Below, piece after piece: positions 1 to 64,000 of a DNA stretch of 64,000 bases (position 1 is its first letter; every line of letters begins with the position of its first letter). Origin of the DNA: Clostridiaceae bacterium. GTDB taxonomy: Bacteria; Bacillota; Clostridia; Lachnospirales; Lachnospiraceae. The translations under genes and the position numbers were made by a program. The notes beneath the pieces were generated by a model. The model was not told the origin of the DNA. It saw only the letters and a list, made by a program, of their open reading frames with translations, and did not search any database. The stretch lies in the NCBI GenBank assembly GCA_910574345.1, contig CAJSZV010000001.1:1-64000 (forward strand), in the 5' to 3' direction.

Positions 1-218
1 GCAATGAAGTCTTTTACAAAAAATCTACTATAAAATATTAAATTTTCAAGGTTCTTGCAGAGTATCAAACATAGAAAACACTATGTTTTGACCCCGGCAT
101 CATATCATTATACTAAAAGGATATATGATAATATTGTGGTTAAAATCTGTAAATATAGAAATCAATCAAAATAAAACTGTAATATTATAACTTCTCTAAA
201 AAATTTTTTTGTCCTATA

Positions 219-359
219 TTGACTCACTCGGAGGGGCAGGTGTTCGGGATTGGGTGTAAGATCTTTACCATTGCGGGGCCGGTGATACTTTATGGGATAT
301 TGGCCAGCTGGGTGCTTGGTGTGATTTATTGGGTTGGGGGAGTGATGGGGGTTATTTGA
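219..359 (+). other. Weak short hydrophobic ORF in an otherwise empty 5' stretch
   Basis: Positions 1-496 contain no convincing gene. A TTG-initiated frame of 46 codons ends in TGA at 357-359 and encodes two hydrophobic stretches rich in Ile, Val, Gly and Trp, which could be the tail of a degraded membrane protein. I see no ribosome binding site and do not recognise the family. The rest of the stretch is AT-rich and featureless to my reading. Confidence 0.2.
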
Positions 360-496
360 GAAGAGAATAGGAATGTAGAATAGTAATTTGGCAATTAGCT
401 TTATGAGCAGGATGATGAATGGAAAATTCGTTAGCCTGCTTATTGTAGTTTTGTTTTTTCTAAGTACAGTTTACAAGGGACTATACAAGGTAACGG

Positions 497-524
497 TCTG
501 ACGGGCGCTGATATGCCCGTCAGA
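497..524 (-). terminator. Hairpin terminator after the serine recombinase fragment
   Basis: Arms TCTGACGGGC (497-506) and GCCCGTCAGA (515-524) form a perfect 10-bp stem around an 8-nt loop. It overlaps the TGA stop (520-522) of the minus-strand recombinase, so it is placed as that gene's terminator. The run of T expected after it on the minus strand is weak. Confidence 0.5.
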
Positions 525-809
525 TTTTCCATGTGATGTTCAAGCTGTCACTTGTGGCGGCTATGGTGGTAATCATCAAATCCACCACCCGCCGCTTGTC
601 GTCAAAGGATACGCTATCCCATGTATCCAGGTAGCCGGAAATCTGGCTGACCTGTTCCGGGCTGATAGCTTCCACGGTCAACTCCGCTATCTTCGCCAGA
701 AGCTCCTGCTTGCGTCCGTCTAGTGTAATGTACCGTTGATATTTATCTAAATAGTCATCGCTATTTTTCTCGCCATGTGATATACTAAAAGAAACGGCGG
801 TGATTCAAC

Positions 810-1960
810 ATGGCGAGACCTAAGATATATGCAATTTCCTTAACCGATGATGAACTGGCAAAATTAAAAGTCATCATACGAAGAAAGGATACATCAAAAA
901 CCATAAAGTGCAGATGCCAGATACTGATCGACCTTGACGAGGCACATGGGAATGTGCTCACACACCAGCAGTCAGCCAGATCAAATGGAGTCTGCATGTC
1001 GACAGTGACAAACACAGTAAAGCTGTATGCTGATGGCGGTGTCGACTCGGTCGTTTCCATCAAAAGGAGCGTGAACTCCGACAATGCAAGACGGAAGCTT
1101 GACGGACGTGCCGAAGCCCGCCTGATTGAAATCGCCTGCAGCCCGGCACCGGAGGGACATTCCCGCTGGACGCTGCGCCTGTTGGAAGAGGAAGCCAAAG
1201 TAGCGCTTGACACGCCTGTCGGGAAGAATGCCATTGGAAGGGCATTAAAAAAAACAGGCTTCAGCCTCACAGAAGCGAATACTGGTGCATCCCCAAAAAG
1301 GGGGATGCCGAATTCGTAGCATGCATGGAGGATGTCCTCGATGTTTACGAGCTTCCTTATGACCCGCAGCATCCGGTCGTGTGCATGGACGAAAAGCCAT
1401 ACCAGCTGCTGGACGATGCCAGGGAAACCCTGCCGATGCGTCCGGGCGACATCCAGAAGGTGGATTCCGAGTATGTACGGAACAGCACCTGCAGTATCTT
1501 TGCGTTCGTGGAGCCGCTTGGAGGCCGGCACCACACCAGTGTTCATGAGCATCGGACGGCTCTTGACTGGGCAGAAGAGATCAAGTACCTTGTGGATGTC
1601 ATGTACCCGGATGCTGAAAGGATCATCCTTGTAATGGATAACCTCAATACCCATAAGCCGGCTTCCCTATATAAGAAATATCCCCCAGAGGAAGCAAGGC
1701 GCATCATCAAGAAACTGGAGATACATTACACACCTAAACACGGCAGCTGGCTGGACATGGCCGAAATCGAGCTGAATGTCCTGACCAGGCAGTGCCTGTC
1801 ACGAAGGATAGGGACACTCGATGCCTTAAGGTCAGAGATAGCAGCATGGGAAGCAGAGCGCAATCAGAACCAGGAAAAGATTCTGTGGCACTTTCAAACT
1901 GTGGATGCCAGAACCAAGCTTATATCCCTATACCCGACTATAATATCTGACTCTCAATGA
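810..1960 (+). CDS. IS630 transposase, two frames joined by a -1 frameshift
   Basis: Frame A (810-1319) encodes the helix-turn-helix half of an IS630 transposase. Frame B (from about 1253 to 1960) encodes the DDE half, with the segments CMDEKP, VMDNLNTHK and WLDMAEIE giving the expected D, D and E. The frames meet at A_AAA_AAA (1247-1253) followed by A. A -1 slip there reads AAC AGG CTT and continues through EYWCIPKKGDAEFVACMED, the conserved family sequence. This looks like programmed -1 frameshifting, known in IS630 members, rather than decay. The start is the ATG at 810 close to the left end. Confidence 0.82.
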
Positions 1961-1974
1961 TGGGAGTCAGATAT
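1943..1974 (+). terminator. Hairpin spanning the transposase stop codon
   Basis: ATATCTGACTCTCA (1943-1956) pairs with TGGGAGTCAGATAT (1961-1974) with one G-T or mismatch position and an ATGA loop containing the transposase TGA. Subterminal hairpins like this can end IS transcripts or block outside transcription. There is no U-tract. Confidence 0.45.
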
Positions 1975-2228
1975 ACCAAATATCAATGGTACACAACACT
2001 AGTTCGGCTATCTTCACATTCACATAGGAGAGCAGCACATTGTTTGCGCCCGTCAGACTGTACACCAACTTTTCAATCTCGCTGTCCACATGGAGAAGTT
2101 CTACTTGCAGGGCGGCGATTTTGGGATTGGCTTTCGCCGCTTTCTTCCTGCCCGTCAGCGTTTTGTAGCTGTCCAGCTTCTTCACCATCTGCTGGTACAC
2201 AACCGCTTCCAGTTCCGCTGTGATGATT

Positions 2229-3019
2229 TTACCACAGCCCGGACAACTTTTGCTGTCTATCCGTTTGGAACAGCGGAGATTGGTCATTTATCGTGACCTT
2301 GTATTTCTTCAACTGGCCGGAGAAGTTCTCCATCTGCGGAAACCATTTTTTGAGCATAGAGAGGACTTCCTCTTTCTTCTTTCCGGCATTGATTGGATTG
2401 ATACCGTCCAGCATGACTTCAATCGCCCTCGCCTGTTATGAGAGGTTGACCGCCTGCTTGAAAAGCCGGGTGGGGATATGCTTTCTTCCCGTTTTGCTTG
2501 CGCTCTCCCCACGCTCCAAGTTGGGATATTTCTCCACCATATAGGCGTGAAAATCGTCCTGCCATTTCGCCAGATTAGCCCGGTTGCCTATGATTTCTTT
2601 AGCACACAGGCGGTTGTCTTTTGTCAGCGGAACAAAAGTCAAATGCAGGTGGGGCGTTTTCTCGTCCATGTGTACCACCGCCGATACGATATTCTCCCGG
2701 CCTACTCGTTCAATCAGAAAGTCCGCCGCCCGCTGGAAATAGGCCGCTATCTCCTTCGGGGACTTACCTTTGAAAAATTCCGGGCTGGCGGTTATCAGCG
2801 TATCGACAAAACGTGTGCTGTCCTTGCGGGTGCGGCATCCGGCCTGTTCGATACGGCTCTGAATGAAATGGTAATAGCGGCTCTCCGGCTTGACGATATG
2901 GAAATTGTACTTGCTCCGGCTGGTGTCAATGCCCGGGTTGCTGGCGCACTGCTCCTTTCTCCATTCCATTCCGGCGGGTTTTCCCGCCGAAATATCTCTG
3001 ATAGGATTGGAATGGAATC
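2229..3019 (-). pseudogene. MobV-family relaxase (plasmid recombination enzyme) remnant
   Basis: The minus-strand frame from about 3019 encodes the MobV core, including NPGIDTSRSKYNFHIV and the HMDEKTPHLHLTF metal-binding histidine motif, which nick oriT in mobilizable plasmids and transposons. The best ATG is at 2969, but homologous-looking codons continue upstream to a TGA, so the true start is lost or shifted. A TAA at about 2436-2438 interrupts the frame. The same frame then resumes (QARAIEVMLDGINPINAGKK) until near 2280, where the sequence passes into the recombinase zinc-ribbon. Stop plus deletion make this non-functional. Confidence 0.78.
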
Positions 3020-3114
3020 AATATAAATAGATGGTTTTAATCTCTGTATTTCTATATACCATCCGGTTTCCGTACTCCAAGAGGATTGATTTTCGTACTT
3101 GCTAAGTACGGTTT

Positions 3115-3637
3115 TCAGCCCTCCGGCGTACCGCAGCCGGACTTCTTGAAGTCGGTGTTTGGAACCGCTTCATAGGATTTTGGGTAAATGCGGTTGGGTT
3201 TTCCGCAGCCCTGTTTCTGTATCTCCACCAGCCCCGCATACTGCAACTCCCGCAGGGTGTTGACTGCTTTCTGCCGCCTGTGAACTCTGGCGGCGCAGTC
3301 CGGGCAGTATTTACCCCGGTTGGACTTTGGCACATAGGGTTTTCCGCAGACCGAGCAGCGTTTCAAAGCACTGTCACGGTAAATCTCCGCTTCCAGAGTC
3401 CTGTCCAGCGGCAAGACCGCCCAGCGGAACCACTTGCAGCAGACGGAGAATGTAATCATCTGTGGACAGGCCAGGTGTCGCCATCGTCCAGAGCAAGGCA
3501 GTTTCCACCGTCACAGTTGCAGCACTCCCGGCGAATAAGGGCGGTTGCCTGTTTCCGCTGTGCCGGGGTCATCGGTAAGGGGAACCGTCCGGCTTGTGTT
3601 CCAGTGGTGGCAGATGTTGATAGGGCCTTTCTTTCAT
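3115..3637 (-). pseudogene. Cysteine-rich plasmid/ICE protein, double-frameshifted and fused to a RepA-like tail
   Basis: The ATG at 3637 has a GGAGG site and starts MKERPYQHLPPLEHKPDG. A shift moves to the frame TPAQRKQATALIRRECC..CLALDDGDT, and a second shift near 3460 moves to ITFSVCCKWFRWAVLPLD..CSVCGKPYVPKSNRGKYCPDC. Together these form one cysteine-rich protein seen in clostridial conjugative elements (cysteine-rich VLP type). From about 3262 the frame runs into TLRELQYAGLVEIQKQG, a winged-helix segment resembling replication initiator A proteins, so a deletion has joined two genes. The stretch 3640-3770 upstream probably holds the 3' end of another element gene. Confidence 0.6.
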
Positions 3638-3934
3638 GCTGTCCCTCCGTTTTCTTCTTGCTGCCGTTCTCCCCGAAAAGGCTTCCTGCCCCATTTCTGC
3701 GGCGTGTTCCGGCGTTGGTGCGCTCGCCTGCTCTGGTCACGGTGTCCGGAAGTAAGGTCATAGCGCACTTCCCTGGCCGGGGTATTCCTTTTCAGACGGT
3801 CATTCGGTTTTCAAGGAGCTTGTCCATCGATGAACTATCTCAAGTGTATACTTTTTTGATTGCCTGTGCCGTATATCCATAAGGTAGGAAATCAGCCCGG
3901 AAAACTCGCTATTTCCACGCTCTCGGAATTGTGG

Positions 3935-3940
3935 TATAAT
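3935..3940 (+). promoter_or_regulatory. Extended -10 promoter before the acetyltransferase gene
   Basis: TGGTATAAT (TATAAT at 3935-3940) is an extended -10 element about 35 bp before the ATG at 3976. The -35 is poor (TTCCAC, 16 bp upstream). Confidence 0.5.
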
Positions 3941-3975
3941 AGGGGGACAAAATAGCAAATAAAGATTCGTGGGGT

Positions 3976-4449
3976 ATGGAAATTATGGAAAATGTAGTTT
4001 TCAGAAGAGCAACAGTTGAGGAAATGCCTCGTATTATCCAAATGCAGTCTGATGTGTTCAGTGGCGAACAAGGCATACCCAGTGAGGATCTTGATGTTTT
4101 CATGGAGAAATCGCCTATTTGCTGGTGTGCTGAAAAAGATGGAAAAATTTATGCGGCAGTTGCAGCATGGAAAGAAAAAGGAAAAATCCATTGGGGACGG
4201 TTTGTAACATTTCCAGCTGTACGAGGACAACATCTCGGTACAGAATTGGCAAGGTGTTCCTTTGATGACCTGTTTTCAGATGATGTTGAGGAAATCTACA
4301 TGGATGCCCGTGACGCAACCGTTAAGATTGTCTGTCGAATGGGCGGTAAAATCATTGGAAAGCCATATAAGTTTTATAAAGGTAATGTAACACCAGTTTT
4401 ACTCACGAAATCCGATTATAGAGAAAATAGACAGCATCCAGTTGATTGA
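3976..4449 (+). CDS. GNAT-family N-acetyltransferase
   Basis: A 157-residue single-domain protein of typical GNAT length. The N-terminal strand (VVFRRATVEEMPRIIQMQ) and the acetyl-CoA loop region (FVTFPAVRGQHLGTELARC, resembling the R/Q-x-x-G-x-G/A motif) are visible. It would transfer an acetyl group from acetyl-CoA to an amine; the substrate cannot be told from sequence. The start could also be the internal ATG at 3985. It is the first intact gene after the broken mobile element and lies 21 bp before a frameshifted regulator on the same strand. GNAT genes of this kind are frequent cargo of clostridial conjugative elements. Confidence 0.72.
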   Translation: MEIMENVVFRRATVEEMPRIIQMQSDVFSGEQGIPSEDLDVFMEKSPICWCAEKDGKIYAAVAAWKEKGKIHWGRFVTFPAVRGQHLGTELARCSFDDLFSDDVEEIYMDARDATVKIVCRMGGKIIGKPYKFYKGNVTPVLLTKSDYRENRQHPVD

Positions 4450-4470
4450 ACAGACAAGGAGGGCGATAAC

Positions 4471-5276
4471 TTGGCATTAACAGTCCAAGAACGATTGAAA
4501 GACCTGCGTGTAGAGCGTGGTTTGACGCTGGAAAGCTTGCGGAGCAGACAAATCTCTCCAAGTCTGCGCTGGGCAGCTATGAAGCGGACGATTTTAAGGA
4601 CATCAGCCACTCTGCCCTTATCAAGCTGGCGAAGTTTTACGGCGTGACTACCGACTATCTGCTGGGACTGTCTGAAATGAAGCGTCACCCAAACACCAAT
4701 CTTGCAGACCTGCGTTTGAGTGACGGAATGATTGACCTGTTGAAAAGCGGGCGGGTGGATAATGCTCTGCTGTGCGAATTAGCGGCGCACCCGGATTTTG
4801 TAAAACTACTGGCCGACATACAGATTTATGTAGAGGGTATCGCCGCCATGCAGGTACAGAATTTGAACGCATGGGTAGATGTGGCAAGGGCTGAGATTGT
4901 AGAGAAATACCAGCCGGGAGAACATGACCAGACAGCCTATCTTCTGCAAGCCGCTCATATAGATGAGGGCGACTATTTCAACAGCCGGGTACATAAGGAC
5001 ATTGACGCTATCATGGAGGATATGCGGCAAGCCCACCGAGGCCGTAGCGACAGTGCACCGAAAAAATCTGTTATAGAGGAAATGAAGCAAGATTTAGAGG
5101 AAGTCGCCAGCTTTAAGGGGAGCTGTCTTGAACAATGGCTTTTAATCTACTACAAGCACAATCATCTCCCCTATAACCGACTAACGGAGGAAGAAAAGCA
5201 GTGGTTGATACGGATAGGTTCTAAATCGGATTTTCTGAAATCGCATACAACGCAGAGAGGGAAAAAGCGAAAATAA
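4471..5276 (+). pseudogene. XRE-family transcriptional regulator with an N-terminal frameshift
   Basis: A TTG start at 4471 with AGGAGG 7-12 nt upstream begins a Cro/C1 helix-turn-helix (LTVQERLKDLRVERGLTLE). One base appears missing near 4531, since the next frame continues perfectly (LAEQTNLSKSALGSYEADDF..LIKLAKFYGVTTDYLLGL). The remaining 210 residues, including a long C-terminal region, are open to 5276. A truncated product from an internal start (for example 4644) would lack the DNA-binding helix. This is either a decayed gene or a sequencing error. The full protein resembles regulators carried by clostridial integrative elements. Confidence 0.7.
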
Positions 5277-5294
5277 AAGATTTGAGGTGCGGAA

Positions 5295-5822
5295 ATGAAA
5301 AGAAATTTTTTTGTGCAAACTGAGCGAATAGGATTTTCAAAATGGTCTGAAAGTGACTTTCCTTTTGCTGAAATGTTGTGGGGCAATCAGAATGTTACAA
5401 AATATATCTGTGCCAGTGGAAAATTTAGTAGGCAAGAAATAGAAAATCGGCTAAATCAGGAAATCGCCAATGGTGAAACACAAAATATAGAATATTGGCC
5501 TATATTTGAAGTTACTACAAGCAAATTTATTGGATGTTGTGGACTGCGGCCATATAAAGAAAATGAATATGAAATGGGAGTTCACCTGCTTCCCGAATTT
5601 TGGGGGCAAGGTTATGCCTTCGAAGCTACTACTGCTATAATCAAATATGCTTTTGCGAAGTTAAATGCCAAAAAACTGTTTGCAGGGCATAATCCGAATA
5701 ACGTTGCTTCGCAAAAACTCTTAAATAAATTGGGATTCATTTACATAGGTGATAAATTTTATCCGCCTACGGGATTGTATCACCCATCCTATGAATTAGA
5801 ATCTGCCAATATCTCACAATAA
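5295..5822 (+). CDS. GNAT-family N-acetyltransferase, RimJ/RimL type
   Basis: 175 residues with the RimJ/RimL-like layout: N-terminal TERIGFSKWSESDF, central IGCCGLRPYKENEYEMGVHLLPEFWGQGYAFEA (acetyl-CoA loop WGQGYA) and the C-terminal GHNPNNVASQKLLNKLGF motif that is characteristic of this group. It probably acetylates a protein N-terminus, amino acid or small amine; the substrate is unknown. The start has GAGGTGCGGAA upstream. It follows the XRE remnant by 18 bp, so the two probably formed one cargo operon. Confidence 0.8.
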   Translation: MKRNFFVQTERIGFSKWSESDFPFAEMLWGNQNVTKYICASGKFSRQEIENRLNQEIANGETQNIEYWPIFEVTTSKFIGCCGLRPYKENEYEMGVHLLPEFWGQGYAFEATTAIIKYAFAKLNAKKLFAGHNPNNVASQKLLNKLGFIYIGDKFYPPTGLYHPSYELESANISQ

Positions 5823-6238
5823 GGTTTATCATCTATTAGCCAAGAAAATAGCAAAGCCAGCCGAGCCAGTCAACGGTCAAGATGAACGGCGCTTTCAGCA
5901 CCGCCGTTGACAGTCTCGTCCGTCTTTGCTGATGGGTAATCAAGACGGAAAAGCCCTAAAATGGCTTTCCCGCCCGTTTTGATTTTGAGAAAAGAACAGC
6001 TCCAAAAAATGAGTGTGGCCACACATATAGTCACGGTGTCCAAGGGTTTGGGACATTTTGTCCCATAGGCTGGGGACGGTGGACGAGGGCTTTCATATAC
6101 GCCTTGTCTGCTGCTGAAATCAGCCCTTTGTTTCCGGCTTCCCAGCCTCAAACAAAGCCCTGTTTTCCTGCCGCTTTAAATGCCCTTGCCCTCCCCGGCG
6201 GCAACGGCATTTTCACGGCAACGCCGACAGAGCGTATA

Positions 6239-6270
6239 ACACACTACACTTTGCAAGCAAAGTCGTGTGC
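6239..6270 (+). other. Imperfect palindrome in mobile-element spacer, possible oriT remnant
   Basis: ACACTACACTTTGC and GCAAAGTCGTGT form an imperfect inverted repeat with a short loop, in a GC-rich non-coding spacer (5823-6298) downstream of the acetyltransferase. Such repeats near relaxase genes mark transfer origins in clostridial mobilizable elements. Here the assignment rests only on the shape and context. I see no gene in 5823-6298. Confidence 0.3.
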
Positions 6271-6298
6271 CAAAGGGGGCACCTCTTTGGAAACCCCA

Positions 6299-6354
6299 GA
6301 CAACAAACAGGCGGTATGCTGCCCTCTCCGGGAGCATACCGCCTGTTTGTTGTC
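6299..6354 (+). terminator. Perfect 22-bp inverted repeat hairpin
   Basis: Arm 6299-6320 (GACAACAAACAGGCGG then TATGCT) pairs perfectly with 6333-6354 around a 12-nt loop. This is a very stable hairpin that could end transcription in both directions at the edge of the mobile element. No long T-run follows on the plus strand. Confidence 0.55.
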
Positions 6355-6893
6355 AGCAGCCCGTTTCACGGTCTGCGTGTAGTTCCTTGTAAACTGACCT
6401 AAGTTATAATATTTAAATACAGGAAGTTTATATTAATAAGGGATAAAAGTTTTGAATGAAATATCCTCACTCTAGCAAAGATGAGAGGATCATATACATA
6501 AGTTGCGACAAATAAAAGGCCCTAATAGCTTTTTGTTGTAAATAAGAATATGGTTGAACAAAACTTATAAAATACAATGAAAGTGTATCTTAGATGATAA
6601 TCAAGGAAGGATGCAACTGGCTCTTTTCAGGAGATTAAGATCATCATCAGGGCTTATGGGGCAGAATTTGGAATATCAAAAGAATATTTAGCATGACGGG
6701 GAGGTTTTTATGTTGGATAATGCCATTCAAGTTGGGAAATATACCTTAATCCGTGAAGCTTAATTATTATTCCATGCTATAATCGCTTACGTTTATGCGG
6801 CCTTCCGATATTTTTTTAAGATGAAATAATATCACCCATTTGGTGATGTTTTCTGATACAATACTCCATAAGAAAACTATGGAGGCAGTCCTC
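6355..6893. other. Degenerate spacer between element edge and IS remnant
   Basis: AT-rich stretch with no intact gene. Short open pieces near 6608-6695 (reading QEIKIIIRAYGAEFGISKEYLA) and 6711-6764 (17 codons after GGGGAGG) look like gene remnants that I cannot place in a family. Confidence 0.4.
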
Positions 6894-7463
6894 ATGAAAA
6901 AGATAAAAATTGAGTTTACCAATGAGCGTATCATTCCAGCCAGTGGCCTTGCAGTTGTCAGTGCTATTCTCGGCAAATGCGACTTTGTAAAGCGCTGCAA
7001 CCGTATGGGTGTAACCCCAAACCGTTCACAGCACCACCTTTTGGAAGGCGACACAGAGGTCAATACCTGGTGGACAAACCTTGGGATGACGGACCGTGAA
7101 GTCATCGGCCTCTATCATGCCCACGGCGAATGTGAACAGTTCCACAGCGAGATCAAGACTGATATGGATGTAGAGCGGCTGCCATCCGGCAAATTTGAGA
7201 CTAACGAACTGGTACTGGAACTGACAATCCTGGCCTATAACATCCTGCGAATGATCGGACAGGAAAGCATGGGCAGGAAGGGAACCGAGACAAAACATAA
7301 AGTCAGACGCAGGAGGCTGCGCACGGTAATCGGAAACATGATCATGATGGCAAGCCGCGTTACAGAGCATGCCCGTCAGTTGTTAATAGGTCTTGGCCGA
7401 AGTAATATATGGCAGCATGCTTTTGCGGAGGCATATACAGCTTTCGCAGATTTTCAATTGTAA
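6894..7463 (+). pseudogene. IS1380-family transposase with a large internal deletion
   Basis: The frame opens at ATG 6894 with the conserved IS1380 N-terminus (KIKIEFTNERIIPASGLAVVSAILGKC) and ends with the family C-terminus (EQFHSEIKTDMDVERLPSGKFETNELVLELTILAYNILRMIGQ split over 7134-7260). Only about 189 residues remain, against roughly 430-460 in the family. The N-terminal part jumps at about 7035 (RSQHHL) to the C-terminal part, staying in frame. Most of the DDE core is missing, so the product is inactive. It could be a non-autonomous derivative if its ends are still present. Confidence 0.75.
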
Positions 7464-7745
7464 AATCGTCCTACCAGGTAACCATATGAAAAACCAAGGG
7501 GAAAGTATGCCATTTTTAAGGTTTTCCAGTATTCCTAACTGTCATTTAGAGCCAAAATCAATCATCATTCGTAAAAATACTGTCTTTGAAGGACAATTTA
7601 TCAAGAGTAAGCCAATCAGATTTAGGATTGGCTTCATAAAACAACCAATTTCACGGATTCAGGTTAGTGATTGATTCATGTTTTCAAAAAGAGGAAGCTA
7701 TTTCTTTTATGAGTATTAAGAAGGATAATCATTAATAGTGTCACT
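7464..7745. other. Spacer without a recognisable gene
   Basis: No gene supported. A 9-bp hairpin (AAGCCAATC 7609-7617, GATTGGCTT 7626-7634) may be a weak terminator. A short frame over 7393-7674 has no ribosome binding site or family resemblance. Confidence 0.4.
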
Positions 7746-7772
7746 AACTCTCGCACCAGTGGTGCGAGAGTT
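7746..7772. repeat. Perfect 12-bp-arm palindrome before the DUF1016 gene
   Basis: AACTCTCGCACC, AGT, GGTGCGAGAGTT: perfect 12-bp arms with a 3-nt loop, ending 8 bp before the ATG at 7781. The core CTCGCACC-N3-GGTGCGAG recurs inside the gene at 8072-8090. It may be a regulatory hairpin or a REP-like unit. Confidence 0.6.
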
Positions 7773-7780
7773 GAAAGGAT

Positions 7781-8370
7781 ATGATGGATATGGATATTAT
7801 TATATATCAGCCTTTTGTTAATGAAATTAAGGAATTGATTCAAAGGAAGCAATTTCAGGCAATTAAAATGGTAAATACAGAAACTATTAATCTTTACTGG
7901 GAAATCGGTGAAGAGATATATCGTCAGCAAAGAGAAAAGGGGTGGGGAAAATCCATTGTACAGATATTGGCGAAGGAGTTGCAAAAGGAGTTCCCAGGAA
8001 CACAGGGATATTCAGCGGCAAATCTGTGGAGAATGCGTAATTTTTATCTGACATATTGCAATTCTGAAAAACTCGCACCGCTGGTGCGAGAAATTAGCTG
8101 GAGCAACAATATCGCTATTATGGAAAAATGTAAAGATGATTTACAGAGAGAATTTTATATGCAGATGACAAAGAGATTTGGCTGGACAAAGAGAGTTCTG
8201 ATTAATTTTATTGAGGCTAAGACATATGAAAAATATCTTCTGAATCAGACAAATTTTGACTTGACGCTTCCAGAAGAACGGCGAATATAGGCAAAATTGG
8301 CTGTGAAGGACGAATATACGTTTGATTTTGCAGTTGGTAAACCATATCAGAGCTTTTTTGAGGCAGAATA
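7781..8370 (+). pseudogene. DUF1016/YhcG-family nuclease, truncated
   Basis: The first 169 codons encode the DUF1016 N-terminal domain (YWEIGEEIYRQQREKGWGKSIV, EKLAPLVREISWSNN). A TAG at 8288-8290 then interrupts the frame. The same frame continues for 26 codons (AKLAVKDEYTFDF, the start of the PD-(D/E)XK nuclease domain) and stops at 8370, so the catalytic domain is lost. Complete homologues are about 340 residues and are found near restriction and defence genes. The protein could at most be a remnant N-terminal fragment. It lies just before the Wadjet operon and marks the edge of the defence region. Confidence 0.75.
8072..8090. repeat. Second copy of the CTCGCACC/GGTGCGAG palindrome
   Basis: CTCGCACC, GCT, GGTGCGAG inside the DUF1016 frame, where it encodes LAPLVRE. 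It shares its core with the palindrome at 7746-7772. Confidence 0.55.
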
Positions 8371-8645
8371 AGAATGTATTATTGAACAAGAAGAATTTAG
8401 GCTAAACTTGAGTAGTTGATTTAGAGCAGAACTTTATAAATAATTTGTTGAGAATATCCGAATAGTTTTACGTTTACGATCATAGGCATCTGTTTTCAGT
8501 GTATAGTAAAACGCGCTGAGCGGAGTACTGAACAATCTGGAGATCACATGGCTGTGGGCAAACCGTACCGAGCGGAAAATGTCCAGAGTCAGAATAGAAC
8601 TGACAGCTGAAGAGACTATAGAGGCTCATAACAACTAAAAAGTAA

Positions 8646-8674
8646 TTGAATTTCCCTTCCGTTTGCCATATAAT
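8646..8674 (+). promoter_or_regulatory. Promoter of the Wadjet operon
   Basis: TTGAAT (8646-8651), 17 bp, TATAAT (8669-8674): a near-consensus sigma-70-type promoter placing the transcript start about 65 bp before the jetA ATG. The rest of 8371-8747 has no gene that I can support. Confidence 0.65.
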
Positions 8675-8747
8675 AGTTAAGAAAACAAGGTAAACACACA
8701 GGAATGGCATTACAGAAGTATTTAAAATAGATAAAGCGGAGGGCACT

Positions 8748-10256
8748 ATGGAATATACAGGCGGCAAGATGGATTTATCCCTTATTATGGAGGCCTCCTA
8801 TCTAACGGCGCAAAATGTCCGTCAATATCGGGCGATTATGCGTCTTTTTTTTCGCGAATATGAGAAGATGCATTTCCAGCTGTATAAAGAAGATGTTTTG
8901 GAACTTTTACATCGCCAGGAGGAATTTGCCGACTATACCATGGCCCAGCTTCTGCAGGATTTGGATGCATTGGTGGGATGGAAAAACCTGACTCCTTTGC
9001 AGGATCCGCGAAAAGTTTATACGATTGAAGATTATAAAAATAAGCAGTACCGCTACACCATGTCAGAGTATGCGGTGGAGATAGAGCGTCTGACGGTGCG
9101 TCTGGAAAATCTGTTTCTGGAATCAGGGAATCTGTCAACCAATCTGTTTCGGCGTCTGGAGGATAATCTGGAAGCGGCGGAAGTATTGAATGAACAAAAA
9201 GGAAAAGAGATCAATGAATGGTGGAGCAATCTTCAGGAGGACTTTAAACGGCTAAATCAGAATTATCAAGATTATCTGCGGGAATTCTATTCGGGAAGGG
9301 CGGAAAAACTTTTAAAATCAGTGGAGTTTATCATTCATAAAGACCGCTTTATCGCTTATCTGAAAGAGTTTATACAGGAAATGCAGGTTCATGCCGTCAG
9401 GATTTCCAAAATTATAAAGAAAAGGGAATTCGTAATTGAAAACTCTTTGCTGGAAAAAGTGGTGTCAAGTGAGATGGAGATTCCCCGCGCCTTGTCCGAT
9501 GGGGAAAGAAGACGCAAAGAGGATATCCGGGAGCAGGTCTATGGTAAATGGGAATCATTAAAGGGATGGTTTCTTCCAACGGGCGGGCGTGAGTGTGAGA
9601 GCAGCAAGGTGCTGGCTATTACCAATGACATTATCCGCAGCATGATCCAGAATGCCGCTTTGATTGTGCAGCTTCAGAACTGGGGAGTCAGCCGGAAGGA
9701 GGACTACCGGAATATGCTTCAGATGTTTCTTAATTGTCAGACCATGGAAGACGCCCATAAACTGTCGGCCCATTTGTTCGGTATTCAGCAGATCGAACAT
9801 TTTAAGATTCGGGATGAAAGAGAGACAGACAGCATTAACCAGAGCGTATATGAGGAAGCTGCCTCTGCTGTTTACTTAAAGCCCCACACCCGGACCTACA
9901 GAGAGAAAAAAGACCGTACAGGCTTTACGGATAAATCCTTGGAAAAATTATCCCAGAGACTGCAGTATTTAAAACAGATTGAACGTGAGCGCAGGGAGAT
10001 GATGGGCTATATAAAAGACGGGAAGATTGAGGTGGAAGGAATTACGGAGGAGGTTCCGGAATCAGTCAGGCAGACCTTGCTTCAGTGGATATCCCAGGCA
10101 GCATTAAGCCCTTCAGGAAGAGGAAGGACTGAGTACGGCCAGGAATTTATCTTAAAGAGAGATGCAGGGTACTGCGTCTTAAAGTGCGAGGACGGAGATT
10201 TAAAACTCCCCCGATATACCTTATGGTTTGTGGGAAGCGAAAGGACTGGCAGTTAA
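8748..10256 (+). CDS. jetA: Wadjet type II protein JetA (DUF2397/TIGR02677 family)
   Basis: 502 residues, usual for the family. The N-terminus (SYLTAQNVRQYRAIMRLFFREYE, then LQDLDALVGWKNL) is the winged-helix region typical of TIGR02677 proteins. The middle is charged and helical. In Wadjet, JetA is the kleisin-like subunit that bridges the JetC heads and, with JetB and JetD, forms an SMC-type machine that recognises and cuts small circular plasmids. The start is ATG 8748 with GGAGGG upstream. The stop abuts the jetB ATG with no gap, so the genes are co-translated. Confidence 0.85.
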   Translation: MEYTGGKMDLSLIMEASYLTAQNVRQYRAIMRLFFREYEKMHFQLYKEDVLELLHRQEEFADYTMAQLLQDLDALVGWKNLTPLQDPRKVYTIEDYKNKQYRYTMSEYAVEIERLTVRLENLFLESGNLSTNLFRRLEDNLEAAEVLNEQKGKEINEWWSNLQEDFKRLNQNYQDYLREFYSGRAEKLLKSVEFIIHKDRFIAYLKEFIQEMQVHAVRISKIIKKREFVIENSLLEKVVSSEMEIPRALSDGERRRKEDIREQVYGKWESLKGWFLPTGGRECESSKVLAITNDIIRSMIQNAALIVQLQNWGVSRKEDYRNMLQMFLNCQTMEDAHKLSAHLFGIQQIEHFKIRDERETDSINQSVYEEAASAVYLKPHTRTYREKKDRTGFTDKSLEKLSQRLQYLKQIERERREMMGYIKDGKIEVEGITEEVPESVRQTLLQWISQAALSPSGRGRTEYGQEFILKRDAGYCVLKCEDGDLKLPRYTLWFVGSERTGS

Positions 10257-11444
10257 ATGAGCGAGATTACACCATTGGTGGAACAGTACTGGATCTGCCG
10301 TGAGCAGAACAGGGAGCTGTACAATAAAGTAAAGCGGGATATTCCCAGGTTTCAGAAATTTGTCAGAGAGCAGCTGGGATGGAAGCTTTTGAATCATGAG
10401 CAGTTTCTTAAGCTGGAGAAAATACCTGCCCACGCAGAAAGCTTTATGGGGATTCAGGAATTTCAGGAGATACGGGATTATGTAATCCTCTGTATTGTGC
10501 TTATGTTTTTGGAAGACAAGGAAGAGCAGGAACAGTTTCTTTTGTCTGAACTCATCGATTATGTGGGAATGCAGCTGAGAAAATGGATGGAGGTGGATTG
10601 GAATTCTTTTTCCCAGCGAAAATCCCTGGTCCGGGTTCTTCAGTATGGGGAAAATCTGGGAATGCTGCGGGTTTATGAGGGAAACAGCCAGCTTTTAAGT
10701 CAGGAGGTGGGCCAGGAGGTTCTGTATGAAAATACCGGCTTGTCCCGTTATTTTGCTGTCAGCTTTCCTTTTGATTTAAAAGAATGCAGCTCATGGGAGG
10801 ATTTTGAGAGGGAACGGCTTGAGGATCAGGAGACGGATCGGGGACGATACCGGATTCACCGGGTATACCGCCGGCTGACAGCCTGTCCTGCCATGTATTG
10901 GGAGACGGTGGAGGATGCGGATTCTCTGTATCTGAAAAATCAGAGGCAGTGGATAGAAAAAAATATGAAGGAACAGTTTGGAGGACGCCTGGATATTCAT
11001 AAGAATGCTGCCTTCTGGGTATTGGAGGATGAGGATTCCTATGGGAAATTGCATCCAAAGGATGCACAGCTTCCAGAGGTAATCCTGCTGCTTGGAGGTA
11101 TGATTCGGGAAAATGTAAAGGCGGGAAGATGGAAACGGGAAATGAATGAGACGATTCGCATATCCCGGGAGGAATTTTCGGTTCTTGTGGCTGCATGCCA
11201 AAAACAATGGAAGAATGCCTGGAGTAAAGAGTATCGGGAGATGGATGGAGGCAGGCTGGCGGCAGTGGTAAAAGGGTATATGAAAGACTGGATGATGATT
11301 GAGGAGACAGAAGAGGAGATCATTATTTTTCCGGCAGCCGTAAAGCAGGAGGGATTTTATCCGGAAGATTACAGCAGCGAAAGTACTGTCATCCAGCAGG
11401 AAGCAGAAAAACAAAGGAGAAGAAATCATGAGCAGCCGCTTTAA
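10257..11444 (+). CDS. jetB: Wadjet type II protein JetB (DUF2398/TIGR02678 family)
   Basis: 395 residues. The central part (RDYVILCIVLMFLEDKEEQEQFLLSEL) and the following winged-helix-like segments (FSQRKSLVRVLQYGENLGMLRVYEG) match the layout of TIGR02678 proteins, which serve as the KITE-like partner of the kleisin in Wadjet. The C-terminus is highly charged. It starts directly after the jetA stop and overlaps jetC by 17 nt. The assignment rests on family pattern plus its fixed position between jetA and jetC. Confidence 0.82.
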   Translation: MSEITPLVEQYWICREQNRELYNKVKRDIPRFQKFVREQLGWKLLNHEQFLKLEKIPAHAESFMGIQEFQEIRDYVILCIVLMFLEDKEEQEQFLLSELIDYVGMQLRKWMEVDWNSFSQRKSLVRVLQYGENLGMLRVYEGNSQLLSQEVGQEVLYENTGLSRYFAVSFPFDLKECSSWEDFERERLEDQETDRGRYRIHRVYRRLTACPAMYWETVEDADSLYLKNQRQWIEKNMKEQFGGRLDIHKNAAFWVLEDEDSYGKLHPKDAQLPEVILLLGGMIRENVKAGRWKREMNETIRISREEFSVLVAACQKQWKNAWSKEYREMDGGRLAAVVKGYMKDWMMIEETEEEIIIFPAAVKQEGFYPEDYSSESTVIQQEAEKQRRRNHEQPL

Positions 11445-14400
11445 GATGAACCGGATGGGATTTGTGAATTTTTGGCTATATGATGAGGAAATATTTACAT
11501 TTGAAGATGGGAAGCTTTTGCTTCGGGGACAGAACGGCTCTGGAAAATCAATTACGACCCAGAGCTTTATTCCGTTTATTCTGGATGGGGACAGAACGCC
11601 AAGCCGGCTGGATCCTTTTGGCTCCAGCGACCGGAAGATGGAGTATTATTTTTTAGGGGAGGGACAGCAGGAAGAGTCTACAGGCTATCTTTTTCTGGAA
11701 TTTAAGAAAGGGGATTCAGGTCAGTACCGTACCATAGGTATTGGGCAGAGAGCCAGAAGGGGAGCGCCTATGACATTCTGGGGGTTTGTGCTGACAGACG
11801 GAAGGCGGATTGGCTATGATTTGAACCTCTATAAAGAGGTGGGAAGCAAGAAGCTTCCCTATTCTAAGCAGGATTTAAAAAAGGTTCTTGGGCCGGAGGT
11901 GCCCTTTACCGACTCACCCGGCGAGTATAAGGCCATGGTCAACAAGTATATTTTCGGATTTCGCAGAATGGAGCAGTATGAGCAGTTTATCCGCCTGCTG
12001 GTAAAGGTTCGGGCGCCTAAGCTTTCCAAGGAGTTTAAACCCACAAAGGTTTATGACATCTTAAATGAGTCCCTGCAGACTCTGACAGACGAGGAGCTTC
12101 GGGCCATGGTAGATGCTATGGAGAAAATGGACGCCATTCAGAGTAATCTGGATCATTTAAAAGCAGCGCAAAAGGATGCGCAGAATATTCAAAAGGAATA
12201 TACCCGCTATAATCAGTTTATGCTGGGGCGAAAGGCCAAGGCATATTTGGAATCCAGCAAGAAAGCGGAAACATTAAAACTGGCTCTGGAGGAGGATGAG
12301 ACGAGGCTGGAGCAGCTGAGGCAGGAGGAGATTGAGAAGAGAAGGCTGAGAGAAGAGGGGGAGCAAAGGAAAAATTTGCTTGAAGTGGAGCTTGACAGTC
12401 TGAAGGAGACGGATCTGGATCAGGTCACCAGGCGGCTGCTGGATAACCGTAACCGTAAGGAAAAACTGGAAAGCGAGAGGAAGAAATGGCAGGATGAGGC
12501 AGAGAAAGCCAGGGAAAATCTGGTGGGGACGGACAGAAGGATACGGGAGTATGAGGGCGGTGTGGAGGACCTTCGGGGCCAGGTAGAGGAGAACCGGAAG
12601 GAAATGGAGAGCCTCCAGGCAGTTATGGAGTTTAAGCTCCACGGACAGGCAGTGGAGAAGATGGCTGAAGAAGCGGTAGAGGGAATCGATGACATTTCCA
12701 GGGAAATCCGGGAGTGGAGCCGGAAGATTACCGAGGGAATCAAGACGTTTAAGGAGCAGGAAGAGGTGGAGCGGCGGTATGATCAGGCAGCAGCAGAGGC
12801 TGCCGGCTGTCTGGCGGCAACGGTGAAGCGGGAGGCAGAGCTTGAAAAGCTGGAAGAGGGGAAAGAGCAGGCCAGAGACCTCTGGATTCAGGAATGGTAT
12901 GAACTGCCGAAGAGGAATCAGGAATTTATACCGGACCAGAAGTTTTTAAAGGAGTTGGAAACCCAGATTCTGGCTTATGAGGGCGCAAAGGACAGAAGCG
13001 GGATTCGCAGGAAATGGGAGCAGTGGGCGTCTGACAGGCAGAGTCTGCTTTTGAAGCTTAAGGTTCAAAAAGATCAGGAGAGGGAGAACCTTCTTTCCGA
13101 AGAGAGGGAAAAGCAGGAGGAGCTGAAAAGCCTTCGAGAGCAGAAGGACTGGGAACCGGAGAGAGCAACAGGGCGTATTCGCTCCAGGCAGATGCTTACA
13201 GAGGCGGGGATTTCCTGGATTCCTTTTTATCAGGCTATGGAGTTTGCTCCCCATCTTACAGAGATGGAAAAGAATACTTTGGAGGAGCAGTTTACAGAGG
13301 CGGGTTTTTTGGATGCTCTGATAGTAGGCCGCCGCCACTGGGACAGGGTTCGGCAGGAGTTTCCGGAATACGCGGATATGATGGTTTGTGCCCCGGAATC
13401 TGAAAATGGAACTTTTTTTGAGAAGCTGGTCCCCGCGCCGGGGCTGCCGGCTGATCTGAGAATTGAGACGGAATATATTTTAAGGGCTATGAGGGATGAG
13501 ACGGGAGATTTTCCGGACAAAGCACAAAAGCTTTCGGAAATGTCCGGAATTGCTTTTCAGGGAAACGGATTTTTCAGAAACGGAATACTGGAAGGGCGCA
13601 GCTTGGGACGAGGGCAGGCTTCCTTTATCGGATATCTGACGAGGAAACACAGGCTGAAACAGCAGATTGATCTTTTGTTACAGGAGTTTGAAGTCCTTAA
13701 GCAAAAGGAAGAGGCTGTAGAGAGGGAACTTGAAATTGTGGACAATCGGCAGAAAATACTGGAACAGGAGCTTGCCCAGGCGCCGGACGGCGAGGCTTTG
13801 GATGAGATTCTGGATAAGGAAAAGGAATGCCGGTGGTATTTGGAGCAGGAGCAGGAGAGGCTTAAGGAGGCTCGCCGAAAGGAGGAGAGCTTAAAGGCAG
13901 AAAAAGAAAAGTGTCTGCAGCAGGTGATCCGTCTGGGAAGGGAACTTCCTTACGGCAGAACCTTAAGAGCCTATGAGGAGGCACAGGAGACATCAGGGGA
14001 GTATCTGGAGCTTTGGCTTAGTACATGTTCGTTCCTTCGGGATTTAAGTCATAAAAAGGCGCTGCTTATCAATGAAAAAGAGAAAGCGGTTCAATACGAG
14101 GACAGCCAGGATATGGCTCTCTATGAGATTTCCGGGAAGAAAAAGGAACTGGAGATCATTGGGATGGCCATCAGGAAGGCAGAGGAATTCCTAAACCGTC
14201 CTGAGAACCGTCAGCTTGCCCGCCGCCTTGAAACCCTTCGGACAGAGAGAGAAAAGCTGGAACAAAACTTAAAGGAATGGGATAAACGGCTGGCTGTACT
14301 TCAGGACCAGAAAGAGTCGGGGGCCAAAAGGCTGGAGGAGTCCAAAGCCGACCTGACCTGGGAGATTGCCAGAGAAACGGGTTTTCGCGGTTATTTTGAG

Positions 14401-15510
14401 GAAGAGCTTGACTTGAAGCTGGTACTGGAACGGGGAACAAAGTCCTTGAAAGAGTGCGCGAATGAGGCATGGGCTTCTTTGAGAGAAAATGACAGGAACC
14501 GGGAGCCCGGCGCTTTGGTGGGAGCGCTTCATGAGAATTACCATAAGTACAGCGGAAGCCTTCTGGGGTATGGCATTGCTATGGAAGACTGTTTTGAGGA
14601 AGGGGCGGCAGACGGCCAGTCTTTAAGAAAACGTCAGAGGATTTATTCAGTGTGGAACGGGAAAAAGCTGTATTTTGCCCAGTTTGTCCAGACTTTGAAG
14701 AGTACCATAGAGGAGACAGAGCTTTTGATTCAGGAGAAGGACAGAGAGATCTTTGTGGATATTTTGTCCCGCACCCTGAGTCAGCAGCTGACGGACCGGA
14801 TTGAGGAGAGCCGCCAGTGGATTCGGAGCATGTCGGCACTGATGAAGGAGATGGATACCTCCATGGGGCTGAGTTTTTCTCTGGAATGGAAGCCCCGAAG
14901 CGGAGAGGGGGAGCAGGAAATCGACACTCTGGAGCTGGAAAAGCTGTTGAGAAGGGATCAGGCTCTCTTGACCTCTGAGGATGTGGAGCGGGTGGCACGT
15001 CATTTCCGCAGCAAGGTCCAGACGGAAAAGGCAAAACTGGAAGAGAACGGTATGACGGTCAATTATATTGATATGGTTCGGGATGCCCTGGACTATCGGA
15101 AATGGTTTGAGTTTCGGATGTTTTACTACCGGAATCAGGGGGAGAAAAAGCCTTTGACTAACGGAGCCTTTAACAAGTTCAGCGGAGGTGAGAAAGCTAT
15201 GGCTATGTATGTACCGCTGTTTGCGGCTGTCAATGCCCAGTATCAAAAATCATCAAAACAGGATTTTCCCAGAATGATGGCTCTTGACGAGGCATTTGCC
15301 GGTGTTGACGACAAGAATATCAGCAGTATGTTCAAGCTGGTGGATACGCTGGATTTTGATTATATTATGAATTCTCAGGCGATCTGGGGATGCTACGAGA
15401 CGGTGCCGGCTCTTCGGATTTCTGAACTTTACCGTCCGGCAGATGCCCGGACCGTAACGGTGATTCACTATACCTGGAACGGACATGAGAGGATATTGGA
15501 TGAGCAGTAG
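11428..15510 (+). CDS. jetC: Wadjet type II SMC-like ATPase JetC (TIGR02680 family)
   Basis: 1360 residues with the SMC plan. The Walker A GQNGSGKS is at residues 34-41 after FVNFWLYDEEIFTFEDGKLLLR. Two long coiled-coil arms flank a central hinge-like non-coiled region (about 590-760). The C-terminal head carries the signature FSGGEKAMAMY and Walker B MMALDEAFAGVDD. JetC is the motor that extrudes DNA loops so the complex can sense small circles. The ATG at 11428 follows AAAGGAGAAGAAATC within the jetB end, which favours coupled translation. Confidence 0.92.
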   Translation: MSSRFKMNRMGFVNFWLYDEEIFTFEDGKLLLRGQNGSGKSITTQSFIPFILDGDRTPSRLDPFGSSDRKMEYYFLGEGQQEESTGYLFLEFKKGDSGQYRTIGIGQRARRGAPMTFWGFVLTDGRRIGYDLNLYKEVGSKKLPYSKQDLKKVLGPEVPFTDSPGEYKAMVNKYIFGFRRMEQYEQFIRLLVKVRAPKLSKEFKPTKVYDILNESLQTLTDEELRAMVDAMEKMDAIQSNLDHLKAAQKDAQNIQKEYTRYNQFMLGRKAKAYLESSKKAETLKLALEEDETRLEQLRQEEIEKRRLREEGEQRKNLLEVELDSLKETDLDQVTRRLLDNRNRKEKLESERKKWQDEAEKARENLVGTDRRIREYEGGVEDLRGQVEENRKEMESLQAVMEFKLHGQAVEKMAEEAVEGIDDISREIREWSRKITEGIKTFKEQEEVERRYDQAAAEAAGCLAATVKREAELEKLEEGKEQARDLWIQEWYELPKRNQEFIPDQKFLKELETQILAYEGAKDRSGIRRKWEQWASDRQSLLLKLKVQKDQERENLLSEEREKQEELKSLREQKDWEPERATGRIRSRQMLTEAGISWIPFYQAMEFAPHLTEMEKNTLEEQFTEAGFLDALIVGRRHWDRVRQEFPEYADMMVCAPESENGTFFEKLVPAPGLPADLRIETEYILRAMRDETGDFPDKAQKLSEMSGIAFQGNGFFRNGILEGRSLGRGQASFIGYLTRKHRLKQQIDLLLQEFEVLKQKEEAVERELEIVDNRQKILEQELAQAPDGEALDEILDKEKECRWYLEQEQERLKEARRKEESLKAEKEKCLQQVIRLGRELPYGRTLRAYEEAQETSGEYLELWLSTCSFLRDLSHKKALLINEKEKAVQYEDSQDMALYEISGKKKELEIIGMAIRKAEEFLNRPENRQLARRLETLRTEREKLEQNLKEWDKRLAVLQDQKESGAKRLEESKADLTWEIARETGFRGYFEEELDLKLVLERGTKSLKECANEAWASLRENDRNREPGALVGALHENYHKYSGSLLGYGIAMEDCFEEGAADGQSLRKRQRIYSVWNGKKLYFAQFVQTLKSTIEETELLIQEKDREIFVDILSRTLSQQLTDRIEESRQWIRSMSALMKEMDTSMGLSFSLEWKPRSGEGEQEIDTLELEKLLRRDQALLTSEDVERVARHFRSKVQTEKAKLEENGMTVNYIDMVRDALDYRKWFEFRMFYYRNQGEKKPLTNGAFNKFSGGEKAMAMYVPLFAAVNAQYQKSSKQDFPRMMALDEAFAGVDDKNISSMFKLVDTLDFDYIMNSQAIWGCYETVPALRISELYRPADARTVTVIHYTWNGHERILDEQ

Positions 15511-16876
15511 GGAAGAATGCGGGCTGTATTTTAAGAGTCAGCCGGAGTATAGGCGGATTTTTAAAGAAATGCGGAAAAAATGGGAGAGCCTGGGGCGGAC
15601 GTCCGGCAGGGTAACCATGGCTGAGGCAAGGTCAGAGGAGAGAAAGGCCCTGGAACGGTTTCTGGGCAGAGCTATGGAACAAGAGGGGATCACATTTTCC
15701 CTTTCGGAGTTTGAGAAGGCTCTCGGGGAAACCAGGTATGGTCAGGTGTCGTTAAAGGAGCTTTTGGAGGAATATTTTGGGGAACCTATGGTGGGAAACC
15801 AGGAGCGAAGGCAGCAGAAAAAGAACAGGGAGGCAAAGTTTTGGGAGGAACTGGAGTGTGAGATCAGGGGGACGGAAGGGAAAGGACAGTTAGGGGAAGT
15901 AGGGGCCGGTGAGGACAAGGCAGCAGACAAAGCTGTGAGAGAGGAGATCGTCAGCTGGATTCGCGAGATGCGGGAACAGAAAAGCCAGGGGTATGGTGTC
16001 GTGATGAAAGAGTACCAGAAGTCTCCCGAATCCGCAAAGGAACGAATACTGGAGATTGTCCGGTGTCTTAAAATATGCCGGTCTCTGTCAGGGCAGGAAG
16101 GAACGAAGGGATACAGGTGGAAGGGAGTCCGGCTGGCTGTCCTGGCGGCAGAAACTACGGGAAATCCCCACGCCCTGGATCGTCAGACTGCTGCGGGAAC
16201 TCTCCTGTCTTATGTTCTGTGCCGGCGTGATGGAAGTTCATTTCCGGAGAATGCCAGACAGTGGAAAGAGCTGTATGAGAAGAATGGAATATGGATTGAT
16301 GAGTTGTCCAGCACAGTAGCCGCATTTGGTATTCATCTGATGACGGATGAGGGACTGCATCCGGCTTATGAGGGTTACTGGCGAAAGAGGGAGGCGTGCA
16401 TTATCTCTTTGGCGAATCTGGTACATGCAAGGAGTGCTTTGGGAGAATCTGAGAAAATCTATATTGTGGAGAATGAAATGGTTTTCAGCGAACTGATCCA
16501 GCGGCTTTCTGGTTATCCGATCACGCTTTTGTGTACCTCCGGACAGCCGAGAACTGCCGCATACAAGTTGATGGAACTTTTGTGTGAAGGCTGTGAAAAG
16601 ATTTCTTTTTGGTATGCCGGAGATATGGATCCGGAAGGGCTAGATATTGCACAGAGGATTACTTTAAGCTTTCCCGGAAGGGTTCATATCTGGAGGATGA
16701 GTCCAAAGGACTATGAGAAGGCTTTGTCCCAGGAGCAGGTATCACAGCGGAGGATAGAGATGATGAAGAATCTGACACATCCTGTATTAAAAAGGACGGC
16801 AGAGAAGATACGTGAGTGGAAGAGAGCGGGGTATCAGGAAATGCTGATCAGGGAGATGTCGCAGGATATGCGATAA
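15500..16876 (+). CDS. jetD: Wadjet type II nuclease subunit JetD (DUF2399/TIGR02679 family)
   Basis: 458 residues from ATG 15500, which overlaps the jetC stop (15508-15510) and has AGAGG upstream; an ATG at 15485 is possible but lacks a site. The N-terminal half fits the DUF3323 region. The C-terminal half has a Toprim-like fold with ISFWYAGDMDPEGLDIA, in which D375 and D377 are the likely metal ligands, and a conserved glutamate in IVENEMVFSEL. JetD cleaves DNA held by the JetABC complex. All four genes are complete, so the system looks functional. Confidence 0.87.
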   Translation: MSSREECGLYFKSQPEYRRIFKEMRKKWESLGRTSGRVTMAEARSEERKALERFLGRAMEQEGITFSLSEFEKALGETRYGQVSLKELLEEYFGEPMVGNQERRQQKKNREAKFWEELECEIRGTEGKGQLGEVGAGEDKAADKAVREEIVSWIREMREQKSQGYGVVMKEYQKSPESAKERILEIVRCLKICRSLSGQEGTKGYRWKGVRLAVLAAETTGNPHALDRQTAAGTLLSYVLCRRDGSSFPENARQWKELYEKNGIWIDELSSTVAAFGIHLMTDEGLHPAYEGYWRKREACIISLANLVHARSALGESEKIYIVENEMVFSELIQRLSGYPITLLCTSGQPRTAAYKLMELLCEGCEKISFWYAGDMDPEGLDIAQRITLSFPGRVHIWRMSPKDYEKALSQEQVSQRRIEMMKNLTHPVLKRTAEKIREWKRAGYQEMLIREMSQDMR

Positions 16877-17188
16877 AAGCGTAGTGGCTGCGGGCATATG
16901 GATCGTCGAAAAGTGAATTTTGATATATCGAACATTGCTGGAGACGAAAAGCATTCAACAGACCGCAGTAAAGGCAAAAGAGCCGGCAGATAAAGTAAAG
17001 AAGATAGCAGAGCAGTATCAGGTGGAAGTGATAGAGTGACAAGCTTGGGGATGCGAATCTCCTCTAAGGCGGCAGCGCAAATATGTACAGGCTTATGGAG
17101 GAGGATCTGGACGAAATCTCGCAGGAGGATGAGTATGAAGAAATTGACCAAAATGCTGCTGATCTATTGGTATAATAAGGAGGCAATT
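16877..17188. other. Spacer with small gene remnants
   Basis: About 310 bp with no intact gene. Two short open pieces look like leftovers: one around 16937-17039 (AVKAKEPADKVKKIAEQYQVEVIE) and one at 17083-17175 (an acidic 30-codon frame). Neither has a clear ribosome binding site or recognisable family. Confidence 0.4.
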
Positions 17189-18511
17189 ATGGACGCAACT
17201 GAGAAGAAAATAATCGAAGTGATCGAAGAGAATCGGGAGATGATCCTTAATTTTGCGGGGGATATCTATAATCATGGGGAACTTGGATATAAGGAGTTTC
17301 GTACCAGCGGGAAATTTAAGGAGATCATGAGCCGATGTTCCGAAAGGCTTGAGACAGATCTGGCCATTACGGGAGTAAAGGCATATATGAACCAGGAAAA
17401 GAAGGATAACTTTTCCCTGGCCCTCCTTGGAGAATTGGATGCCCTGCGGATTCCGGATCATGCACATGCAAATCCCGAAACACAAGCTGCTCACTGCTGC
17501 GGTCATCATGCACAGCTGGCGGGAGTTGTAGGAGCAGCTCTGGCCTTAAGCAGTCCGGAGATTGCGGGAAAGCTGGACGGACAAGTCATCTTTTTCGCGG
17601 TTCCGGCGGAGGAATACGGGGAGGTGGAATTTAAAAATACTCTGATTGAACAAGGGAAAATCCAATATGGCGGCGGGAAATGCGAACTTCTGCGAATCGG
17701 GGCCTTTGATGATATTGATGCCTGTCTGGTTCACCATACCTCCGCCGGCGGATTAGATGTGGGCTGCGGAAGTAACAACGGCTTTGTGTCCAAGGTCATC
17801 CGTATCCGCGGGAAAGCATCTCATGCGGCGGCGAGACCGGAGAACGGGATTAATGCGTTGTCCGCCGCCTCTTTGGGCCTTCAGGCTCTGGCTTATAACC
17901 GGGAGACCTTCCGTGACGAGGACTGTGTGAGGGTTCACCCTATTATGACAAAGGGCGGCAACTTAGTGAACGTAGTGCCGGACGAGGCTGTGATCGAGAC
18001 TCTGGTTCGGGGAAAGACACTGGAAGCCTTTGCAGACGCGGCAGAGAAGACGGACCGCTCCTTCAAAGCGGGCGCTTATGCATTAGGGGCAGGCTATCGG
18101 ATCGAAACTATGCCGGGATATCTTCCCCAGCTTCCCCAGGCATTCCCCAGGGAGCTGACAGAGGGAGTAGAAGAACTGGTGGGAGGGAAAGTGCGGGAAG
18201 TGCCTTCCAGTGAACACAGCGGCGGTTCTACAGATGTGGGAGATGTACAGCATCTCATGCCTGTATTGACTTTCAGGACAGGGGGAATCGTGGGCAATCT
18301 CCATGAGAGCGCCTTTGATGTAGTTGATGAAGAAGAAGCTTATATCCTGACTGCCAAAATCTTTGCTGTCAGCGCTTACCGGCTGCTGAAGGACGGTGCA
18401 AAAGTTGCGAAAAGGCTGAAAGAGGAATACCATCCCAAGTTCCGTTCCAGAGAGGAATATGTGGACTTCATGAACCGGTTCAATAAGGTGGAAGTTTCAT
18501 TTTCAGGTTAA
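17189..18511 (+). CDS. M20-family amidohydrolase/peptidase (AbgB-like)
   Basis: 440 residues from ATG 17189, which has TAAGGAGG upstream; longer in-frame extensions lack a site. M20 features are visible: a metal-site region HCCGHHAQLAGVVGAAL, the catalytic pair in FAVPAEEYGEVEF, a lid/dimerisation segment GKASHAAARPENGINAL, and a late SEHSGGSTDVGDV region with metal-ligand candidates. The layout is closest to aminobenzoyl-glutamate hydrolase subunit B and related N-acyl amino acid amidohydrolases, acting in the cytoplasm on amide bonds. The exact substrate is not evident. It does not belong to Wadjet, though it lies between two defence-type genes. Confidence 0.8.
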   Translation: MDATEKKIIEVIEENREMILNFAGDIYNHGELGYKEFRTSGKFKEIMSRCSERLETDLAITGVKAYMNQEKKDNFSLALLGELDALRIPDHAHANPETQAAHCCGHHAQLAGVVGAALALSSPEIAGKLDGQVIFFAVPAEEYGEVEFKNTLIEQGKIQYGGGKCELLRIGAFDDIDACLVHHTSAGGLDVGCGSNNGFVSKVIRIRGKASHAAARPENGINALSAASLGLQALAYNRETFRDEDCVRVHPIMTKGGNLVNVVPDEAVIETLVRGKTLEAFADAAEKTDRSFKAGAYALGAGYRIETMPGYLPQLPQAFPRELTEGVEELVGGKVREVPSSEHSGGSTDVGDVQHLMPVLTFRTGGIVGNLHESAFDVVDEEEAYILTAKIFAVSAYRLLKDGAKVAKRLKEEYHPKFRSREEYVDFMNRFNKVEVSFSG

Positions 18512-18529
18512 AGTAAGGGAGGATTACCA

Positions 18530-18727
18530 ATGGAAGACGTATCCCCAAGTGTGTTGCTCTGACAGTTTCATCAGTGGATTCTGACTCGGACAAGTAAGAA
18601 GTATCGTCTTTTTGTGAAGGAGACAGATGACAAGGTAATTGTGATAGTTCCCCAGATTATCCGGCTGGAGGATGTGAAGGATTATATGCTGCTGGGACAG
18701 ATGATTCTCTGTACGGAGAAGATGTAA
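18530..18727 (+). pseudogene. Small unknown gene with an in-frame TGA
   Basis: ATG 18530 has AAGGGAGGA upstream. Ten codons later comes TGA (18560-18562), and the same frame then stays open for 54 codons (QFHQWILTRTSKKYRLFVKETDDKVIVIVPQII) to TAA 18725-18727. The continuation looks like real protein sequence, so this is most simply a nonsense-mutated 66-codon gene. I do not recognise the family. Confidence 0.45.
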
Positions 18728-18854
18728 GATAAATAGATACCTGAAAATATTTGTAGTCATTTAATAAAAAATAAGCAGTATTTGTTATGGAAGAAAATTC
18801 TGATAGCAAAGCTGCTTATTCTTTTCCACTTATCCCTAAAAGATAATTTTAATA

Positions 18855-18882
18855 TTTACATATTGCCAAATTTTGGTACAAT
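18855..18882 (+). promoter_or_regulatory. Promoter of the ATPase-HD gene
   Basis: TTTACA (18855-18860), 16 bp, TGGTACAAT with TACAAT at 18877-18882 (extended -10). The start site would fall near 18889, about 25 bp before ATG 18914, which excludes the upstream TTG at 18782 as the start. Confidence 0.6.
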
Positions 18883-18913
18883 TAAAGCAAATAATGTCGC
18901 TGGGGGAAGGATT

Positions 18914-21913
18914 ATGAGCTTTTTTGTAGAATATTTAGCCGAATTAGGGCTGGATGCAGGGAAGGATTATCTAATTGACAGGAAAAAGGATGCCGAATTA
19001 AAAAAGTGCATACAGGATTATATAGAAATACAAAACAATATAAACGAAATGCATGAATTGGCAGAAGAAATAGATTTTCAGGGGCTGGCAGGCTACATGT
19101 CATCGGAGTTATTGCTTGATGTCAGAATTTATTTGTTTGGGAAAAAATCAGATAGGGAGGCTATGAAGAAAACTATTGTCTCAAAAGCATATTCCTATTC
19201 AAAAGCAGATGATAGAAGGAAAAGGGACAGGGTAGAAAGGCTGATAAATGGTTCATTGGATATTCTTTGTAATTTTTACAGAATGCAAATAGACAAAACA
19301 GATTTATTTTTATCTGCAGAGAATAGTGAAATAATAGTTAATGAATTAAAAAAGGAATTAGAAAGGCAGCAGGGCGATCTTGTAGGCGAGATAAGGAAAA
19401 GCGGACAGAGTATTATAAATGAGGTCAACAAAGCAGGTGGGATCAACAGAAAAAAGGAAGAGATTTTTTTAAAAATTGCTGATAATGCTTTGTTCCAAAA
19501 ACTTCATGAACTAATTATGACAAATTATATTAAGAAGAAATATAGGGAGAGAGAACTTTCAGATAGAACCATAGAACTATACTCCGATTTATTTAAATTA
19601 TCTATTGATGTTTTCGATAATGAAAAAAAGATGGAGATTGGTAAAAATATTTTTGATTTTGTACGAGAAGTCATTATGACTGAGAAGGAGGGCAATTTAA
19701 TAAAAATATTAGGCCCGGACGGGACCGGAAAAAGTACCTTTTTATCAATTTTGTATATATATTTGTATCGATATTGTTTGGATAACGGTTTTTCTTTTTA
19801 TCCTTTTTACATTAATTTGCATTTTTATGATTCGATTATCAACGATGCAATGCCAGATGAGCAGGCCGTAAAAGATGTAATGTATAAAGAACTGAAAATT
19901 TTGAAGGAATTGGTACATGCGTGCCCCAATATTCCATATATTATTATAATTGACGGCAATGAAAATTATTTTAGGACAACATTAAAATCTGCTAAATATT
20001 TTAATGAATTTATAAATAATATTTCTGCACATAAAAAAATTGTTTGTATTGGTGAAAAGACAAATGTTCATGCATATAGAGGGAGAAAAAAATATACTTA
20101 TATGTATTCAAGAATGCTTTATACATTTAAGTTCAAGGCTATAAGCAGTTATGAAACAAAAAAGTTGAAAAGGTTTGTGAGTATTTTTGCTACTATTGAA
20201 GAAAATGAAGATTTGTCAGAGCCGATTAATAGTTATTTGGATAAGTTTGATATGGATGAGGTGGATTTGAATATCTTAAGTGTATTTAAAGACTGCTACT
20301 ATAGCGATGTATTGGATGGATTGGAATCCATAAGTGATTTATATAAAAATTATTGTATGGCGTATCTTAAAGATGCAGATTATTTTGAAGATAGCGCTAA
20401 AATGTCATATGAGTATTTTATGACAAGTAAAAAATTCACACAGGATGAAATTGCTGATAATAATAGGGAGTGGAATTTAATTCACCAACACAAGACGGTC
20501 TCTAATTTTCTCATTGCCTATTATTTTGTAAATAAAATAAAAAACTATAGCGGTGTGAAAGATATTAAATATTTAGAGTATCTGTTTCCGAAAGATGTGA
20601 ATATATTTATAAAGCCTTTGATTAATGAGGATGTTGAAACTCAAAAACTGATTCTTGATAAATGTAAGCAAATATATGAGGAAGGGGGAATTCTTGCAAA
20701 ATCACAAGTTCTGTATATGATGGGAAGAATCACCCATAAAAGTTTAAGGGCGGATATTTTGTCTTCATTAGAAAGATATTACGATGATTTATATAAAAAT
20801 TTGATCGAGGAGAAAACAATACAGACGGAGCAGGAAGAGAGAGATACGCACTTGCTACTGCGCTCTGTGATTATAAGCCTTGTGTATCTGGGGAAGAAGG
20901 ATAAAAGGGAAGCATATTTGGGGATGCTGTTAAATTATCCTATTGCAAACCAGATTAATAGAGGCTTTCATTTGGAATACTATGGAGATGTTCCAAGAAA
21001 GCCGGATAGTAGAATATATAATTATAATGATGATGGCACAGGAGATATAGATATAACATATAATATGCTTCTGAATCGTGTTGAACATTATTTGTCTTCG
21101 ACTAAAGGGACAGAAGATCTTAACTTCCAAATTAATTTATTTACTTTGTGTTCCTTAATACAGGTGCGGCTTGGAAAAGGAAGTTTATCGAAAGAATTTA
21201 TGCAGAATTTGGAAGGAATTATTGACAGTACCTTGAAAAAAGAACAGAGCAATATCAATATTGATTTTAGAGCGTATCTTATGATGTTAAAAGAAGATAT
21301 CGAGAAAGATACTTATGCACCTCGCTGTTTATATGAAAAGTTATATGGCGTCAAGGATATCGTGCGTGAAGGGTGGAAACAAGAAATAAAAAATGATGCC
21401 GTAAAAAAACCTTATGAAAATGTAGCGGAGCATATATATTACACATGGGTCTTAGGGATGCTCTATTTGCCGGAGGAATCACCGAAAGAAAAGGAATATG
21501 AATCTTATGATAAGAAAAAGATATTAGATACCATTTTAATTCATGATTGGGCCGAGATTGACGTCGGGGATGCCGTCCCAAGAGAAGACAGCGAGAAACG
21601 TAAAGAACTGGAAGATTTCAGAATGCGTATGTTATTAATGCATGATACTTATGACCAAATAGGAAACATGGCGCAGTATAAAGAGGTGTGGAATGTATAT
21701 AAAAAAGATACTTCTGATATTAACGGCAAGATTGCATATGAATTAGATAAGATACAAGCTTTGTATCAATTCTATGTGTATAAAGATAAAGGGGCAGAAT
21801 TTACAGAGGAAAAGATTTTAGACTGGAAAGATGAGAAAAATAAAATAACAACTTCTTTGGGAAAGAAGATTTTAAAAGAAATTGTTCAAGAGAGATTTGA
21901 AAAAAATGAATAA
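18914..21913 (+). CDS. Large STAND/NACHT-like P-loop ATPase fused to a C-terminal HD nucleotidase domain
   Basis: 999 residues from ATG 18914 (GGGGGAAGG at 18902-18910). Residues 1-250 are helical and charged. A P-loop ATPase follows with Walker A GPDGTGKST at 267-275 and a likely Walker B IIIIDGNE about 85 residues later. Then comes a long helical region of the type STAND proteins use as a sensor. From about residue 830 there is an HD domain: AEHIYYTW (H840), HDWAEIDVGDAVPRED (H877, D878) and a late ELDKIQ aspartate, the pattern of YfbR/HDDC2-type deoxynucleotidases. Base composition is far more AT-rich than the flanking genes, suggesting horizontal transfer. The defence role (sensing, then nucleotide depletion) is inference from architecture and neighbours. 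Confidence 0.75.
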   Translation: MSFFVEYLAELGLDAGKDYLIDRKKDAELKKCIQDYIEIQNNINEMHELAEEIDFQGLAGYMSSELLLDVRIYLFGKKSDREAMKKTIVSKAYSYSKADDRRKRDRVERLINGSLDILCNFYRMQIDKTDLFLSAENSEIIVNELKKELERQQGDLVGEIRKSGQSIINEVNKAGGINRKKEEIFLKIADNALFQKLHELIMTNYIKKKYRERELSDRTIELYSDLFKLSIDVFDNEKKMEIGKNIFDFVREVIMTEKEGNLIKILGPDGTGKSTFLSILYIYLYRYCLDNGFSFYPFYINLHFYDSIINDAMPDEQAVKDVMYKELKILKELVHACPNIPYIIIIDGNENYFRTTLKSAKYFNEFINNISAHKKIVCIGEKTNVHAYRGRKKYTYMYSRMLYTFKFKAISSYETKKLKRFVSIFATIEENEDLSEPINSYLDKFDMDEVDLNILSVFKDCYYSDVLDGLESISDLYKNYCMAYLKDADYFEDSAKMSYEYFMTSKKFTQDEIADNNREWNLIHQHKTVSNFLIAYYFVNKIKNYSGVKDIKYLEYLFPKDVNIFIKPLINEDVETQKLILDKCKQIYEEGGILAKSQVLYMMGRITHKSLRADILSSLERYYDDLYKNLIEEKTIQTEQEERDTHLLLRSVIISLVYLGKKDKREAYLGMLLNYPIANQINRGFHLEYYGDVPRKPDSRIYNYNDDGTGDIDITYNMLLNRVEHYLSSTKGTEDLNFQINLFTLCSLIQVRLGKGSLSKEFMQNLEGIIDSTLKKEQSNINIDFRAYLMMLKEDIEKDTYAPRCLYEKLYGVKDIVREGWKQEIKNDAVKKPYENVAEHIYYTWVLGMLYLPEESPKEKEYESYDKKKILDTILIHDWAEIDVGDAVPREDSEKRKELEDFRMRMLLMHDTYDQIGNMAQYKEVWNVYKKDTSDINGKIAYELDKIQALYQFYVYKDKGAEFTEEKILDWKDEKNKITTSLGKKILKEIVQERFEKNE

Positions 21914-22068
21914 CAAGGGAACATAAAGACGGAAGAGGGGAGACGTTCTTTGTGACAGGAGATAATGATGTGGACGGTTTAGATGATGACAAAGCGCTTT
22001 ATGGTTAGGAATATGGAGAAAAGGTATTTCAGATTTGCTGCTGATATGGGCATAGAAAGGGAAATTAT

Positions 22069-22394
22069 ATGGGATTATTTGGAAAAAAAGGAAAGAGAAA
22101 TCGGAGGCAAGAAAATCCGAGGAAACGAAACAGGAGATGAAGGTGTATATCCGGGGAACGGGAGGTACTATTGTCACCAAATCCATACTGACCAGCGCAT
22201 CGAAGCTGAAATGGCTGTTCCGTTAGGAGACAGAACACGGCAACGGCTGGGGGGCATTCGGGGATACGGATTCCCAGGACTATGTAAATGACGCAAAGAA
22301 TATGGCCATTGTGGATTTTAATACCCTGGCCAATATAGAACCCACGGTAGTGAATGTATTCTACATGCCTATTGGCAGTGATCTGGAATTTTGA
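22069..22394 (+). pseudogene. DUF2185 (Imm33-like immunity) protein remnant
   Basis: ATG 22069 starts MGLFGKKGK, then a frame change in the A-rich run leads to KQEMKVYIRGTGGTIVTKSILTSASKLKWLFR, a TAG stop (22224-22226), and the open continuation GWGAFGDTDSQDYVNDAKNMAIVDFNTLANIEPTVVN to TGA 22392-22394. This is the typical DUF2185 domain, a family found among polymorphic-toxin immunity proteins. Frameshift and stop make it a pseudogene. The stretch 21914-22068 has another short open piece of no recognised family. Confidence 0.7.
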
Positions 22395-22430
22395 TCCGAT
22401 AAGACGGGGAAATATTTTTCGGTAAAATAA

Positions 22431-22488
22431 AAAACAGGGATAAAGCAAGAACCGTCCTTAGCGGTTCTCTCTGCTTTATCCCTGTTTT
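22431..22488. terminator. Strong bidirectional terminator
   Basis: AAAACAGGGATAAAGCA (22431-22447) pairs perfectly with TGCTTTATCCCTGTTTT (22472-22488), with an inner AGAACCG/CGGTTCT stem. A-rich and T-rich flanks on both sides fit a two-way terminator between the plus-strand remnants and the minus-strand chemoreceptor operon. Confidence 0.8.
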
Positions 22489-22613
22489 AATTGGCTGTGA
22501 TTCAGGACGCTTTATCCCCGCTCCCGAATTAGCCGCTGCTTTCTTCTCTGTCCTTCACGGCTGTTCTTCTGTCCGGCCAGGACTTTTTGTCTGATTAGGC
22601 GGGCAGAAGGTTC

Positions 22614-23054
22614 TCAGTGGGCTGTGTCTACGAACACAATGCTGGAATCTCCCTGTCTGGCCTGCTCCAGCACGGCTTGGGCCAGCACCCGAAACGTCCC
22701 GTGGGAGGAGGTGGCGCCGGTGAGTGCGTCAATACTGCCTTCCCCCTGGCCGTCCAGAAGCTGGCCGGCGTAATATCGGGTGTACTCGTTGGGATAGGTG
22801 CCGTTCTCATGCAGCATCGTCTGCATATAGGCATTGTCCCAGCTTTTGATGAAGCCGCTGGCGTTCTCCGCGTTATATTCCACGGAGATAATATTTCCGC
22901 CCTTCACCAGAATCGTAACATATTCCTTCCAGCCGAAATTGAACTCAGCCGCCTGAGCGGTGTAATAGCCGTCCTGAAGACCGGTCTGACCGCCGCAGGC
23001 CGTCAAAAACGACGCCAGCAGCAGGCTCAAAAGAATGGTAAAAATTCGTTTCAT
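22614..23054 (-). CDS. FMN-binding lipoprotein
   Basis: 146 residues from the ATG at 23054 (AAGGAG 11 nt upstream; the in-frame ATG at 23063 is too close to the site). The signal peptide ends in the lipobox LTAC, so it is a membrane-anchored extracytoplasmic lipoprotein. The rest is an FMN-binding domain with DALTGATSS, the motif to which ApbE-type transferases attach FMN through the threonine. Its start overlaps the chemoreceptor stop as ATGA, so the two are translationally coupled. A role in extracellular electron transfer or redox sensing is inferred from the family. Confidence 0.8.
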
Positions 23055-25093
23055 CTGCCGCATATCTCCTTTAGAATAAATTTTTGAACCTGGGACTTAA
23101 GCGCTTCGGCTTCTTTCTCCAGCAGTCCGCTTGACTGCTCTGTTTCCTCTGCGTTCTGCAGGTTGCGGTCCGCAATGGCGGAAATGGCGTCGATCCGCTC
23201 CTCCATGACGGCAAGAGCCGTCTCCTGCCCCTGTACCGCCTCTGTCAGCTGGTCCGAAATAACGCTGATCTGTGAAGAAACGGCAGAAATCGCATGAAGG
23301 GAATCTGCGGTATCCGCAGTCAGTGCTACGCCGGTCCGGATAATGGACTGGGTGTTGCGGATCATTTCCGTGGCGCTCTGGGCGGCTCTTGCGCTCTTGG
23401 CTGCCAGCTGCTTCACCTCGCCGGCCACCACCGCGAACCCCTTTCCGGCAGCTCCGGCCCGGGCAGCCTCCACTGAAGCGTTGAGGGACAGGATATTGGT
23501 CTGGAACGCGATGTCCTCAATGTCCTTGGCGATTTTTGTAATCTGCTGGGCATTGGCGCTGATATCGTCCATGGCGGAGGAGAGGGCCTCCATCTGCTCG
23601 TTGGCGCCCCGAACCCGCTGCGTGATCTCCTCCGTCTGAACCCGCGTCTGACCGCTGCTCTCCGTAACATCCACCAGCCGTTCTTTCACATGTGTCACCT
23701 CATGAACCAGCTCCTCGGTGGACCGGTTCTGCTCCAGCGACGCCTGATGCAGCTGAGCGGACTGTCCATTCATTTGCGCCGCCATCTCCGCCAGCCGCGC
23801 CGCCGCGCCTCGGAAGCCAAGAAGCGTTTCGTTCATGGACCCGGTGATCGTACACAGGCTGCTGCGGATCAGCGCAAAATCGCCCTTGTAATCCACCTGG
23901 GGCTCGGTGCGCAGATCTCCGTCCGCAACCCGTGTCAGCACCTGCTGGATGTCGGATATGTACCTGTTCACGCTTTCCAGTGTAGCATCCAGGGTCTGCG
24001 TCATAACCTCCAGCTCATCCCCGCTGTAAACAGGCGTCACCTCTGTATGGAGATCGCCGTCGGAGAGGGCTACCATTCGTCCTGTCACGCTCTTCACCGG
24101 ATTGGAAATCGAGCTGGCCAAGCGAAGAACCAGAAGCATGGATATAACCAACACTGCCATAGTCGCCAGAACCGATACCAGCATCGCCCCGTTGATCAGG
24201 CTGTTGTAATCCGATTTGGGAATCTGAATCACCAGCGACCATTGAGTCCCGCGAATGGGAGAGAACGCCACCAGCATCTGCTTTCCGTCAACGGGATATT
24301 CCGCTGCCCCCGTTTCACCGGTGGTTACACGCTCCGCTGCGTTCCCGTTGCCGCCGCTGAGCTGTACCAGTGTACTTTTATTGAGAGCCAGAGACTGATC
24401 CGGATGCCCGGTCACGACGCCTTCCTCGTTAACCATATAGGCCATACCCGTTTTTCCCAGGTTGATGCTGCTGATCACATCGTTGATTGTATCGTATTTA
24501 TAGACACCCACCACGTACAGGACCGTTTCGCCGTTCTCTTTCACCGGCATCCCCATCCTGATCCCCAGTTTCCCCTGGAAAATGGTGGAGGAATCGGTTG
24601 TGAGATTGTCGGTTTCTTTCAAAAGCCCGAAAAAGCTGCCATCCAGGCTCTCCGGCGCGTCCTCAATCCCAAGCACCAGCCCTCCGTCCAAATCATACAG
24701 CGCGATGGTGTAAAGTTCATAAATTTCAGCGGCCTCCTCCAGCACGGCCAAACGATTTTCCTTGGTCAGTCCGTCGTCCGATCGGAGTGTCCCCTCTCCC
24801 TCCGCTCCATTGACGGAGGTCACGGTATTCATCCTGGAATCGGCGGCAATAGTCATCATGCGGTCCGCCAGCATATGTATGTTAGCCTCCATTGTTTTAG
24901 CCGATTGTCGGGCCATTGGCTGAAGACTGTCCAGCAAAATGCTTTTGGCAAGTGACTGCATGGAGAGAGCCATGATCACACAGCATACAACTACCAGCAT
25001 CAGAATATTGAGTGTGGTATGTCTCAATATCCTTCCATTCAAACTTCGTTTCATCCCCCGGCTGGTGCGGGAGCCCCCTTGATTTCCCGTCAC
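23051..25093 (-). CDS. Methyl-accepting chemotaxis protein with extracellular dCACHE-type sensor
   Basis: 680 residues. The N-terminal membrane segment ([15 protein letters not shown]) is followed by a long extracellular double-CACHE-like domain (about 55-310), a second membrane segment ([20 protein letters not shown]), a HAMP domain ([22 protein letters not shown]), and the cytoplasmic signalling domain with the hairpin tip region [21 protein letters not shown]. It would relay ligand binding to CheA/CheW. A GTG start at 25093 has AAGGAG upstream. No other chemotaxis genes lie in the window. Coupling to an FMN-lipoprotein suggests a redox-related stimulus, which is inference. Confidence 0.9.
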
Positions 25094-25260
25094 GTCTCTG
25101 TCGCTCCTTTTTTTGATATTTTTTTGTCAATACGCAAATTAAAAGCCACTCAATCTACCGGCTGAAAACTCTGCGCTTTCTTAAACCAGTAGACGATAGA
25201 CTTTGGTGTCAGTATATCACAGACTGCATGTAAAGGGAAGCACTTTTTTCCAAAAATGCC

Positions 25261-25455
25261 ATGGAAGCCGATGTAAAGGTCAAATGCATAGAAGCGGAAG
25301 CTACACAGGCAAAACTCGCCGAAGATATCGGTACCACGCCGTCCTATGCGAATCGGCTGATTAAGAAAAGCGAAAAAATTGTAAATAAGACGTTCATACA
25401 GATGCTTGAATCCCCGGGGTATGATGTCGAATTGACTTATGTGAAGAAAGAATAA
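25261..25455 (+). CDS. Small helix-turn-helix protein
   Basis: 64 residues: TQAKLAEDIGTTPSYANRLIKKSEKIVNKTFIQMLESPGYDVELTYV is a compact XRE-like helix-turn-helix, nearly the whole protein. No clear ribosome binding site is visible before ATG 25261, so the start or the activity is uncertain. It is followed 15 bp later by another small frame with a good site. Confidence 0.5.
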   Translation: MEADVKVKCIEAEATQAKLAEDIGTTPSYANRLIKKSEKIVNKTFIQMLESPGYDVELTYVKKE

Positions 25456-25470
25456 TCCGAAAGGAGCAAC

Positions 25471-25587
25471 TTGTACAGAGAACCGAAGGGATTTTATAAA
25501 GGGGGGGGTTATTGCGGCTGGCTTTTGGAGAAAAGCGATGAGGAATTGGGGGAGATATTTTTGGGAGAAGGGAAGTACGGCTATTGA
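25471..25587 (+). CDS. 38-residue hypothetical protein
   Basis: TTG 25471 is preceded by AAAGGAGCAAC. The product (REPKGFYKGGGYCGWLL, then EELGEIFLGEGKYGY) is Gly- and Tyr-rich and appears as a partner of the helix-turn-helix gene. Family not recognised; it may be the remnant of a longer protein. Confidence 0.35.
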   Translation: MYREPKGFYKGGGYCGWLLEKSDEELGEIFLGEGKYGY

Positions 25588-25593
25588 ATCCTA

Positions 25594-25622
25594 TTGTAAT
25601 TCCCATACTTTTACCCTATAAT
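25594..25622 (+). promoter_or_regulatory. Promoter of the STM4015-4011 operon
   Basis: TTGTAA (25594-25599), 17 bp, TATAAT (25617-25622), about 50 bp before the first gene of the operon. Confidence 0.6.
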
Positions 25623-25674
25623 AAAAGCACAAAATGTTTCAAATATGACAGTATGACGGACGAGGAGGTTTCTT

Positions 25675-26532
25675 ATGGGAACAACGAAAAAATATTTTTA
25701 CGATTGGGAACAGTATGAAGAGGGGAAAGGTTCTGCCTCCATGATAAAGGAGATATTGGAGGACCCGGAGTTTGAACAGGTGACAGATCTGGTTATCGGA
25801 TGCTGGGGCAACCCTTGTGAGGAGGACTGCCAGCAGATTTTGAACGGGATTGCGGACAATGCAGACAAGTTTGCCCATGTGGAGAAGCTGTTTGTGGGAG
25901 ACATGGATTATGAGGAGTGTGAAGTATCCTGGATTATCCAGGGCAATTACCAGGCCTTGTGGAAAGCCATGCCCCGGTTAAAGGAGCTGACCATTAAGGG
26001 CAGCACGGACCTGGAACTGGGAGATGTAAGCCATGAAGCGCTGGAATCCCTGACGATTATCTGCGGCGGACTTCCCGTGTCTGTCATGGAGTCTGTCCAG
26101 AATGCCAAACTGCCCAATCTGAAAAAACTGGTGCTCTATATCGGCATTGAGAACTACGGATTTGACGGAGATGGAGACTGTGTGAGAACCCTTTTGGAAA
26201 AGTCGGATTTCCCAAGACTGGAATACTTAGGGATAGAGGACAGCGAGATCCAGGATGAACTGGCAGAGATTGTGCTGGAGAGCAAATACATGAAACAGAT
26301 CCGCACTCTGGACTTGGCAAACGGCACATTGACAGATAAAGGGGGCAGGCTGCTTCTTGAGAAGCTTCCCCAGTATCCTAATATAAAAAAACTGGATGTT
26401 CACTACCATTATATGTCCGAGAATATGGTGGAAGAACTGGAGACCCTTCCCGTGGAGATTGACGCTTCCGAATTCAATGAACCGGAGACCTATGGCGGCG
26501 AAATCTGGATGAACGCCATGCTGACAGAATGA
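25675..26532 (+). CDS. STM4015-family leucine-rich-repeat-like protein
   Basis: 285 residues, ATG 25675 with GAGGAGG upstream. The protein has several leucine-rich-repeat-like units (LKELTIKG.. LESLTIICGG.. LKKLVLYIG.. LEYLGIED.. IRTLDLANGTL), forming a curved binding surface. The order and size match the STM4015 family of the Salmonella STM4011-4015 cluster, whose function is unknown. It may bind or present the substrate modified by the downstream enzymes (inference). Its stop overlaps the next start as ATGA. Confidence 0.78.
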   Translation: MGTTKKYFYDWEQYEEGKGSASMIKEILEDPEFEQVTDLVIGCWGNPCEEDCQQILNGIADNADKFAHVEKLFVGDMDYEECEVSWIIQGNYQALWKAMPRLKELTIKGSTDLELGDVSHEALESLTIICGGLPVSVMESVQNAKLPNLKKLVLYIGIENYGFDGDGDCVRTLLEKSDFPRLEYLGIEDSEIQDELAEIVLESKYMKQIRTLDLANGTLTDKGGRLLLEKLPQYPNIKKLDVHYHYMSENMVEELETLPVEIDASEFNEPETYGGEIWMNAMLTE

Positions 26533-27566
26533 GGCAGGCAGTCTTACTTGGGAATCCCGACACGAAACGGACCTTGTATCTGGAAGAGGGAGCAAGGGCG
26601 GCGGAGGTGGAACTGGCTTTCTGGGACTGGAAGACATTTAGGGAGCAGCAGTGTATTCCGGAGGATTTGAAAGGCAGGGAGATTTTCTTAAAAATCGACC
26701 CGCCTCTCTGGGACAGCAGCAACCTGGAGGAATTAAGCCATCTGGCTGAGAGATTTAAGATGAGCCTTGGGCTCTTTAAGAATCTGGCCGGGGGGAAGAT
26801 TACATTTCTTAACTCCCCGGATGCCATCCAAAGCCTTCTGGACAAGAGAAAGTGCAAGGACAAGTTAAAAGAGGCGGGAATCTGCGTGACGGAGGCTTTG
26901 GAGGAAAGGGTATTAAGGGGGGACGAGCTTTTGGAAGCCATGGCCCGCTGCCATATTCCTCAGGTCTTTGTAAAGCCGGTGCAGGGGTCCGGTGCGGCGG
27001 GAATCGCTGCCTTCCGGTATCAGAAGAGAACAGGAGACATGATCCTCTATACCTGCGGGATGCGGGATCCCGCCACAGGCCGCCTGGTGAATACCAAGCG
27101 GCTTCGGCGTTTTACGGACAGGAAAGAGATTATGGCTTATCTTGACCGGCTGCTTGGTCTTGACTGCATAGTGGAGCGCTGGCATGCCAAGGCAGCATAC
27201 CAGGGTTATTCCTATGATCTGCGGGCTGTGGTCCAGGACGGCAGGATAGATTTTATGCTGGCCAGGCTTTCTGAGGGCCCCATTACCAATCTTCATCTGA
27301 ATAACCATCCTCTTAAGGCGGCGGATCTTGGACTTTCCGCCAATGTCTTGGAAGAGGCAAAAGAATTGTGCAGGAGAGCCGCAGCCTGCTTTCAGGGCTT
27401 AAGAAGCGCGGGGATTGATGTTCTTATGGAAAAGGGGAGCATGAGGCCGAGGATTATTGAGATGAACGGTCAGGGAGATCTGATCTATCAGGATATTTTT
27501 AATAAAAATATAATTTACCGCCGTCAGGCGGAGATGATGAAGGAGTGGCTCCATGGAGAAGACTGA
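26529..27566 (+). CDS. STM4014-family ATP-grasp-like protein
   Basis: 345 residues, coupled to the previous gene by ATGA. ATP-grasp hallmarks are present: VFVKPVQGSGAAGIAAFRY (ATP-binding lysine and glycine-rich loop), YDLRAVVQDG, and IIEMNGQGDL with the metal-binding Glu and Asn. ATP-grasp enzymes ligate a carboxylate to an amine or thiol through an acyl-phosphate. Here the acceptor is unknown. The next gene overlaps by 14 nt. Confidence 0.78.
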   Translation: MRQAVLLGNPDTKRTLYLEEGARAAEVELAFWDWKTFREQQCIPEDLKGREIFLKIDPPLWDSSNLEELSHLAERFKMSLGLFKNLAGGKITFLNSPDAIQSLLDKRKCKDKLKEAGICVTEALEERVLRGDELLEAMARCHIPQVFVKPVQGSGAAGIAAFRYQKRTGDMILYTCGMRDPATGRLVNTKRLRRFTDRKEIMAYLDRLLGLDCIVERWHAKAAYQGYSYDLRAVVQDGRIDFMLARLSEGPITNLHLNNHPLKAADLGLSANVLEEAKELCRRAAACFQGLRSAGIDVLMEKGSMRPRIIEMNGQGDLIYQDIFNKNIIYRRQAEMMKEWLHGED

Positions 27567-28449
27567 GGAAATGGTTGAGGAAAAAAAGGGAGTGGAGGGA
27601 GAGGTGCCTTTCCGCATGTTATCCTCATCAAAAGGAAGAAAGAAACCGACTGTGGATATGAACCAGGTGGTGGGAACCAGGGATATTCTCTTTATCTGTC
27701 TGGACACTCTCCGCTATGACGGGGCTGTCCATGAACAGGAGGCAGGAGGGACACCGGTGCTTAATCAGTATGGCCCCTGGGAGAAGCGGCAGGCGCCGGG
27801 GAATTTTACTTATCCGTCTCACCATGCCATGTTTGCCGGATTTCTTCCCTGTGCTTATGAGGCCAAGAATCTCACTGACCGAGAGCTGTTGTTTTTTCCA
27901 AAACAGATCGGCATGGGAGGCAGAGGACCGGAAGGAAGCTTTGGATTTTCAGGAAGTACCATTATGGAAGGCCTTGAGAAAGAAGGGTATGACACCTGGT
28001 GCGTGGGAGGCGTGGCATTTTTTGACAAGCGGTCTGACCTGGGGAAAGTGTTTCCCGGATATTTTAAGAAAAGCTACTGGAACCCCTCCTTCGGATGCGG
28101 GGTGAAGGACAGCGCCGGAAATCAGGTGGATTTCCTATTGAAGAAGATTGAAAAAGCGGACCGGGATCAGAGAATCTTTCTCTATCTGAATATTGATGCC
28201 ATTCACTATCCCAACTATTTTTATCTGGAGGGAGCAAAGAAGGACAGCATGGAAAGCCACAGGGCGGCTTTGCGGTATGTGGACAAGGAACTGGGAAGGC
28301 TCTTTGAAGGGTGGAAGGAAACAAGAGGCGGCGCCTTTGTGATCTGCTGTTCCGACCACGGAACCTGCTACGGGGAGGATGGCTGCCAGTTCCACGGTAT
28401 CAATCATCCGGCTGTGAATACCATTCCCTACAAACATTTTTTCCTGTGA
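27553..28449 (+). CDS. STM4013-family hydrolase (alkaline phosphatase/sulfatase superfamily)
   Basis: 298 residues. Metal- and substrate-site motifs of the alkaline phosphatase superfamily are visible: LFICLDTLRYDG (metal-binding Asp), NFTYPSHHAMFAG (probable Thr or Ser nucleophile), IDAIHYPN, and CCSDHGT plus FHGINH near the C-terminus (remaining metal ligands). It has no signal peptide, so it should act in the cytoplasm, on a phosphoester or sulfoester. It sits inside the operon between the ATP-grasp and radical SAM genes, as in the Salmonella cluster. Confidence 0.78.
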   Translation: MEKTEEMVEEKKGVEGEVPFRMLSSSKGRKKPTVDMNQVVGTRDILFICLDTLRYDGAVHEQEAGGTPVLNQYGPWEKRQAPGNFTYPSHHAMFAGFLPCAYEAKNLTDRELLFFPKQIGMGGRGPEGSFGFSGSTIMEGLEKEGYDTWCVGGVAFFDKRSDLGKVFPGYFKKSYWNPSFGCGVKDSAGNQVDFLLKKIEKADRDQRIFLYLNIDAIHYPNYFYLEGAKKDSMESHRAALRYVDKELGRLFEGWKETRGGAFVICCSDHGTCYGEDGCQFHGINHPAVNTIPYKHFFL

Positions 28450-28462
28450 GAGAAGGAAGGCC

Positions 28463-29812
28463 ATGAATCCGTATATTCAATATATGTACAGTTACCCTCA
28501 TAAGACGGCCTACGGCCCTCTTTTTGGGGTGAATCTGAAAGACTACAGGGAAAGACTTGGAGGACCGGGCCACGGGCTCTACCTTCATCTTCCTTTCTGT
28601 CAGTCCAAATGCGGGTACTGCAACCTGTTTTCCGTTACAGGGCAGACAGAGAGGGCTGTAGACAGATATTTGGACACAGTCAAGGGGCAGATGGAACAGT
28701 ACAGAGAGATTCTTTCCCCGGTCAAAACCGGATTTTCCAGTTTTACCATAGGGGGAGGCACGCCTCTGCTCCTGACAGAAAAACAGCTGGAAAAAGTCTT
28801 TGCTATGACAGAGGCTTCTTTTCCGTTGGAAGAAAACCGGGAAATCGTCATTGAGACCGCGCCCAATCAGACCACAAGAGGGAAGCTTGCTGTTCTGAAG
28901 GCGGCAGGAGCCACCAGAGTCAGCATGGGGATTCAGAGCTTCCGGGAAGAAGAACTGAAAGTTCTCAGACGGAATCACAGCGCTGACCGGGCCAGGGAAG
29001 GAGTAAAACTGTTAAAGGAGTTTCATTTCCCCTGTATGAATCTTGATTTCATCTACGGAATTCCGGGGCAAAGCGTGAATTCTCTCCTTGAGTCTCTGAA
29101 AGAAGCCCTGGAATATGATCCGGAGGAGATCTTCCTCTATCCCCTCTATGTGAAACACGGGGCAGGTTTGGAAAGGGATGTGAGAGAGGGCATGGTTCTG
29201 GAGCCGGAGAAAGCGATGGCGGAATATGAGGCGGGAGCGGAGTATCTTGACAGAATGGGGTACAGGCAGGATTCCATGCGGCGTTTTGTGCGGCAAAGGG
29301 AAGGGGACAGAGAATTTTCCGACTGCGGTTTCTCTTCTTCCCTGGCACTGGGATGCGGCGGCAGAAGTTATGTGGGCAATCTGCATTTCTGCACGCCTTA
29401 TGCCATTACAAGAAAGGACTGCTTAAGAGAGTTGGAGGCATTTGAAAATACCGTGGATTTTGCCCGGATTACTCATGGAATCTTTCTGTCAGAGGATGAG
29501 GAAAAGAGAAGATATGTCATCCGCCATCTGCTGATTCATCCCGGTCTTCCCGCCGGTCAGTACCGTCAGCGCTTTGGCACGGTGGCAGATGAGGATTATC
29601 CCGTTCTGACTCAGTGGATGGAAGAGGGACTGCTGGCCTGTCATGGAGATTATTTAAGGCTTACCAAAAAGGGTATGGGGCTGTCCGATTATCTGGGGCC
29701 AAAGCTGATCTCCCCTTATATAAGCAGAAGAATGGAGGCATGGGATGAGGGCCACAGACAAGATGACAGGCAAGACCATGGTTCTTTACCGGGGAAGTTT
29801 AAAAAGCTGTAA
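28463..29812 (+). CDS. STM4012-family radical SAM protein (HemN-like)
   Basis: 449 residues. LPFCQSKCGYCNLF gives the CxxxCxxC [4Fe-4S] motif, followed by FTIGGGTPLLL and MGIQSFREEELKVLRRNHS, all typical of the HemN/coproporphyrinogen dehydrogenase-like branch, with the HemN C-terminal region present. Such enzymes make a 5'-deoxyadenosyl radical from SAM. The position within a STM4015-STM4011 order points to the uncharacterised STM4012 function rather than haem synthesis. It starts 13 bp after the previous gene and overlaps the next by 68 nt. Confidence 0.83.
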   Translation: MNPYIQYMYSYPHKTAYGPLFGVNLKDYRERLGGPGHGLYLHLPFCQSKCGYCNLFSVTGQTERAVDRYLDTVKGQMEQYREILSPVKTGFSSFTIGGGTPLLLTEKQLEKVFAMTEASFPLEENREIVIETAPNQTTRGKLAVLKAAGATRVSMGIQSFREEELKVLRRNHSADRAREGVKLLKEFHFPCMNLDFIYGIPGQSVNSLLESLKEALEYDPEEIFLYPLYVKHGAGLERDVREGMVLEPEKAMAEYEAGAEYLDRMGYRQDSMRRFVRQREGDREFSDCGFSSSLALGCGGRSYVGNLHFCTPYAITRKDCLRELEAFENTVDFARITHGIFLSEDEEKRRYVIRHLLIHPGLPAGQYRQRFGTVADEDYPVLTQWMEEGLLACHGDYLRLTKKGMGLSDYLGPKLISPYISRRMEAWDEGHRQDDRQDHGSLPGKFKKL

Positions 29813-31304
29813 TTATCAGTGCACCTACTGTCCCTTTTCCAAACACAGGGGCTCTGAGAGAGAATATGAGAGAGACAGACAGCAGTGGGAGAGATTTGCG
29901 GAATGTGTTCTTGGGAGAGCAGAGTCCGGCATAGGGGCTGTTATGATCGTCCCTTACGGGGAGGCCCTGATTCATCACTGGTACTGGGAAGGGCTGGGGC
30001 GGCTGGCCGCATCTTGTCATATGGATGCTGTAGGGGCCCAGACCAATCTCAGCTTTCCTATAGAAGAATCTCTGAAACGATATGGAGAGGCGGGAGGACA
30101 GACAAAAAAGCTTCGCCTTTGGGCTACCTTCCATCCTGAAATGACAGAAGCCAAAACCTTTGCCGAAAGGTGCAGGCAGCTTTCCGGGGAAGGCGTGTCT
30201 CTGTGCGCGGGGGCAGTGGGAGTTCCGAAACAGATGGAAGAGATACGGCGTCTTCGGAGCCTGCTGCCGGAGGGAATCTATCTGTGGGTCAATAAGATGG
30301 ACGGCTTAAGGCGCCGTTATACAGAGGGGGAAAAAGCCGCGTTTTGCCAAATCGATCCTTTTTTTGAACGGGAGCTGGCTCCTGTGAAGGCGGATCCGGG
30401 GCGGTGTCAGGGAAGAATCTTTGTGGAGGCAGACGGAAAACTGCGCAGATGCAACATAAGCCCCGTTATGGAGGGAAATTGGTATGGTTCTTTGGGACAC
30501 CTGCCGGAAGAAAACCTTAAGTGTACAAGAAAGCTGTGCTCCTGTTACCTGGCATACGGCGGGCGCTCTGACGTCATGAACCGGATGATCTTTGGGGATT
30601 ATCCCCTGTTTCGCATTCCAAGAAAGGCGAAAGCTGTGTTTCTGGACATTGACGGAACTCTGATTCCTGCCGGGGAACATAAAGTTAGGGAAGATAAAGA
30701 GGGAACCGCAAAGGAGGGAGCATCAAAAGAGGGCCCCAAAGAAGAGGGACGGATTTCCCACCGAACAAAGCTGGATTTGGAACTGTTAAAGAACCAGGGC
30801 GCAAGATTGTTTTTTGCCACAGCCCGGCCCTATGAGGATGCCGCAAGGAAGTGCCGTGAAGTATGGCATCTCTTTGAGGGCGGCGTATTCGGCGGCGGCG
30901 GATATGTTCTGTGGAAGGACGAAAAGGGAATAAAGGAGCGGATTTATCCCATAAGCGAAAGGGACTGTCTGGCCCTTAAGTGTCTGGGAGAGGAACTGGG
31001 AAGCCGGGTCATAATATACAAAAGAGAGAAAACCGCCTATAAAGTCACCTTTCTGCGTCCGGGAAAAAACATGTGGAGACAGGAAGAACTCCAAAAGGCG
31101 GGAGGCAGAATCGAAGCTCTGTGTGAACATCCTGTGCGGTTTTTTGCGGAGGGGGCCTGTATGGAGATCGTGGCGGCGGATGCCTGTAAGGCAGAAGGAG
31201 TGAGGGTGCTGTGTGGCTGGACGGGGATCTCGTTTTTAGACGCTGCGGCAGCGGGAGATTCCCCGGAGGATGAGGAAATGATCAGGCTGTGCCAAAGGCA
31301 ATGA
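29745..31304 (+). CDS. STM4011-family radical SAM protein fused to a HAD phosphatase domain
   Basis: 519 residues. SLKSCNYQCTYCPF (CxxxCxxC) lies near residue 25, followed by a short radical SAM domain (to about 235) and C-terminal cysteines (GRCQGRIFVEADGKLRRCNISP, KLCSCYLAYGG), possible auxiliary cluster ligands. From residue 295 a HAD phosphatase begins with FLDIDGTLIPAG (D301 and D303 catalytic) and ends with GDSPEDEEMI. The family is usually about 290 residues without a HAD part, so this is a fusion. ATG 29745 has GGAGG 7 nt upstream. A Glu/Lys/Gly-rich insert (about 310-335) loops out of the HAD domain. Confidence 0.8.
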   Translation: MRATDKMTGKTMVLYRGSLKSCNYQCTYCPFSKHRGSEREYERDRQQWERFAECVLGRAESGIGAVMIVPYGEALIHHWYWEGLGRLAASCHMDAVGAQTNLSFPIEESLKRYGEAGGQTKKLRLWATFHPEMTEAKTFAERCRQLSGEGVSLCAGAVGVPKQMEEIRRLRSLLPEGIYLWVNKMDGLRRRYTEGEKAAFCQIDPFFERELAPVKADPGRCQGRIFVEADGKLRRCNISPVMEGNWYGSLGHLPEENLKCTRKLCSCYLAYGGRSDVMNRMIFGDYPLFRIPRKAKAVFLDIDGTLIPAGEHKVREDKEGTAKEGASKEGPKEEGRISHRTKLDLELLKNQGARLFFATARPYEDAARKCREVWHLFEGGVFGGGGYVLWKDEKGIKERIYPISERDCLALKCLGEELGSRVIIYKREKTAYKVTFLRPGKNMWRQEELQKAGGRIEALCEHPVRFFAEGACMEIVAADACKAEGVRVLCGWTGISFLDAAAAGDSPEDEEMIRLCQRQ

Positions 31305-31310
31305 AGGGAT

Positions 31311-31337
31311 CAGGGGGAGCCTTATGGCTCCCCCTGA
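31311..31337. terminator. Terminator between convergent genes
   Basis: CAGGGGGAGCC (31311-31321) and GGCTCCCCCTG (31327-31337) form a perfect 11-bp stem, followed by ATGTCTTTTT on the plus strand. It ends the STM operon and overlaps the 3' end of the minus-strand small membrane protein gene. Confidence 0.75.
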
Positions 31338-31564
31338 ATGTCTTTTTCATGGGAATCTTTTGGTGAATGTCCCTTGTTGCCGAAACGCTCCGTAAATAAC
31401 AGATACCCGTAAAGCATGGCGGGAACCACAATGGTACAGAACAGGGCAGCCATAAGAAAACTTCTGGCCAGAGGACTGTCAATAAAAGAAAGAACCAAGG
31501 TGGCCAGATACAAAACGCCGATAAGAACCAAGGCGGCAATGGCCATAATACGTTTTCCGGGCAT
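31322..31564 (-). CDS. Small two-helix membrane protein
   Basis: 80 residues from the ATG at 31564 (GAAAGGAG upstream on the minus strand). Two membrane segments are clear: IMAIAALVLIGVLYLATLVLSF and SFLMAALFCTIVVPAMLYGYLLF. The tail is polar (NKGHSPKDSHEK). It lies 28 bp after the ABC-F gene on the same strand and is likely co-transcribed. No family recognised. Confidence 0.68.
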   Translation of the reverse strand: MPGKRIMAIAALVLIGVLYLATLVLSFIDSPLARSFLMAALFCTIVVPAMLYGYLLFTERFGNKGHSPKDSHEKDIQGEP

Positions 31565-31592
31565 GATGAAACACTCCTTTCTTCTGCCGGGC

Positions 31593-33551
31593 CTATTCCG
31601 CCAGGCTCTCCCACACTTCATACAGCTTTTCCAGCCGCTCTCTGACGGATTCCTGTTCTTTGTGGATTTCCATCAGTTTTCCCACATCTGAGGCCACTTC
31701 CGGTCTGGCCAGCTCCTGATCCAGTTCTCCGTCCCGCTCTTCCAGGGAAGCGATTTCTTCTTCCGTCTTTTTCAGATCATTCTGCTTTTTCCGAAGTTTT
31801 GCCTGTTCCTCTTTTCTGGCTTTCCAGTCCTGCTTTCCGTCTGTCTCCAAAGATGGGGAGGAGCCCGGCTTTAATGGCGAAGAGGTTTCGTTTGTCCCGG
31901 ATCTGTCAGAGAGGTTCTGGCTGTCAGGGACGTAAAGGCTGTTCATGAGTTCCCTTTTTTCCAGATAGTAGTCATAGTTGCCGATGTAATTTAAGAAGGT
32001 CTCCCCGGTCAGTTCCAGAATCCTGGTGGCTGTCTGGTTAATAAAGTACCGGTCATGGGAGACATAGAGCACGGTGCCGGTGTACTGGTTTAAGGCATGT
32101 TCCAAAATCTCTTTAGACACAATGTCCAAGTGGTTGGTGGGCTCGTCAAGGATCAGGAAATTGGCGTTGGAGAGCATAAGCTTTGCCAGGGAGACCCTTC
32201 CCCGTTCGCCGCCGCTTAAGTCCCCGATCTTTTTAAATACATCATCGCCGGTAAAGAGAAACGCCGCCAGGACATTGCGAATTCTCGTGTTGTTCAGGTT
32301 TGGATAAGTGTCCTGAAGCTCATCAAAAAGAGTCTTGTCCATGTGGAGAACCTGGTGCTCCTGGTCGTAATACCCGATGCGGACTCTGGTGCCGAGGGTG
32401 ATCTCCCCGGCATCTGCGGGAACCATCTCATTGATGATCTTTAAAAGGGTGGTCTTGCCTGTGCCGTTGTTGCCGATGACGGCTACCCGCTCCCCCCGTT
32501 TGATATCCATGTCAATATGGGAAAACAGGTGATTGTCGCCGAAAGACTTGGCTAAGTTTCTCACGGTCATCACATCATTGCCGCTTGTAATATCCGGTTC
32601 CAGGCGAAGGTTCATCTCGTCATTTGCCTCTGTGGGTTTGTCGAGAATCTGGATTTTGGCAAGCATTTTTTCGCGGCTTTCGGCCCGCTTAATGGATTTC
32701 TCCCGGTTAAAGGACTTTAATTTGGCGATAACCTCTTCTTGGTGGCGGATCTCCTGCTGCTGGTTTAAGTAGGCCTTCATCTGGGCTTCCCGAACCATGG
32801 CTTTCTTCTGACTGTAGGCGGAATAATTGCCGGCAAAGACATGGCCGCGGCCCTGGTCCAGCTCCACGATCTTTGTCACCACCCGGTCCAGAAAATACCG
32901 GTCATGGGCCACGATAATCACGGCGCCTTTATAGTTGAGGAGATAGGTCTCAAGCCAGGCGATGGATCCCATATCCAGGTGGTTGGTAGGCTCGTCCAGA
33001 AGGATTATGTCCGGCTTTGAAAGGAGAAGTTTGCCTAAGGACACACGGGTCTTCTGGCCTCCTGACAAGGTGGAGATCTCCTGTTGGAAATCTTCTTCCG
33101 AAAAGCCCAGGCCCTTTAACACACCGATGATCTCGCTCTCATAACTGTAGCCGTTTTCCAGTTCAAACTGGTGGTTTAAGCGGGTATAAGTCTCAAGCAT
33201 CTTCTCCAGTTCCCGGCCATCTGCATGTTTCATCTCTGCCTCCAGACTGCGAATCCTCTCTTCCATGTCAATGAGAGAACGCTTCACTTCCAGAAGTTCT
33301 TCGTAGATGGTGCGGTGGCTGGTGAGATCCTGATGCTGGGCTAAGTAGCCTAAGGTCTTTCCCTTGGCAATGACCACGTCCCCCTCGTCGGCTCTGAGTT
33401 CTCCTACGATAATCTTTAAAAGAGTGGACTTGCCGGCTCCGTTAATGCCTACAATGGCGGTTTTTTCATGATCTTCTATGTGAAACGAGATATCATCCAG
33501 TATCACGTCTGTGCCGAATGACTTGGAGATATGACTGCATGATAGAATCAT
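31593..33551 (-). CDS. ABC-F family ATPase
   Basis: 652 residues with two ABC ATPase domains and no membrane part. Domain 1 has Walker A GINGAGKST, signature LSGGQKTRVSLGKLL and Walker B DIILLDEPTNHLD. Domain 2 has GNNGTGKTT, LSGGERGRVSLAKLM and FLILDEPTNHLD. An interdomain linker rich in Lys and Arg (AYLNQQQEIRHQEEVIAKLK) and a C-terminal coiled coil are present. ABC-F proteins act on the ribosome, as translation factors or antibiotic-protection proteins; the type here is closest to housekeeping YdiF/YfmR-like members, but resistance cannot be excluded. The start is the ATG at 33551 with AAGGAGG upstream. Confidence 0.88.
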   Translation of the reverse strand: MILSCSHISKSFGTDVILDDISFHIEDHEKTAIVGINGAGKSTLLKIIVGELRADEGDVVIAKGKTLGYLAQHQDLTSHRTIYEELLEVKRSLIDMEERIRSLEAEMKHADGRELEKMLETYTRLNHQFELENGYSYESEIIGVLKGLGFSEEDFQQEISTLSGGQKTRVSLGKLLLSKPDIILLDEPTNHLDMGSIAWLETYLLNYKGAVIIVAHDRYFLDRVVTKIVELDQGRGHVFAGNYSAYSQKKAMVREAQMKAYLNQQQEIRHQEEVIAKLKSFNREKSIKRAESREKMLAKIQILDKPTEANDEMNLRLEPDITSGNDVMTVRNLAKSFGDNHLFSHIDMDIKRGERVAVIGNNGTGKTTLLKIINEMVPADAGEITLGTRVRIGYYDQEHQVLHMDKTLFDELQDTYPNLNNTRIRNVLAAFLFTGDDVFKKIGDLSGGERGRVSLAKLMLSNANFLILDEPTNHLDIVSKEILEHALNQYTGTVLYVSHDRYFINQTATRILELTGETFLNYIGNYDYYLEKRELMNSLYVPDSQNLSDRSGTNETSSPLKPGSSPSLETDGKQDWKARKEEQAKLRKKQNDLKKTEEEIASLEERDGELDQELARPEVASDVGKLMEIHKEQESVRERLEKLYEVWESLAE

Positions 33552-33768
33552 AGTTTCCTCCTTGAACGTATTTTATTTCCGCGTTCACGGGGCGGGGAAA
33601 AACGGAGAAAAACAGGCGTTAAGCTTGTTTATAGACTGATTTTATCCGTTTTTCCACATCGGGCGGACGCCTGGCGTTTCTTGTCCGCCTTTAACGGGCA
33701 AGAAGATGTCGCCTCCCATGAACGGCAGCTTTCCGCAGCCGACAAGCCGGACGGAAACAGGCATTGGC
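33552..33768. other. Leader region upstream of the ABC-F gene
   Basis: No gene. It contains a hairpin (GGCGGAC 33662-33668, GTCCGCC 33683-33689) that on the minus strand would lie in the ABC-F leader. ABC-F leaders often carry attenuators, but no clear terminator U-tract is visible here. Confidence 0.35.
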
Positions 33769-33797
33769 TTGCGAAAGGACAATACAGCCAGTATAAT
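33769..33797 (+). promoter_or_regulatory. Promoter of the LytTR two-component operon
   Basis: TTGCGA (33769-33774), 17 bp, TATAAT (33792-33797), about 100 bp before the response regulator ATG. Confidence 0.55.
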
Positions 33798-33895
33798 ATA
33801 AAATCAGAAAAGATACAACATATTTCCGATGTTCTGCGACATAGGGGTTAGAAAATCATTCCCTGTGCATGATAAAGGAATCAGGAGGAAAAATT

Positions 33896-34600
33896 ATGGT
33901 AAAAATCGGGATCTGCGACGACGAGCAGGTAATGTGTGAGGAACTGAAAACCAAGGTTTCCTCAATACTGAGCATTTGTAAGGAAGAGTATAAGATAACC
34001 TGCTGTACCAACGCAGTGAAGCTTCTTTTTACTCCTCTGGATTTTGATATAATCTTTCTTGACATTCAGATGCCGGATTTAAACGGAATGGAGCTGGCAC
34101 GAAGGCTTCGGGAGAAGGGATTCGGGGGAGTGCTGATCTTTGTCACCGTGCTGAAAGAATGTATGCCTGGCGCCTTTGAGGTGGAGGCTGCCGATTATCT
34201 AATAAAACCCATTGATGAAAAACGTCTGGAACGCACATTGAAGCGAAGCATGAAACGCCTTGAGACAAAGACGGAAAAGCATCTGATCATTCAGACCATG
34301 AACTGGTGCAGGACGGTGAAGCTGCGGGACATCTATTACTGTGAAGTCATGAACCGAAAGATTTTTCTTCATACAAGGAATGGGATCATGGAGTATTACG
34401 GAAAGATAAAGGATGTGGAGCAGCAGACCGCCCCATTTTTCATAAGATGCCACAGGAGCTATTTGATCAATCCTGATTATCTGTCCCAATATGGGGATGG
34501 TCAGGTGATGTTAGACAATGGGGAAAGAATTCCTGTTTCAAAAAACTACCGCCAGGCCCTTATGAAACGAATGATGGAGTATATGGAGGAAGAACCATGA
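33896..34600 (+). CDS. LytTR-type response regulator (AgrA-like)
   Basis: 234 residues from ATG 33896 (AGGAGG 8 nt upstream). The N-terminal receiver domain has KIGICDDE, the phosphoacceptor aspartate in IIFLDIQMPDLNG, and the switch lysine in DYLIKPID. The C-terminal LytTR DNA-binding domain has LRDIYYCEVMNRKIFLH and FIRCHRSYLINPDYL. It overlaps the sensor kinase gene by 4 nt. No peptide precursor or AgrB gene is nearby, so the signal is unknown. Confidence 0.88.
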   Translation: MVKIGICDDEQVMCEELKTKVSSILSICKEEYKITCCTNAVKLLFTPLDFDIIFLDIQMPDLNGMELARRLREKGFGGVLIFVTVLKECMPGAFEVEAADYLIKPIDEKRLERTLKRSMKRLETKTEKHLIIQTMNWCRTVKLRDIYYCEVMNRKIFLHTRNGIMEYYGKIKDVEQQTAPFFIRCHRSYLINPDYLSQYGDGQVMLDNGERIPVSKNYRQALMKRMMEYMEEEP

Positions 34601-35958
34601 GATTTCTTGTACCCCTTATGCTGTCTTTTATGGTTTTGCCCATGATTACTTTCTTTTTTTTCTGCCGGTACTGCCGCAGCTCCTTTCAGTGGAGGCTGGG
34701 GATAGTCTATATCCTGCTGTCCGCTTTCGTGTCCGCCGGGGAGATCCTATGGGACCTGCCCGGAAGCCTTGGGCTTTTTCTGGACATCGGGCTTCTGGCT
34801 CTTTGCGGGAAGTATTTTTTGAGATGTAAATGGACGGAGGCTTTCATGATCTCCGTGCTGATTACTTCCGTTTTCAGTATGTGCAGCGGTATCATAAGCT
34901 GGGTGGACCGAAGGATTTTTCTGCCTTTGGTAATCGCTAATGAAGCTTTGGTGCCGCCGTCCGACGGGGTGCGGGAACTGGTGAAGATACTCCTGGTATA
35001 TGGGGGTTATACAGTTATTTTAAGGAGATTCGGAAAAAGCATTGCCGAGTCCAGCCGTCAGGCCTTATTTCAGCTGACAATACCCGTGTTTTTTATTTCC
35101 CTGGCGGAAAGAATTATACAGTCCTCCGTTTACGGGAAGGAATTTATGGTGGATTCCAGAACAGGGAATTCGGTGTCCATAATCAATATTAACCATGGGG
35201 AACTGTTGTTTTTGCAGGTGTTCGCCTGCATCGCCCTCTTTGCCCTCTTTGTTTCTTATGAGAAAATCATCCGGGTGCTTCATGAGGAACAGGAGCTTTG
35301 CCTGTTAAAGCAGCGTTCCCAGGAGCAGGAAGTTTATGTAGAGGAGGCGAAACTGCGCTATGAACAGACCCGTTCCTTCCGCCATGATATTAAGAACCAT
35401 CTGACGGTGCTGTCAGAGCTTCTGAAGGCCGGGGAGACAGAAGAAGCATATGAGTACCTGGCCCGTCTGGATGAGGTTTCGGCAGGTCTTTCCTACCCAG
35501 TTCATACAGGGAACACGGTTGTGGACGCCATGGTCGGAAGTAAACTTTCCATAGCGGCCCAGAAGGCCATTGATGTGGCCTGTGAATTTTCTGTTCCAAA
35601 GGACAGCGCATTAAAAGATATGGACTGGTGCATTGTCCTGGCCAATGCCCTTGATAACGCCATACATGGATGTGAAGCCGTAGAAAAGGAACGCAGATAT
35701 ATTAAAATTACGGGAAAGAAAAAGGGAAATTTCTATCTGGTTGCCATAGAGAACAGCTGTGATGAAGGTCTGAGGGAAATGCCCAGGGAGGGGACGGGTT
35801 TGGCTAACATAAGAAGGGTAATGGAGAGAAATCAGGGTATGGCGGAAACCAAGGTTTCCTGCGGCGTCTATAAGCTTAAGCTGCTGTTTGTGGAAGAACA
35901 ACAAGAAAAAGGCCTTCTGCATCAATCCTGTAGTGATGAGGGAAGCGCCTGCCGATAA
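34597..35958 (+). CDS. GHKL sensor histidine kinase (AgrC-like)
   Basis: 453 residues. About six N-terminal membrane segments (residues 1-215) are followed by a coiled coil and the phosphoacceptor region SFRHDIKNHLTVLSELL, in which the histidine follows FR. The GHKL ATPase has WCIVLANALDNAIHGCEAV (N box) and GTGLANIRRVMERNQG (G box). It is the partner of the overlapping LytTR regulator. This architecture senses peptide-like or membrane signals in Firmicutes. Confidence 0.87.
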   Translation: MRFLVPLMLSFMVLPMITFFFFCRYCRSSFQWRLGIVYILLSAFVSAGEILWDLPGSLGLFLDIGLLALCGKYFLRCKWTEAFMISVLITSVFSMCSGIISWVDRRIFLPLVIANEALVPPSDGVRELVKILLVYGGYTVILRRFGKSIAESSRQALFQLTIPVFFISLAERIIQSSVYGKEFMVDSRTGNSVSIININHGELLFLQVFACIALFALFVSYEKIIRVLHEEQELCLLKQRSQEQEVYVEEAKLRYEQTRSFRHDIKNHLTVLSELLKAGETEEAYEYLARLDEVSAGLSYPVHTGNTVVDAMVGSKLSIAAQKAIDVACEFSVPKDSALKDMDWCIVLANALDNAIHGCEAVEKERRYIKITGKKKGNFYLVAIENSCDEGLREMPREGTGLANIRRVMERNQGMAETKVSCGVYKLKLLFVEEQQEKGLLHQSCSDEGSACR

Positions 35959-35997
35959 AACAGAGGAAAGACAAATCTGAACACAGGAGGTATGTAT

Positions 35998-36315
35998 ATG
36001 AACGTAAGCGGAGTTGGATTTCCATCGTCCCAGATTGCCATGGGAGGTTCTCAGGCAGGGGAAAATCCCAGGCTCAGGGCTTTGGAACAGAAACTGGAAA
36101 AACTGAACAAGGAAAAAGAAAAGGCTGTCAAAAGCAAAAACCGGGATAAGGTGAGGGAACTTGAAAAAGAGATTGAACAGGTGAGACAGCAGATCGAAGA
36201 GTTAAAGCAGAAAGAGAAGAAGAAAAACAAGGAGGAAGAAGAGCAGGAAGGCCAGAAAGAAGGCCGGTGGGCGGATCCCTTTGGAGAGGAGAGGTACATT
36301 GACGTGATGGCATAG
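35998..36315 (+). CDS. FlxA-like coiled-coil protein
   Basis: 105 residues from the second ATG (35998), since the first ATG (35992) is too close to GGAGG. A Gly/Ser-rich head (VSGVGFPSSQIAMGGSQ) precedes one continuous coiled coil (LRALEQKLEKLNKEKEK to EELKQKEKKK), as in FlxA-family proteins. Function unknown. It is 39 bp after the kinase gene and may be in the same operon. Confidence 0.6.
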   Translation: MNVSGVGFPSSQIAMGGSQAGENPRLRALEQKLEKLNKEKEKAVKSKNRDKVRELEKEIEQVRQQIEELKQKEKKKNKEEEEQEGQKEGRWADPFGEERYIDVMA

Positions 36316-36347
36316 GGCAGGATTGCTGACTTAAAAAGAAAAATATC

Positions 36348-36377
36348 TTGACACGAGCTTTGGTTAGAACGTAAGAT
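36348..36377 (+). promoter_or_regulatory. Promoter of the TrkA-type gene
   Basis: TTGACA (36348-36353), 18 bp, TAAGAT (36372-36377), about 40 bp before ATG 36418. Confidence 0.55.
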
Positions 36378-36417
36378 AGAGGAAAGCAAATTTTAGATTG
36401 TGTCAGGAGGATAGGTG

Positions 36418-37071
36418 ATGAAATCAATTCTGATTATCGGACTGGGGCGGTTTGGCCGCCATCTGTGCAAGAACCTTGCGGATCTGGGCAACCAGATTAT
36501 GATTGTAGATCAGGTGGAAGAGAACCTGGAGGAGATGCTTCCCTATGTAGTAAGCGCCAAGATCGGCGACTGTACCAATGAGAACGTGTTAAGGAGCCTG
36601 GGCATTGATAACTTTGATATCTGTTTTATCTGCATCGGAACCAATTTCCAGAGCAGCCTGGAGATCACCAGCCTTGTGAAAGAACTGGGAGGCCGGTATG
36701 TGATCAGCAAGGCCAACCGGGATATTCATGCCAAGTTCCTTCTTCGCAACGGTGCGGACGAGGTGATCTATCCGGACCGGGATATTGCGGAGAAGATGGC
36801 AGTGCGCTGCAGCGCCAACCATGTGTTTGACTACATAGAGCTGACAGACGAGTATTCCATCTATGAGACGCCGCCCCTTCCCCAGTGGGTGGGAAAGAGT
36901 CTAAAGGAGTCGGATATCCGCAACCGCCATCATATTAACATCCTGGGAACCAAAAGGGACGGCCATGCCAATCTGATGCCGCCGGCGGATTATATTATCC
37001 GGTCTGACGATCATATGATGATAATCGGGAAGAAGACGGATATTGATAAGTTGCTGGAAGATATTAAATAA
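36418..37071 (+). CDS. TrkA/KtrA-type potassium channel regulatory subunit
   Basis: 217 residues: an RCK N domain with the NAD-binding Rossmann motif IIGLGRFGRHLCKNLADLG, DQVEENL at the end of strand 2 and DCTNENVLRSLG, followed by a TrkA-C domain (VGKSLKESDIRNRHHINILGTKRDG). These proteins sit on the cytoplasmic face of Trk/Ktr potassium channels and gate them with nucleotides. No TrkH/KtrB membrane partner is in the window. ATG 36418 follows AGGAGG by 7 nt; the GTG at 36415 is too close. Confidence 0.85.
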   Translation: MKSILIIGLGRFGRHLCKNLADLGNQIMIVDQVEENLEEMLPYVVSAKIGDCTNENVLRSLGIDNFDICFICIGTNFQSSLEITSLVKELGGRYVISKANRDIHAKFLLRNGADEVIYPDRDIAEKMAVRCSANHVFDYIELTDEYSIYETPPLPQWVGKSLKESDIRNRHHINILGTKRDGHANLMPPADYIIRSDDHMMIIGKKTDIDKLLEDIK

Positions 37072-37099
37072 AAATAAAAGGTAGCCCTAGATGGGCCTT

Positions 37100-37140
37100 C
37101 TTGAAAAATGCTACAATGAACCTAAAATTTTTCAAGGAGG
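37100..37140 (+). promoter_or_regulatory. Hairpin abutting the recombinase ribosome binding site
   Basis: CTTGAAAAAT (37100-37109) pairs with ATTTTTCAAG (37127-37136), and the stem ends on the first G of GGAGG (37136-37140). In an RNA this could limit translation of the recombinase. Confidence 0.4.
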
Positions 37141-37148
37141 CTCATTTT

Positions 37149-37994
37149 ATGGATAATATTGTATTAACGTTATCACATATTACTGAATATACTCATTTTC
37201 TTAAGGAAGAAGAGCGGGCGGCTGCCACAGTCGAAAAGTATCTGCGGGATATTCGGGCTTTTGTTCTGTGGATGGATGGCGGTCAGGTGACAAAGGAGGC
37301 GGTTATCCGCTGGAAATCTCATTTGTTAGAGAGCGGTCAGGCGCCGGTTACGGTCAACACAAAGCTGTCCGCCATCAACGGCTTGTTTCGCTACCTGGGT
37401 TGGAATGACTGCAGAGTAAAGTTTCTGAAGGTTCAGAGGCGTGTATTCCGTGATACTTCACAGGAACTGACACGGGAAGAGTATAACCGTCTGTTAAATG
37501 CAGCCAGGAATCAGCGCATGGAGTGGCTGGAACTTCTCATGGAGACGATCTGCGCTACGGGAATTCGGGTATCGGAGGTGAAATATATTACAATAGAAGC
37601 TTTGAAAGCAGGGCGTACGGACATCTCTCTTAAAGGTAAGATTCGAACCATCCTTTTGCCTGACAAACTGTGTCGGAAATTAATAAAATACGCTAAAAAA
37701 GAAAAAATCGCTTCCGGGGCAATCTACCGCACCGGCAAAGGAGATAGTCTGTCACGATATCAAATCTGGAAAGCCATGAAGATGTTGTGTGTAAAAGCAA
37801 AAGTGAAGACATCTAAAGTGTTCCCCCATAATCTGCGTCACCTTTTCGCTGCTACATTCTATCGCGTGACACGAGATATTGTTAAGCTGGCGGATGTGTT
37901 GGGCCACAGTTCAGTGGAGACGACCCGTATTTATCTTATTGCAACAGGAATGGAGCATTTGAAACAGCTGGAAAGGATGGGACTGGTCAGTTGA
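37149..37994 (+). CDS. Tyrosine recombinase, probable DNA invertase of the adhesin switch
   Basis: 281 residues from ATG 37149 with GGAGG upstream. A SAM-like core-binding domain (residues 5-90) precedes the catalytic domain, with R in ICATGIRVSEVKYI, K in KGKIRTILLP, HNLRH, the later GHSS histidine and the Tyr nucleophile in TTRIYLIATG. All catalytic residues are present. It lies immediately before a segment flanked by inverted palindromic sites (37999-38019 and 38279-38299), the arrangement of phase-variation invertases in Firmicutes. It is otherwise isolated, with no excisionase or phage genes. Confidence 0.88.
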   Translation: MDNIVLTLSHITEYTHFLKEEERAAATVEKYLRDIRAFVLWMDGGQVTKEAVIRWKSHLLESGQAPVTVNTKLSAINGLFRYLGWNDCRVKFLKVQRRVFRDTSQELTREEYNRLLNAARNQRMEWLELLMETICATGIRVSEVKYITIEALKAGRTDISLKGKIRTILLPDKLCRKLIKYAKKEKIASGAIYRTGKGDSLSRYQIWKAMKMLCVKAKVKTSKVFPHNLRHLFAATFYRVTRDIVKLADVLGHSSVETTRIYLIATGMEHLKQLERMGLVS

Positions 37995-37998
37995 ATGT

Positions 37999-38019
37999 AA
38001 CAGAATCCATATTCTGTTG
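37999..38019 (+). repeat. Left recombinase site (inverted repeat IRL)
   Basis: Half-sites AACAGAAT and ATTCTGTT around the asymmetric spacer CCAT. The same site occurs inverted at 38279-38299 with one mismatch. An 8-bp palindrome with a short spacer is the expected binding site of a tyrosine recombinase dimer. Confidence 0.8.
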
Positions 38020-38053
38020 AATAACAGAAAGACAATTACATATTTTCTTCAAT

Positions 38054-38083
38054 ATTATAGCATAGGGGAAATGCCTAATGCAA
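38054..38083 (-). promoter_or_regulatory. Strong minus-strand promoter inside the invertible segment
   Basis: Read on the minus strand: TTGCAT (38083-38078), 18 bp, then TGCTATAAT with TATAAT at 38059-38054, an extended -10 promoter. It currently faces left, away from the adhesin. Confidence 0.65.
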
Positions 38084-38193
38084 TAGCTGCAAGAAATTTT
38101 ATGCTGATTTTATGGGCGGATTGAAAAAAATGTATATGAAATAAAGGCTGCAAAAAAATATTATTTGCCGCTTTTTCTTTTTGTGCCTTTTGC

Positions 38194-38225
38194 GCACCGG
38201 ATATCTTATGCCGGTGCCTTTTTTT
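38194..38225 (+). terminator. Rho-independent terminator inside the invertible segment
   Basis: GCACCGG (38194-38200), 10-nt loop, CCGGTGC (38211-38217), then CTTTTTTT. In this orientation it stops transcripts entering from the recombinase side. Confidence 0.75.
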
Positions 38226-38278
38226 GCCTTAAACACGGATTTTCCGTTTTATTATACGTAACATTTTAGAGTTATGTG

Positions 38279-38299
38279 CAACAGAATATGGATTCCGTT
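38279..38299 (-). repeat. Right recombinase site (inverted repeat IRR)
   Basis: Half-sites AACAGAAT and ATTCCGTT around the spacer ATGG, the inverse of the left site (CCAT), with one C/T change. The opposed spacer orientation predicts inversion rather than excision. Confidence 0.8.
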
Positions 38300-38331
38300 G
38301 ACAGGAGACTGACAGGGGAGAGGATGGTGAA

Positions 38332-38799
38332 ATGAGACATTCCACGAAAAAACTGGATTTGACTGGCCAGCGGTACGGGAATCTGACGGTCATAGCTTCG
38401 GCTGAGAATATCGGCAGCAAGACGGCATGGCTGTGCCGGTGTGATTGTGGGAAGGAAGCAGTGGTTAAAACCTATTATCTAAGGAACGGACATGTGACAA
38501 GCTGCGGATGTATAGGAACAGCTTCAGGACTTCAGAGTTTGACTTATGTAGACGGGACCTGCGTGGAGATGTTACGAGCCAAGACTGTACGCTGCAACAA
38601 TACCAGTGGAGTTCCAGGGGTAGATTGGAGAAGGTCAAAGGGTACATGGCGGGCATCCATTTGCTTCAAGGGAAAAAGGTATTATCTTGGCAGTTACCGA
38701 TGTTTTGATGATGCTGTAAAAGCACGTAAAAGGGCAGAAGAGAACTTACACGATCGGTTTTTGACGGAGTTCACTGCGAAACTGCTGCCCGACAAATAA
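38332..38799 (+). CDS. AP2-domain DNA-binding protein
   Basis: 155 residues, ATG 38332 with GGGGAGAGG upstream. The N-terminal half has a small Cys motif (CRCDCGKEAVV, VTSCGCIG) seen in phage-type AP2 proteins and probably binding zinc. The C-terminal half is an AP2 domain: GVPGVDWRRSKGTWRASICFKGKRYYLGSYRCFDDAVKARKRAEE (about 95-140). Bacterial AP2 domains bind DNA and often accompany HNH homing nucleases, but no HNH motif is present here. Lying between the invertible promoter and the adhesin leader, it is a candidate regulator co-expressed with the adhesin. Confidence 0.75.
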   Translation: MRHSTKKLDLTGQRYGNLTVIASAENIGSKTAWLCRCDCGKEAVVKTYYLRNGHVTSCGCIGTASGLQSLTYVDGTCVEMLRAKTVRCNNTSGVPGVDWRRSKGTWRASICFKGKRYYLGSYRCFDDAVKARKRAEENLHDRFLTEFTAKLLPDK

Positions 38800-38939
38800 G
38801 GTGAATGCAAGCGTCTTGACAACACTGCTTTATAACAGGAATTGTCCATGAAGAAGGGGAGGCTGTATGGAACAGGAAGATATTACAGTGATAAGCCCTG
38901 CCGGCACATGCGCCTCTGGCGGCAGGAGCAGAGGGAAGA

Positions 38940-39036
38940 AGGCGCAGGGGCAAACCACGGGAAACTGTGGGACTGCAAAGCTATGGGAACTAAAGTATCG
39001 TTATATAAGGTGCGGTGCTATGTTAGCCCGGCTGCT
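38940..39036 (+). ncRNA. c-di-GMP-I (GEMM-I) riboswitch, first of two
   Basis: The conserved GEMM-I elements appear in order: GGGGCAAACC, a GAAA-capped hairpin (CCACGGGAAACTGTGG), GACTGCAAAGC, GGGAACTAAAG, then the second hairpin with the tetraloop-receptor-like CTATGTTAGCCCGGCTGC. This aptamer class binds cyclic di-GMP. The ORFs that overlap it are not genes. Confidence 0.8.
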
Positions 39037-39039
39037 AGA

Positions 39040-39148
39040 ATTCAGGCAACCCGTTCGAAAGGGCGGCATCGCAAAGCCAGGGGACTAAAGCATCAGCCTT
39101 TTTTGAAGGATGTTCAAAGAGATATGTTATGTCAGCCCAGCTGCCGGA
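39040..39148 (+). ncRNA. c-di-GMP-I (GEMM-I) riboswitch, second of two
   Basis: CAGGCAACCC, GTTCGAAAGGGC, ATCGCAAAGCC, GGGGACTAAAGC and TATGTCAGCCCAGCTGCC repeat the GEMM-I order directly after the first aptamer. After it, CTTTGC (39151-39156) can pair with GCAAAG (39172-39177), which overlaps the ribosome binding site of the adhesin gene, so control at the level of translation is plausible. Confidence 0.78.
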
Positions 39149-39187
39149 TACTTTGCGTCCGAGCAAACTTGGCAAAGGAGAGAAAAA

Positions 39188-42100
39188 GTGAAGAGAGATA
39201 AGGTTAATAATATTTTAAAGGGTGCATTTGCCGTCGGAACAGTTCTTGGCGGTTCAGCCCTGTTTTCTGATATGGATGTAGTGTATGCCTCTGAACTGGA
39301 AGAATCAGGCAGTGAGGATATTGTTTTGCCGTCGGATGATGAATCGTCGGACTATGCGGAGGACTGTGGTTCGAATGAGGACGATTACAGCCCGGAAGAG
39401 GATTCCGATTCTGAGGAAAATTTAGATTCGGATGAGATAAATGACTCGGAGGACGGGTCGGATACGGGAGACGGCGGAAGTACGGAGGATGTGCCGGATA
39501 CAGGAAATAACGGAAGTACGGAAGATGTGCCGGATACAGGAAATAACGGGAGTACGGAGGACACATCAGATACAGGAGACGGAGGGAGTACGGAGGACAC
39601 GTCAGATACAGGAGATAGCGGAAGTACAGAGGATGTACCGGATACAGGAGACGGCGGAAATACGGAGGACAGCGCAGTTCCTGACAATGGTGGTTCTGAT
39701 AATGATGAGAATTTAGATGAAAATGAGGATCAGGATGAGACTCCTGATGATATCAAATTAGAAACAGACGGGACAGAAAACGAGGATGAAATTTCTGACG
39801 AAACGCCGGATAATAACCATGGAAATGATGAGGCTGACAATAATGTTCTGCAAGAGGATAGCGGCCAAACCGGGGATTCTGAAAAGACAGGTGATGTGAG
39901 TGATCCGGAAGACAGTGCTGATTTAGAGGATGGTGGTATTTCTGATAAGGTGCTGGATGAAATTGTGCAGGGAAGCCAAAGTATAGAAAAAAGTCTTGCT
40001 AAAAGTACCAGTATGGAACAGAGTACTAGCATAAGTGGAGCCAATAGTGAGAGTGAGTCCGCCAGCACAAGCGGATCGACGAGTGAGAGTGAGTCTGCCA
40101 GTACAAGCGGATCGACGAGTGAGAGTGAGTCTGCCAGTACAAGCGGATCGACGAGTGAGAGTGAGTCTGCCAGTACAAGCGGATCAGTGAGTGGGAGTGA
40201 ATCGGCGAGTACCAGTTTAAGTTCCAGTGAATCAGCGAGCACCAGTTTATCCCAGAGCGAGAGTGAAAGCGGCAGCATGAGTCTGTCTCAGAGCGAGAGC
40301 GTCAGTACAAGTTTGTCTCAAAGCGAGAGTGGCAGCACGAGTTTGTCCCAGAGTGAAAGTAGCAGCACGAGCCTGTCCCAGAGTGAAAGCGCAAGTACAA
40401 GTTTGTCCCAAAGGGAGAGTGGCAGTGCGAGTCTGTCTCAAAGTGAAAGCGCCAGTACGAGTTTGTCCCAAAGGGAGAGTGCCAGCGCGAGTTTATCTCA
40501 GAGCGAGAGCGTCAGTACCAGTTTATCTCAGAGTGAAAGCACTAGCACGAGCCTGTCCCAAAGAGAGAGTGCCAGTACAAGTCTGTCCCAAAGTGAAAGT
40601 GCGAGCACCAGTTTGTCCCAGAGTGCGAGCGCTAGTACGAGTTTGTCCCAGAGCACGAGCATATCGCAGAGTGAAAGCGCTAGCATGAGCCTGTCGCAGA
40701 GTGATAGTGCCAGCACGAGTTTGTCTCAAAGTGCGAGCGCCAGCACGAGCTTGTCTCAGAGTGAAAGTGCCAGCACGAGCTTGTCTCAGAGTGAAAGTGC
40801 CAGTACCAGTTTATCTCAAAGTGAAAGCGCCAGCACGAGTTTGTCCCAGAGTGAGAGTGTAAGCACGAGCATATCTCAAAGTGAAAGTGCGAGCACCAGC
40901 TTATCGCAGAGTGAAAGTGCCAGCACGAGTTTGTCGCAGAGTGAAAGTGCCAGCACGAGCTTGTCTCAGAGTGAGAGTGTAAGCACGAGTTTATCTCAAA
41001 GTGAGAGTGCCAGTACCAGTTTATCTCAAAGTGAAAGCGCCAGCACGAGTTTGTCCCAGAGTGAGAGTGTAAGCACGAGCATATCTCAAAGTGAAAGTGC
41101 CAGCACGAGTCTGTCTCAGAGCGAGAGCGCCAGCACCAGTATATCCCAGAGTGAGAGTGAAAGCGCCAGTACCAGTTTGTCTCAAAGTGAGAGCGTAAGC
41201 ACAAGCCTGTCTCAGAGTGCGAGCGCCAGCACGAGCTTGTCGCAGAGTGAAAGTGCCAGCACGAGCCTGTCCCAGAGTGAAAGCGCTAGTACGAGTTTGT
41301 CCCAGAGTGAGAGTGTAAGTACGAGCATATCTCAAAGTGAAAGTGCGAGCACGAGTTTGTCTCAGAGTGCGAGCGCCAGCACGAGCCTGTCCCAGAGTGA
41401 AAGCGCTAGTACAAGTTTGTCTCAGAGCGAGAGTGTAAGCACGAGCATATCTCAAAGTGAAAGTGCGAGCACGAGTTTGTCTCAGAGTGAGAGCGCGAGC
41501 ACGAGCCTGTCTCAGAGTGAGAGTGTAAGCACGAGCATATCTCAAAGTGAAAGCGCGAGCACGAGTTTGTCTCAGAGTGAGAGCGCGAGCACGAGTCTGT
41601 CGCAGAGTGAAAGTGTAAGCACAAGCATATCTCAAAGTGAAAGCGCGAGCACGAGTTTGTCTCAGAGTGAGAGCGCGAGCACGAGTCTGTCGCAGAGTGA
41701 AAGTGTAAGCACAAGCATATCTCAAAGTGAAAGCGCGAGCACGAGTTTGTCTCAGAGTGAGAGTGTAAGCACGAGCATATCTCAAAGTGAAAGTGCCAGC
41801 ACGAGTTTGTCTCAGAGTGAGAGCGCGAGCACGAGTCTGTCGCAGAGTGAAAGTGTAAGCACAAGCATATCTCAAAGTGAAAGCGCGAGCACGAGTTTGT
41901 CTCAGAGTGAGAGCGCGAGCACGAGTCTGTCGCAGAGTGAAAGTGTAAGCACAAGCATATCTCAAAGTGAAAGCGCGAGCACGAGTTTGTCTCAGAGTGA
42001 GAGCGTAAGCACGAGCATATCTCAAAGTGAAAGCGCGAGCACGAGTCTGTCTCAGAGTGAGAGTGTAAGCACGAGCATATCTCAAAGTGAAAGTGCGAGC

Positions 42101-43909
42101 ACGAGTTTGTCGCAGAGCGAGAGTGCCAGCACGAGTTTATCTCAAAGTGAAAGTGCCAGCACGAGCCTGTCGCAGAGCGAGAGTGTAAGCACGAGCATAT
42201 CTCAAAGTGAAAGTGCGAGCACGAGTTTGTCTCAGAGTGAGAGTGTAAGCACGAGCATATCTCAAAGCGAAAGTGCCAGCACGAGCCTGTCTCAAAGTGA
42301 AAGCGCTAGTACAAGTTTGTCTCAGAGCGAGAGTGTAAGCACGAGCATATCTCAAAGTGAAAGCGCTAGTACAAGTTTGTCTCAGAGTGAGAGTGTAAGC
42401 ACGAGCATATCTCAAAGTGAAAGTGCCAGCACGAGTTTATCTCAAAGTGAAAGCGCGAGCACGAGTTTGTCTCAGAGTGAGAGTGTAAGCACGAGTATAT
42501 CTCAAAGTGAAAGCGCTAGTACGAGTTTGTCGCAGAGTGAAAGTGTAAGCACAAGCATATCTCAAAGTGAAAGTGCGAGCACGAGTTTGTCTCAGAGTGA
42601 GAGTGTAAGCACGAGCATATCTCAAAGTGAAAGTGCCAGCACCAGTTTATCTCAGAGTGAAAGTGCCAGCACGAGTTTGTCTCAGAGTGAGAGTGCCAGC
42701 ACGAGTATATCTCAAAGTGAAAGCGCGAGCACGAGCCTGTCGCAGAGCGAGAGTGTAAGCACGAGTATATCTCAAAGTGAAAGCGCGAGCACGAGTTTGT
42801 CTCAGAGTGAGAGTGTCAGCACGAGCATATCTCAAAGTGAAAGTGCGAGCACGAGTCTGTCGCAGAGTGAAAGTGTAAGCACAAGCATATCTCAAAGTGA
42901 AAGCGCGAGCACGAGTTTGTCTCAGAGTGAGAGCGTAAGCACGAGCATATCTCAAAGTGAAAGCGCGAGCACGAGTCTGTCTCAGAGTGAGAGTGTCAGC
43001 ACGAGCATATCTCAAAGTGAAAGTGCGAGCACGAGTTTGTCGCAGAGCGAGAGTGCCAGCACGAGTTTATCTCAAAGTGAAAGTGCGAGCACGAGCCTGT
43101 CGCAGAGCGAGAGTGTAAGCACGAGCATATCTCAAAGTGAAAGTGCGAGCACGAGTTTGTCTCAGAGTGAGAGTGTAAGCACGAGCATATCTCAAAGCGA
43201 AAGTGCCAGCACGAGCCTGTCTCAAAGTGAAAGCGCTAGTACAAGTTTGTCTCAGAGCGAGAGTGTAAGCACGAGCATATCTCAAAGTGAAAGCGCTAGT
43301 ACAAGTTTGTCTCAGAGTGAGAGTGTAAGCACGAGCCTATCCCAGAGCGAAAGCGCCAGCACCAGCCAGTCCCAGAGCGAGAGCATAAGTACCAGCATAT
43401 CTCAAAGTGAGAGCGCCAGCACCAGCCAGTCCCAGAGTGAGAGCGCCAGCACCAGCCAGTCCCAGAGCGAGAGCATAAGTACCAGCATATCTCAAAGTGA
43501 GAGCGCCAGCACCAGCCAGTCCCAGAGTGAGAGTGCCAGCACCAGCTCGTCCCAGAGTGAGAGCGTAAGCACCAGTGAGCCGACCAGCACCAGTGAGTCA
43601 ACAAGTGTCAGCCAGTCGACGAGCACCAGTGAATCCACCAGGAATCCCGGAGGAGATGATCCGTCTCCGGAAGAGCCTTCTCGCTCATTTGTAACTCCGC
43701 CGGCTGAGACGGTTACCATCGTAGATGAAGAAGTGCCTCTTGCGGTAATTGACGAGGATTATCTTGAAATTTTTGATGAGGAGGTACCTCTTGCCGGACT
43801 TCCCAAGATGGGTGATTCCTCTCTGTCTCCTAAGGGACTGCTGGGAACTATGGCAATGTCCTTCCTGGGAGCTGTGGGAATTATAAAAAGGCGGAAAGAC
43901 GAAATATAA
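39188..43909 (+). CDS. Serine-rich repeat glycoprotein adhesin, accessory-Sec substrate
   Basis: 1573 residues from GTG 39188 (AAAGGAG 39175-39180); the ATG at 39110 lies in the riboswitch. An N-terminal signal-like segment ([26 protein letters not shown]) is followed by an acidic region (about 35-260) with [12 protein letters not shown]-like repeats. A serine-rich region of over 1150 residues consists of decapeptides such as [10 protein letters not shown] and [10 protein letters not shown]. The end has an LPKMG sortase-like motif, a hydrophobic segment ([16 protein letters not shown]) and KRRK. The serines are the expected O-glycosylation sites for GtfA/GtfB. No globular ligand-binding domain of the usual type is visible. 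The secretion genes follow on the same strand. Confidence 0.9.
40038..43630 (+). repeat. 30/60-bp coding tandem repeats of the adhesin
   Basis: The DNA repeats with a 30-bp period (one decapeptide). In the central part it shows a 60-bp higher-order unit encoding [10 protein letters not shown] then [10 protein letters not shown]. Long near-identical blocks suggest expansion by recombination. This array also creates many long antisense and shifted open frames that are not genes. Confidence 0.9.
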
Positions 43910-43925
43910 GTAAACCTGTATGAAA

Positions 43926-44118
43926 CTTTCGATGTTGCACCAGCCACCCTATGAAAGCCGATTGCTCCGCGCCTTTGGCGCTCCACAATCGCCGCTAGTA
44001 TTCGTAATCCGGCCTGTCGGCCTGCTTACTCATACCAGCTTGGTTGCCCGATATCCATGGTTCATCGCAAGCAAGCTTGCATTCACCATGGCTGCCGGTC
44101 AACACTTTCATAGTAAAC
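43926..44118 (+). repeat. Structured tandem repeat, copy 1
   Basis: The core 43949-44113 is closed by CTATGAAAG and CTTTCATAG and holds inner hairpins: CGATTG..CAATCG enclosing GCGCCTTTGGCGC, GGCCTGTCGGCC, and CATGGT..ACCATG enclosing GCAAGCAAGCTTGC. A second copy follows about 203 bp downstream with paired base changes. Family not recognised; it may be a structured RNA or a palindromic mobile repeat. Confidence 0.75.
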
Positions 44119-44130
44119 TTCCATGCGACC

Positions 44131-44320
44131 TTTGACGTTGCACCAGCCACCCTATGAAAGTCGATTGCTCCGGGCTACGCCCTCACGCAATCGCCGCCAG
44201 TATTCGCAATCCAGGCTATCGCCTTACTTGCTCATACTGGCTTGCCTGGCCGATACCCATGATTCGATGCAAGCAAGCTTGCTCTCATCATGGCTGCCGT
44301 CCAGGACTTTCATAGTAAGT
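44131..44320 (+). repeat. Structured tandem repeat, copy 2
   Basis: The core 44152-44315 has the same plan as copy 1. Hairpins are kept while their sequence differs: GGGCTACGCCC for the first inner stem, AGGCTATCGCCT for the second, and CATGAT..ATCATG for the third. Changes on both sides of the stems indicate that pairing is conserved. Confidence 0.75.
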
Positions 44321-44327
44321 CAATAAC

Positions 44328-44370
44328 AATATTAGCGGCCATCTTTTTTGTGAAGGTGGTCGCTGATATT
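44328..44370 (+). promoter_or_regulatory. Hairpin before secY2
   Basis: AATATTAGCGGCCA (44328-44341) pairs with TGGTCGCTGATATT (44357-44370) with two mismatches, around a loop containing TCTTTTTTG. It could attenuate read-through from the adhesin gene into the secretion genes. Confidence 0.4.
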
Positions 44371-44470
44371 ATGATACCACGGGTTTCAGGGCCAAAAAAC
44401 CTTTTACAAGCAAGTCTGCCTCAGATTTTGCGGCCTTTTGCCCCTGGCATCGTCTTATTGGGGAGAGAGT

Positions 44471-45676
44471 ATGACGCAGACCGAAGAAAAAACACCGATT
44501 TTGAAATATAAACTTGCATATGCCATGATCATCATACTTGTGTACCTGATTGGGAGAAGGATTCCATTATGCGGGGTTGATGTGTCTGCCCACAGAGCCG
44601 TATCCGGTGACGCGGAAACATTGCTGATACAGGCTGTCGGCGGAGATGTGAACCGATACTCCCTCTTTACTCTGGGAATGTCCCCCTATATGCTTTCCAT
44701 GATTTTGATTCAGATTTTGACGGCATTTCGCAATACCGGGAAAAAGGTCAGGCTGTCTCCGGGAAAAATGAACCGTATGCAGATTGCACTGACTATAGTT
44801 TTTGCCATATACCAGGCTGTTATGCGGGTACAGCAGCTGAAGTTTAAGGCAGACGGTGCGATGCTTCTTCTGGTCAGAACCGCTGCTGTGACGGAGATGA
44901 TAGCCGGTGTCATGCTGATTATGTGGCTGTCAGGAAGAAACAGGAAGTACGGGCTGGGCGGACATACGGTCCTGATCTACATAAATATTCTGGACGGAAT
45001 TTTAAAAACCCTGATACGGCACAGTATTGCATCTCTTTTCCTGCCATTGACTGTGGCAATAGCTGTCATGGCTGTCACGCTGATAATGGAAGGCGGGGAA
45101 AAGAGGATTCCTATGCAGCGCATTTCTATCTACAATATCTATGCAGATAAGAATTATCTTGCAATTAAACTTAACCCTGTAGGGATTATGCCGGTGATGT
45201 TTTCCACAGCTTTTTTTATGCTGCCTCAGATGGCGTTCGCCGGGCTTCATCTGATTTTCCCGGAAAATGAAACCATAATCTGGTGGCAGGAGAATCTGAT
45301 TTTGACAGAACTTCCAGGGATTCGGGTATACATTGTCATCCTGTATCTTCTTACGGTTGGATTTGCCATGATCATGATCAGTCCGGTCGGGATTGCAGAG
45401 CAGTTTTTAAAAGGAGGGGACAGTATTATGAACCTTCATGCAGGGCGGGATACCAGAAGATACCTTACCAGGCAGGTTTTAGGTATCGGTTTTTTCAGTG
45501 CTACAGTGATGAGCATATGTCTTGGAATTCCCATGCTTTTGCAGTTAAAAGGCGGTATTGACAGAGAACTGGTGATGTTTCCCGCATCCGTTATGATGAT
45601 GACCAGCCTGTGGTACAGCATTGACCAGGAGTTTAAGGCTGTAAAAAGTTTTGAAACCTATAAGCCGTTTATCTAG
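44471..45676 (+). CDS. secY2: Accessory Sec translocase channel SecY2
   Basis: 401 residues from ATG 44471 (GGGGAG upstream), with about ten membrane segments in the SecY arrangement, including an early IIILVYLIGRRIPL helix, SLFTLGMSPYMLSMILIQIL and a QRISIYNIYADKNYLAIKLNP loop. SecY2 forms the membrane pore through which the accessory Sec system exports glycosylated serine-rich repeat proteins. It is the first of eight closely spaced genes on the same strand behind the adhesin. Confidence 0.9.
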   Translation: MTQTEEKTPILKYKLAYAMIIILVYLIGRRIPLCGVDVSAHRAVSGDAETLLIQAVGGDVNRYSLFTLGMSPYMLSMILIQILTAFRNTGKKVRLSPGKMNRMQIALTIVFAIYQAVMRVQQLKFKADGAMLLLVRTAAVTEMIAGVMLIMWLSGRNRKYGLGGHTVLIYINILDGILKTLIRHSIASLFLPLTVAIAVMAVTLIMEGGEKRIPMQRISIYNIYADKNYLAIKLNPVGIMPVMFSTAFFMLPQMAFAGLHLIFPENETIIWWQENLILTELPGIRVYIVILYLLTVGFAMIMISPVGIAEQFLKGGDSIMNLHAGRDTRRYLTRQVLGIGFFSATVMSICLGIPMLLQLKGGIDRELVMFPASVMMMTSLWYSIDQEFKAVKSFETYKPFI

Positions 45677-45685
45677 GAGGAGACG

Positions 45686-47281
45686 ATGTTACATTTTATA
45701 CCAGCCTGGTATCAACAGAATACATGGCATGAAAATGAGCAGAAGTGGTATGTGCGGCGTATGCACACAGAGTTTGACGATACGGTAAAACAGATACAGC
45801 TGTTTCACCGCAATAAGGTTTATCCGTACCGGCTTCTGCTGTTAAGTTTTTCACCTAATCTCCGCCATTTTCTTCACAGGCAGGGCGTCTATCATGCCCC
45901 ATACTGGTCCTGTTTTGATGGGATTCAGGAAGTGAAGAGGACGAAAGCTGTCATATTATCCTTTCATAATATGAAGTGGCCGGCCCACACGGAGTTTGTG
46001 TACAGTCCCTTTGTGGTCACAGCCCTTTTAAAAGGGGAAAAATACGCCCAGGTGGAGTTCGGTGAGGATGGCAATCCCATTGAGATTGATATCTATAAAA
46101 ACGGTATTCTTTACCGCCGCAATATCTATGACGACCGCGGGTTTGTCTCCGCCACTACCATTTACAGAGACGGACAGCCTTTGTACCGGGATTATCTTAT
46201 GGAAAACGGTGTCTGGAAACTGAGATGCTTTCAGGATGACGGACATGTGGAAGTAAATCCTGCCTGGACCGGTTACCGTCTTGCCTATCAGGACAAGGAG
46301 CAGACCAGGACATTTGTGAGTCTTCGTTATGACAGTATGGAGCAGGTGATACGGGAGGTGCTTTCATCCTATCTGGAACTGACACAAGAGACGGATTTAT
46401 TTTGTGCAGCCATGGATGGACACCATGCCAATTTGCTCAGAGAGGTTTTAAAGGATAAAAAAGTAATCCTGTCCTTTTTCGAAAAACGCTATGATTATGA
46501 AACCCATGGACTGGATAGGGATGCTGTCGCGATGGCAGACTGCATCGTCACGGATTCCCGTGAGGCTTCCAAAAAGATCGGGGAAAGTCTCGGAGGGGCC
46601 GTAAGGAAAATTACGGATATATCGCCTTATGACACCAGGGTGGATTTCGGTATCAGCCAGCAGCTGAAGGTGCAGAAGATCCTGGTGCCTGTAGATGGTC
46701 TGAAGGAAGAAGACTTTGGCAGAATCATCACAGTCCTGGGACAGTATCTTATGAAAAATGAAAACGCCAGGGTTCATCTCTTTACCAGGCAGGCGGAGTA
46801 CGACAGAAAGGACCGGCTTTTAGAGCAGGTGCGTATGCATCTTAGATCCGCCGGTCTTATAGAAGCGTGGGGGAAAAAGGAAGAACGCCAGGGAGTCTCA
46901 GAGAATCTTGTAGACCCTGCAGATCAGATTGAGGCCCGCTTTTTTGCAGAGCAGTGTGTAGATGAATTATCCGTGAGCAAATGCATACGGGAGCAGAGAG
47001 TGATTCTGGATATGAGAGAAGCCCCCACCCTGTATCTGCAGGTCATGGCAGTCAGCGCCGGGATTCCCCTGATTACGGGATGTGAGACTCCGTTTGTAGA
47101 GCATGGCGGCAACGGAAGGGTCATTCATAGCATAGATGAACTGCCCTGTGCCCTTACTTACTATCTGGACAGTCTGTCGAACTGGAACGACGCCATGGTT
47201 TATTCCTATGAGCTTGGCAGAAAGTACACTTCGGAGGCATTGATCAATAAGTGGAAAGAGGTTATGGATTACATTGGATAA
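45686..47281 (+). CDS. asp1: Accessory Sec protein Asp1
   Basis: 531 residues, ATG 45686 with AGGAGGAG upstream. The N-terminus MLHFIPAWYQQNTWHENEQKWYVRR and the following FDDTVKQIQLFHRN are characteristic of Asp1, a glycosyltransferase-fold protein without activity that, with Asp2 and Asp3, binds the adhesin and SecA2 at the membrane. It overlaps asp2 by 8 nt. Confidence 0.88.
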   Translation: MLHFIPAWYQQNTWHENEQKWYVRRMHTEFDDTVKQIQLFHRNKVYPYRLLLLSFSPNLRHFLHRQGVYHAPYWSCFDGIQEVKRTKAVILSFHNMKWPAHTEFVYSPFVVTALLKGEKYAQVEFGEDGNPIEIDIYKNGILYRRNIYDDRGFVSATTIYRDGQPLYRDYLMENGVWKLRCFQDDGHVEVNPAWTGYRLAYQDKEQTRTFVSLRYDSMEQVIREVLSSYLELTQETDLFCAAMDGHHANLLREVLKDKKVILSFFEKRYDYETHGLDRDAVAMADCIVTDSREASKKIGESLGGAVRKITDISPYDTRVDFGISQQLKVQKILVPVDGLKEEDFGRIITVLGQYLMKNENARVHLFTRQAEYDRKDRLLEQVRMHLRSAGLIEAWGKKEERQGVSENLVDPADQIEARFFAEQCVDELSVSKCIREQRVILDMREAPTLYLQVMAVSAGIPLITGCETPFVEHGGNGRVIHSIDELPCALTYYLDSLSNWNDAMVYSYELGRKYTSEALINKWKEVMDYIG

Positions 47282-48782
47282 GATTCAGGTATTACAAGTA
47301 GGGCATAAAAATTGGAAAAAAGTCTATACATTGCCGGACAGCCTGGAGCTTTGCCATGTGAGCAGATTAAATAAACCCCTTCCGAAACTTTATGACCTGG
47401 TTTTTCTGGACAGGACTTTAAATGACAGAGAGGCAGACCTGCTCCACAAAGCTACAAAGGCCTATACCCTGTTTGTGACAGACCAGGCAGAGATGACAGA
47501 CAGAATGGAATGGCTTTATAAAAGCAAAAAAGGGAGAAGGATTCCGGAGGCGGATATTCAGGGATTCCTGCTTCACGAGGCGAGAAATTATTTTTCAAAA
47601 CCTTATGGAGAGAAGTTTAAACCATATCATGTGGCCATTGCCCAGGGCTTTCACGGCAGCGTAAAGTGGGAGGGCAGTTACTGTGTCCGCCTGAATGGAG
47701 ATTTTGGAACAGAATTCAACCAGGCAGTATACTGGAGAAACAATATTCCTCTGTTCGAAGGTCAATGTCTCGATCTGTGGCTGGAGTATCAAAAGGATGA
47801 ACAGGTATCCATTGCGCTGTCAGTGATTCAGTTTGTGAACGGAGGCCTTGCCGATGTTCAGCAAAAGTGGAGGTTCTCAGAGGAAGAACTGGAACGGGAA
47901 GTTCAGATCGACAATCAATCTTCCGATGGTATTCTTTTCGTCTCTGTTTTAGCCAAAGGAAGGGGAGAACTTCGGATTATAGGGCTTCATAACAGGTATT
48001 CCAGGAGAGGATGGGGACTTTTTCTCCCTGGAGGAGAACGGTATATTACCTCGAAACGGGAAGAAGTATTCTGTTATTTTGATCCGGGGGATATGAAGCC
48101 GCCTTTGAATGTGTATTTTTCCGGTTATAAAACCGTAGAAGGATTTGAGGCTTACCATCTGATACGAAGTATGGGCTGCCCGTTTCTTCTGATCGCCGAG
48201 GCCAGACTGGAAGGCGGATGCTTCTATATGGGGTCAGAGGAATATGAATCTATGCTGTGCGGCGCCATCATGAAGTATATGAAGGAGCTTGGGTTTACAC
48301 CGGATCAGGTTATCCTGTCAGGGATTTCCATGGGAAGCTTCGGAGCCATGTATTACGGATGTGATATCAGGCCCTATGCCGTTCTTTTAGCAAAGCCTTT
48401 GCTGAGTATCGGCATGGTGGCTGCAAAAGAGAAGCTTTACCGTCCAGGCGGATTTTCCACATCTCTTGATATTTTAAGGTATTTGTATGGCAGTGCAGAT
48501 GAAGAGGCAGTGGAGAGGCTGAACAAACGGTTCTGGGATAAATTCGACAGGACGGACTGGAAAGAATCTCAAATTATTGCCTCTTATATGATCGAAGATG
48601 ATTATGATGATTCTGCTTATCCGGGGCTTTTGTCCCATCTCCATTCCGACGGAGTACAGTTATATGGAAAAGGGTTTCACGGCAGGCATAACGACAATTC
48701 GGACGGAGTAATAGAGTGGTTTTCCAGTCGTTTAAAACAGATATTGATAGAGGATTTCCAGAGAAAGGCGGACAGGTCATGA
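47274..48782 (+). CDS. asp2: Accessory Sec protein Asp2 (acetyltransferase-like)
   Basis: 502 residues. The start is a TTG at 47274 inside the end of asp1. The C-terminal half has an alpha/beta-hydrolase-like nucleophile motif ILSGISMGSFG (Ser352) and a late histidine in GFHGRHND, matching the catalytic Ser and His described for Asp2, which O-acetylates GlcNAc on the adhesin and also helps export. Its stop overlaps the asp3 start as ATGA. Confidence 0.87.
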   Translation: MDKIQVLQVGHKNWKKVYTLPDSLELCHVSRLNKPLPKLYDLVFLDRTLNDREADLLHKATKAYTLFVTDQAEMTDRMEWLYKSKKGRRIPEADIQGFLLHEARNYFSKPYGEKFKPYHVAIAQGFHGSVKWEGSYCVRLNGDFGTEFNQAVYWRNNIPLFEGQCLDLWLEYQKDEQVSIALSVIQFVNGGLADVQQKWRFSEEELEREVQIDNQSSDGILFVSVLAKGRGELRIIGLHNRYSRRGWGLFLPGGERYITSKREEVFCYFDPGDMKPPLNVYFSGYKTVEGFEAYHLIRSMGCPFLLIAEARLEGGCFYMGSEEYESMLCGAIMKYMKELGFTPDQVILSGISMGSFGAMYYGCDIRPYAVLLAKPLLSIGMVAAKEKLYRPGGFSTSLDILRYLYGSADEEAVERLNKRFWDKFDRTDWKESQIIASYMIEDDYDDSAYPGLLSHLHSDGVQLYGKGFHGRHNDNSDGVIEWFSSRLKQILIEDFQRKADRS

Positions 48783-49243
48783 CAGGGGAGAGATGGAGCA
48801 TATATTGGAATGAATATTCCGCGGATACCTATCTGTATGGGTCAGAGATTACATATCACCGGAAAGATGATGTGGAGTTTGTGAATAAGATGATGGCTCC
48901 TGGAACTGTGATCAAACGGTGGTATTCCAGGACCAATTATCAGGCGCAGAAGATCGAACCGGCCCTTCCCATGATCGACGGGGAGAGCGCTTACCGGATG
49001 GTTGTCAATATTGATACTCTTCCGGGTGAGGCGTGGCTGGTGAAACTGGTGTTTTATGACAGGTATGAGACAGAAGCAGGAAATTTGATCATAAGGGATA
49101 AGGTCACGGATTTTAAATGTCCCCTTAAGACTTACAGCTATGAAATGCAGCTGATCAACGGGGGTCTTACGGGATTTCATTATCATTCTATTGTGATTCA
49201 GGAAATAACCTATGAGACAGAAGAAGCATCTGAAAGAGTTTAA
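48779..49243 (+). CDS. asp3: Accessory Sec protein Asp3
   Basis: 154 residues from ATG 48779, coupled to asp2. The N-terminal GERWSIYWNEYSADTYLYGSEITY and LVKLVFYDRYETE in the middle fit the small beta-sandwich Asp3, which holds Asp1 and Asp2 together and binds unfolded serine-rich repeats. It overlaps secA2 by 32 nt. Confidence 0.85.
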   Translation: MTGERWSIYWNEYSADTYLYGSEITYHRKDDVEFVNKMMAPGTVIKRWYSRTNYQAQKIEPALPMIDGESAYRMVVNIDTLPGEAWLVKLVFYDRYETEAGNLIIRDKVTDFKCPLKTYSYEMQLINGGLTGFHYHSIVIQEITYETEEASERV

Positions 49244-51548
49244 CAAAATTTTACAGAAAGTCAAAGGCTTTCGGGATTACATGAGCCGTTTAAGCGGTGA
49301 GGACCTGTCTCATCTGACGGATCTGTTTAAAGAACGTTTGAGACAAGGGGAGACCCTTGACGACATCTTACCGGAGGCCTATGCCGCCATTTGCGAAGCC
49401 GATTACCGGATTCTGGGGAAATTCCCTTTTGATGTCCAGATTCTGGGAGCAATCGCTCTTCATAAAGGAATTCTGGCGGAGATGAACACCGGGGAGGGAA
49501 AGACTCTCACAGCCACCATGCCCTTATATCTCAACGGCCTGTCTGGAAAAAGCACCATGCTGCTGACCAGCAATGACTATCTGGCCTTAAGGGATGCCGA
49601 GGAGATGGGGCAGGTCTACCGGTTTATGGGGCTTTCCGTGGCTGTGGGAGTAAGCCGGAGGGCGGAACAACCTTTAACCAACAAAGAGAAAAAGGAAATC
49701 TATGCCGCCGATATTGTGTATACCACTCACGGCGGCCTTGGTTTTGATTATCTTGCCAATAACCTGGTAACCAAGGCGGAGGACCGCTTTTTAAGAGAAT
49801 TTTATTATGTGATTATCGACGAAGCAGATTCCGTATTATTAGACGCTGCCCAGACTCCTCTTGTAATCTCCGGTTCCCCCAGAGTTCAGTCCAACCTCTA
49901 TGAACTGGCGGACTTTTTTGTCACGACTCTGGCAGAGGGCAGGGATTATGAGAAAGAGGAGAACGCAGTCTGGCTGACGAAAGAAGGCATAAGCTACGCC
50001 GAAGGTTTCTTTCAGATCGACAATTTTTATGATTCCCGGTATTTTGAGATCAACAGGCATGTAACCCTGGCCCTCAGAGCCCACACGCTGTTCGAGAAGA
50101 AAAAGTCCTATATGATCTCGGACAGCGGCGAACTGCAGCTGCTTGACGGCGGGTCAGGCCGGCTTATGGCAGGGGTCAAGTTAAGAGGAGGGCAGCATCA
50201 GGCTTTAGAGGCCAAGGAAAAACTGAAGATATCCCAGGACAGCCGTTCCATGGCTTCCGTTACTTTTCAGACTCTTTTTCGGATGTTTCCCAGGATGTCA
50301 GGCATGAGCGGCACCATCTCGGATGCCGCCCCGGAGATTCGGGATATTTACCACACAGATGTAGTGGTGATCCCCCCAAATCGTCCGGTGCAGAGGAAAG
50401 ACTTAAAAGATCAGTATTACAAAAATAAAGGGGAGCAGTTTGCTGCTGCTATGGAGCGTGCCATTGCTGTCCACAGGACAGGGCAGCCGGTACTCATCGT
50501 GGTCACTACGATTCCGGAGACGGAACTGGCATCAGGCTATCTGGTGCAGGCCAATATCCCTCACAGCGTTCTCAATGCTGACAACGCTTTTTGGGAAGCA
50601 CAGATCATAAAAGAGGCTGGGCAGATCAACGCCGTTACCGTCTCCACCGGTATGGCAGGAAGAGGGACGGATATCAGACTGGGAGAAGGAGTGAAAGAGT
50701 TAGGCGGGCTTGCAGTAATCGGAGTGGGGCGTATGGGCAATGTCCGGCAGGAGCGTCAGGCCAGAGGCCGGGCAGGAAGACAGGGAGACCCTGGAATCAG
50801 CCAGTTTTTCGTATCTCTCCAGGATGGGGTGGTAGAAGGAAACGGTCCTTCTGATCTGGACAAATATATAGAAGGCAAAAAAGGGATAAGCGGAAGGAAA
50901 CTGAAAAAGATCATTGACAGAGCCCAGGCATTGGGGGAGGAACTGGCTGTCATGTCCCGGAGCCGCTCCGTAAATTACGACCAGGTGATTCAGCAGCAGC
51001 GGGAACTGATGTACGACACCAGAAACCGGCTATTGGACGGCGGGGGCATGGATGAGAAGAAACTGCTTGAGATTGCAGAGGGAAATATCAGCCGGTTTGT
51101 CAGAGGACAGTCTTCCATGACCCTTATGAGTCTTCACCGATATATCCTGGATCATATCTCTTACAGGCTGGATGGAAAGACCCGTGAGATCGGTCTGGAT
51201 GACTCATCTGCCGTGGAAGAGTATCTGATGAAGCGGGTGCGTCAGGGCCTGGAGGAAAAGAAGAAAAGGACAGGAAGCCAGGTGCAGTTAAACCGATTTA
51301 TGCGCATAGCCGCCTTAAATGCCATTGACAGCGCATGGATCGAGCAGGTGGACTATCTGCAGCAGATGCAGGCCGCCATATCCGGAAGGGCTTTGGCCCA
51401 GAGGAATCTTTTGTTTGAGTTCCAGAAAGACGGTCTGGAGGCTTTTGAAAAGATGGAACTTACGATTCTGGAGAATATTATGAGAAATATTCTTCTCAGC
51501 AATGTATATATGGATGCAGACAAGAGGATTCATATTCTGTTTCCGTAG
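49212..51548 (+). CDS. secA2: Accessory Sec ATPase SecA2
   Basis: 778 residues, shorter than housekeeping SecA (800-900), as usual for SecA2. Walker A MNTGEGKT is at 91-98, then YTTHGGLGFDYL, VIIDEADSVL (DEAD-type motif), SGMSGT, TVSTGMAGRGTDI and QARGRAGRQGDPG, all SecA motor motifs. The zinc-binding C-terminal tail of SecA1 is missing. It powers export of the glycosylated adhesin through SecY2. Confidence 0.93.
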   Translation: MRQKKHLKEFNKILQKVKGFRDYMSRLSGEDLSHLTDLFKERLRQGETLDDILPEAYAAICEADYRILGKFPFDVQILGAIALHKGILAEMNTGEGKTLTATMPLYLNGLSGKSTMLLTSNDYLALRDAEEMGQVYRFMGLSVAVGVSRRAEQPLTNKEKKEIYAADIVYTTHGGLGFDYLANNLVTKAEDRFLREFYYVIIDEADSVLLDAAQTPLVISGSPRVQSNLYELADFFVTTLAEGRDYEKEENAVWLTKEGISYAEGFFQIDNFYDSRYFEINRHVTLALRAHTLFEKKKSYMISDSGELQLLDGGSGRLMAGVKLRGGQHQALEAKEKLKISQDSRSMASVTFQTLFRMFPRMSGMSGTISDAAPEIRDIYHTDVVVIPPNRPVQRKDLKDQYYKNKGEQFAAAMERAIAVHRTGQPVLIVVTTIPETELASGYLVQANIPHSVLNADNAFWEAQIIKEAGQINAVTVSTGMAGRGTDIRLGEGVKELGGLAVIGVGRMGNVRQERQARGRAGRQGDPGISQFFVSLQDGVVEGNGPSDLDKYIEGKKGISGRKLKKIIDRAQALGEELAVMSRSRSVNYDQVIQQQRELMYDTRNRLLDGGGMDEKKLLEIAEGNISRFVRGQSSMTLMSLHRYILDHISYRLDGKTREIGLDDSSAVEEYLMKRVRQGLEEKKKRTGSQVQLNRFMRIAALNAIDSAWIEQVDYLQQMQAAISGRALAQRNLLFEFQKDGLEAFEKMELTILENIMRNILLSNVYMDADKRIHILFP

Positions 51549-51561
51549 AGAAGGGGGACTT

Positions 51562-53061
51562 ATGATCTATAATTTTAATCTGGGCATCGGCTGGGCCAGC
51601 AGCGGCGTGGAATATGCCCAGGCTTACAGGGCAGGTGTGCTGCGGAGAATAGGCCGGGAGGCCAGATTTATTTTTACGGATATGTTTCCGACAGATAATA
51701 TTCAGCATATGACGGAGAATATTGGTTTTCTGGATTCGGAGGTTATCTGGCTGTACACTTTTTTTACAGACTGTAAAATCGCTCCGGTGACTTACACCTT
51801 GACGCAGCTGGAATCTACATTCGGTAATCGGAATTATTCGGTTTCAAGAGAGGGGGCCAGGGTAAAATACACCTTTGAGGGAACCAATATGTATTACATG
51901 GCTTATCTGACTGATGATACGAAAGACCGTGTCCACAGGGTGGAGATGGTCTCCGGCGGCTACCTGATTCGGAAAGATTATTTTACCTACTGCAGGATCT
52001 ACACGGAATATTATGCCCCTTTAGACCGCCAGGCTCACCTGTATCAGCGGAGGTTCTTCAATCAGGACGGGACCGTAGCCTATGAGGAGATCATGGATGG
52101 CGACGCGGTTATGTACCAGTTTCCGGACAGGCTCATCTGTTCCAAAGCAGAACTGGTGGGCTATCTGGTATCCAGGCTGAACCTTACGAAAGAGGATATG
52201 GTGATCATCGACAGGACTACGGATATCGGCCAGACCATTATGCAGAATGCAGCGCCGGCAAAGATCGGCATTGCTATACATGCGGATCATTTCAGCGAAA
52301 GCGGAACAGACGAAGATCATATCCTGTGGAATAACTACTATGAGTATGCCTTCTCTCAACACAAATATATGGATTTTTACATTGTATCCACAGACGCCCA
52401 GAACAGTCTTTTGGCGGAACAGTTCCGGAAATATATGGGTGTGGCTCCCTTTATCGTGACGATTCCTGTAGGAAGCCTGGATGAACTTAAGTACCCGGAA
52501 AGCGGAAGAATAAAGCATTCCCTCATTACCGCTTCAAGACTTGCCGGGGAAAAGCACATAGACTGGCTGATCGAAGCTGTGGCGGAGGTCAGAAAGACCG
52601 TGGGAGATGTATCCTTAGATATCTACGGGAAAGGGAAAGAGGAGGAGAGCCTAAGCAGGCTCATGGAAAGCCTTGACTGCACTGATTACATACGTCTGAG
52701 GGGACAGCACCGGATGGACCAGGTATACAAGGGGTATGAAGCCTACGTATCGGCATCCGCCAGCGAAGGGTTCGGCCTTTCCCTGATGGAAGCCATCGGT
52801 TCCGGTCTTCCTATTGTAGGGTTTGATGTCCGTTATGGCAATCAGAACTTTATTGACGAGGGTAAGAACGGGTATAAGATCCCTTACGATGAACGGATGG
52901 ATAAAAAGGAGCGGATTCATCACCTGGCCCGGTGTATCATCCGGTTGTTTACCCAGGCGGATCTGGAGGAGTTTCACAGACATTCCTATGAGAAGGCCCG
53001 TACCTATCTGACAGAGGAGGTGGAAAAGAGATGGATAAATTTATTAGACCGGATGATGTAG
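51562..53061 (+). CDS. gtfA: Serine-rich repeat protein O-GlcNAc transferase GtfA
   Basis: 499 residues from ATG 51562 (AAGGGGGAC upstream); the ORF extends 5' into secA2. The N-terminus MIYNFNLGIGWASSGVEYAQAYRA is the GtfA signature, and the GT4-type C-terminus has VSASASEGFGLSLMEAIGSGLPIVGFDVRYGNQNFI with the E-x7-E nucleotide-sugar motif. GtfA, with GtfB, adds the first GlcNAc to serines of the adhesin before export. It overlaps the next gene by 31 nt. Confidence 0.92.
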   Translation: MIYNFNLGIGWASSGVEYAQAYRAGVLRRIGREARFIFTDMFPTDNIQHMTENIGFLDSEVIWLYTFFTDCKIAPVTYTLTQLESTFGNRNYSVSREGARVKYTFEGTNMYYMAYLTDDTKDRVHRVEMVSGGYLIRKDYFTYCRIYTEYYAPLDRQAHLYQRRFFNQDGTVAYEEIMDGDAVMYQFPDRLICSKAELVGYLVSRLNLTKEDMVIIDRTTDIGQTIMQNAAPAKIGIAIHADHFSESGTDEDHILWNNYYEYAFSQHKYMDFYIVSTDAQNSLLAEQFRKYMGVAPFIVTIPVGSLDELKYPESGRIKHSLITASRLAGEKHIDWLIEAVAEVRKTVGDVSLDIYGKGKEEESLSRLMESLDCTDYIRLRGQHRMDQVYKGYEAYVSASASEGFGLSLMEAIGSGLPIVGFDVRYGNQNFIDEGKNGYKIPYDERMDKKERIHHLARCIIRLFTQADLEEFHRHSYEKARTYLTEEVEKRWINLLDRMM

Positions 53062-55418
53062 TATTGCTGCTGAATTATTATTCTTCAGACAGCCGAAACC
53101 TCTGTGAATCTTTTCGGAAAGCCGGATACGGCTTCAGGGCCGTGGTCATCGAGGATGACGGATTTTTGCCGGAGGATGTAATGTCCGTATACGGGTTCTT
53201 TCTGGGAAACTTTAAAGGCGAGAAAGGAATTCCTGGAAAACCCAGATATTTTAACGAGATCAGGGTGCCCAAGCACTGGGAGATCAGCGGAAACAATACG
53301 GTAGGAGAGATTCATGACCTGCACCGGATGAGAGGGAAGATCTTTTATACAGAGCCTTCTCACAAGCGGCTGGTGAAGATCGTGGACTGGTATGATGAAA
53401 ATAAAATCCCCAGATCCAGTGACCACTATAACCGCTGGGGGGCGCTGTATGCCAGAACCACTTTTAACGCCAGGGGACAAAAGGTGAACAAGTCCTATTT
53501 TTCAGGGGCAGGGCGGGAAGTGATCGTAGAGAACTATGTGACAGGGGATATTATTCTCAATGATAAGGATCAGGTAAGGATCTTTCCCAATAAGACGGAT
53601 TTTGTCCTCTATGCCCTGAAATGCGCCGGGTTTGAGAAGAACAGGATTTTCTACAATTCCCTGTCTACGCCCTTTTTTGTATCTCAGCGTTTCCACGGGG
53701 TGCATAAGAGGGATATTCTGTTCTGGCAGGAAACGGAAAGGGACGACATTCCGGGCAATATGCAGATCATCCTGAGGGGGCAGGCCAGCCGCACATCAAA
53801 GATTATGGTGCAGAAAAGGCGGACTTATGACGGACTTATGAAACTGGGGGCGTCGCCGGAGACAGTGCACAAGCTGGGATTTATCTATCCTTTTGAGAAG
53901 GCCAACAGGCACAGGCCGGAAGCACTGATCTGTACCAATTCTGACCGGATCGAACACGTAAGGGAGATGGTGGAAGCTCTTCCCGGACTGCATTTCCATA
54001 TTGCAGCCCTTACGGAGATGTCGTCTAAGCTTATGTCCATGGAGAGCTTTGAGAACGTGACCCTTTATCCGGGGATAAAGGCGGAGATGACAGAGGAACT
54101 TTTTGAGAGATGTGACTATTACCTGGATATTAACCGGGAGTCTGAGATCGTGTCAGCAGTGTATCAGGCATTTTTACACGACCATCTGATCTTTGCATTT
54201 AAAGAGACCATACACAACCAGGACTATGTGGCAGATGAGCGGATATACGGTCTGGATGAGTGGAGCAGGATGGCTGCGGATATCAGGCGGGCTTTGGAGG
54301 ATGAGAAGGAACTGGACAGGATGCTTAAGGGCCAGAGGACAGCGGCCCTGGCGGAGACAGAGGAAGGATACTTACAGTTTGAAGAGAAAAAGAGAAGAAT
54401 CGTGAAGGAAAACCGCCCTGTCACCATGTATATCACGAACCTTTATGGAGAGAATTCCAGGGAGACCAGGGTGATGGCCCAACAGAATGTGGCTTGTCTT
54501 GCCAGAGAACTTGGATTTAAGGAGATGCCTGTTTTTAAGTACCAGATAGGCGCTGTGACAAAAGACAATCTGAGAAAAGAGGCAGCCAGAATTACTTCTG
54601 CCCTTCAGGATCATGACATTGTCCTTTTCCAGTCTCCGTCATGGAACCGGGGAGCTTATGATAAAGAGCTTCTAAAGGAGATTCGGCACCACAGAAACAT
54701 CCGTCTTGCCATCTTTATCCATGATGTCATGCCCCTGATGACGGGAGGGACAGAGTATGACTACCAACAGGTTATAGAGGGCTACAACCTTGCCGACCTG
54801 ATTATCGTTCCCACGGAGAGTATGTTGGATTTCCTGAGAAAGGGGGGCCTGACAGTAAAGAAAACTTTGCTTCAGCCCATGTGGGATCTGCCTTTTTCTG
54901 AGGAACTAAGGGAACCGGAATTTAACCGACAGATCATCTTCAGCGGATCGCCGGAGAGGTTTTCTTTTGTCTCGTCCTGGAATTATGACATTCCCCTGCG
55001 GCTGTTCGGAGACGGGAAGCCGGAACCAGGGGGACAGAATATCATCCGGGAAGGATGGAAGAATACAACCGAGCTGCTCATGGAGTACATCAGGGGCGGG
55101 TTCGGACTGGTATGGGAGCAGAGCGTTCAGCCGGACTATTATAAGAGCTGTCAGCCTCATAAACTAGCGGCCTATCTGGCAGCCGGGATTCCGGTGATTA
55201 TGGAAAAGGGGCTGCCCCATGAACAGACGGTGCTGGATTATGAGCTGGGGTTTGTGACAGATTCTCTTGAAGAGGCAGTTGCCAGAGTGAAACAGGCGAC
55301 GGAGGAAGAGTACCGTCGTCTGGCGGACCATGCGAAACCCATTGGCAATCTGGTAAAGGGCGGGTTCTTTACGAAGAAACTGCTGATTGATGCGGTTAAT
55401 TATCTGATGTTGGGTTAA
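53031..55418 (+). CDS. Fusion of GtfB chaperone subunit and Gtf3-type glucosyltransferase
   Basis: 795 residues. Residues 1 to about 455 are GtfB-like (VVLLLNYYSSDSRNLCESF, HDLHRMRGKIFY, NRWGALYARTTFNARG, LFERCDYYLDINRE), the partner that stabilises GtfA and holds the substrate. Residues 466-795 are a Gtf3-type transferase (MYITNLYGENS, FQSPSWN, FIHDVMPLMTG, FVSSWNYD, GGFGLVWEQ, YLAAGIPVIMEKGL) that adds a second sugar to GlcNAc. Each half has the normal full length of the separate protein, joined by a short charged linker. ATG 53031 has GAGGAGG upstream. Confidence 0.87.
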   Translation: MDKFIRPDDVVLLLNYYSSDSRNLCESFRKAGYGFRAVVIEDDGFLPEDVMSVYGFFLGNFKGEKGIPGKPRYFNEIRVPKHWEISGNNTVGEIHDLHRMRGKIFYTEPSHKRLVKIVDWYDENKIPRSSDHYNRWGALYARTTFNARGQKVNKSYFSGAGREVIVENYVTGDIILNDKDQVRIFPNKTDFVLYALKCAGFEKNRIFYNSLSTPFFVSQRFHGVHKRDILFWQETERDDIPGNMQIILRGQASRTSKIMVQKRRTYDGLMKLGASPETVHKLGFIYPFEKANRHRPEALICTNSDRIEHVREMVEALPGLHFHIAALTEMSSKLMSMESFENVTLYPGIKAEMTEELFERCDYYLDINRESEIVSAVYQAFLHDHLIFAFKETIHNQDYVADERIYGLDEWSRMAADIRRALEDEKELDRMLKGQRTAALAETEEGYLQFEEKKRRIVKENRPVTMYITNLYGENSRETRVMAQQNVACLARELGFKEMPVFKYQIGAVTKDNLRKEAARITSALQDHDIVLFQSPSWNRGAYDKELLKEIRHHRNIRLAIFIHDVMPLMTGGTEYDYQQVIEGYNLADLIIVPTESMLDFLRKGGLTVKKTLLQPMWDLPFSEELREPEFNRQIIFSGSPERFSFVSSWNYDIPLRLFGDGKPEPGGQNIIREGWKNTTELLMEYIRGGFGLVWEQSVQPDYYKSCQPHKLAAYLAAGIPVIMEKGLPHEQTVLDYELGFVTDSLEEAVARVKQATEEEYRRLADHAKPIGNLVKGGFFTKKLLIDAVNYLMLG

Positions 55419-55445
55419 AAGGACAGATGCAAGGAGAAACGGCCT

Positions 55446-56441
55446 ATGAAAATGCATATTACGAATTTATATGGCGCCTGGGGTACCCATGCCTTTGCAC
55501 AGCAGAATGTTGCTCAAATTGCCGGAAAGATGGGATACAAGGAGATAGCTCTCTACAGTTATGGTGCAGAGTATGATACCCCTGGGGAACTGAGAAAAAG
55601 GCTTGATGGAATTACTTCGGCAGTAGAAGACGGAGATCTTGTTATATTTCAGTCTCCGTCATGGAATGCCACATATTATGATAAGAAACTGCTGGAAGTA
55701 ATCCGGCTTCACAGAGATATCCGGCTTGCAGTTTTTATCCATGATGTGATTCCCATGATGTTTGAGGGAGTTCCGGAAGAAAACTATAGTCAGGCAATAG
55801 AAATTTACAACATGGCTGATCTTGTCATCGTCCCCTCCGAAGAAATGCTGGCCTTTTTACAGAAAAACGGATTAAAGGTTGGACGGGTTCTGATTCAGAC
55901 CATGTGGGATTTGCCGTTTTCAGGGGAACTTAAGGTACCGGAGTTCAGAAGAGCCGTATTTTTTCCAGGTTCTCCTAAAAGGTTTGGCTTTGTGTCATCC
56001 TGGAATTATGATGTTCCCCTGGAACTGTTTACAAATGAGGATTTTGCGGCAGACGGGCAGAATATTCATCTGAATGGCTGGAAAAATATAACCGAACTCC
56101 TGATGGAATATGGGAAAGGCGGATTCGGCCTGATCTGGCCCCAGACAGTTCCGGCAAGCTATTATAAATATCACCAGCCCTATAAGCTATCAACCTACCT
56201 GGCCGCCGGGATTCCGGTTATCCTACGAAAAGGGCTTCCCAGAGAACAGGCTATTTTGGAATATGGGCTGGGATTTTCTGTTGATTCGGCAGAAGAGGCG
56301 GCAGATATTGTGAAAAACATTACAGAGGATGAGTATTACCAGCTGGTGGACAATATAAAAAATATCAGTTTTCTCATAAGGGGAGGATTCTTTACGAAAA
56401 AACTTTTGATGGATACAGTCAACTATCTCCTGTTAAGCTAA
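55446..56441 (+). CDS. Gtf3-type glycosyltransferase (sugar extension of the adhesin)
   Basis: 331 residues, ATG 55446 with AAGGAG upstream, 27 bp after the fusion gene. It aligns throughout with the C-terminal half of that fusion (HITNLYGAWG, FQSPSWN, FIHDVIPMMF, FVSSWNYD, GGFGLIWPQ, YLAAGIPVI, GGFFTKKLL), so it is a free-standing paralogue. In streptococci Gtf3 adds glucose to GlcNAc-Ser. Two copies suggest two steps or two sugar donors (inference). Confidence 0.86.
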   Translation: MKMHITNLYGAWGTHAFAQQNVAQIAGKMGYKEIALYSYGAEYDTPGELRKRLDGITSAVEDGDLVIFQSPSWNATYYDKKLLEVIRLHRDIRLAVFIHDVIPMMFEGVPEENYSQAIEIYNMADLVIVPSEEMLAFLQKNGLKVGRVLIQTMWDLPFSGELKVPEFRRAVFFPGSPKRFGFVSSWNYDVPLELFTNEDFAADGQNIHLNGWKNITELLMEYGKGGFGLIWPQTVPASYYKYHQPYKLSTYLAAGIPVILRKGLPREQAILEYGLGFSVDSAEEAADIVKNITEDEYYQLVDNIKNISFLIRGGFFTKKLLMDTVNYLLLS

Positions 56442-56581
56442 AAAGATGTTAAACGCAGAAAAATAGTCGAAATTAAAAGCTAAATGGAGAAAGCTTTTAA
56501 CAGCTGCAATGATGTAAAGCTATTTTGTTGTAAAAGGCATTTGCCTGGAGAATGCTGAGGACTATGAAAAGTCTTCTTATC

Positions 56582-56625
56582 AAAAAAGAACATTTTCAGA
56601 TTTCATTCTGGAAATGTTCTTTTTT
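56582..56625. terminator. Terminator of the adhesin secretion operon
   Basis: AAAAAAGAACATTT (56582-56595) pairs with AAATGTTCTTTTTT (56612-56625); the stem ends in a T-run and works in both directions between convergent genes. The remainder of 56442-56655 has no gene. Confidence 0.8.
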
Positions 56626-56655
56626 AGTTACAGCCTCTTCTTATATCGGAAGAGA

Positions 56656-58278
56656 TTACACCCCTTCTACAGTATTATCCAAATATTTCAGAACAAAGAT
56701 TACGCCCATCATGAGAACAATGCCTACGGGCAGGGCAATCCAGGCAGTCTGGACAAAACCGGCTATGATGTAGGTGATAAAGGACACCACGGCAGCGGTA
56801 ACAGCGTAAGGCAGCTGAGTCATGACATGGTTCACATGTTCGCACTGGGCTCCGGCCGATGCCATGATGGTGGTGTCGGAGATAGGAGAGCAGTGGTCAC
56901 CGCAGACGGCACCTGCCATACATGCGGAGATGGAGATGATCATCAGCTGAGGATTGCTGTTCTCAAATACGGCTACAACAATGGGGATGAGGATTCCGAA
57001 AGTTCCCCAGGAAGTTCCCGTGGCAAAAGCCAGAAAACATCCTACCACAAAGATAATAGCCGGAAGGAAGTTTAAGAATCCGGAGGCGCTGGATTCCACA
57101 AGGGCGGCAACATATACATCCGCTCCCAGGCTGTCGGTCATAGCTTTTAAGGACCAGGCAAAGGTCAGAATCAGAATGGCCGGAACCATGGCTTTAAAGC
57201 CTTCCGGAATACATGCCATACAGTCGGAGAATTTTAAAACCCGGCGGATCTGGTAAAGGCCAATGGTAATAACCAGCCCGAAGAAGCTGCCGTAGGTCAG
57301 TCCCAGGGAGGCATCGGACTGGGAAAAGGCGGTGACAAAATCCGTTCCGGTGAAAAAGCCGCCGGTGTAAAGCATACCCAGTACGCAGCAGATAATCAGG
57401 GATACAATGGGAATCAAAAGGTCCATAACCTTGCCTTTGGCTTCCGACAGTTCATCTTTCACAAGGCCGTAGGGACGGCCCGGAGTCGTATAGAGATCGC
57501 CCTTGACAGCATTTAATTCGTGGGTCCTCATAGGCCCGAATTCCATCTTCATCACCACCATGCCCACCATCATGACAATGGTGAGAATGGCGTAGAAGTT
57601 GTAAGGAATGGCTCTTATGAAAATGGAAAATCCGTCTTCACCCTCCACGAACCCGGTAACTGCGGCAGCCCAGGAAGAGATGGGGGCGATGATGCATACG
57701 GGAGCCGCGGTGGCGTCGATAAGGTAGGACAGCTTGGCCCTGGACACTTTGAATTTGTCCGATACAGGGCGCATGACGCTTCCCACAGTCAGGCAGTTAA
57801 AATAATCGTCAATAAAGATAAGAACGCCTAAAAGGATGGTGGCTAACTGGGCCCCTACCCGGCCCTTGATCTTCTCAGCGGCAAACTGGCCGAAGGCGGC
57901 GGAACCGCCGGCCTTGTTCATAAGGCTTACCATGGTTCCCAGAATAACCAGGAATACCAGGATTCCAACATTGTAGCTGTTGGACAGGACACCGATGATG
58001 CCGTCCTCAAAAATATGGGTGAAGGTGGCTTCAAACCGGAAACCGGAATACAGAAGGCCGCCCATGAGGATTCCCACAAAGAGGGAACTGTAGACTTCCT
58101 TGGTAATCAGGGCCAGGCCGATGGCCACCACAGGGGGAACCAGGGCCCAGAAGGTGGCGTAGACGGCGGGAATATATTCCGCCTCCCCCTCAGCCGCCAG
58201 AGCAGTGACGGAACAGGCCAGGCTCATTATGAGGACTGTTCCCAGGGTCAGCAATGCTTTCTTTCTTGCAGGGTACAT
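56656..58278 (-). CDS. NhaC-family transporter, probable lysine transporter
   Basis: 540 residues from the ATG at 58278 (AAAGGAGA upstream on the minus strand). A signal-like first helix (ALLTLGTVLIMSLACSVTALA) is followed by about a dozen membrane segments with the NhaC-type features IFIDDYFNCLTVGSVMRPV and FATGTSWGTFGILIPIV and GDHCSPISDTTIMAS. NhaC homologues are often called Na+/H+ antiporters, but a lysine riboswitch and terminator lie directly upstream, which in Firmicutes marks the members that transport lysine. Confidence 0.85.
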   Translation of the reverse strand: MYPARKKALLTLGTVLIMSLACSVTALAAEGEAEYIPAVYATFWALVPPVVAIGLALITKEVYSSLFVGILMGGLLYSGFRFEATFTHIFEDGIIGVLSNSYNVGILVFLVILGTMVSLMNKAGGSAAFGQFAAEKIKGRVGAQLATILLGVLIFIDDYFNCLTVGSVMRPVSDKFKVSRAKLSYLIDATAAPVCIIAPISSWAAAVTGFVEGEDGFSIFIRAIPYNFYAILTIVMMVGMVVMKMEFGPMRTHELNAVKGDLYTTPGRPYGLVKDELSEAKGKVMDLLIPIVSLIICCVLGMLYTGGFFTGTDFVTAFSQSDASLGLTYGSFFGLVITIGLYQIRRVLKFSDCMACIPEGFKAMVPAILILTFAWSLKAMTDSLGADVYVAALVESSASGFLNFLPAIIFVVGCFLAFATGTSWGTFGILIPIVVAVFENSNPQLMIISISACMAGAVCGDHCSPISDTTIMASAGAQCEHVNHVMTQLPYAVTAAVVSFITYIIAGFVQTAWIALPVGIVLMMGVIFVLKYLDNTVEGV

Positions 58279-58369
58279 GATCATTCTCCTTTTTTCTTTG
58301 ATCAGGGAAGCCGCCCCGAAAAAGGGTCGGCATTCCTGTGCAGCAGTACAGCGCGCAGGCATAACAAAA

Positions 58370-58413
58370 ACACCGCAGACGGCGCTGCTCTCTGCAAAGC
58401 GCGTCTGCGGTGT
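58370..58413 (-). terminator. Riboswitch-controlled terminator
   Basis: On the minus strand ACACCGCAGACG (58413-58402) pairs with CGTCTGCGGTGT (58381-58370), followed by TTTTTGTT. It sits between the lysine aptamer and the transporter gene, as the OFF structure of a transcription attenuator. Confidence 0.8.
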
Positions 58414-58439
58414 GTGCATATATAATAAGTACACGAAAC

Positions 58440-58608
58440 CAGACAAGTGATAGCGCTCCACATCTGTGACAGTACGCCGCATATTCTGCGTCGTCCCAGG
58501 AAGTCATGCCCGACCCGGCATAAAACCCTTCGGCGAAATCCCCTTTCTCAAAAAACGGCGGTCCGGCTATAGTTTTTTGATACTCTTGAATCCCGCGCCT
58601 CTATCCTG
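58440..58608 (-). ncRNA. Lysine riboswitch (L box)
   Basis: Minus strand from 58608: AGGATAGAGGCGCGGGATTC, AAGAGTA, GAGAAAGGGGATTTCGCCGA, AGGGTTTTATGCCGGGTCGGGC, ACTGTCACAGATG, GGAGCGCTATCACTTG. These are the conserved blocks of the L-box aptamer in the right order (GAGG.GCG, AAGAGTA, GGGGA..TCGCCGAAG, CTGTCA, GAGCGCTATC). Lysine binding would favour the downstream terminator. Confidence 0.85.
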
Positions 58609-58667
58609 TTAAGGTCTGCGATATGTAACAGTTTACCACGGTTTCATAAAAAAGAAAAGAAGAATAT

Positions 58668-58696
58668 TTGTCTTTTCTGTAAAAACATGGTAGAAT
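58668..58696 (+). promoter_or_regulatory. Promoter of the MATE transporter gene
   Basis: TTGTCT (58668-58673), 17 bp, TGGTAGAAT with TAGAAT at 58691-58696. Confidence 0.55.
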
Positions 58697-58743
58697 TTTT
58701 ACAATGTCTTCGGACAGGCAATAAGAAAGGAGCTGTTTTAATT

Positions 58744-60108
58744 TTGGAAGAGAACGAGAAAGTGCTGATGTTTGAAAAGATGCCCATACCGCGGGCCGTG
58801 GCGAAACTGGCCATCCCCACAATCCTAAGCTCCCTGGTTATGGTAATCTATAACCTGGCTGACACTTACTTTGTGGGAATGATCAATGACCCGGTGCAGA
58901 ATGCGGCTGTAACTCTGGCTTATCCGGTGCTGCTTGCCTTTAATGCGGTGAATAACCTTTTCGGTGTGGGAACCTCCAGCATGATGAGCAGAGCATTGGG
59001 ACGCAAAGATTATGAGACGGTAAAGAGAAGTTCTGCTTTCGGATTCTACTGTTCTTTGTTCAGCGGGATTCTCTTTTCCGCCATGTGCACCATATTCAAA
59101 GCCCCCCTTTTAACCCTCTTGGGAGCAGATGAAATCACCAGAGCCGCCACGGACAGTTACATGCTGTGGACCGTGACCTGTGGTGCGGCGCCGTCCATCT
59201 TAAATGTGGTCATGGCCTATCTTGTGCGTTCCGAGGGCAATTCCCTTCATGCCAGCATCGGAACCATGAGCGGATGTTTCCTCAACATGATTCTGGATCC
59301 TATTTTCATCCTTCCCTGGGGACTTGACATGGGAGCCGCCGGAGCAGGACTTGCCACCTTCCTGTCCAACTGTTTTGCCTGCGGGTATTTCTTTGTGCTG
59401 ATGTATGTGAAGAGAAAGCATACCTTTATCAGCCTCAGTCCGAAAAAGATCGGATTCGAGAGATTTATCGTCCTGGGTATCTGTGCAGTGGGAGTTCCTG
59501 CCTCCATCCAGAATCTTCTCAATGTGACAGGCAGTACCATCCTGAATAATTTTACATCCGGTTACGGCGCCGATGCCGTGGCCGCCATGGGGATAGCTCA
59601 GAAGATCAACATGGTGCCTTTCCAGATCGCACTGGGATTCTCCCAGGGAGTTATGCCTCTCATCAGCTACACCTACGCCAGCGGCAATCACAGGAGGATG
59701 AAGGATACCATTCTATTTGCCGTAAAGATTATGCTGCCGGCCATGATCATCGTATCCGTCGGATATTTTGCGGGAGCCGGAGGGCTGATCCGCATGTTTA
59801 TGGACAATGATGTGATTATCGCATACGGGACCAGATTCTTAAGGGCCTTCTGTTTAAGCCAGCCTCTGATCTATCTGGACTTTTTGGCTGTAGGCGTGTT
59901 CCAGGCCCTGGGACTGGGGAAAAACGCCCTGATCTTTGCCATTATGAGAAAGATTATCCTGGAGATTCCGGCCCTGTTTGTTCTCAATGCCCTGTTCCCC
60001 CTCTACGGGCTGCCCTACGCTCAGCCCATGGCGGAACTTGTGCTGGCAATTGCCGCAGTGGTAATGCTTAGGGGAATCTTTAAGAGGTGTCAGAAAGGAA
60101 TGGAATAG
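58744..60108 (+). CDS. MATE-family efflux transporter
   Basis: 454 residues from TTG 58744, the first start after AAAGGAG; an ATG at 58768 is a possible alternative. Two six-helix halves with MATE-type features: LAIPTILSSLVMVIYNLADTYFVG, GVGTSSMMSRALGRKD, LVRSEGNSLHASIGTMSGCFLNMILDPIFI in the first half and GMAQ-like GIAQKINMVPFQIALGFSQGVMPLISY in the second. MATE proteins export cationic compounds using Na+ or H+. It is divergent from the lysine transporter leader. Confidence 0.88.
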   Translation: MEENEKVLMFEKMPIPRAVAKLAIPTILSSLVMVIYNLADTYFVGMINDPVQNAAVTLAYPVLLAFNAVNNLFGVGTSSMMSRALGRKDYETVKRSSAFGFYCSLFSGILFSAMCTIFKAPLLTLLGADEITRAATDSYMLWTVTCGAAPSILNVVMAYLVRSEGNSLHASIGTMSGCFLNMILDPIFILPWGLDMGAAGAGLATFLSNCFACGYFFVLMYVKRKHTFISLSPKKIGFERFIVLGICAVGVPASIQNLLNVTGSTILNNFTSGYGADAVAAMGIAQKINMVPFQIALGFSQGVMPLISYTYASGNHRRMKDTILFAVKIMLPAMIIVSVGYFAGAGGLIRMFMDNDVIIAYGTRFLRAFCLSQPLIYLDFLAVGVFQALGLGKNALIFAIMRKIILEIPALFVLNALFPLYGLPYAQPMAELVLAIAAVVMLRGIFKRCQKGME

Positions 60109-60122
60109 GATAGTCAGACAAT

Positions 60123-60162
60123 AAGCCGTCTTATTGAGAAAAAAGCATCAATAAGGCGGCTT
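60123..60162 (+). terminator. Terminator after the MATE gene
   Basis: AAGCCGTCTTATTGA (60123-60137) pairs with TCAATAAGGCGGCTT (60148-60162), one mismatch. The last two T residues are also the first two of the feo promoter -35. Confidence 0.65.
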
Positions 60163-60215
60163 GACATTTTATGGATGTTAGCGTATGATAACTAAGGAAA
60201 TGATAATCAATATCA
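60161..60215 (+). promoter_or_regulatory. feo promoter with Fur-box-like operator
   Basis: TTGACA (60161-60166), 17 bp, TATGAT (60184-60189) is a near-perfect promoter. Just downstream GAAATGATAATCAATATCA (60197-60215) closely resembles the Fur box GATAATGATAATCATTATC. Iron-loaded Fur bound there would block transcription start. Confidence 0.75.
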
Positions 60216-60235
60216 AATTAAACAAAAGGAGTGAC

Positions 60236-60457
60236 ATGTCTATGCCGTTGGCTATGGTTGCAGAAGGCGAGACCAGGATAATTACGGATTTCAAGGGCCG
60301 GGAAAAGACGAATCGGCATCTGCAGGATCTTGGTTTTGTCAGAGGTGAGAAAGTACGTGTTTTGGGTGAGAACGGAGGAGGCATGATTCTTATGGTGAAA
60401 GATGTGAAAATAGCCTTGAACAGAGGGCTGGCTCAAAGAATCATGGTGGAAGATTAA
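60236..60457 (+). CDS. feoA: Ferrous iron transport protein A (first copy)
   Basis: 73 residues from ATG 60236 (AAAAGGAGTGAC upstream); an in-frame ATG at 60185 overlaps the promoter. An SH3-like FeoA domain with GREKTNRHLQDLGFVRGEKVRVL and a final MVKDVKIALNRGLAQRIMV. FeoA assists FeoB in Fe2+ uptake. Followed 27 bp later by a second feoA. Confidence 0.88.
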   Translation: MSMPLAMVAEGETRIITDFKGREKTNRHLQDLGFVRGEKVRVLGENGGGMILMVKDVKIALNRGLAQRIMVED

Positions 60458-60484
60458 ATGATTTTCGCAAGGGAGGATGAGAGA

Positions 60485-60709
60485 ATGACATTGAGAGAGC
60501 TGAGACCGGGGCAAAAGGGAAAGGTAACGGCCATAGGAACTACAGGCCCTATGAAGAGGAGGATTATGGACATGGGAGTGACTCCGGGGGTTGAGGTGAG
60601 GGTGATTAAGACGGCTCCCCTGGGCGATCCTATTGAGGTCAATGTGAGGGGATATGAGTTGAGTCTCAGAAAAGAAGAGGCTGCCCAGGTGTGTATAGAA
60701 GTTAGCTGA
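60485..60709 (+). CDS. feoA: Ferrous iron transport protein A (second copy)
   Basis: 74 residues from ATG 60485 (GGGAGG 8 nt upstream). FeoA features: LRELRPGQKGKVTAI, MKRRIMDMGVTPGVEVRVIKTAPLGDPIEVNVRGYELSLRKEEA. Paired FeoA genes before FeoB are common in clostridia. It ends 26 bp before feoB. Confidence 0.9.
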   Translation: MTLRELRPGQKGKVTAIGTTGPMKRRIMDMGVTPGVEVRVIKTAPLGDPIEVNVRGYELSLRKEEAAQVCIEVS

Positions 60710-60735
60710 AACTAACCAAAAGGAGAATGAAAAAG

Positions 60736-62784
60736 ATGAGTATAACAATTGCCTTGGCAGGCAACCCCAATTGCGGGAAGACTACACTATTTAATGAGAT
60801 CACCGGTTCGAAGCAGCATGTGGGGAACTGGCCCGGAGTTACGGTGGAGAAAAAGGACGGCGTCTGCAGGGGGGACAAAGAAGTAATCATTATGGATCTT
60901 CCGGGAACTTATTCCCTGTCGCCCTACTCGGCGGAGGAGATCATTGCCAGAGATTATATTGTAAAGGAAAAACCGGATGCAGTCATCAATATCGTGGACG
61001 GCACCAGCATAGAGAGAAACCTGTATCTGACCATACAGATTATGGAGACCCGGATTCCCATGGTAGTGGCCATGAACATGATGGATGAGGTGGAGGAAAG
61101 AGGCGACGAGATCGACTGCGCTAAGATGTCCGGGCTCTTAGGCGTGCCTGTGGTTCCCATTGTGGCGAGGACGGGAAAAGGGCTGAAGGAGTTGATGGAG
61201 ACTGCCATTGCTGCGGCGAAGGAGCATAAGAAGCCGGAACTGCCCCGGATTTTTGACAAGGAGTTAGCGGATGCTATCTCAGCAGTGGCAGATGTCCTGG
61301 GCGGTGCGGATTCTGACGAAAATAACTGGAAAGCCATTAAGCTTGCGGAGAACGACGACCTAATCGAGGCGGGAATATCCGAGGATAAGAAGCGGTCTGT
61401 GGAGGAACTTGTAAAAGCGGTCAACAAGATTGCAGGCGGGGATGCAGAGGCTAAGATTGCAGACAGCCGCTATCAGTACATAGCAAAGCTTGTGAAAGAA
61501 TGTGTGAAGAAAAGCGGGAAAGGACATGTGGAGACTAAGTCCGACAAGCTGGATAAGATACTGACCAATCGTATCCTGGCTCTGCCGATTTTTGCAGGAA
61601 TCATGTACATCCTTTTTGCATGTACCTTCAGTGAGAATTTTCTGTTTATACCGGAACTTCCAAGTCCGGGAGTCTGGCTGGCCGGGATTGTGGAGGAAGT
61701 GTGGGCTTTAGCAGCTGACGGTGTAATCGGGGCGGTAGAAGGTATGGGAGCCTCTGAGTGGGCCATGGGCCTGGTCAGCAGCTGCCTTGACGGCGTGGGA
61801 GCAGTGTTTGGGTTTTTGCCTCTGGTACTGGTATTGTTCCTTCTCATGTCCTTTTTGGAGGACAGCGGCTATATGGCCAGAGTCGCCTTTGTTATGGATC
61901 GGATTTTCCGTCATTTCGGCTTAAGCGGACGTTCCTTTATCCCTATGCTTATGGGATTCGGATGTTCCGTACCGGCCCTTATGGCTTCCCGTACCCTGGA
62001 AAGTGACAAAGACCGAAAGATTACCATGATGATTACCCCTTTTATGTCCTGCGGGGCGAAGCTGCCCATCTATGCCATGTTTGCGGCTACCCTGTTTGCG
62101 GACAGCAATCAGACCATGGTGATATTCTCCATCTACATGTTAGGTATTATTGTGGCCGTTTTAGGCGCCCTGATTTTAAATAGGTTTGCATTTAGAAGCG
62201 AGACTTCCAATTTTATCATGGAGCTGCCCCAGTACCGTATCCCAACCTTAAAGAGTGTTCTGATTCACGCCTGGGAGAAAGTAAAGGGCTTTGCCGTCAA
62301 GGCCGGAACCGTAATTTTTGCCTCTACTGTGCTGATCTGGTTTTTGTCCAACTTTAACTTTAGCGGCATGTGCGATATGGAGGAGAGTCTCCTTGCGGCA
62401 ATCGGAAACGGGATCAAATGGATCTTTGCTCCTTTGGGATTTGCAGACTGGAGGGCTTCTGTAGGCGTGGTAACCGGGTGGATTGCCAAGGAGAACATCG
62501 TGGCGACCTTCGGACAGCTCTTTGGAAATGTAAGCGAGGAGACCGTGGAGGCCATTATGGCAGGCGAGGAGGCCCTTCCGGCAATCGGAGAAGTATTCAA
62601 CCAGGTATCCGCATATTCTTATATGGCGTTTAATTTGCTGTGCATGCCCTGTTTCGCCGCGGTCGGCGCCATGAAGAGGGAGTATGGTTCCTGGAAATGG
62701 ACTCTCAGGGCCGTAGGATTCCAGATGGTGACTGCTTATGTGGTGGCGCTGCTGATCAATGTAGTGGGAAGTATGTTATTTTAA
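60736..62784 (+). CDS. feoB: Ferrous iron transporter FeoB
   Basis: 682 residues; ATG 60736 is preferred because the ATG at 60727 is too close to AGGAG. The N-terminal G domain has G1 GNPNCGKT, the DLPGTYSLSPYS switch region (G3) and NMMDE (G4). A helical GDI-like spacer follows, then the membrane part with two Gate regions (SFLEDSGYMARVAFVMDRIFRHFGLSGRSFIPMLMGFGCSVPA and the CGAKLPIYAMF segment). The core NFeoB/Gate/FeoB_C order is complete. It takes up Fe2+ under low iron. Confidence 0.93.
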   Translation: MSITIALAGNPNCGKTTLFNEITGSKQHVGNWPGVTVEKKDGVCRGDKEVIIMDLPGTYSLSPYSAEEIIARDYIVKEKPDAVINIVDGTSIERNLYLTIQIMETRIPMVVAMNMMDEVEERGDEIDCAKMSGLLGVPVVPIVARTGKGLKELMETAIAAAKEHKKPELPRIFDKELADAISAVADVLGGADSDENNWKAIKLAENDDLIEAGISEDKKRSVEELVKAVNKIAGGDAEAKIADSRYQYIAKLVKECVKKSGKGHVETKSDKLDKILTNRILALPIFAGIMYILFACTFSENFLFIPELPSPGVWLAGIVEEVWALAADGVIGAVEGMGASEWAMGLVSSCLDGVGAVFGFLPLVLVLFLLMSFLEDSGYMARVAFVMDRIFRHFGLSGRSFIPMLMGFGCSVPALMASRTLESDKDRKITMMITPFMSCGAKLPIYAMFAATLFADSNQTMVIFSIYMLGIIVAVLGALILNRFAFRSETSNFIMELPQYRIPTLKSVLIHAWEKVKGFAVKAGTVIFASTVLIWFLSNFNFSGMCDMEESLLAAIGNGIKWIFAPLGFADWRASVGVVTGWIAKENIVATFGQLFGNVSEETVEAIMAGEEALPAIGEVFNQVSAYSYMAFNLLCMPCFAAVGAMKREYGSWKWTLRAVGFQMVTAYVVALLINVVGSMLF

Positions 62785-62873
62785 ATAGGAACCGGGTGCT
62801 CTCGGAAAACCGGCCCGGAATGGGTGCGGAAAAGGTTCCGGGAGTGCTCCAACAAGGAAAAGGAGGGGAACAC

Positions 62874-63137
62874 TTGTCGATCCAGGATAAGAAAAGCTGC
62901 ATTTTGCAGGAACTGAAGAAAAAAGGCTGCCGAATCACCAACCAGAGAAAGATATTGATCGATATTATTCTGAGAGATGAGTGCTGCAGCTGCAAGGAAA
63001 TCTATTACCAGGCCATCAAGGAGGATCCGGATATCGGCATGGCTACGGTCTATCGGATGATCAAAACCCTGGAGGAGACCCGGCTGATTCAAAGGAAAAA
63101 TATGTACCGCATTGATCTGGAGGGTGCAAGGGCGTGA
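62874..63137 (+). CDS. Short Fur-family regulator, DNA-binding domain only
   Basis: 87 residues from TTG 62874 (AAGGAGGGG upstream). LKKKGCRITNQRKILIDIIL, then YYQAIKEDPDIGMATVYRMIKTLEETRLI is the Fur winged helix, including the DNA-recognition helix (MATVYR). The protein ends at YRIDLEGARA, where Fur normally continues into the metal-binding dimerisation domain of about 60 residues. Two Cys (ECCSC) remain near the middle. It is either truncated or a genuine one-domain regulator. Position behind feoB suggests a role in iron control. Confidence 0.7.
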   Translation: MSIQDKKSCILQELKKKGCRITNQRKILIDIILRDECCSCKEIYYQAIKEDPDIGMATVYRMIKTLEETRLIQRKNMYRIDLEGARA

Positions 63138-63212
63138 AGTGAAGAGAAAGAAGAGTGAATACTGTCCATACCATGGGGCTGTTGCATTAAAATTGTGTAA
63201 CAGTCCCATTCC

Positions 63213-64000
63213 TTACAAAATGAGAGGTTTAGAAAAGAAAGAATTTCTGATCAAGGCAGCGGCTCTGCTCTTTTGTGCAGTATCCAGGCCGACTGCCGGG
63301 TATGCAGCGGCGATCCATATACAGCCGGTATCCGACAGGGGAAAGCTGCACAGTCCTTGTTCTGGCTGTGTCACCGTACTGGGCAGAATTGCCAGCTTCT
63401 GCTGATGATGCAGAAAAGCAAACAGAGTATGCAGCTGATCGCAGGTTGATTTTTCAGTATCCGCAAGAAACTTTGATACTGCCTGAAAGAGCTCATCTTC
63501 ACCGCCATATAGAATATATGACAGGTCCGGCTGATTCTTTAAGTCAGATACGGAAACTTTACCACCGGCAGCTATAATGCCCTGTGCCAGGGGATTGTCG
63601 TCAGCCATTGAAACTACCCATTTATCCTGACAGAGAGTCTGCCTGCAGATTCCGTCCTCTTTATTCTGAAATGGCGATACGGTATACCAGCAGTATAAAT
63701 CCAGACCCTCTTGCATCATTTCATTCAAACTCGGGAATGTCTTCCGTTCCTGAAATCTTATCTTCTTATCTATGCCTCCCAAACTCTCCAACACATTTCC
63801 CATGGAGATGATTTGTGCTCCCAGAGCCGGTGAAAAAGCGATTTCGAAAGCTCTGTCTCTTACCATTTGCAGCACACTTCCGGGGATTCCGCGAAATTCC
63901 GCCAAAAGCTTCCGACACGCTGCCTGGTAGTATTCTCCGGCTTCCGTAAGAACCATATGGCGGTGCTGGCGATAAAAAAGCGGCACTTCAAATTCCTTCT
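63213..64000 (-). CDS. LysR-family transcriptional regulator, 5' end outside the window
   Basis: At least 262 residues; the frame runs off the right edge, and the GTG at 63986 is internal. The visible N-terminal part (FEVPLFYRQHRHMVLTEAGEYYQAACRKLL) is the end of the LysR winged helix, followed by the periplasmic-binding-protein-like effector domain (IAFSPALGAQIIS, DKWVVSMADDNPLA, LYGGEDELFQAVSKFL). The effector is unknown. It converges on the feo operon and is not clearly linked to it. Confidence 0.8.
   Translation of the reverse strand, partial: KEFEVPLFYRQHRHMVLTEAGEYYQAACRKLLAEFRGIPGSVLQMVRDRAFEIAFSPALGAQIISMGNVLESLGGIDKKIRFQERKTFPSLNEMMQEGLDLYCWYTVSPFQNKEDGICRQTLCQDKWVVSMADDNPLAQGIIAAGGKVSVSDLKNQPDLSYILYGGEDELFQAVSKFLADTEKSTCDQLHTLFAFLHHQQKLAILPSTVTQPEQGLCSFPLSDTGCIWIAAAYPAVGLDTAQKSRAAALIRNSFFSKPLIL

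Follow-up and report, generated by a model that had tools for sequence, protein, structure and literature searches.

Promoters that lie between inverted sites, are turned by a site-specific recombinase and control a surface structure are familiar from the capsule loci of Bacteroides (Mpi) and from fimS of E. coli. The locus described here resembles those systems in layout. A closer relation by description is found in clostridial inverton group 139 with invertase group 35 (PMC11892184). There a short inverton has a gene for a tyrosine-type recombinase nearby, all but one of the 33 members belong to class Clostridia, orientation shifts in reads, and a printed example reads as 26-bp repeats 205 bp apart. 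Group 139 and our switch share a short inverton beside a tyrosine recombinase, a likeness of description. Hungatella is absent from the main text of that paper, and its passages on group 139 name no AP2 gene or riboswitch.

Inversion has also been combined with a c-di-GMP riboswitch, at cmrRST and flgB of C. difficile (PMC8844915; the C. difficile switches are also the subject of PMC5386303 and PMC7446863), and phase variation of c-di-GMP phosphodiesterases is already in print (PMC9286219). As PMC8844915 describes them, the C. difficile cmr and flagellar switches are like the present locus in placing both controls on the same operon. However, their riboswitch precedes the switch, whereas here a tandem class I riboswitch follows the switch and the first gene. 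Moreover, RecV of C. difficile inverts several sequences, whereas the recombinase here adjoins its switch; the two systems are likened by layout.

Our analysis concerns a window of 64,000 nt, the whole stretch of DNA under study. With a probability that we put at roughly 0.88, a 259-bp segment of this window is an invertible promoter, flipped by the adjacent tyrosine recombinase, that gates an AP2-adhesin operon together with a c-di-GMP riboswitch. The switch belongs to the known clostridial invertons. The recurring AP2 layout looks new: a search of the open-licence PMC literature found no account of an AP2 gene and surface protein, in many cases joined by a riboswitch, at switches of both recombinase classes. 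The locus offers a directly testable case, in a gut genus, of an adhesin with two inputs, random inversion and c-di-GMP.

Inverted sites, recombinase and bounded segment

The features at the switch are the following.

37089..37147, plus strand: hairpin over the recombinase ribosome-binding site in read-through RNA, TACAAT -10-like box in the loop (z -5.96, 0/200 shuffles as stable)
37149..37994, plus strand: tyrosine recombinase (Phage_integrase, 4.1e-22)
37999..38018, plus strand: left recombination site, AACAGA-ATCCATAT-TCTGTT (inverted-pair search, site-pattern match)
38020..38278, no strand: putative invertible segment, 259 bp, between the sites (inverted pair, comparison with relatives' segments)
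38054..38083, minus strand: candidate extended -10 promoter, TTGCAT-18-TATAAT, facing the recombinase (OFF) (motif, conserved placement)
38194..38225, plus strand: predicted intrinsic terminator, stem-loop and T-run, facing AP2 in the present orientation (RNA folding)
38280..38299, minus strand: right recombination site, one mismatch against the left and an identical 8-bp centre (inverted-pair search, site-pattern match)

The inverted pair (37999-38019 and 38279-38299) is 21 nt long, 95% complementary and 259 nt apart. Both copies take the form AACRGA-ATCCATAT-TCTGTT, in which 6-bp inverted arms enclose an asymmetric 8-bp centre equal in the two; short inverted arms with an asymmetric centre are the usual core site of a tyrosine recombinase. 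Allowing up to 3 mismatches, the pattern matches three times in the window against 0.02 expected, namely at both sites and at an unrelated 3-mismatch position, 51522. The viral contig set returned one site match, inside an unrelated viral contig, and no relatives of the recombinase.

The recombinase ORF is open from a TTG at 37101, has an ATG at 37149 preceded by AAGGAGG, and ends at 37994; the left site starts 4 bp later. Its product belongs to the Phage_integrase family and carries R140, K164, H227, R230, H253 and Y262, which are invariant across the genome's three paralogues and which we take to be the R-K-H-R-H-Y catalytic set of a tyrosine recombinase. The closest solved structures are mostly Xer proteins. 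A housekeeping XerC or XerD was considered and rejected on scores of 118.1 bits against a cut-off of 329.6 for XerD and 101.4 against 335.15 for XerC. The hairpin at 37089-37147, with a stem of 21 bp, would hide the recombinase ribosome-binding site in RNA arriving from upstream; the TACAAT box sits in its loop, so transcripts from the recombinase's own promoter would escape burial. By eye, the same arrangement is seen at a Hungatella orthologue, L083, and with other arms at L086 and L088.

Within the segment, the minus strand carries a -10 TATAAT (38059-38054) and a -35 TTGCAT (38083-38078) separated by 18 bp, with the TG of an extended -10. The -10 fits the consensus at 6/6 positions, TTGCAT at only 3/6 against TTGACA, and because of this poor -35 a simple promoter scan omits the element. 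The same scan reports the weak plus-strand candidates (9/12). Of 18 segments linked to a recombinase, 16 have a promoter-like element that faces back at 53-67 bp from the segment end; in 1 it faces forward, at 55 bp, and 1 has none. By consensus the element would be only a fair promoter, and the case for it is its conservation at a fixed place. Inversion maps position x to 76298-x, which would move the -10 to 38239-38244 and give AP2 (at 38332) a leader of about 80 nt.

These results bear out the structural claims of the earlier note. It had described two opposed 21-bp sites with one mismatch around 259 bp, directly after a complete tyrosine recombinase gene; a left-facing extended -10 promoter with an 18-bp spacer; a right-facing terminator; a start about 80 bp before AP2 upon inversion; and a weak plus-strand promoter candidate. 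Its view that the segment is now OFF also agrees with the directions in which promoter and terminator face. Beyond the note go the tandem c-di-GMP-I riboswitch, the further switches of this genome and the repeated occurrence of AP2, all described below.

In the mechanism that we propose, the adjacent recombinase would pair the two 20-bp sites and flip the segment. As assembled (OFF), the promoter would fire toward the recombinase and the terminator would stop rightward read-through. In the ON state, a transcript predicted to begin near 38251, about 80 nt before AP2, would run through AP2, the tandem c-di-GMP-I riboswitch and the adhesin, and perhaps through the accessory Sec and glycosylation genes. 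The riboswitch would probably gate the adhesin, which would then need both the switch ON and a permissive c-di-GMP level. AP2 itself would be made mainly in ON cells.

Recombinase-plus-promoter cassettes and their orientation in relatives

At E up to 1e-45, sampling of 397 genomes across the family finds the recombinase in 82, often in several copies. Among those fetched, which are part of all places found, 107 copies are distinct (108 rows, one duplicate). Of the 107, 78 show a strong inverted pair that begins no more than 130 bp past the recombinase end, 8 show a weak or long pair and 21 lack one; the counts over 78 loci given below leave out the last two groups. In 12 of the 21 pairless copies the contig continues for less than 400 bp downstream. 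By comparison, a strong inverted pair followed 1 of 516 other ORFs. Relatives at the level of Lachnospiraceae hold a large set of self-contained recombinase-plus-promoter cassettes, set before surface proteins, signal peptidases and polysaccharide genes. The first genes behind 64 scanned cassettes include signal peptidase S26 (10), AP2 (6), helix-turn-helix (4), Rrf2 (2), bacterial sugar transferase (2) and EAL (1), where the first downstream ORF was picked mechanically and ORFs of at least about 700 aa fall mostly outside the scan.

The cassette sites follow the consensus nACAKA-N8-TMTGTn. Their arms are palindromic (at least 5/6) in 68 of 78 loci, or in 70 when the range is widened a little; among 3900 local shuffles the share is 19.5%. 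The 78 loci hold 64 distinct centres; left and right centres are equal in 69, an equality partly favoured by the selection of good pairs, and some centres are clearly misplaced (e.g. L086, L112, L115, L175). In the window's own genome the three tyrosine cassettes have the centres ATCCATAT, ATCCGTAT and ATTTACCC, and such differences could keep them from recombining with each other. However, two cassettes of genome G004 share ATCCGTAT, so insulation by the centre is not a rule.

These cassettes bear on whether another recombinase, one of the two close paralogues or an Xer protein, flips the segment in trans. The paralogues are 66-68% identical and their sites have the same arm sequence; moreover, an AP2 switch in genome G044 (L240) is ON by motif and has no match to the recombinase queries in the 14 kb fetched. 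Against this, a separate pair lies no more than 10 bp from the end of every one of the genome's three recombinases, and the three centres differ. We consider action in trans improbable and retain the adjacent recombinase as the one that would flip the segment.

Evidence for inversion comes from the Hungatella orthologue L083 (G004:C8), whose recombinase and AP2 are 77% and about 80% identical to those of the window. A blastn comparison aligns its segment to that of the window on the opposite strand (E 7e-6; 74% over 66 bp), and the L083 promoter, likewise 55 bp from the segment end, is aimed at AP2; L083 is from another species, with an incomplete genome (completeness 73). We compared 80 segment interiors without use of the motif, and 31 pairs were reported, 27 in the same and 4 in opposite orientation. 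The four make up three cases: the window and L083; two cassettes on one contig at L142 (G332:C34), where those at 17650 and 5967 are opposed (80% over 173 bp); and L159, unclear by motif, against L172 and L179 (80% over 55 bp). Both opposed cassettes of L142 precede an Rrf2-type regulator.

By promoter motif, using a position-limited score, 56 of the 78 segments are OFF, 6 ON and 16 unclear, where a call needs a score of at least 10 and a margin of 2. Since 6.5% of 1560 shuffled segments reach 10 (1.5% reach 11 and 0.26% reach 12), weak calls are unsafe. Among the ON calls, L083 and L142 are backed by the motif-free comparison, and L146, L156, L164 and L168 are called by motif alone. Eight other loci of the genus Hungatella (L084-L091) and the two paralogues in the window's own genome are OFF by motif; switching may therefore be rare. 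Of the 107 loci, 13 have a contig edge no more than 400 bp past the recombinase (one cuts the gene) against 3 with an upstream edge, an excess that fits, as weak evidence, assembly breaks at flipping DNA.

The window has an inverted pair around a short segment with a promoter, recognised by motif and conservation, and both orientations occur among related loci. The earlier note had asked whether related genomes show both orientations and whether the sites are conserved next to the recombinase. The first was seen in L083 and the two further opposite cases, the second in 78 of the 107 fetched relatives, and its reading of an ON/OFF switch is supported by both.

Two other explanations have to be weighed here. 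The segment may once have inverted and now be locked OFF, or the sites may merely form a terminator or attenuator structure. All five switches found in the genome are OFF as assembled, one site carries a mismatch, and the paralogous locus on contig C5 has a truncated AP2 gene, as a locked segment might lead one to expect; yet the candidate catalytic residues are all in place, the 8-bp centres are preserved, and the segment of the orthologue L083 is inverted. As for an RNA structure, the sharing of one centre within most loci, amid so many distinct centres, fits recombination. Both versions are very unlikely in our judgement, and a segment that still inverts is the preferred reading.

Alternatively, inversion may be real while the key output is the recombinase itself, the OFF promoter running antisense into its gene and damping flipping. 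This draws on the place of the promoter, which in 56 of 78 segments points into the recombinase gene from some 60 bp beyond its end, and on the burial of the recombinase ribosome-binding site in read-through RNA, as if low expression were favoured. The promoter is needed for the ON state anyway, however, which makes its conservation uninformative on antisense, and two serine-recombinase loci share the placement. We regard this as rather unlikely, and continue with a switch whose main output is the AP2-adhesin operon.

Genes and RNAs behind the switch

The genes and RNAs downstream, all on the plus strand, are as follows.

38332..38799, plus strand: AP2-domain protein, the gene nearest to the switch on this side (AP2 model 21.5 bits, under its cut-off of 33.3)
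38939..39039, plus strand: c-di-GMP-I riboswitch aptamer 1 (53.9 bits)
39040..39148, plus strand: c-di-GMP-I riboswitch aptamer 2 (45.1 bits)
39188..43909, plus strand: serine-rich repeat surface protein, 1573 aa, LPKMG sorting-like end (sequence composition, domain scan)
44438..45676, plus strand: SecY2-like protein, accessory Sec system (domain match)
45686..47281, plus strand: Asp1 (domain match)
47274..48782, plus strand: Asp2 (domain match)
48716..49243, plus strand: Asp3 (domain match)
49212..51548, plus strand: SecA-type ATPase, SecA2 by position (domain match)
51502..53061, plus strand: GtfA (domain match)
53031..55418, plus strand: GtfB with a C-terminal sugar-transferase-like half (domain match)
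55446..56441, plus strand: sugar transferase-like, PRK09814 type, below cut-off (domain match)

In streptococci and staphylococci, loci for serine-rich repeat (SRR) glycoproteins run from the SRR protein through SecY2, Asp1-3 and SecA2 to GtfA and GtfB. The window holds an accessory Sec locus of this kind, with SRR substrate, SecY, Asp1-3, SecA, GtfA and GtfB. Its adhesin differs from the streptococcal and staphylococcal ones in an acidic N-terminal stretch that has no Pfam domain, in an LPKMG-like end, and in having inversion and a riboswitch in front. The likely start is a GTG at 39188 behind AAAGGAG, and half of residues 301-1480 are serine. The C-terminus (43790-43909) reads LPKMG, not LPxTG, and scores 46.1 with the NCBIfam double-LPXTG model against a cut-off of 48. 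GtfB is an apparent fusion whose second, sugar-transferase half is related to the next gene.

The first gene past the switch is AP2, not the adhesin, and both c-di-GMP-I aptamers that follow it pass the Rfam gathering score. Between switch and adhesin, the simple promoter scan finds no plus-strand site of at least 9/12, and when a looser scan admits extended -10 sites as well, none scores above 9 against 11 for the switch promoter. Just before the riboswitch there is a perfect -35 with a poor -10 (TTGACA-18-AATTGT, 38816). A promoter-like site of 9/12 lies at 44348-44375, before secY2, and expression of the Sec genes may therefore be independent of the switch. By their motifs, either site could bypass it. 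On folding, most of the adhesin ribosome-binding site stays unpaired in the window, and part of it pairs in a second riboswitch copy, on contig C8 of the same genome; a crude constraint changes little, and the predicted fold of the complete leader is no more stable than those of its shuffles (z -0.04).

Two further RNA features lie on the minus strand. Two tandem Clostridiales-1 RNAs (43949-44113 and 44152-44315) are found between adhesin and secY2, and a lysine riboswitch (58443-58611) precedes a gene of the Na+/H+ antiporter family.

AP2 genes behind switches of two recombinase classes

Besides the sub-cut-off AP2 match, the AP2 protein shows by our reading a cysteine-rich, zinc-ribbon-like N-terminal part. 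Its structure model is weak (pLDDT 73.0, pTM 0.43), and a sequence search reached the plant AP2 factor WRI1 (E 0.0056). It matches PHROG HNH families, mostly with its N- or C-terminal part only, phrog_13470 spanning residues 6-138. An HNH homing endonuclease with an AP2 domain was rejected, as the domain scan gave no HNH domain and only the AP2 match below cut-off. Resemblance to phage HNH endonucleases in a protein in which the domain scan found no HNH domain makes DNA binding the likely role. Moreover, the AP2 part hardly varies among eight Hungatella loci with differing sites, which suggests that it may have one common target across them.

The window's genome contains three full AP2 genes and one fragment, and the five switches found there comprise three of the tyrosine and two of the serine type. 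The AP2 copies on contigs C8 and C2 follow a serine recombinase (Resolvase; PHROG DNA invertase for the C8 copy), with inverted pairs of 22 nt at 91% around 113 nt and of 20 nt at 95% around 117 nt, respectively; in both, the promoter faces back, 46-49 bp from the segment end. The C8 locus (L196, G000:C8, 6423-11143) is a second riboswitch-preceded AP2/surface-protein operon, in which a tandem c-di-GMP-I riboswitch and then a surface protein, anchored by an LPXTG-type signal, come after AP2. Behind the third AP2 copy (L197, G000:C2, 6133-9831) come a GGDEF protein and a BTAD-type regulator. The Rfam scan found no riboswitch at this locus, and to judge by its genes the C2 switch may set c-di-GMP itself. 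The fragment (L026, G000:C5, 5601-5725) keeps roughly the first 41 codons of an AP2 gene, and the switch before it looks intact.

AP2, or a longer relative of it, is also the first gene behind inverted-repeat switches in other genera and at serine recombinases. A strong inverted pair ends within 90 bp upstream of 17 of 29 AP2-type genes against 0 of 245 control ORF starts. These 29 are part of the places found, with L236, L238 and L247 left out for having no upstream sequence; 9 were found via the recombinase and are not independent, and 8 of the other 20 have a strong pair. Pairs are likewise present at L231 and L240, where the fetched stretch gave no match to either recombinase query. Longer relatives, whose N-terminal parts are repeated, stand behind tyrosine (L233, L234, L237) and serine (L244, L245) recombinases, the pair at L244 being weak, and at L233, L234 and L244 they precede surface-protein-like ORFs of 1391-2031 aa.

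At 5 of 21 AP2 loci scanned against Rfam, a c-di-GMP-I riboswitch and then a large surface protein come after AP2, and all five have an inverted pair before AP2; some of the riboswitch-less loci (e.g. L083, L086) end soon after AP2. In G288, of another genus, L230 and L231 run from AP2 through a c-di-GMP-I riboswitch to an LPXTG-type protein. The fifth such locus, L087 of Hungatella, precedes a protein with DUF11 and InlB-type repeats. L232 of G288 has AP2 and then a relative of the adhesin (34% over the N-terminal part), with neither inverted pair nor riboswitch found by the pair search and Rfam scan.

That one probable DNA-binding gene recurs at switches whose recombinases belong to two unrelated classes suggests that phase variation has a control step in common. 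Tentatively, AP2 may be a domesticated relative of phage HNH endonucleases turned reporter of switch state: it would be made only when a switch is ON and would feed back either to the switches or to the surface operons that they precede, several of which are riboswitch-gated, uniting switches of unrelated recombinases into one c-di-GMP-linked network. We hold this full picture to be somewhat unlikely. Alternatively, AP2 may be a mere old passenger of surface operons.

Lastly, the AP2 switch of L240 (G044:C39, 5967-6160) stands in the ON arrangement by motif, and its sites resemble those of two other switches in genome G044.
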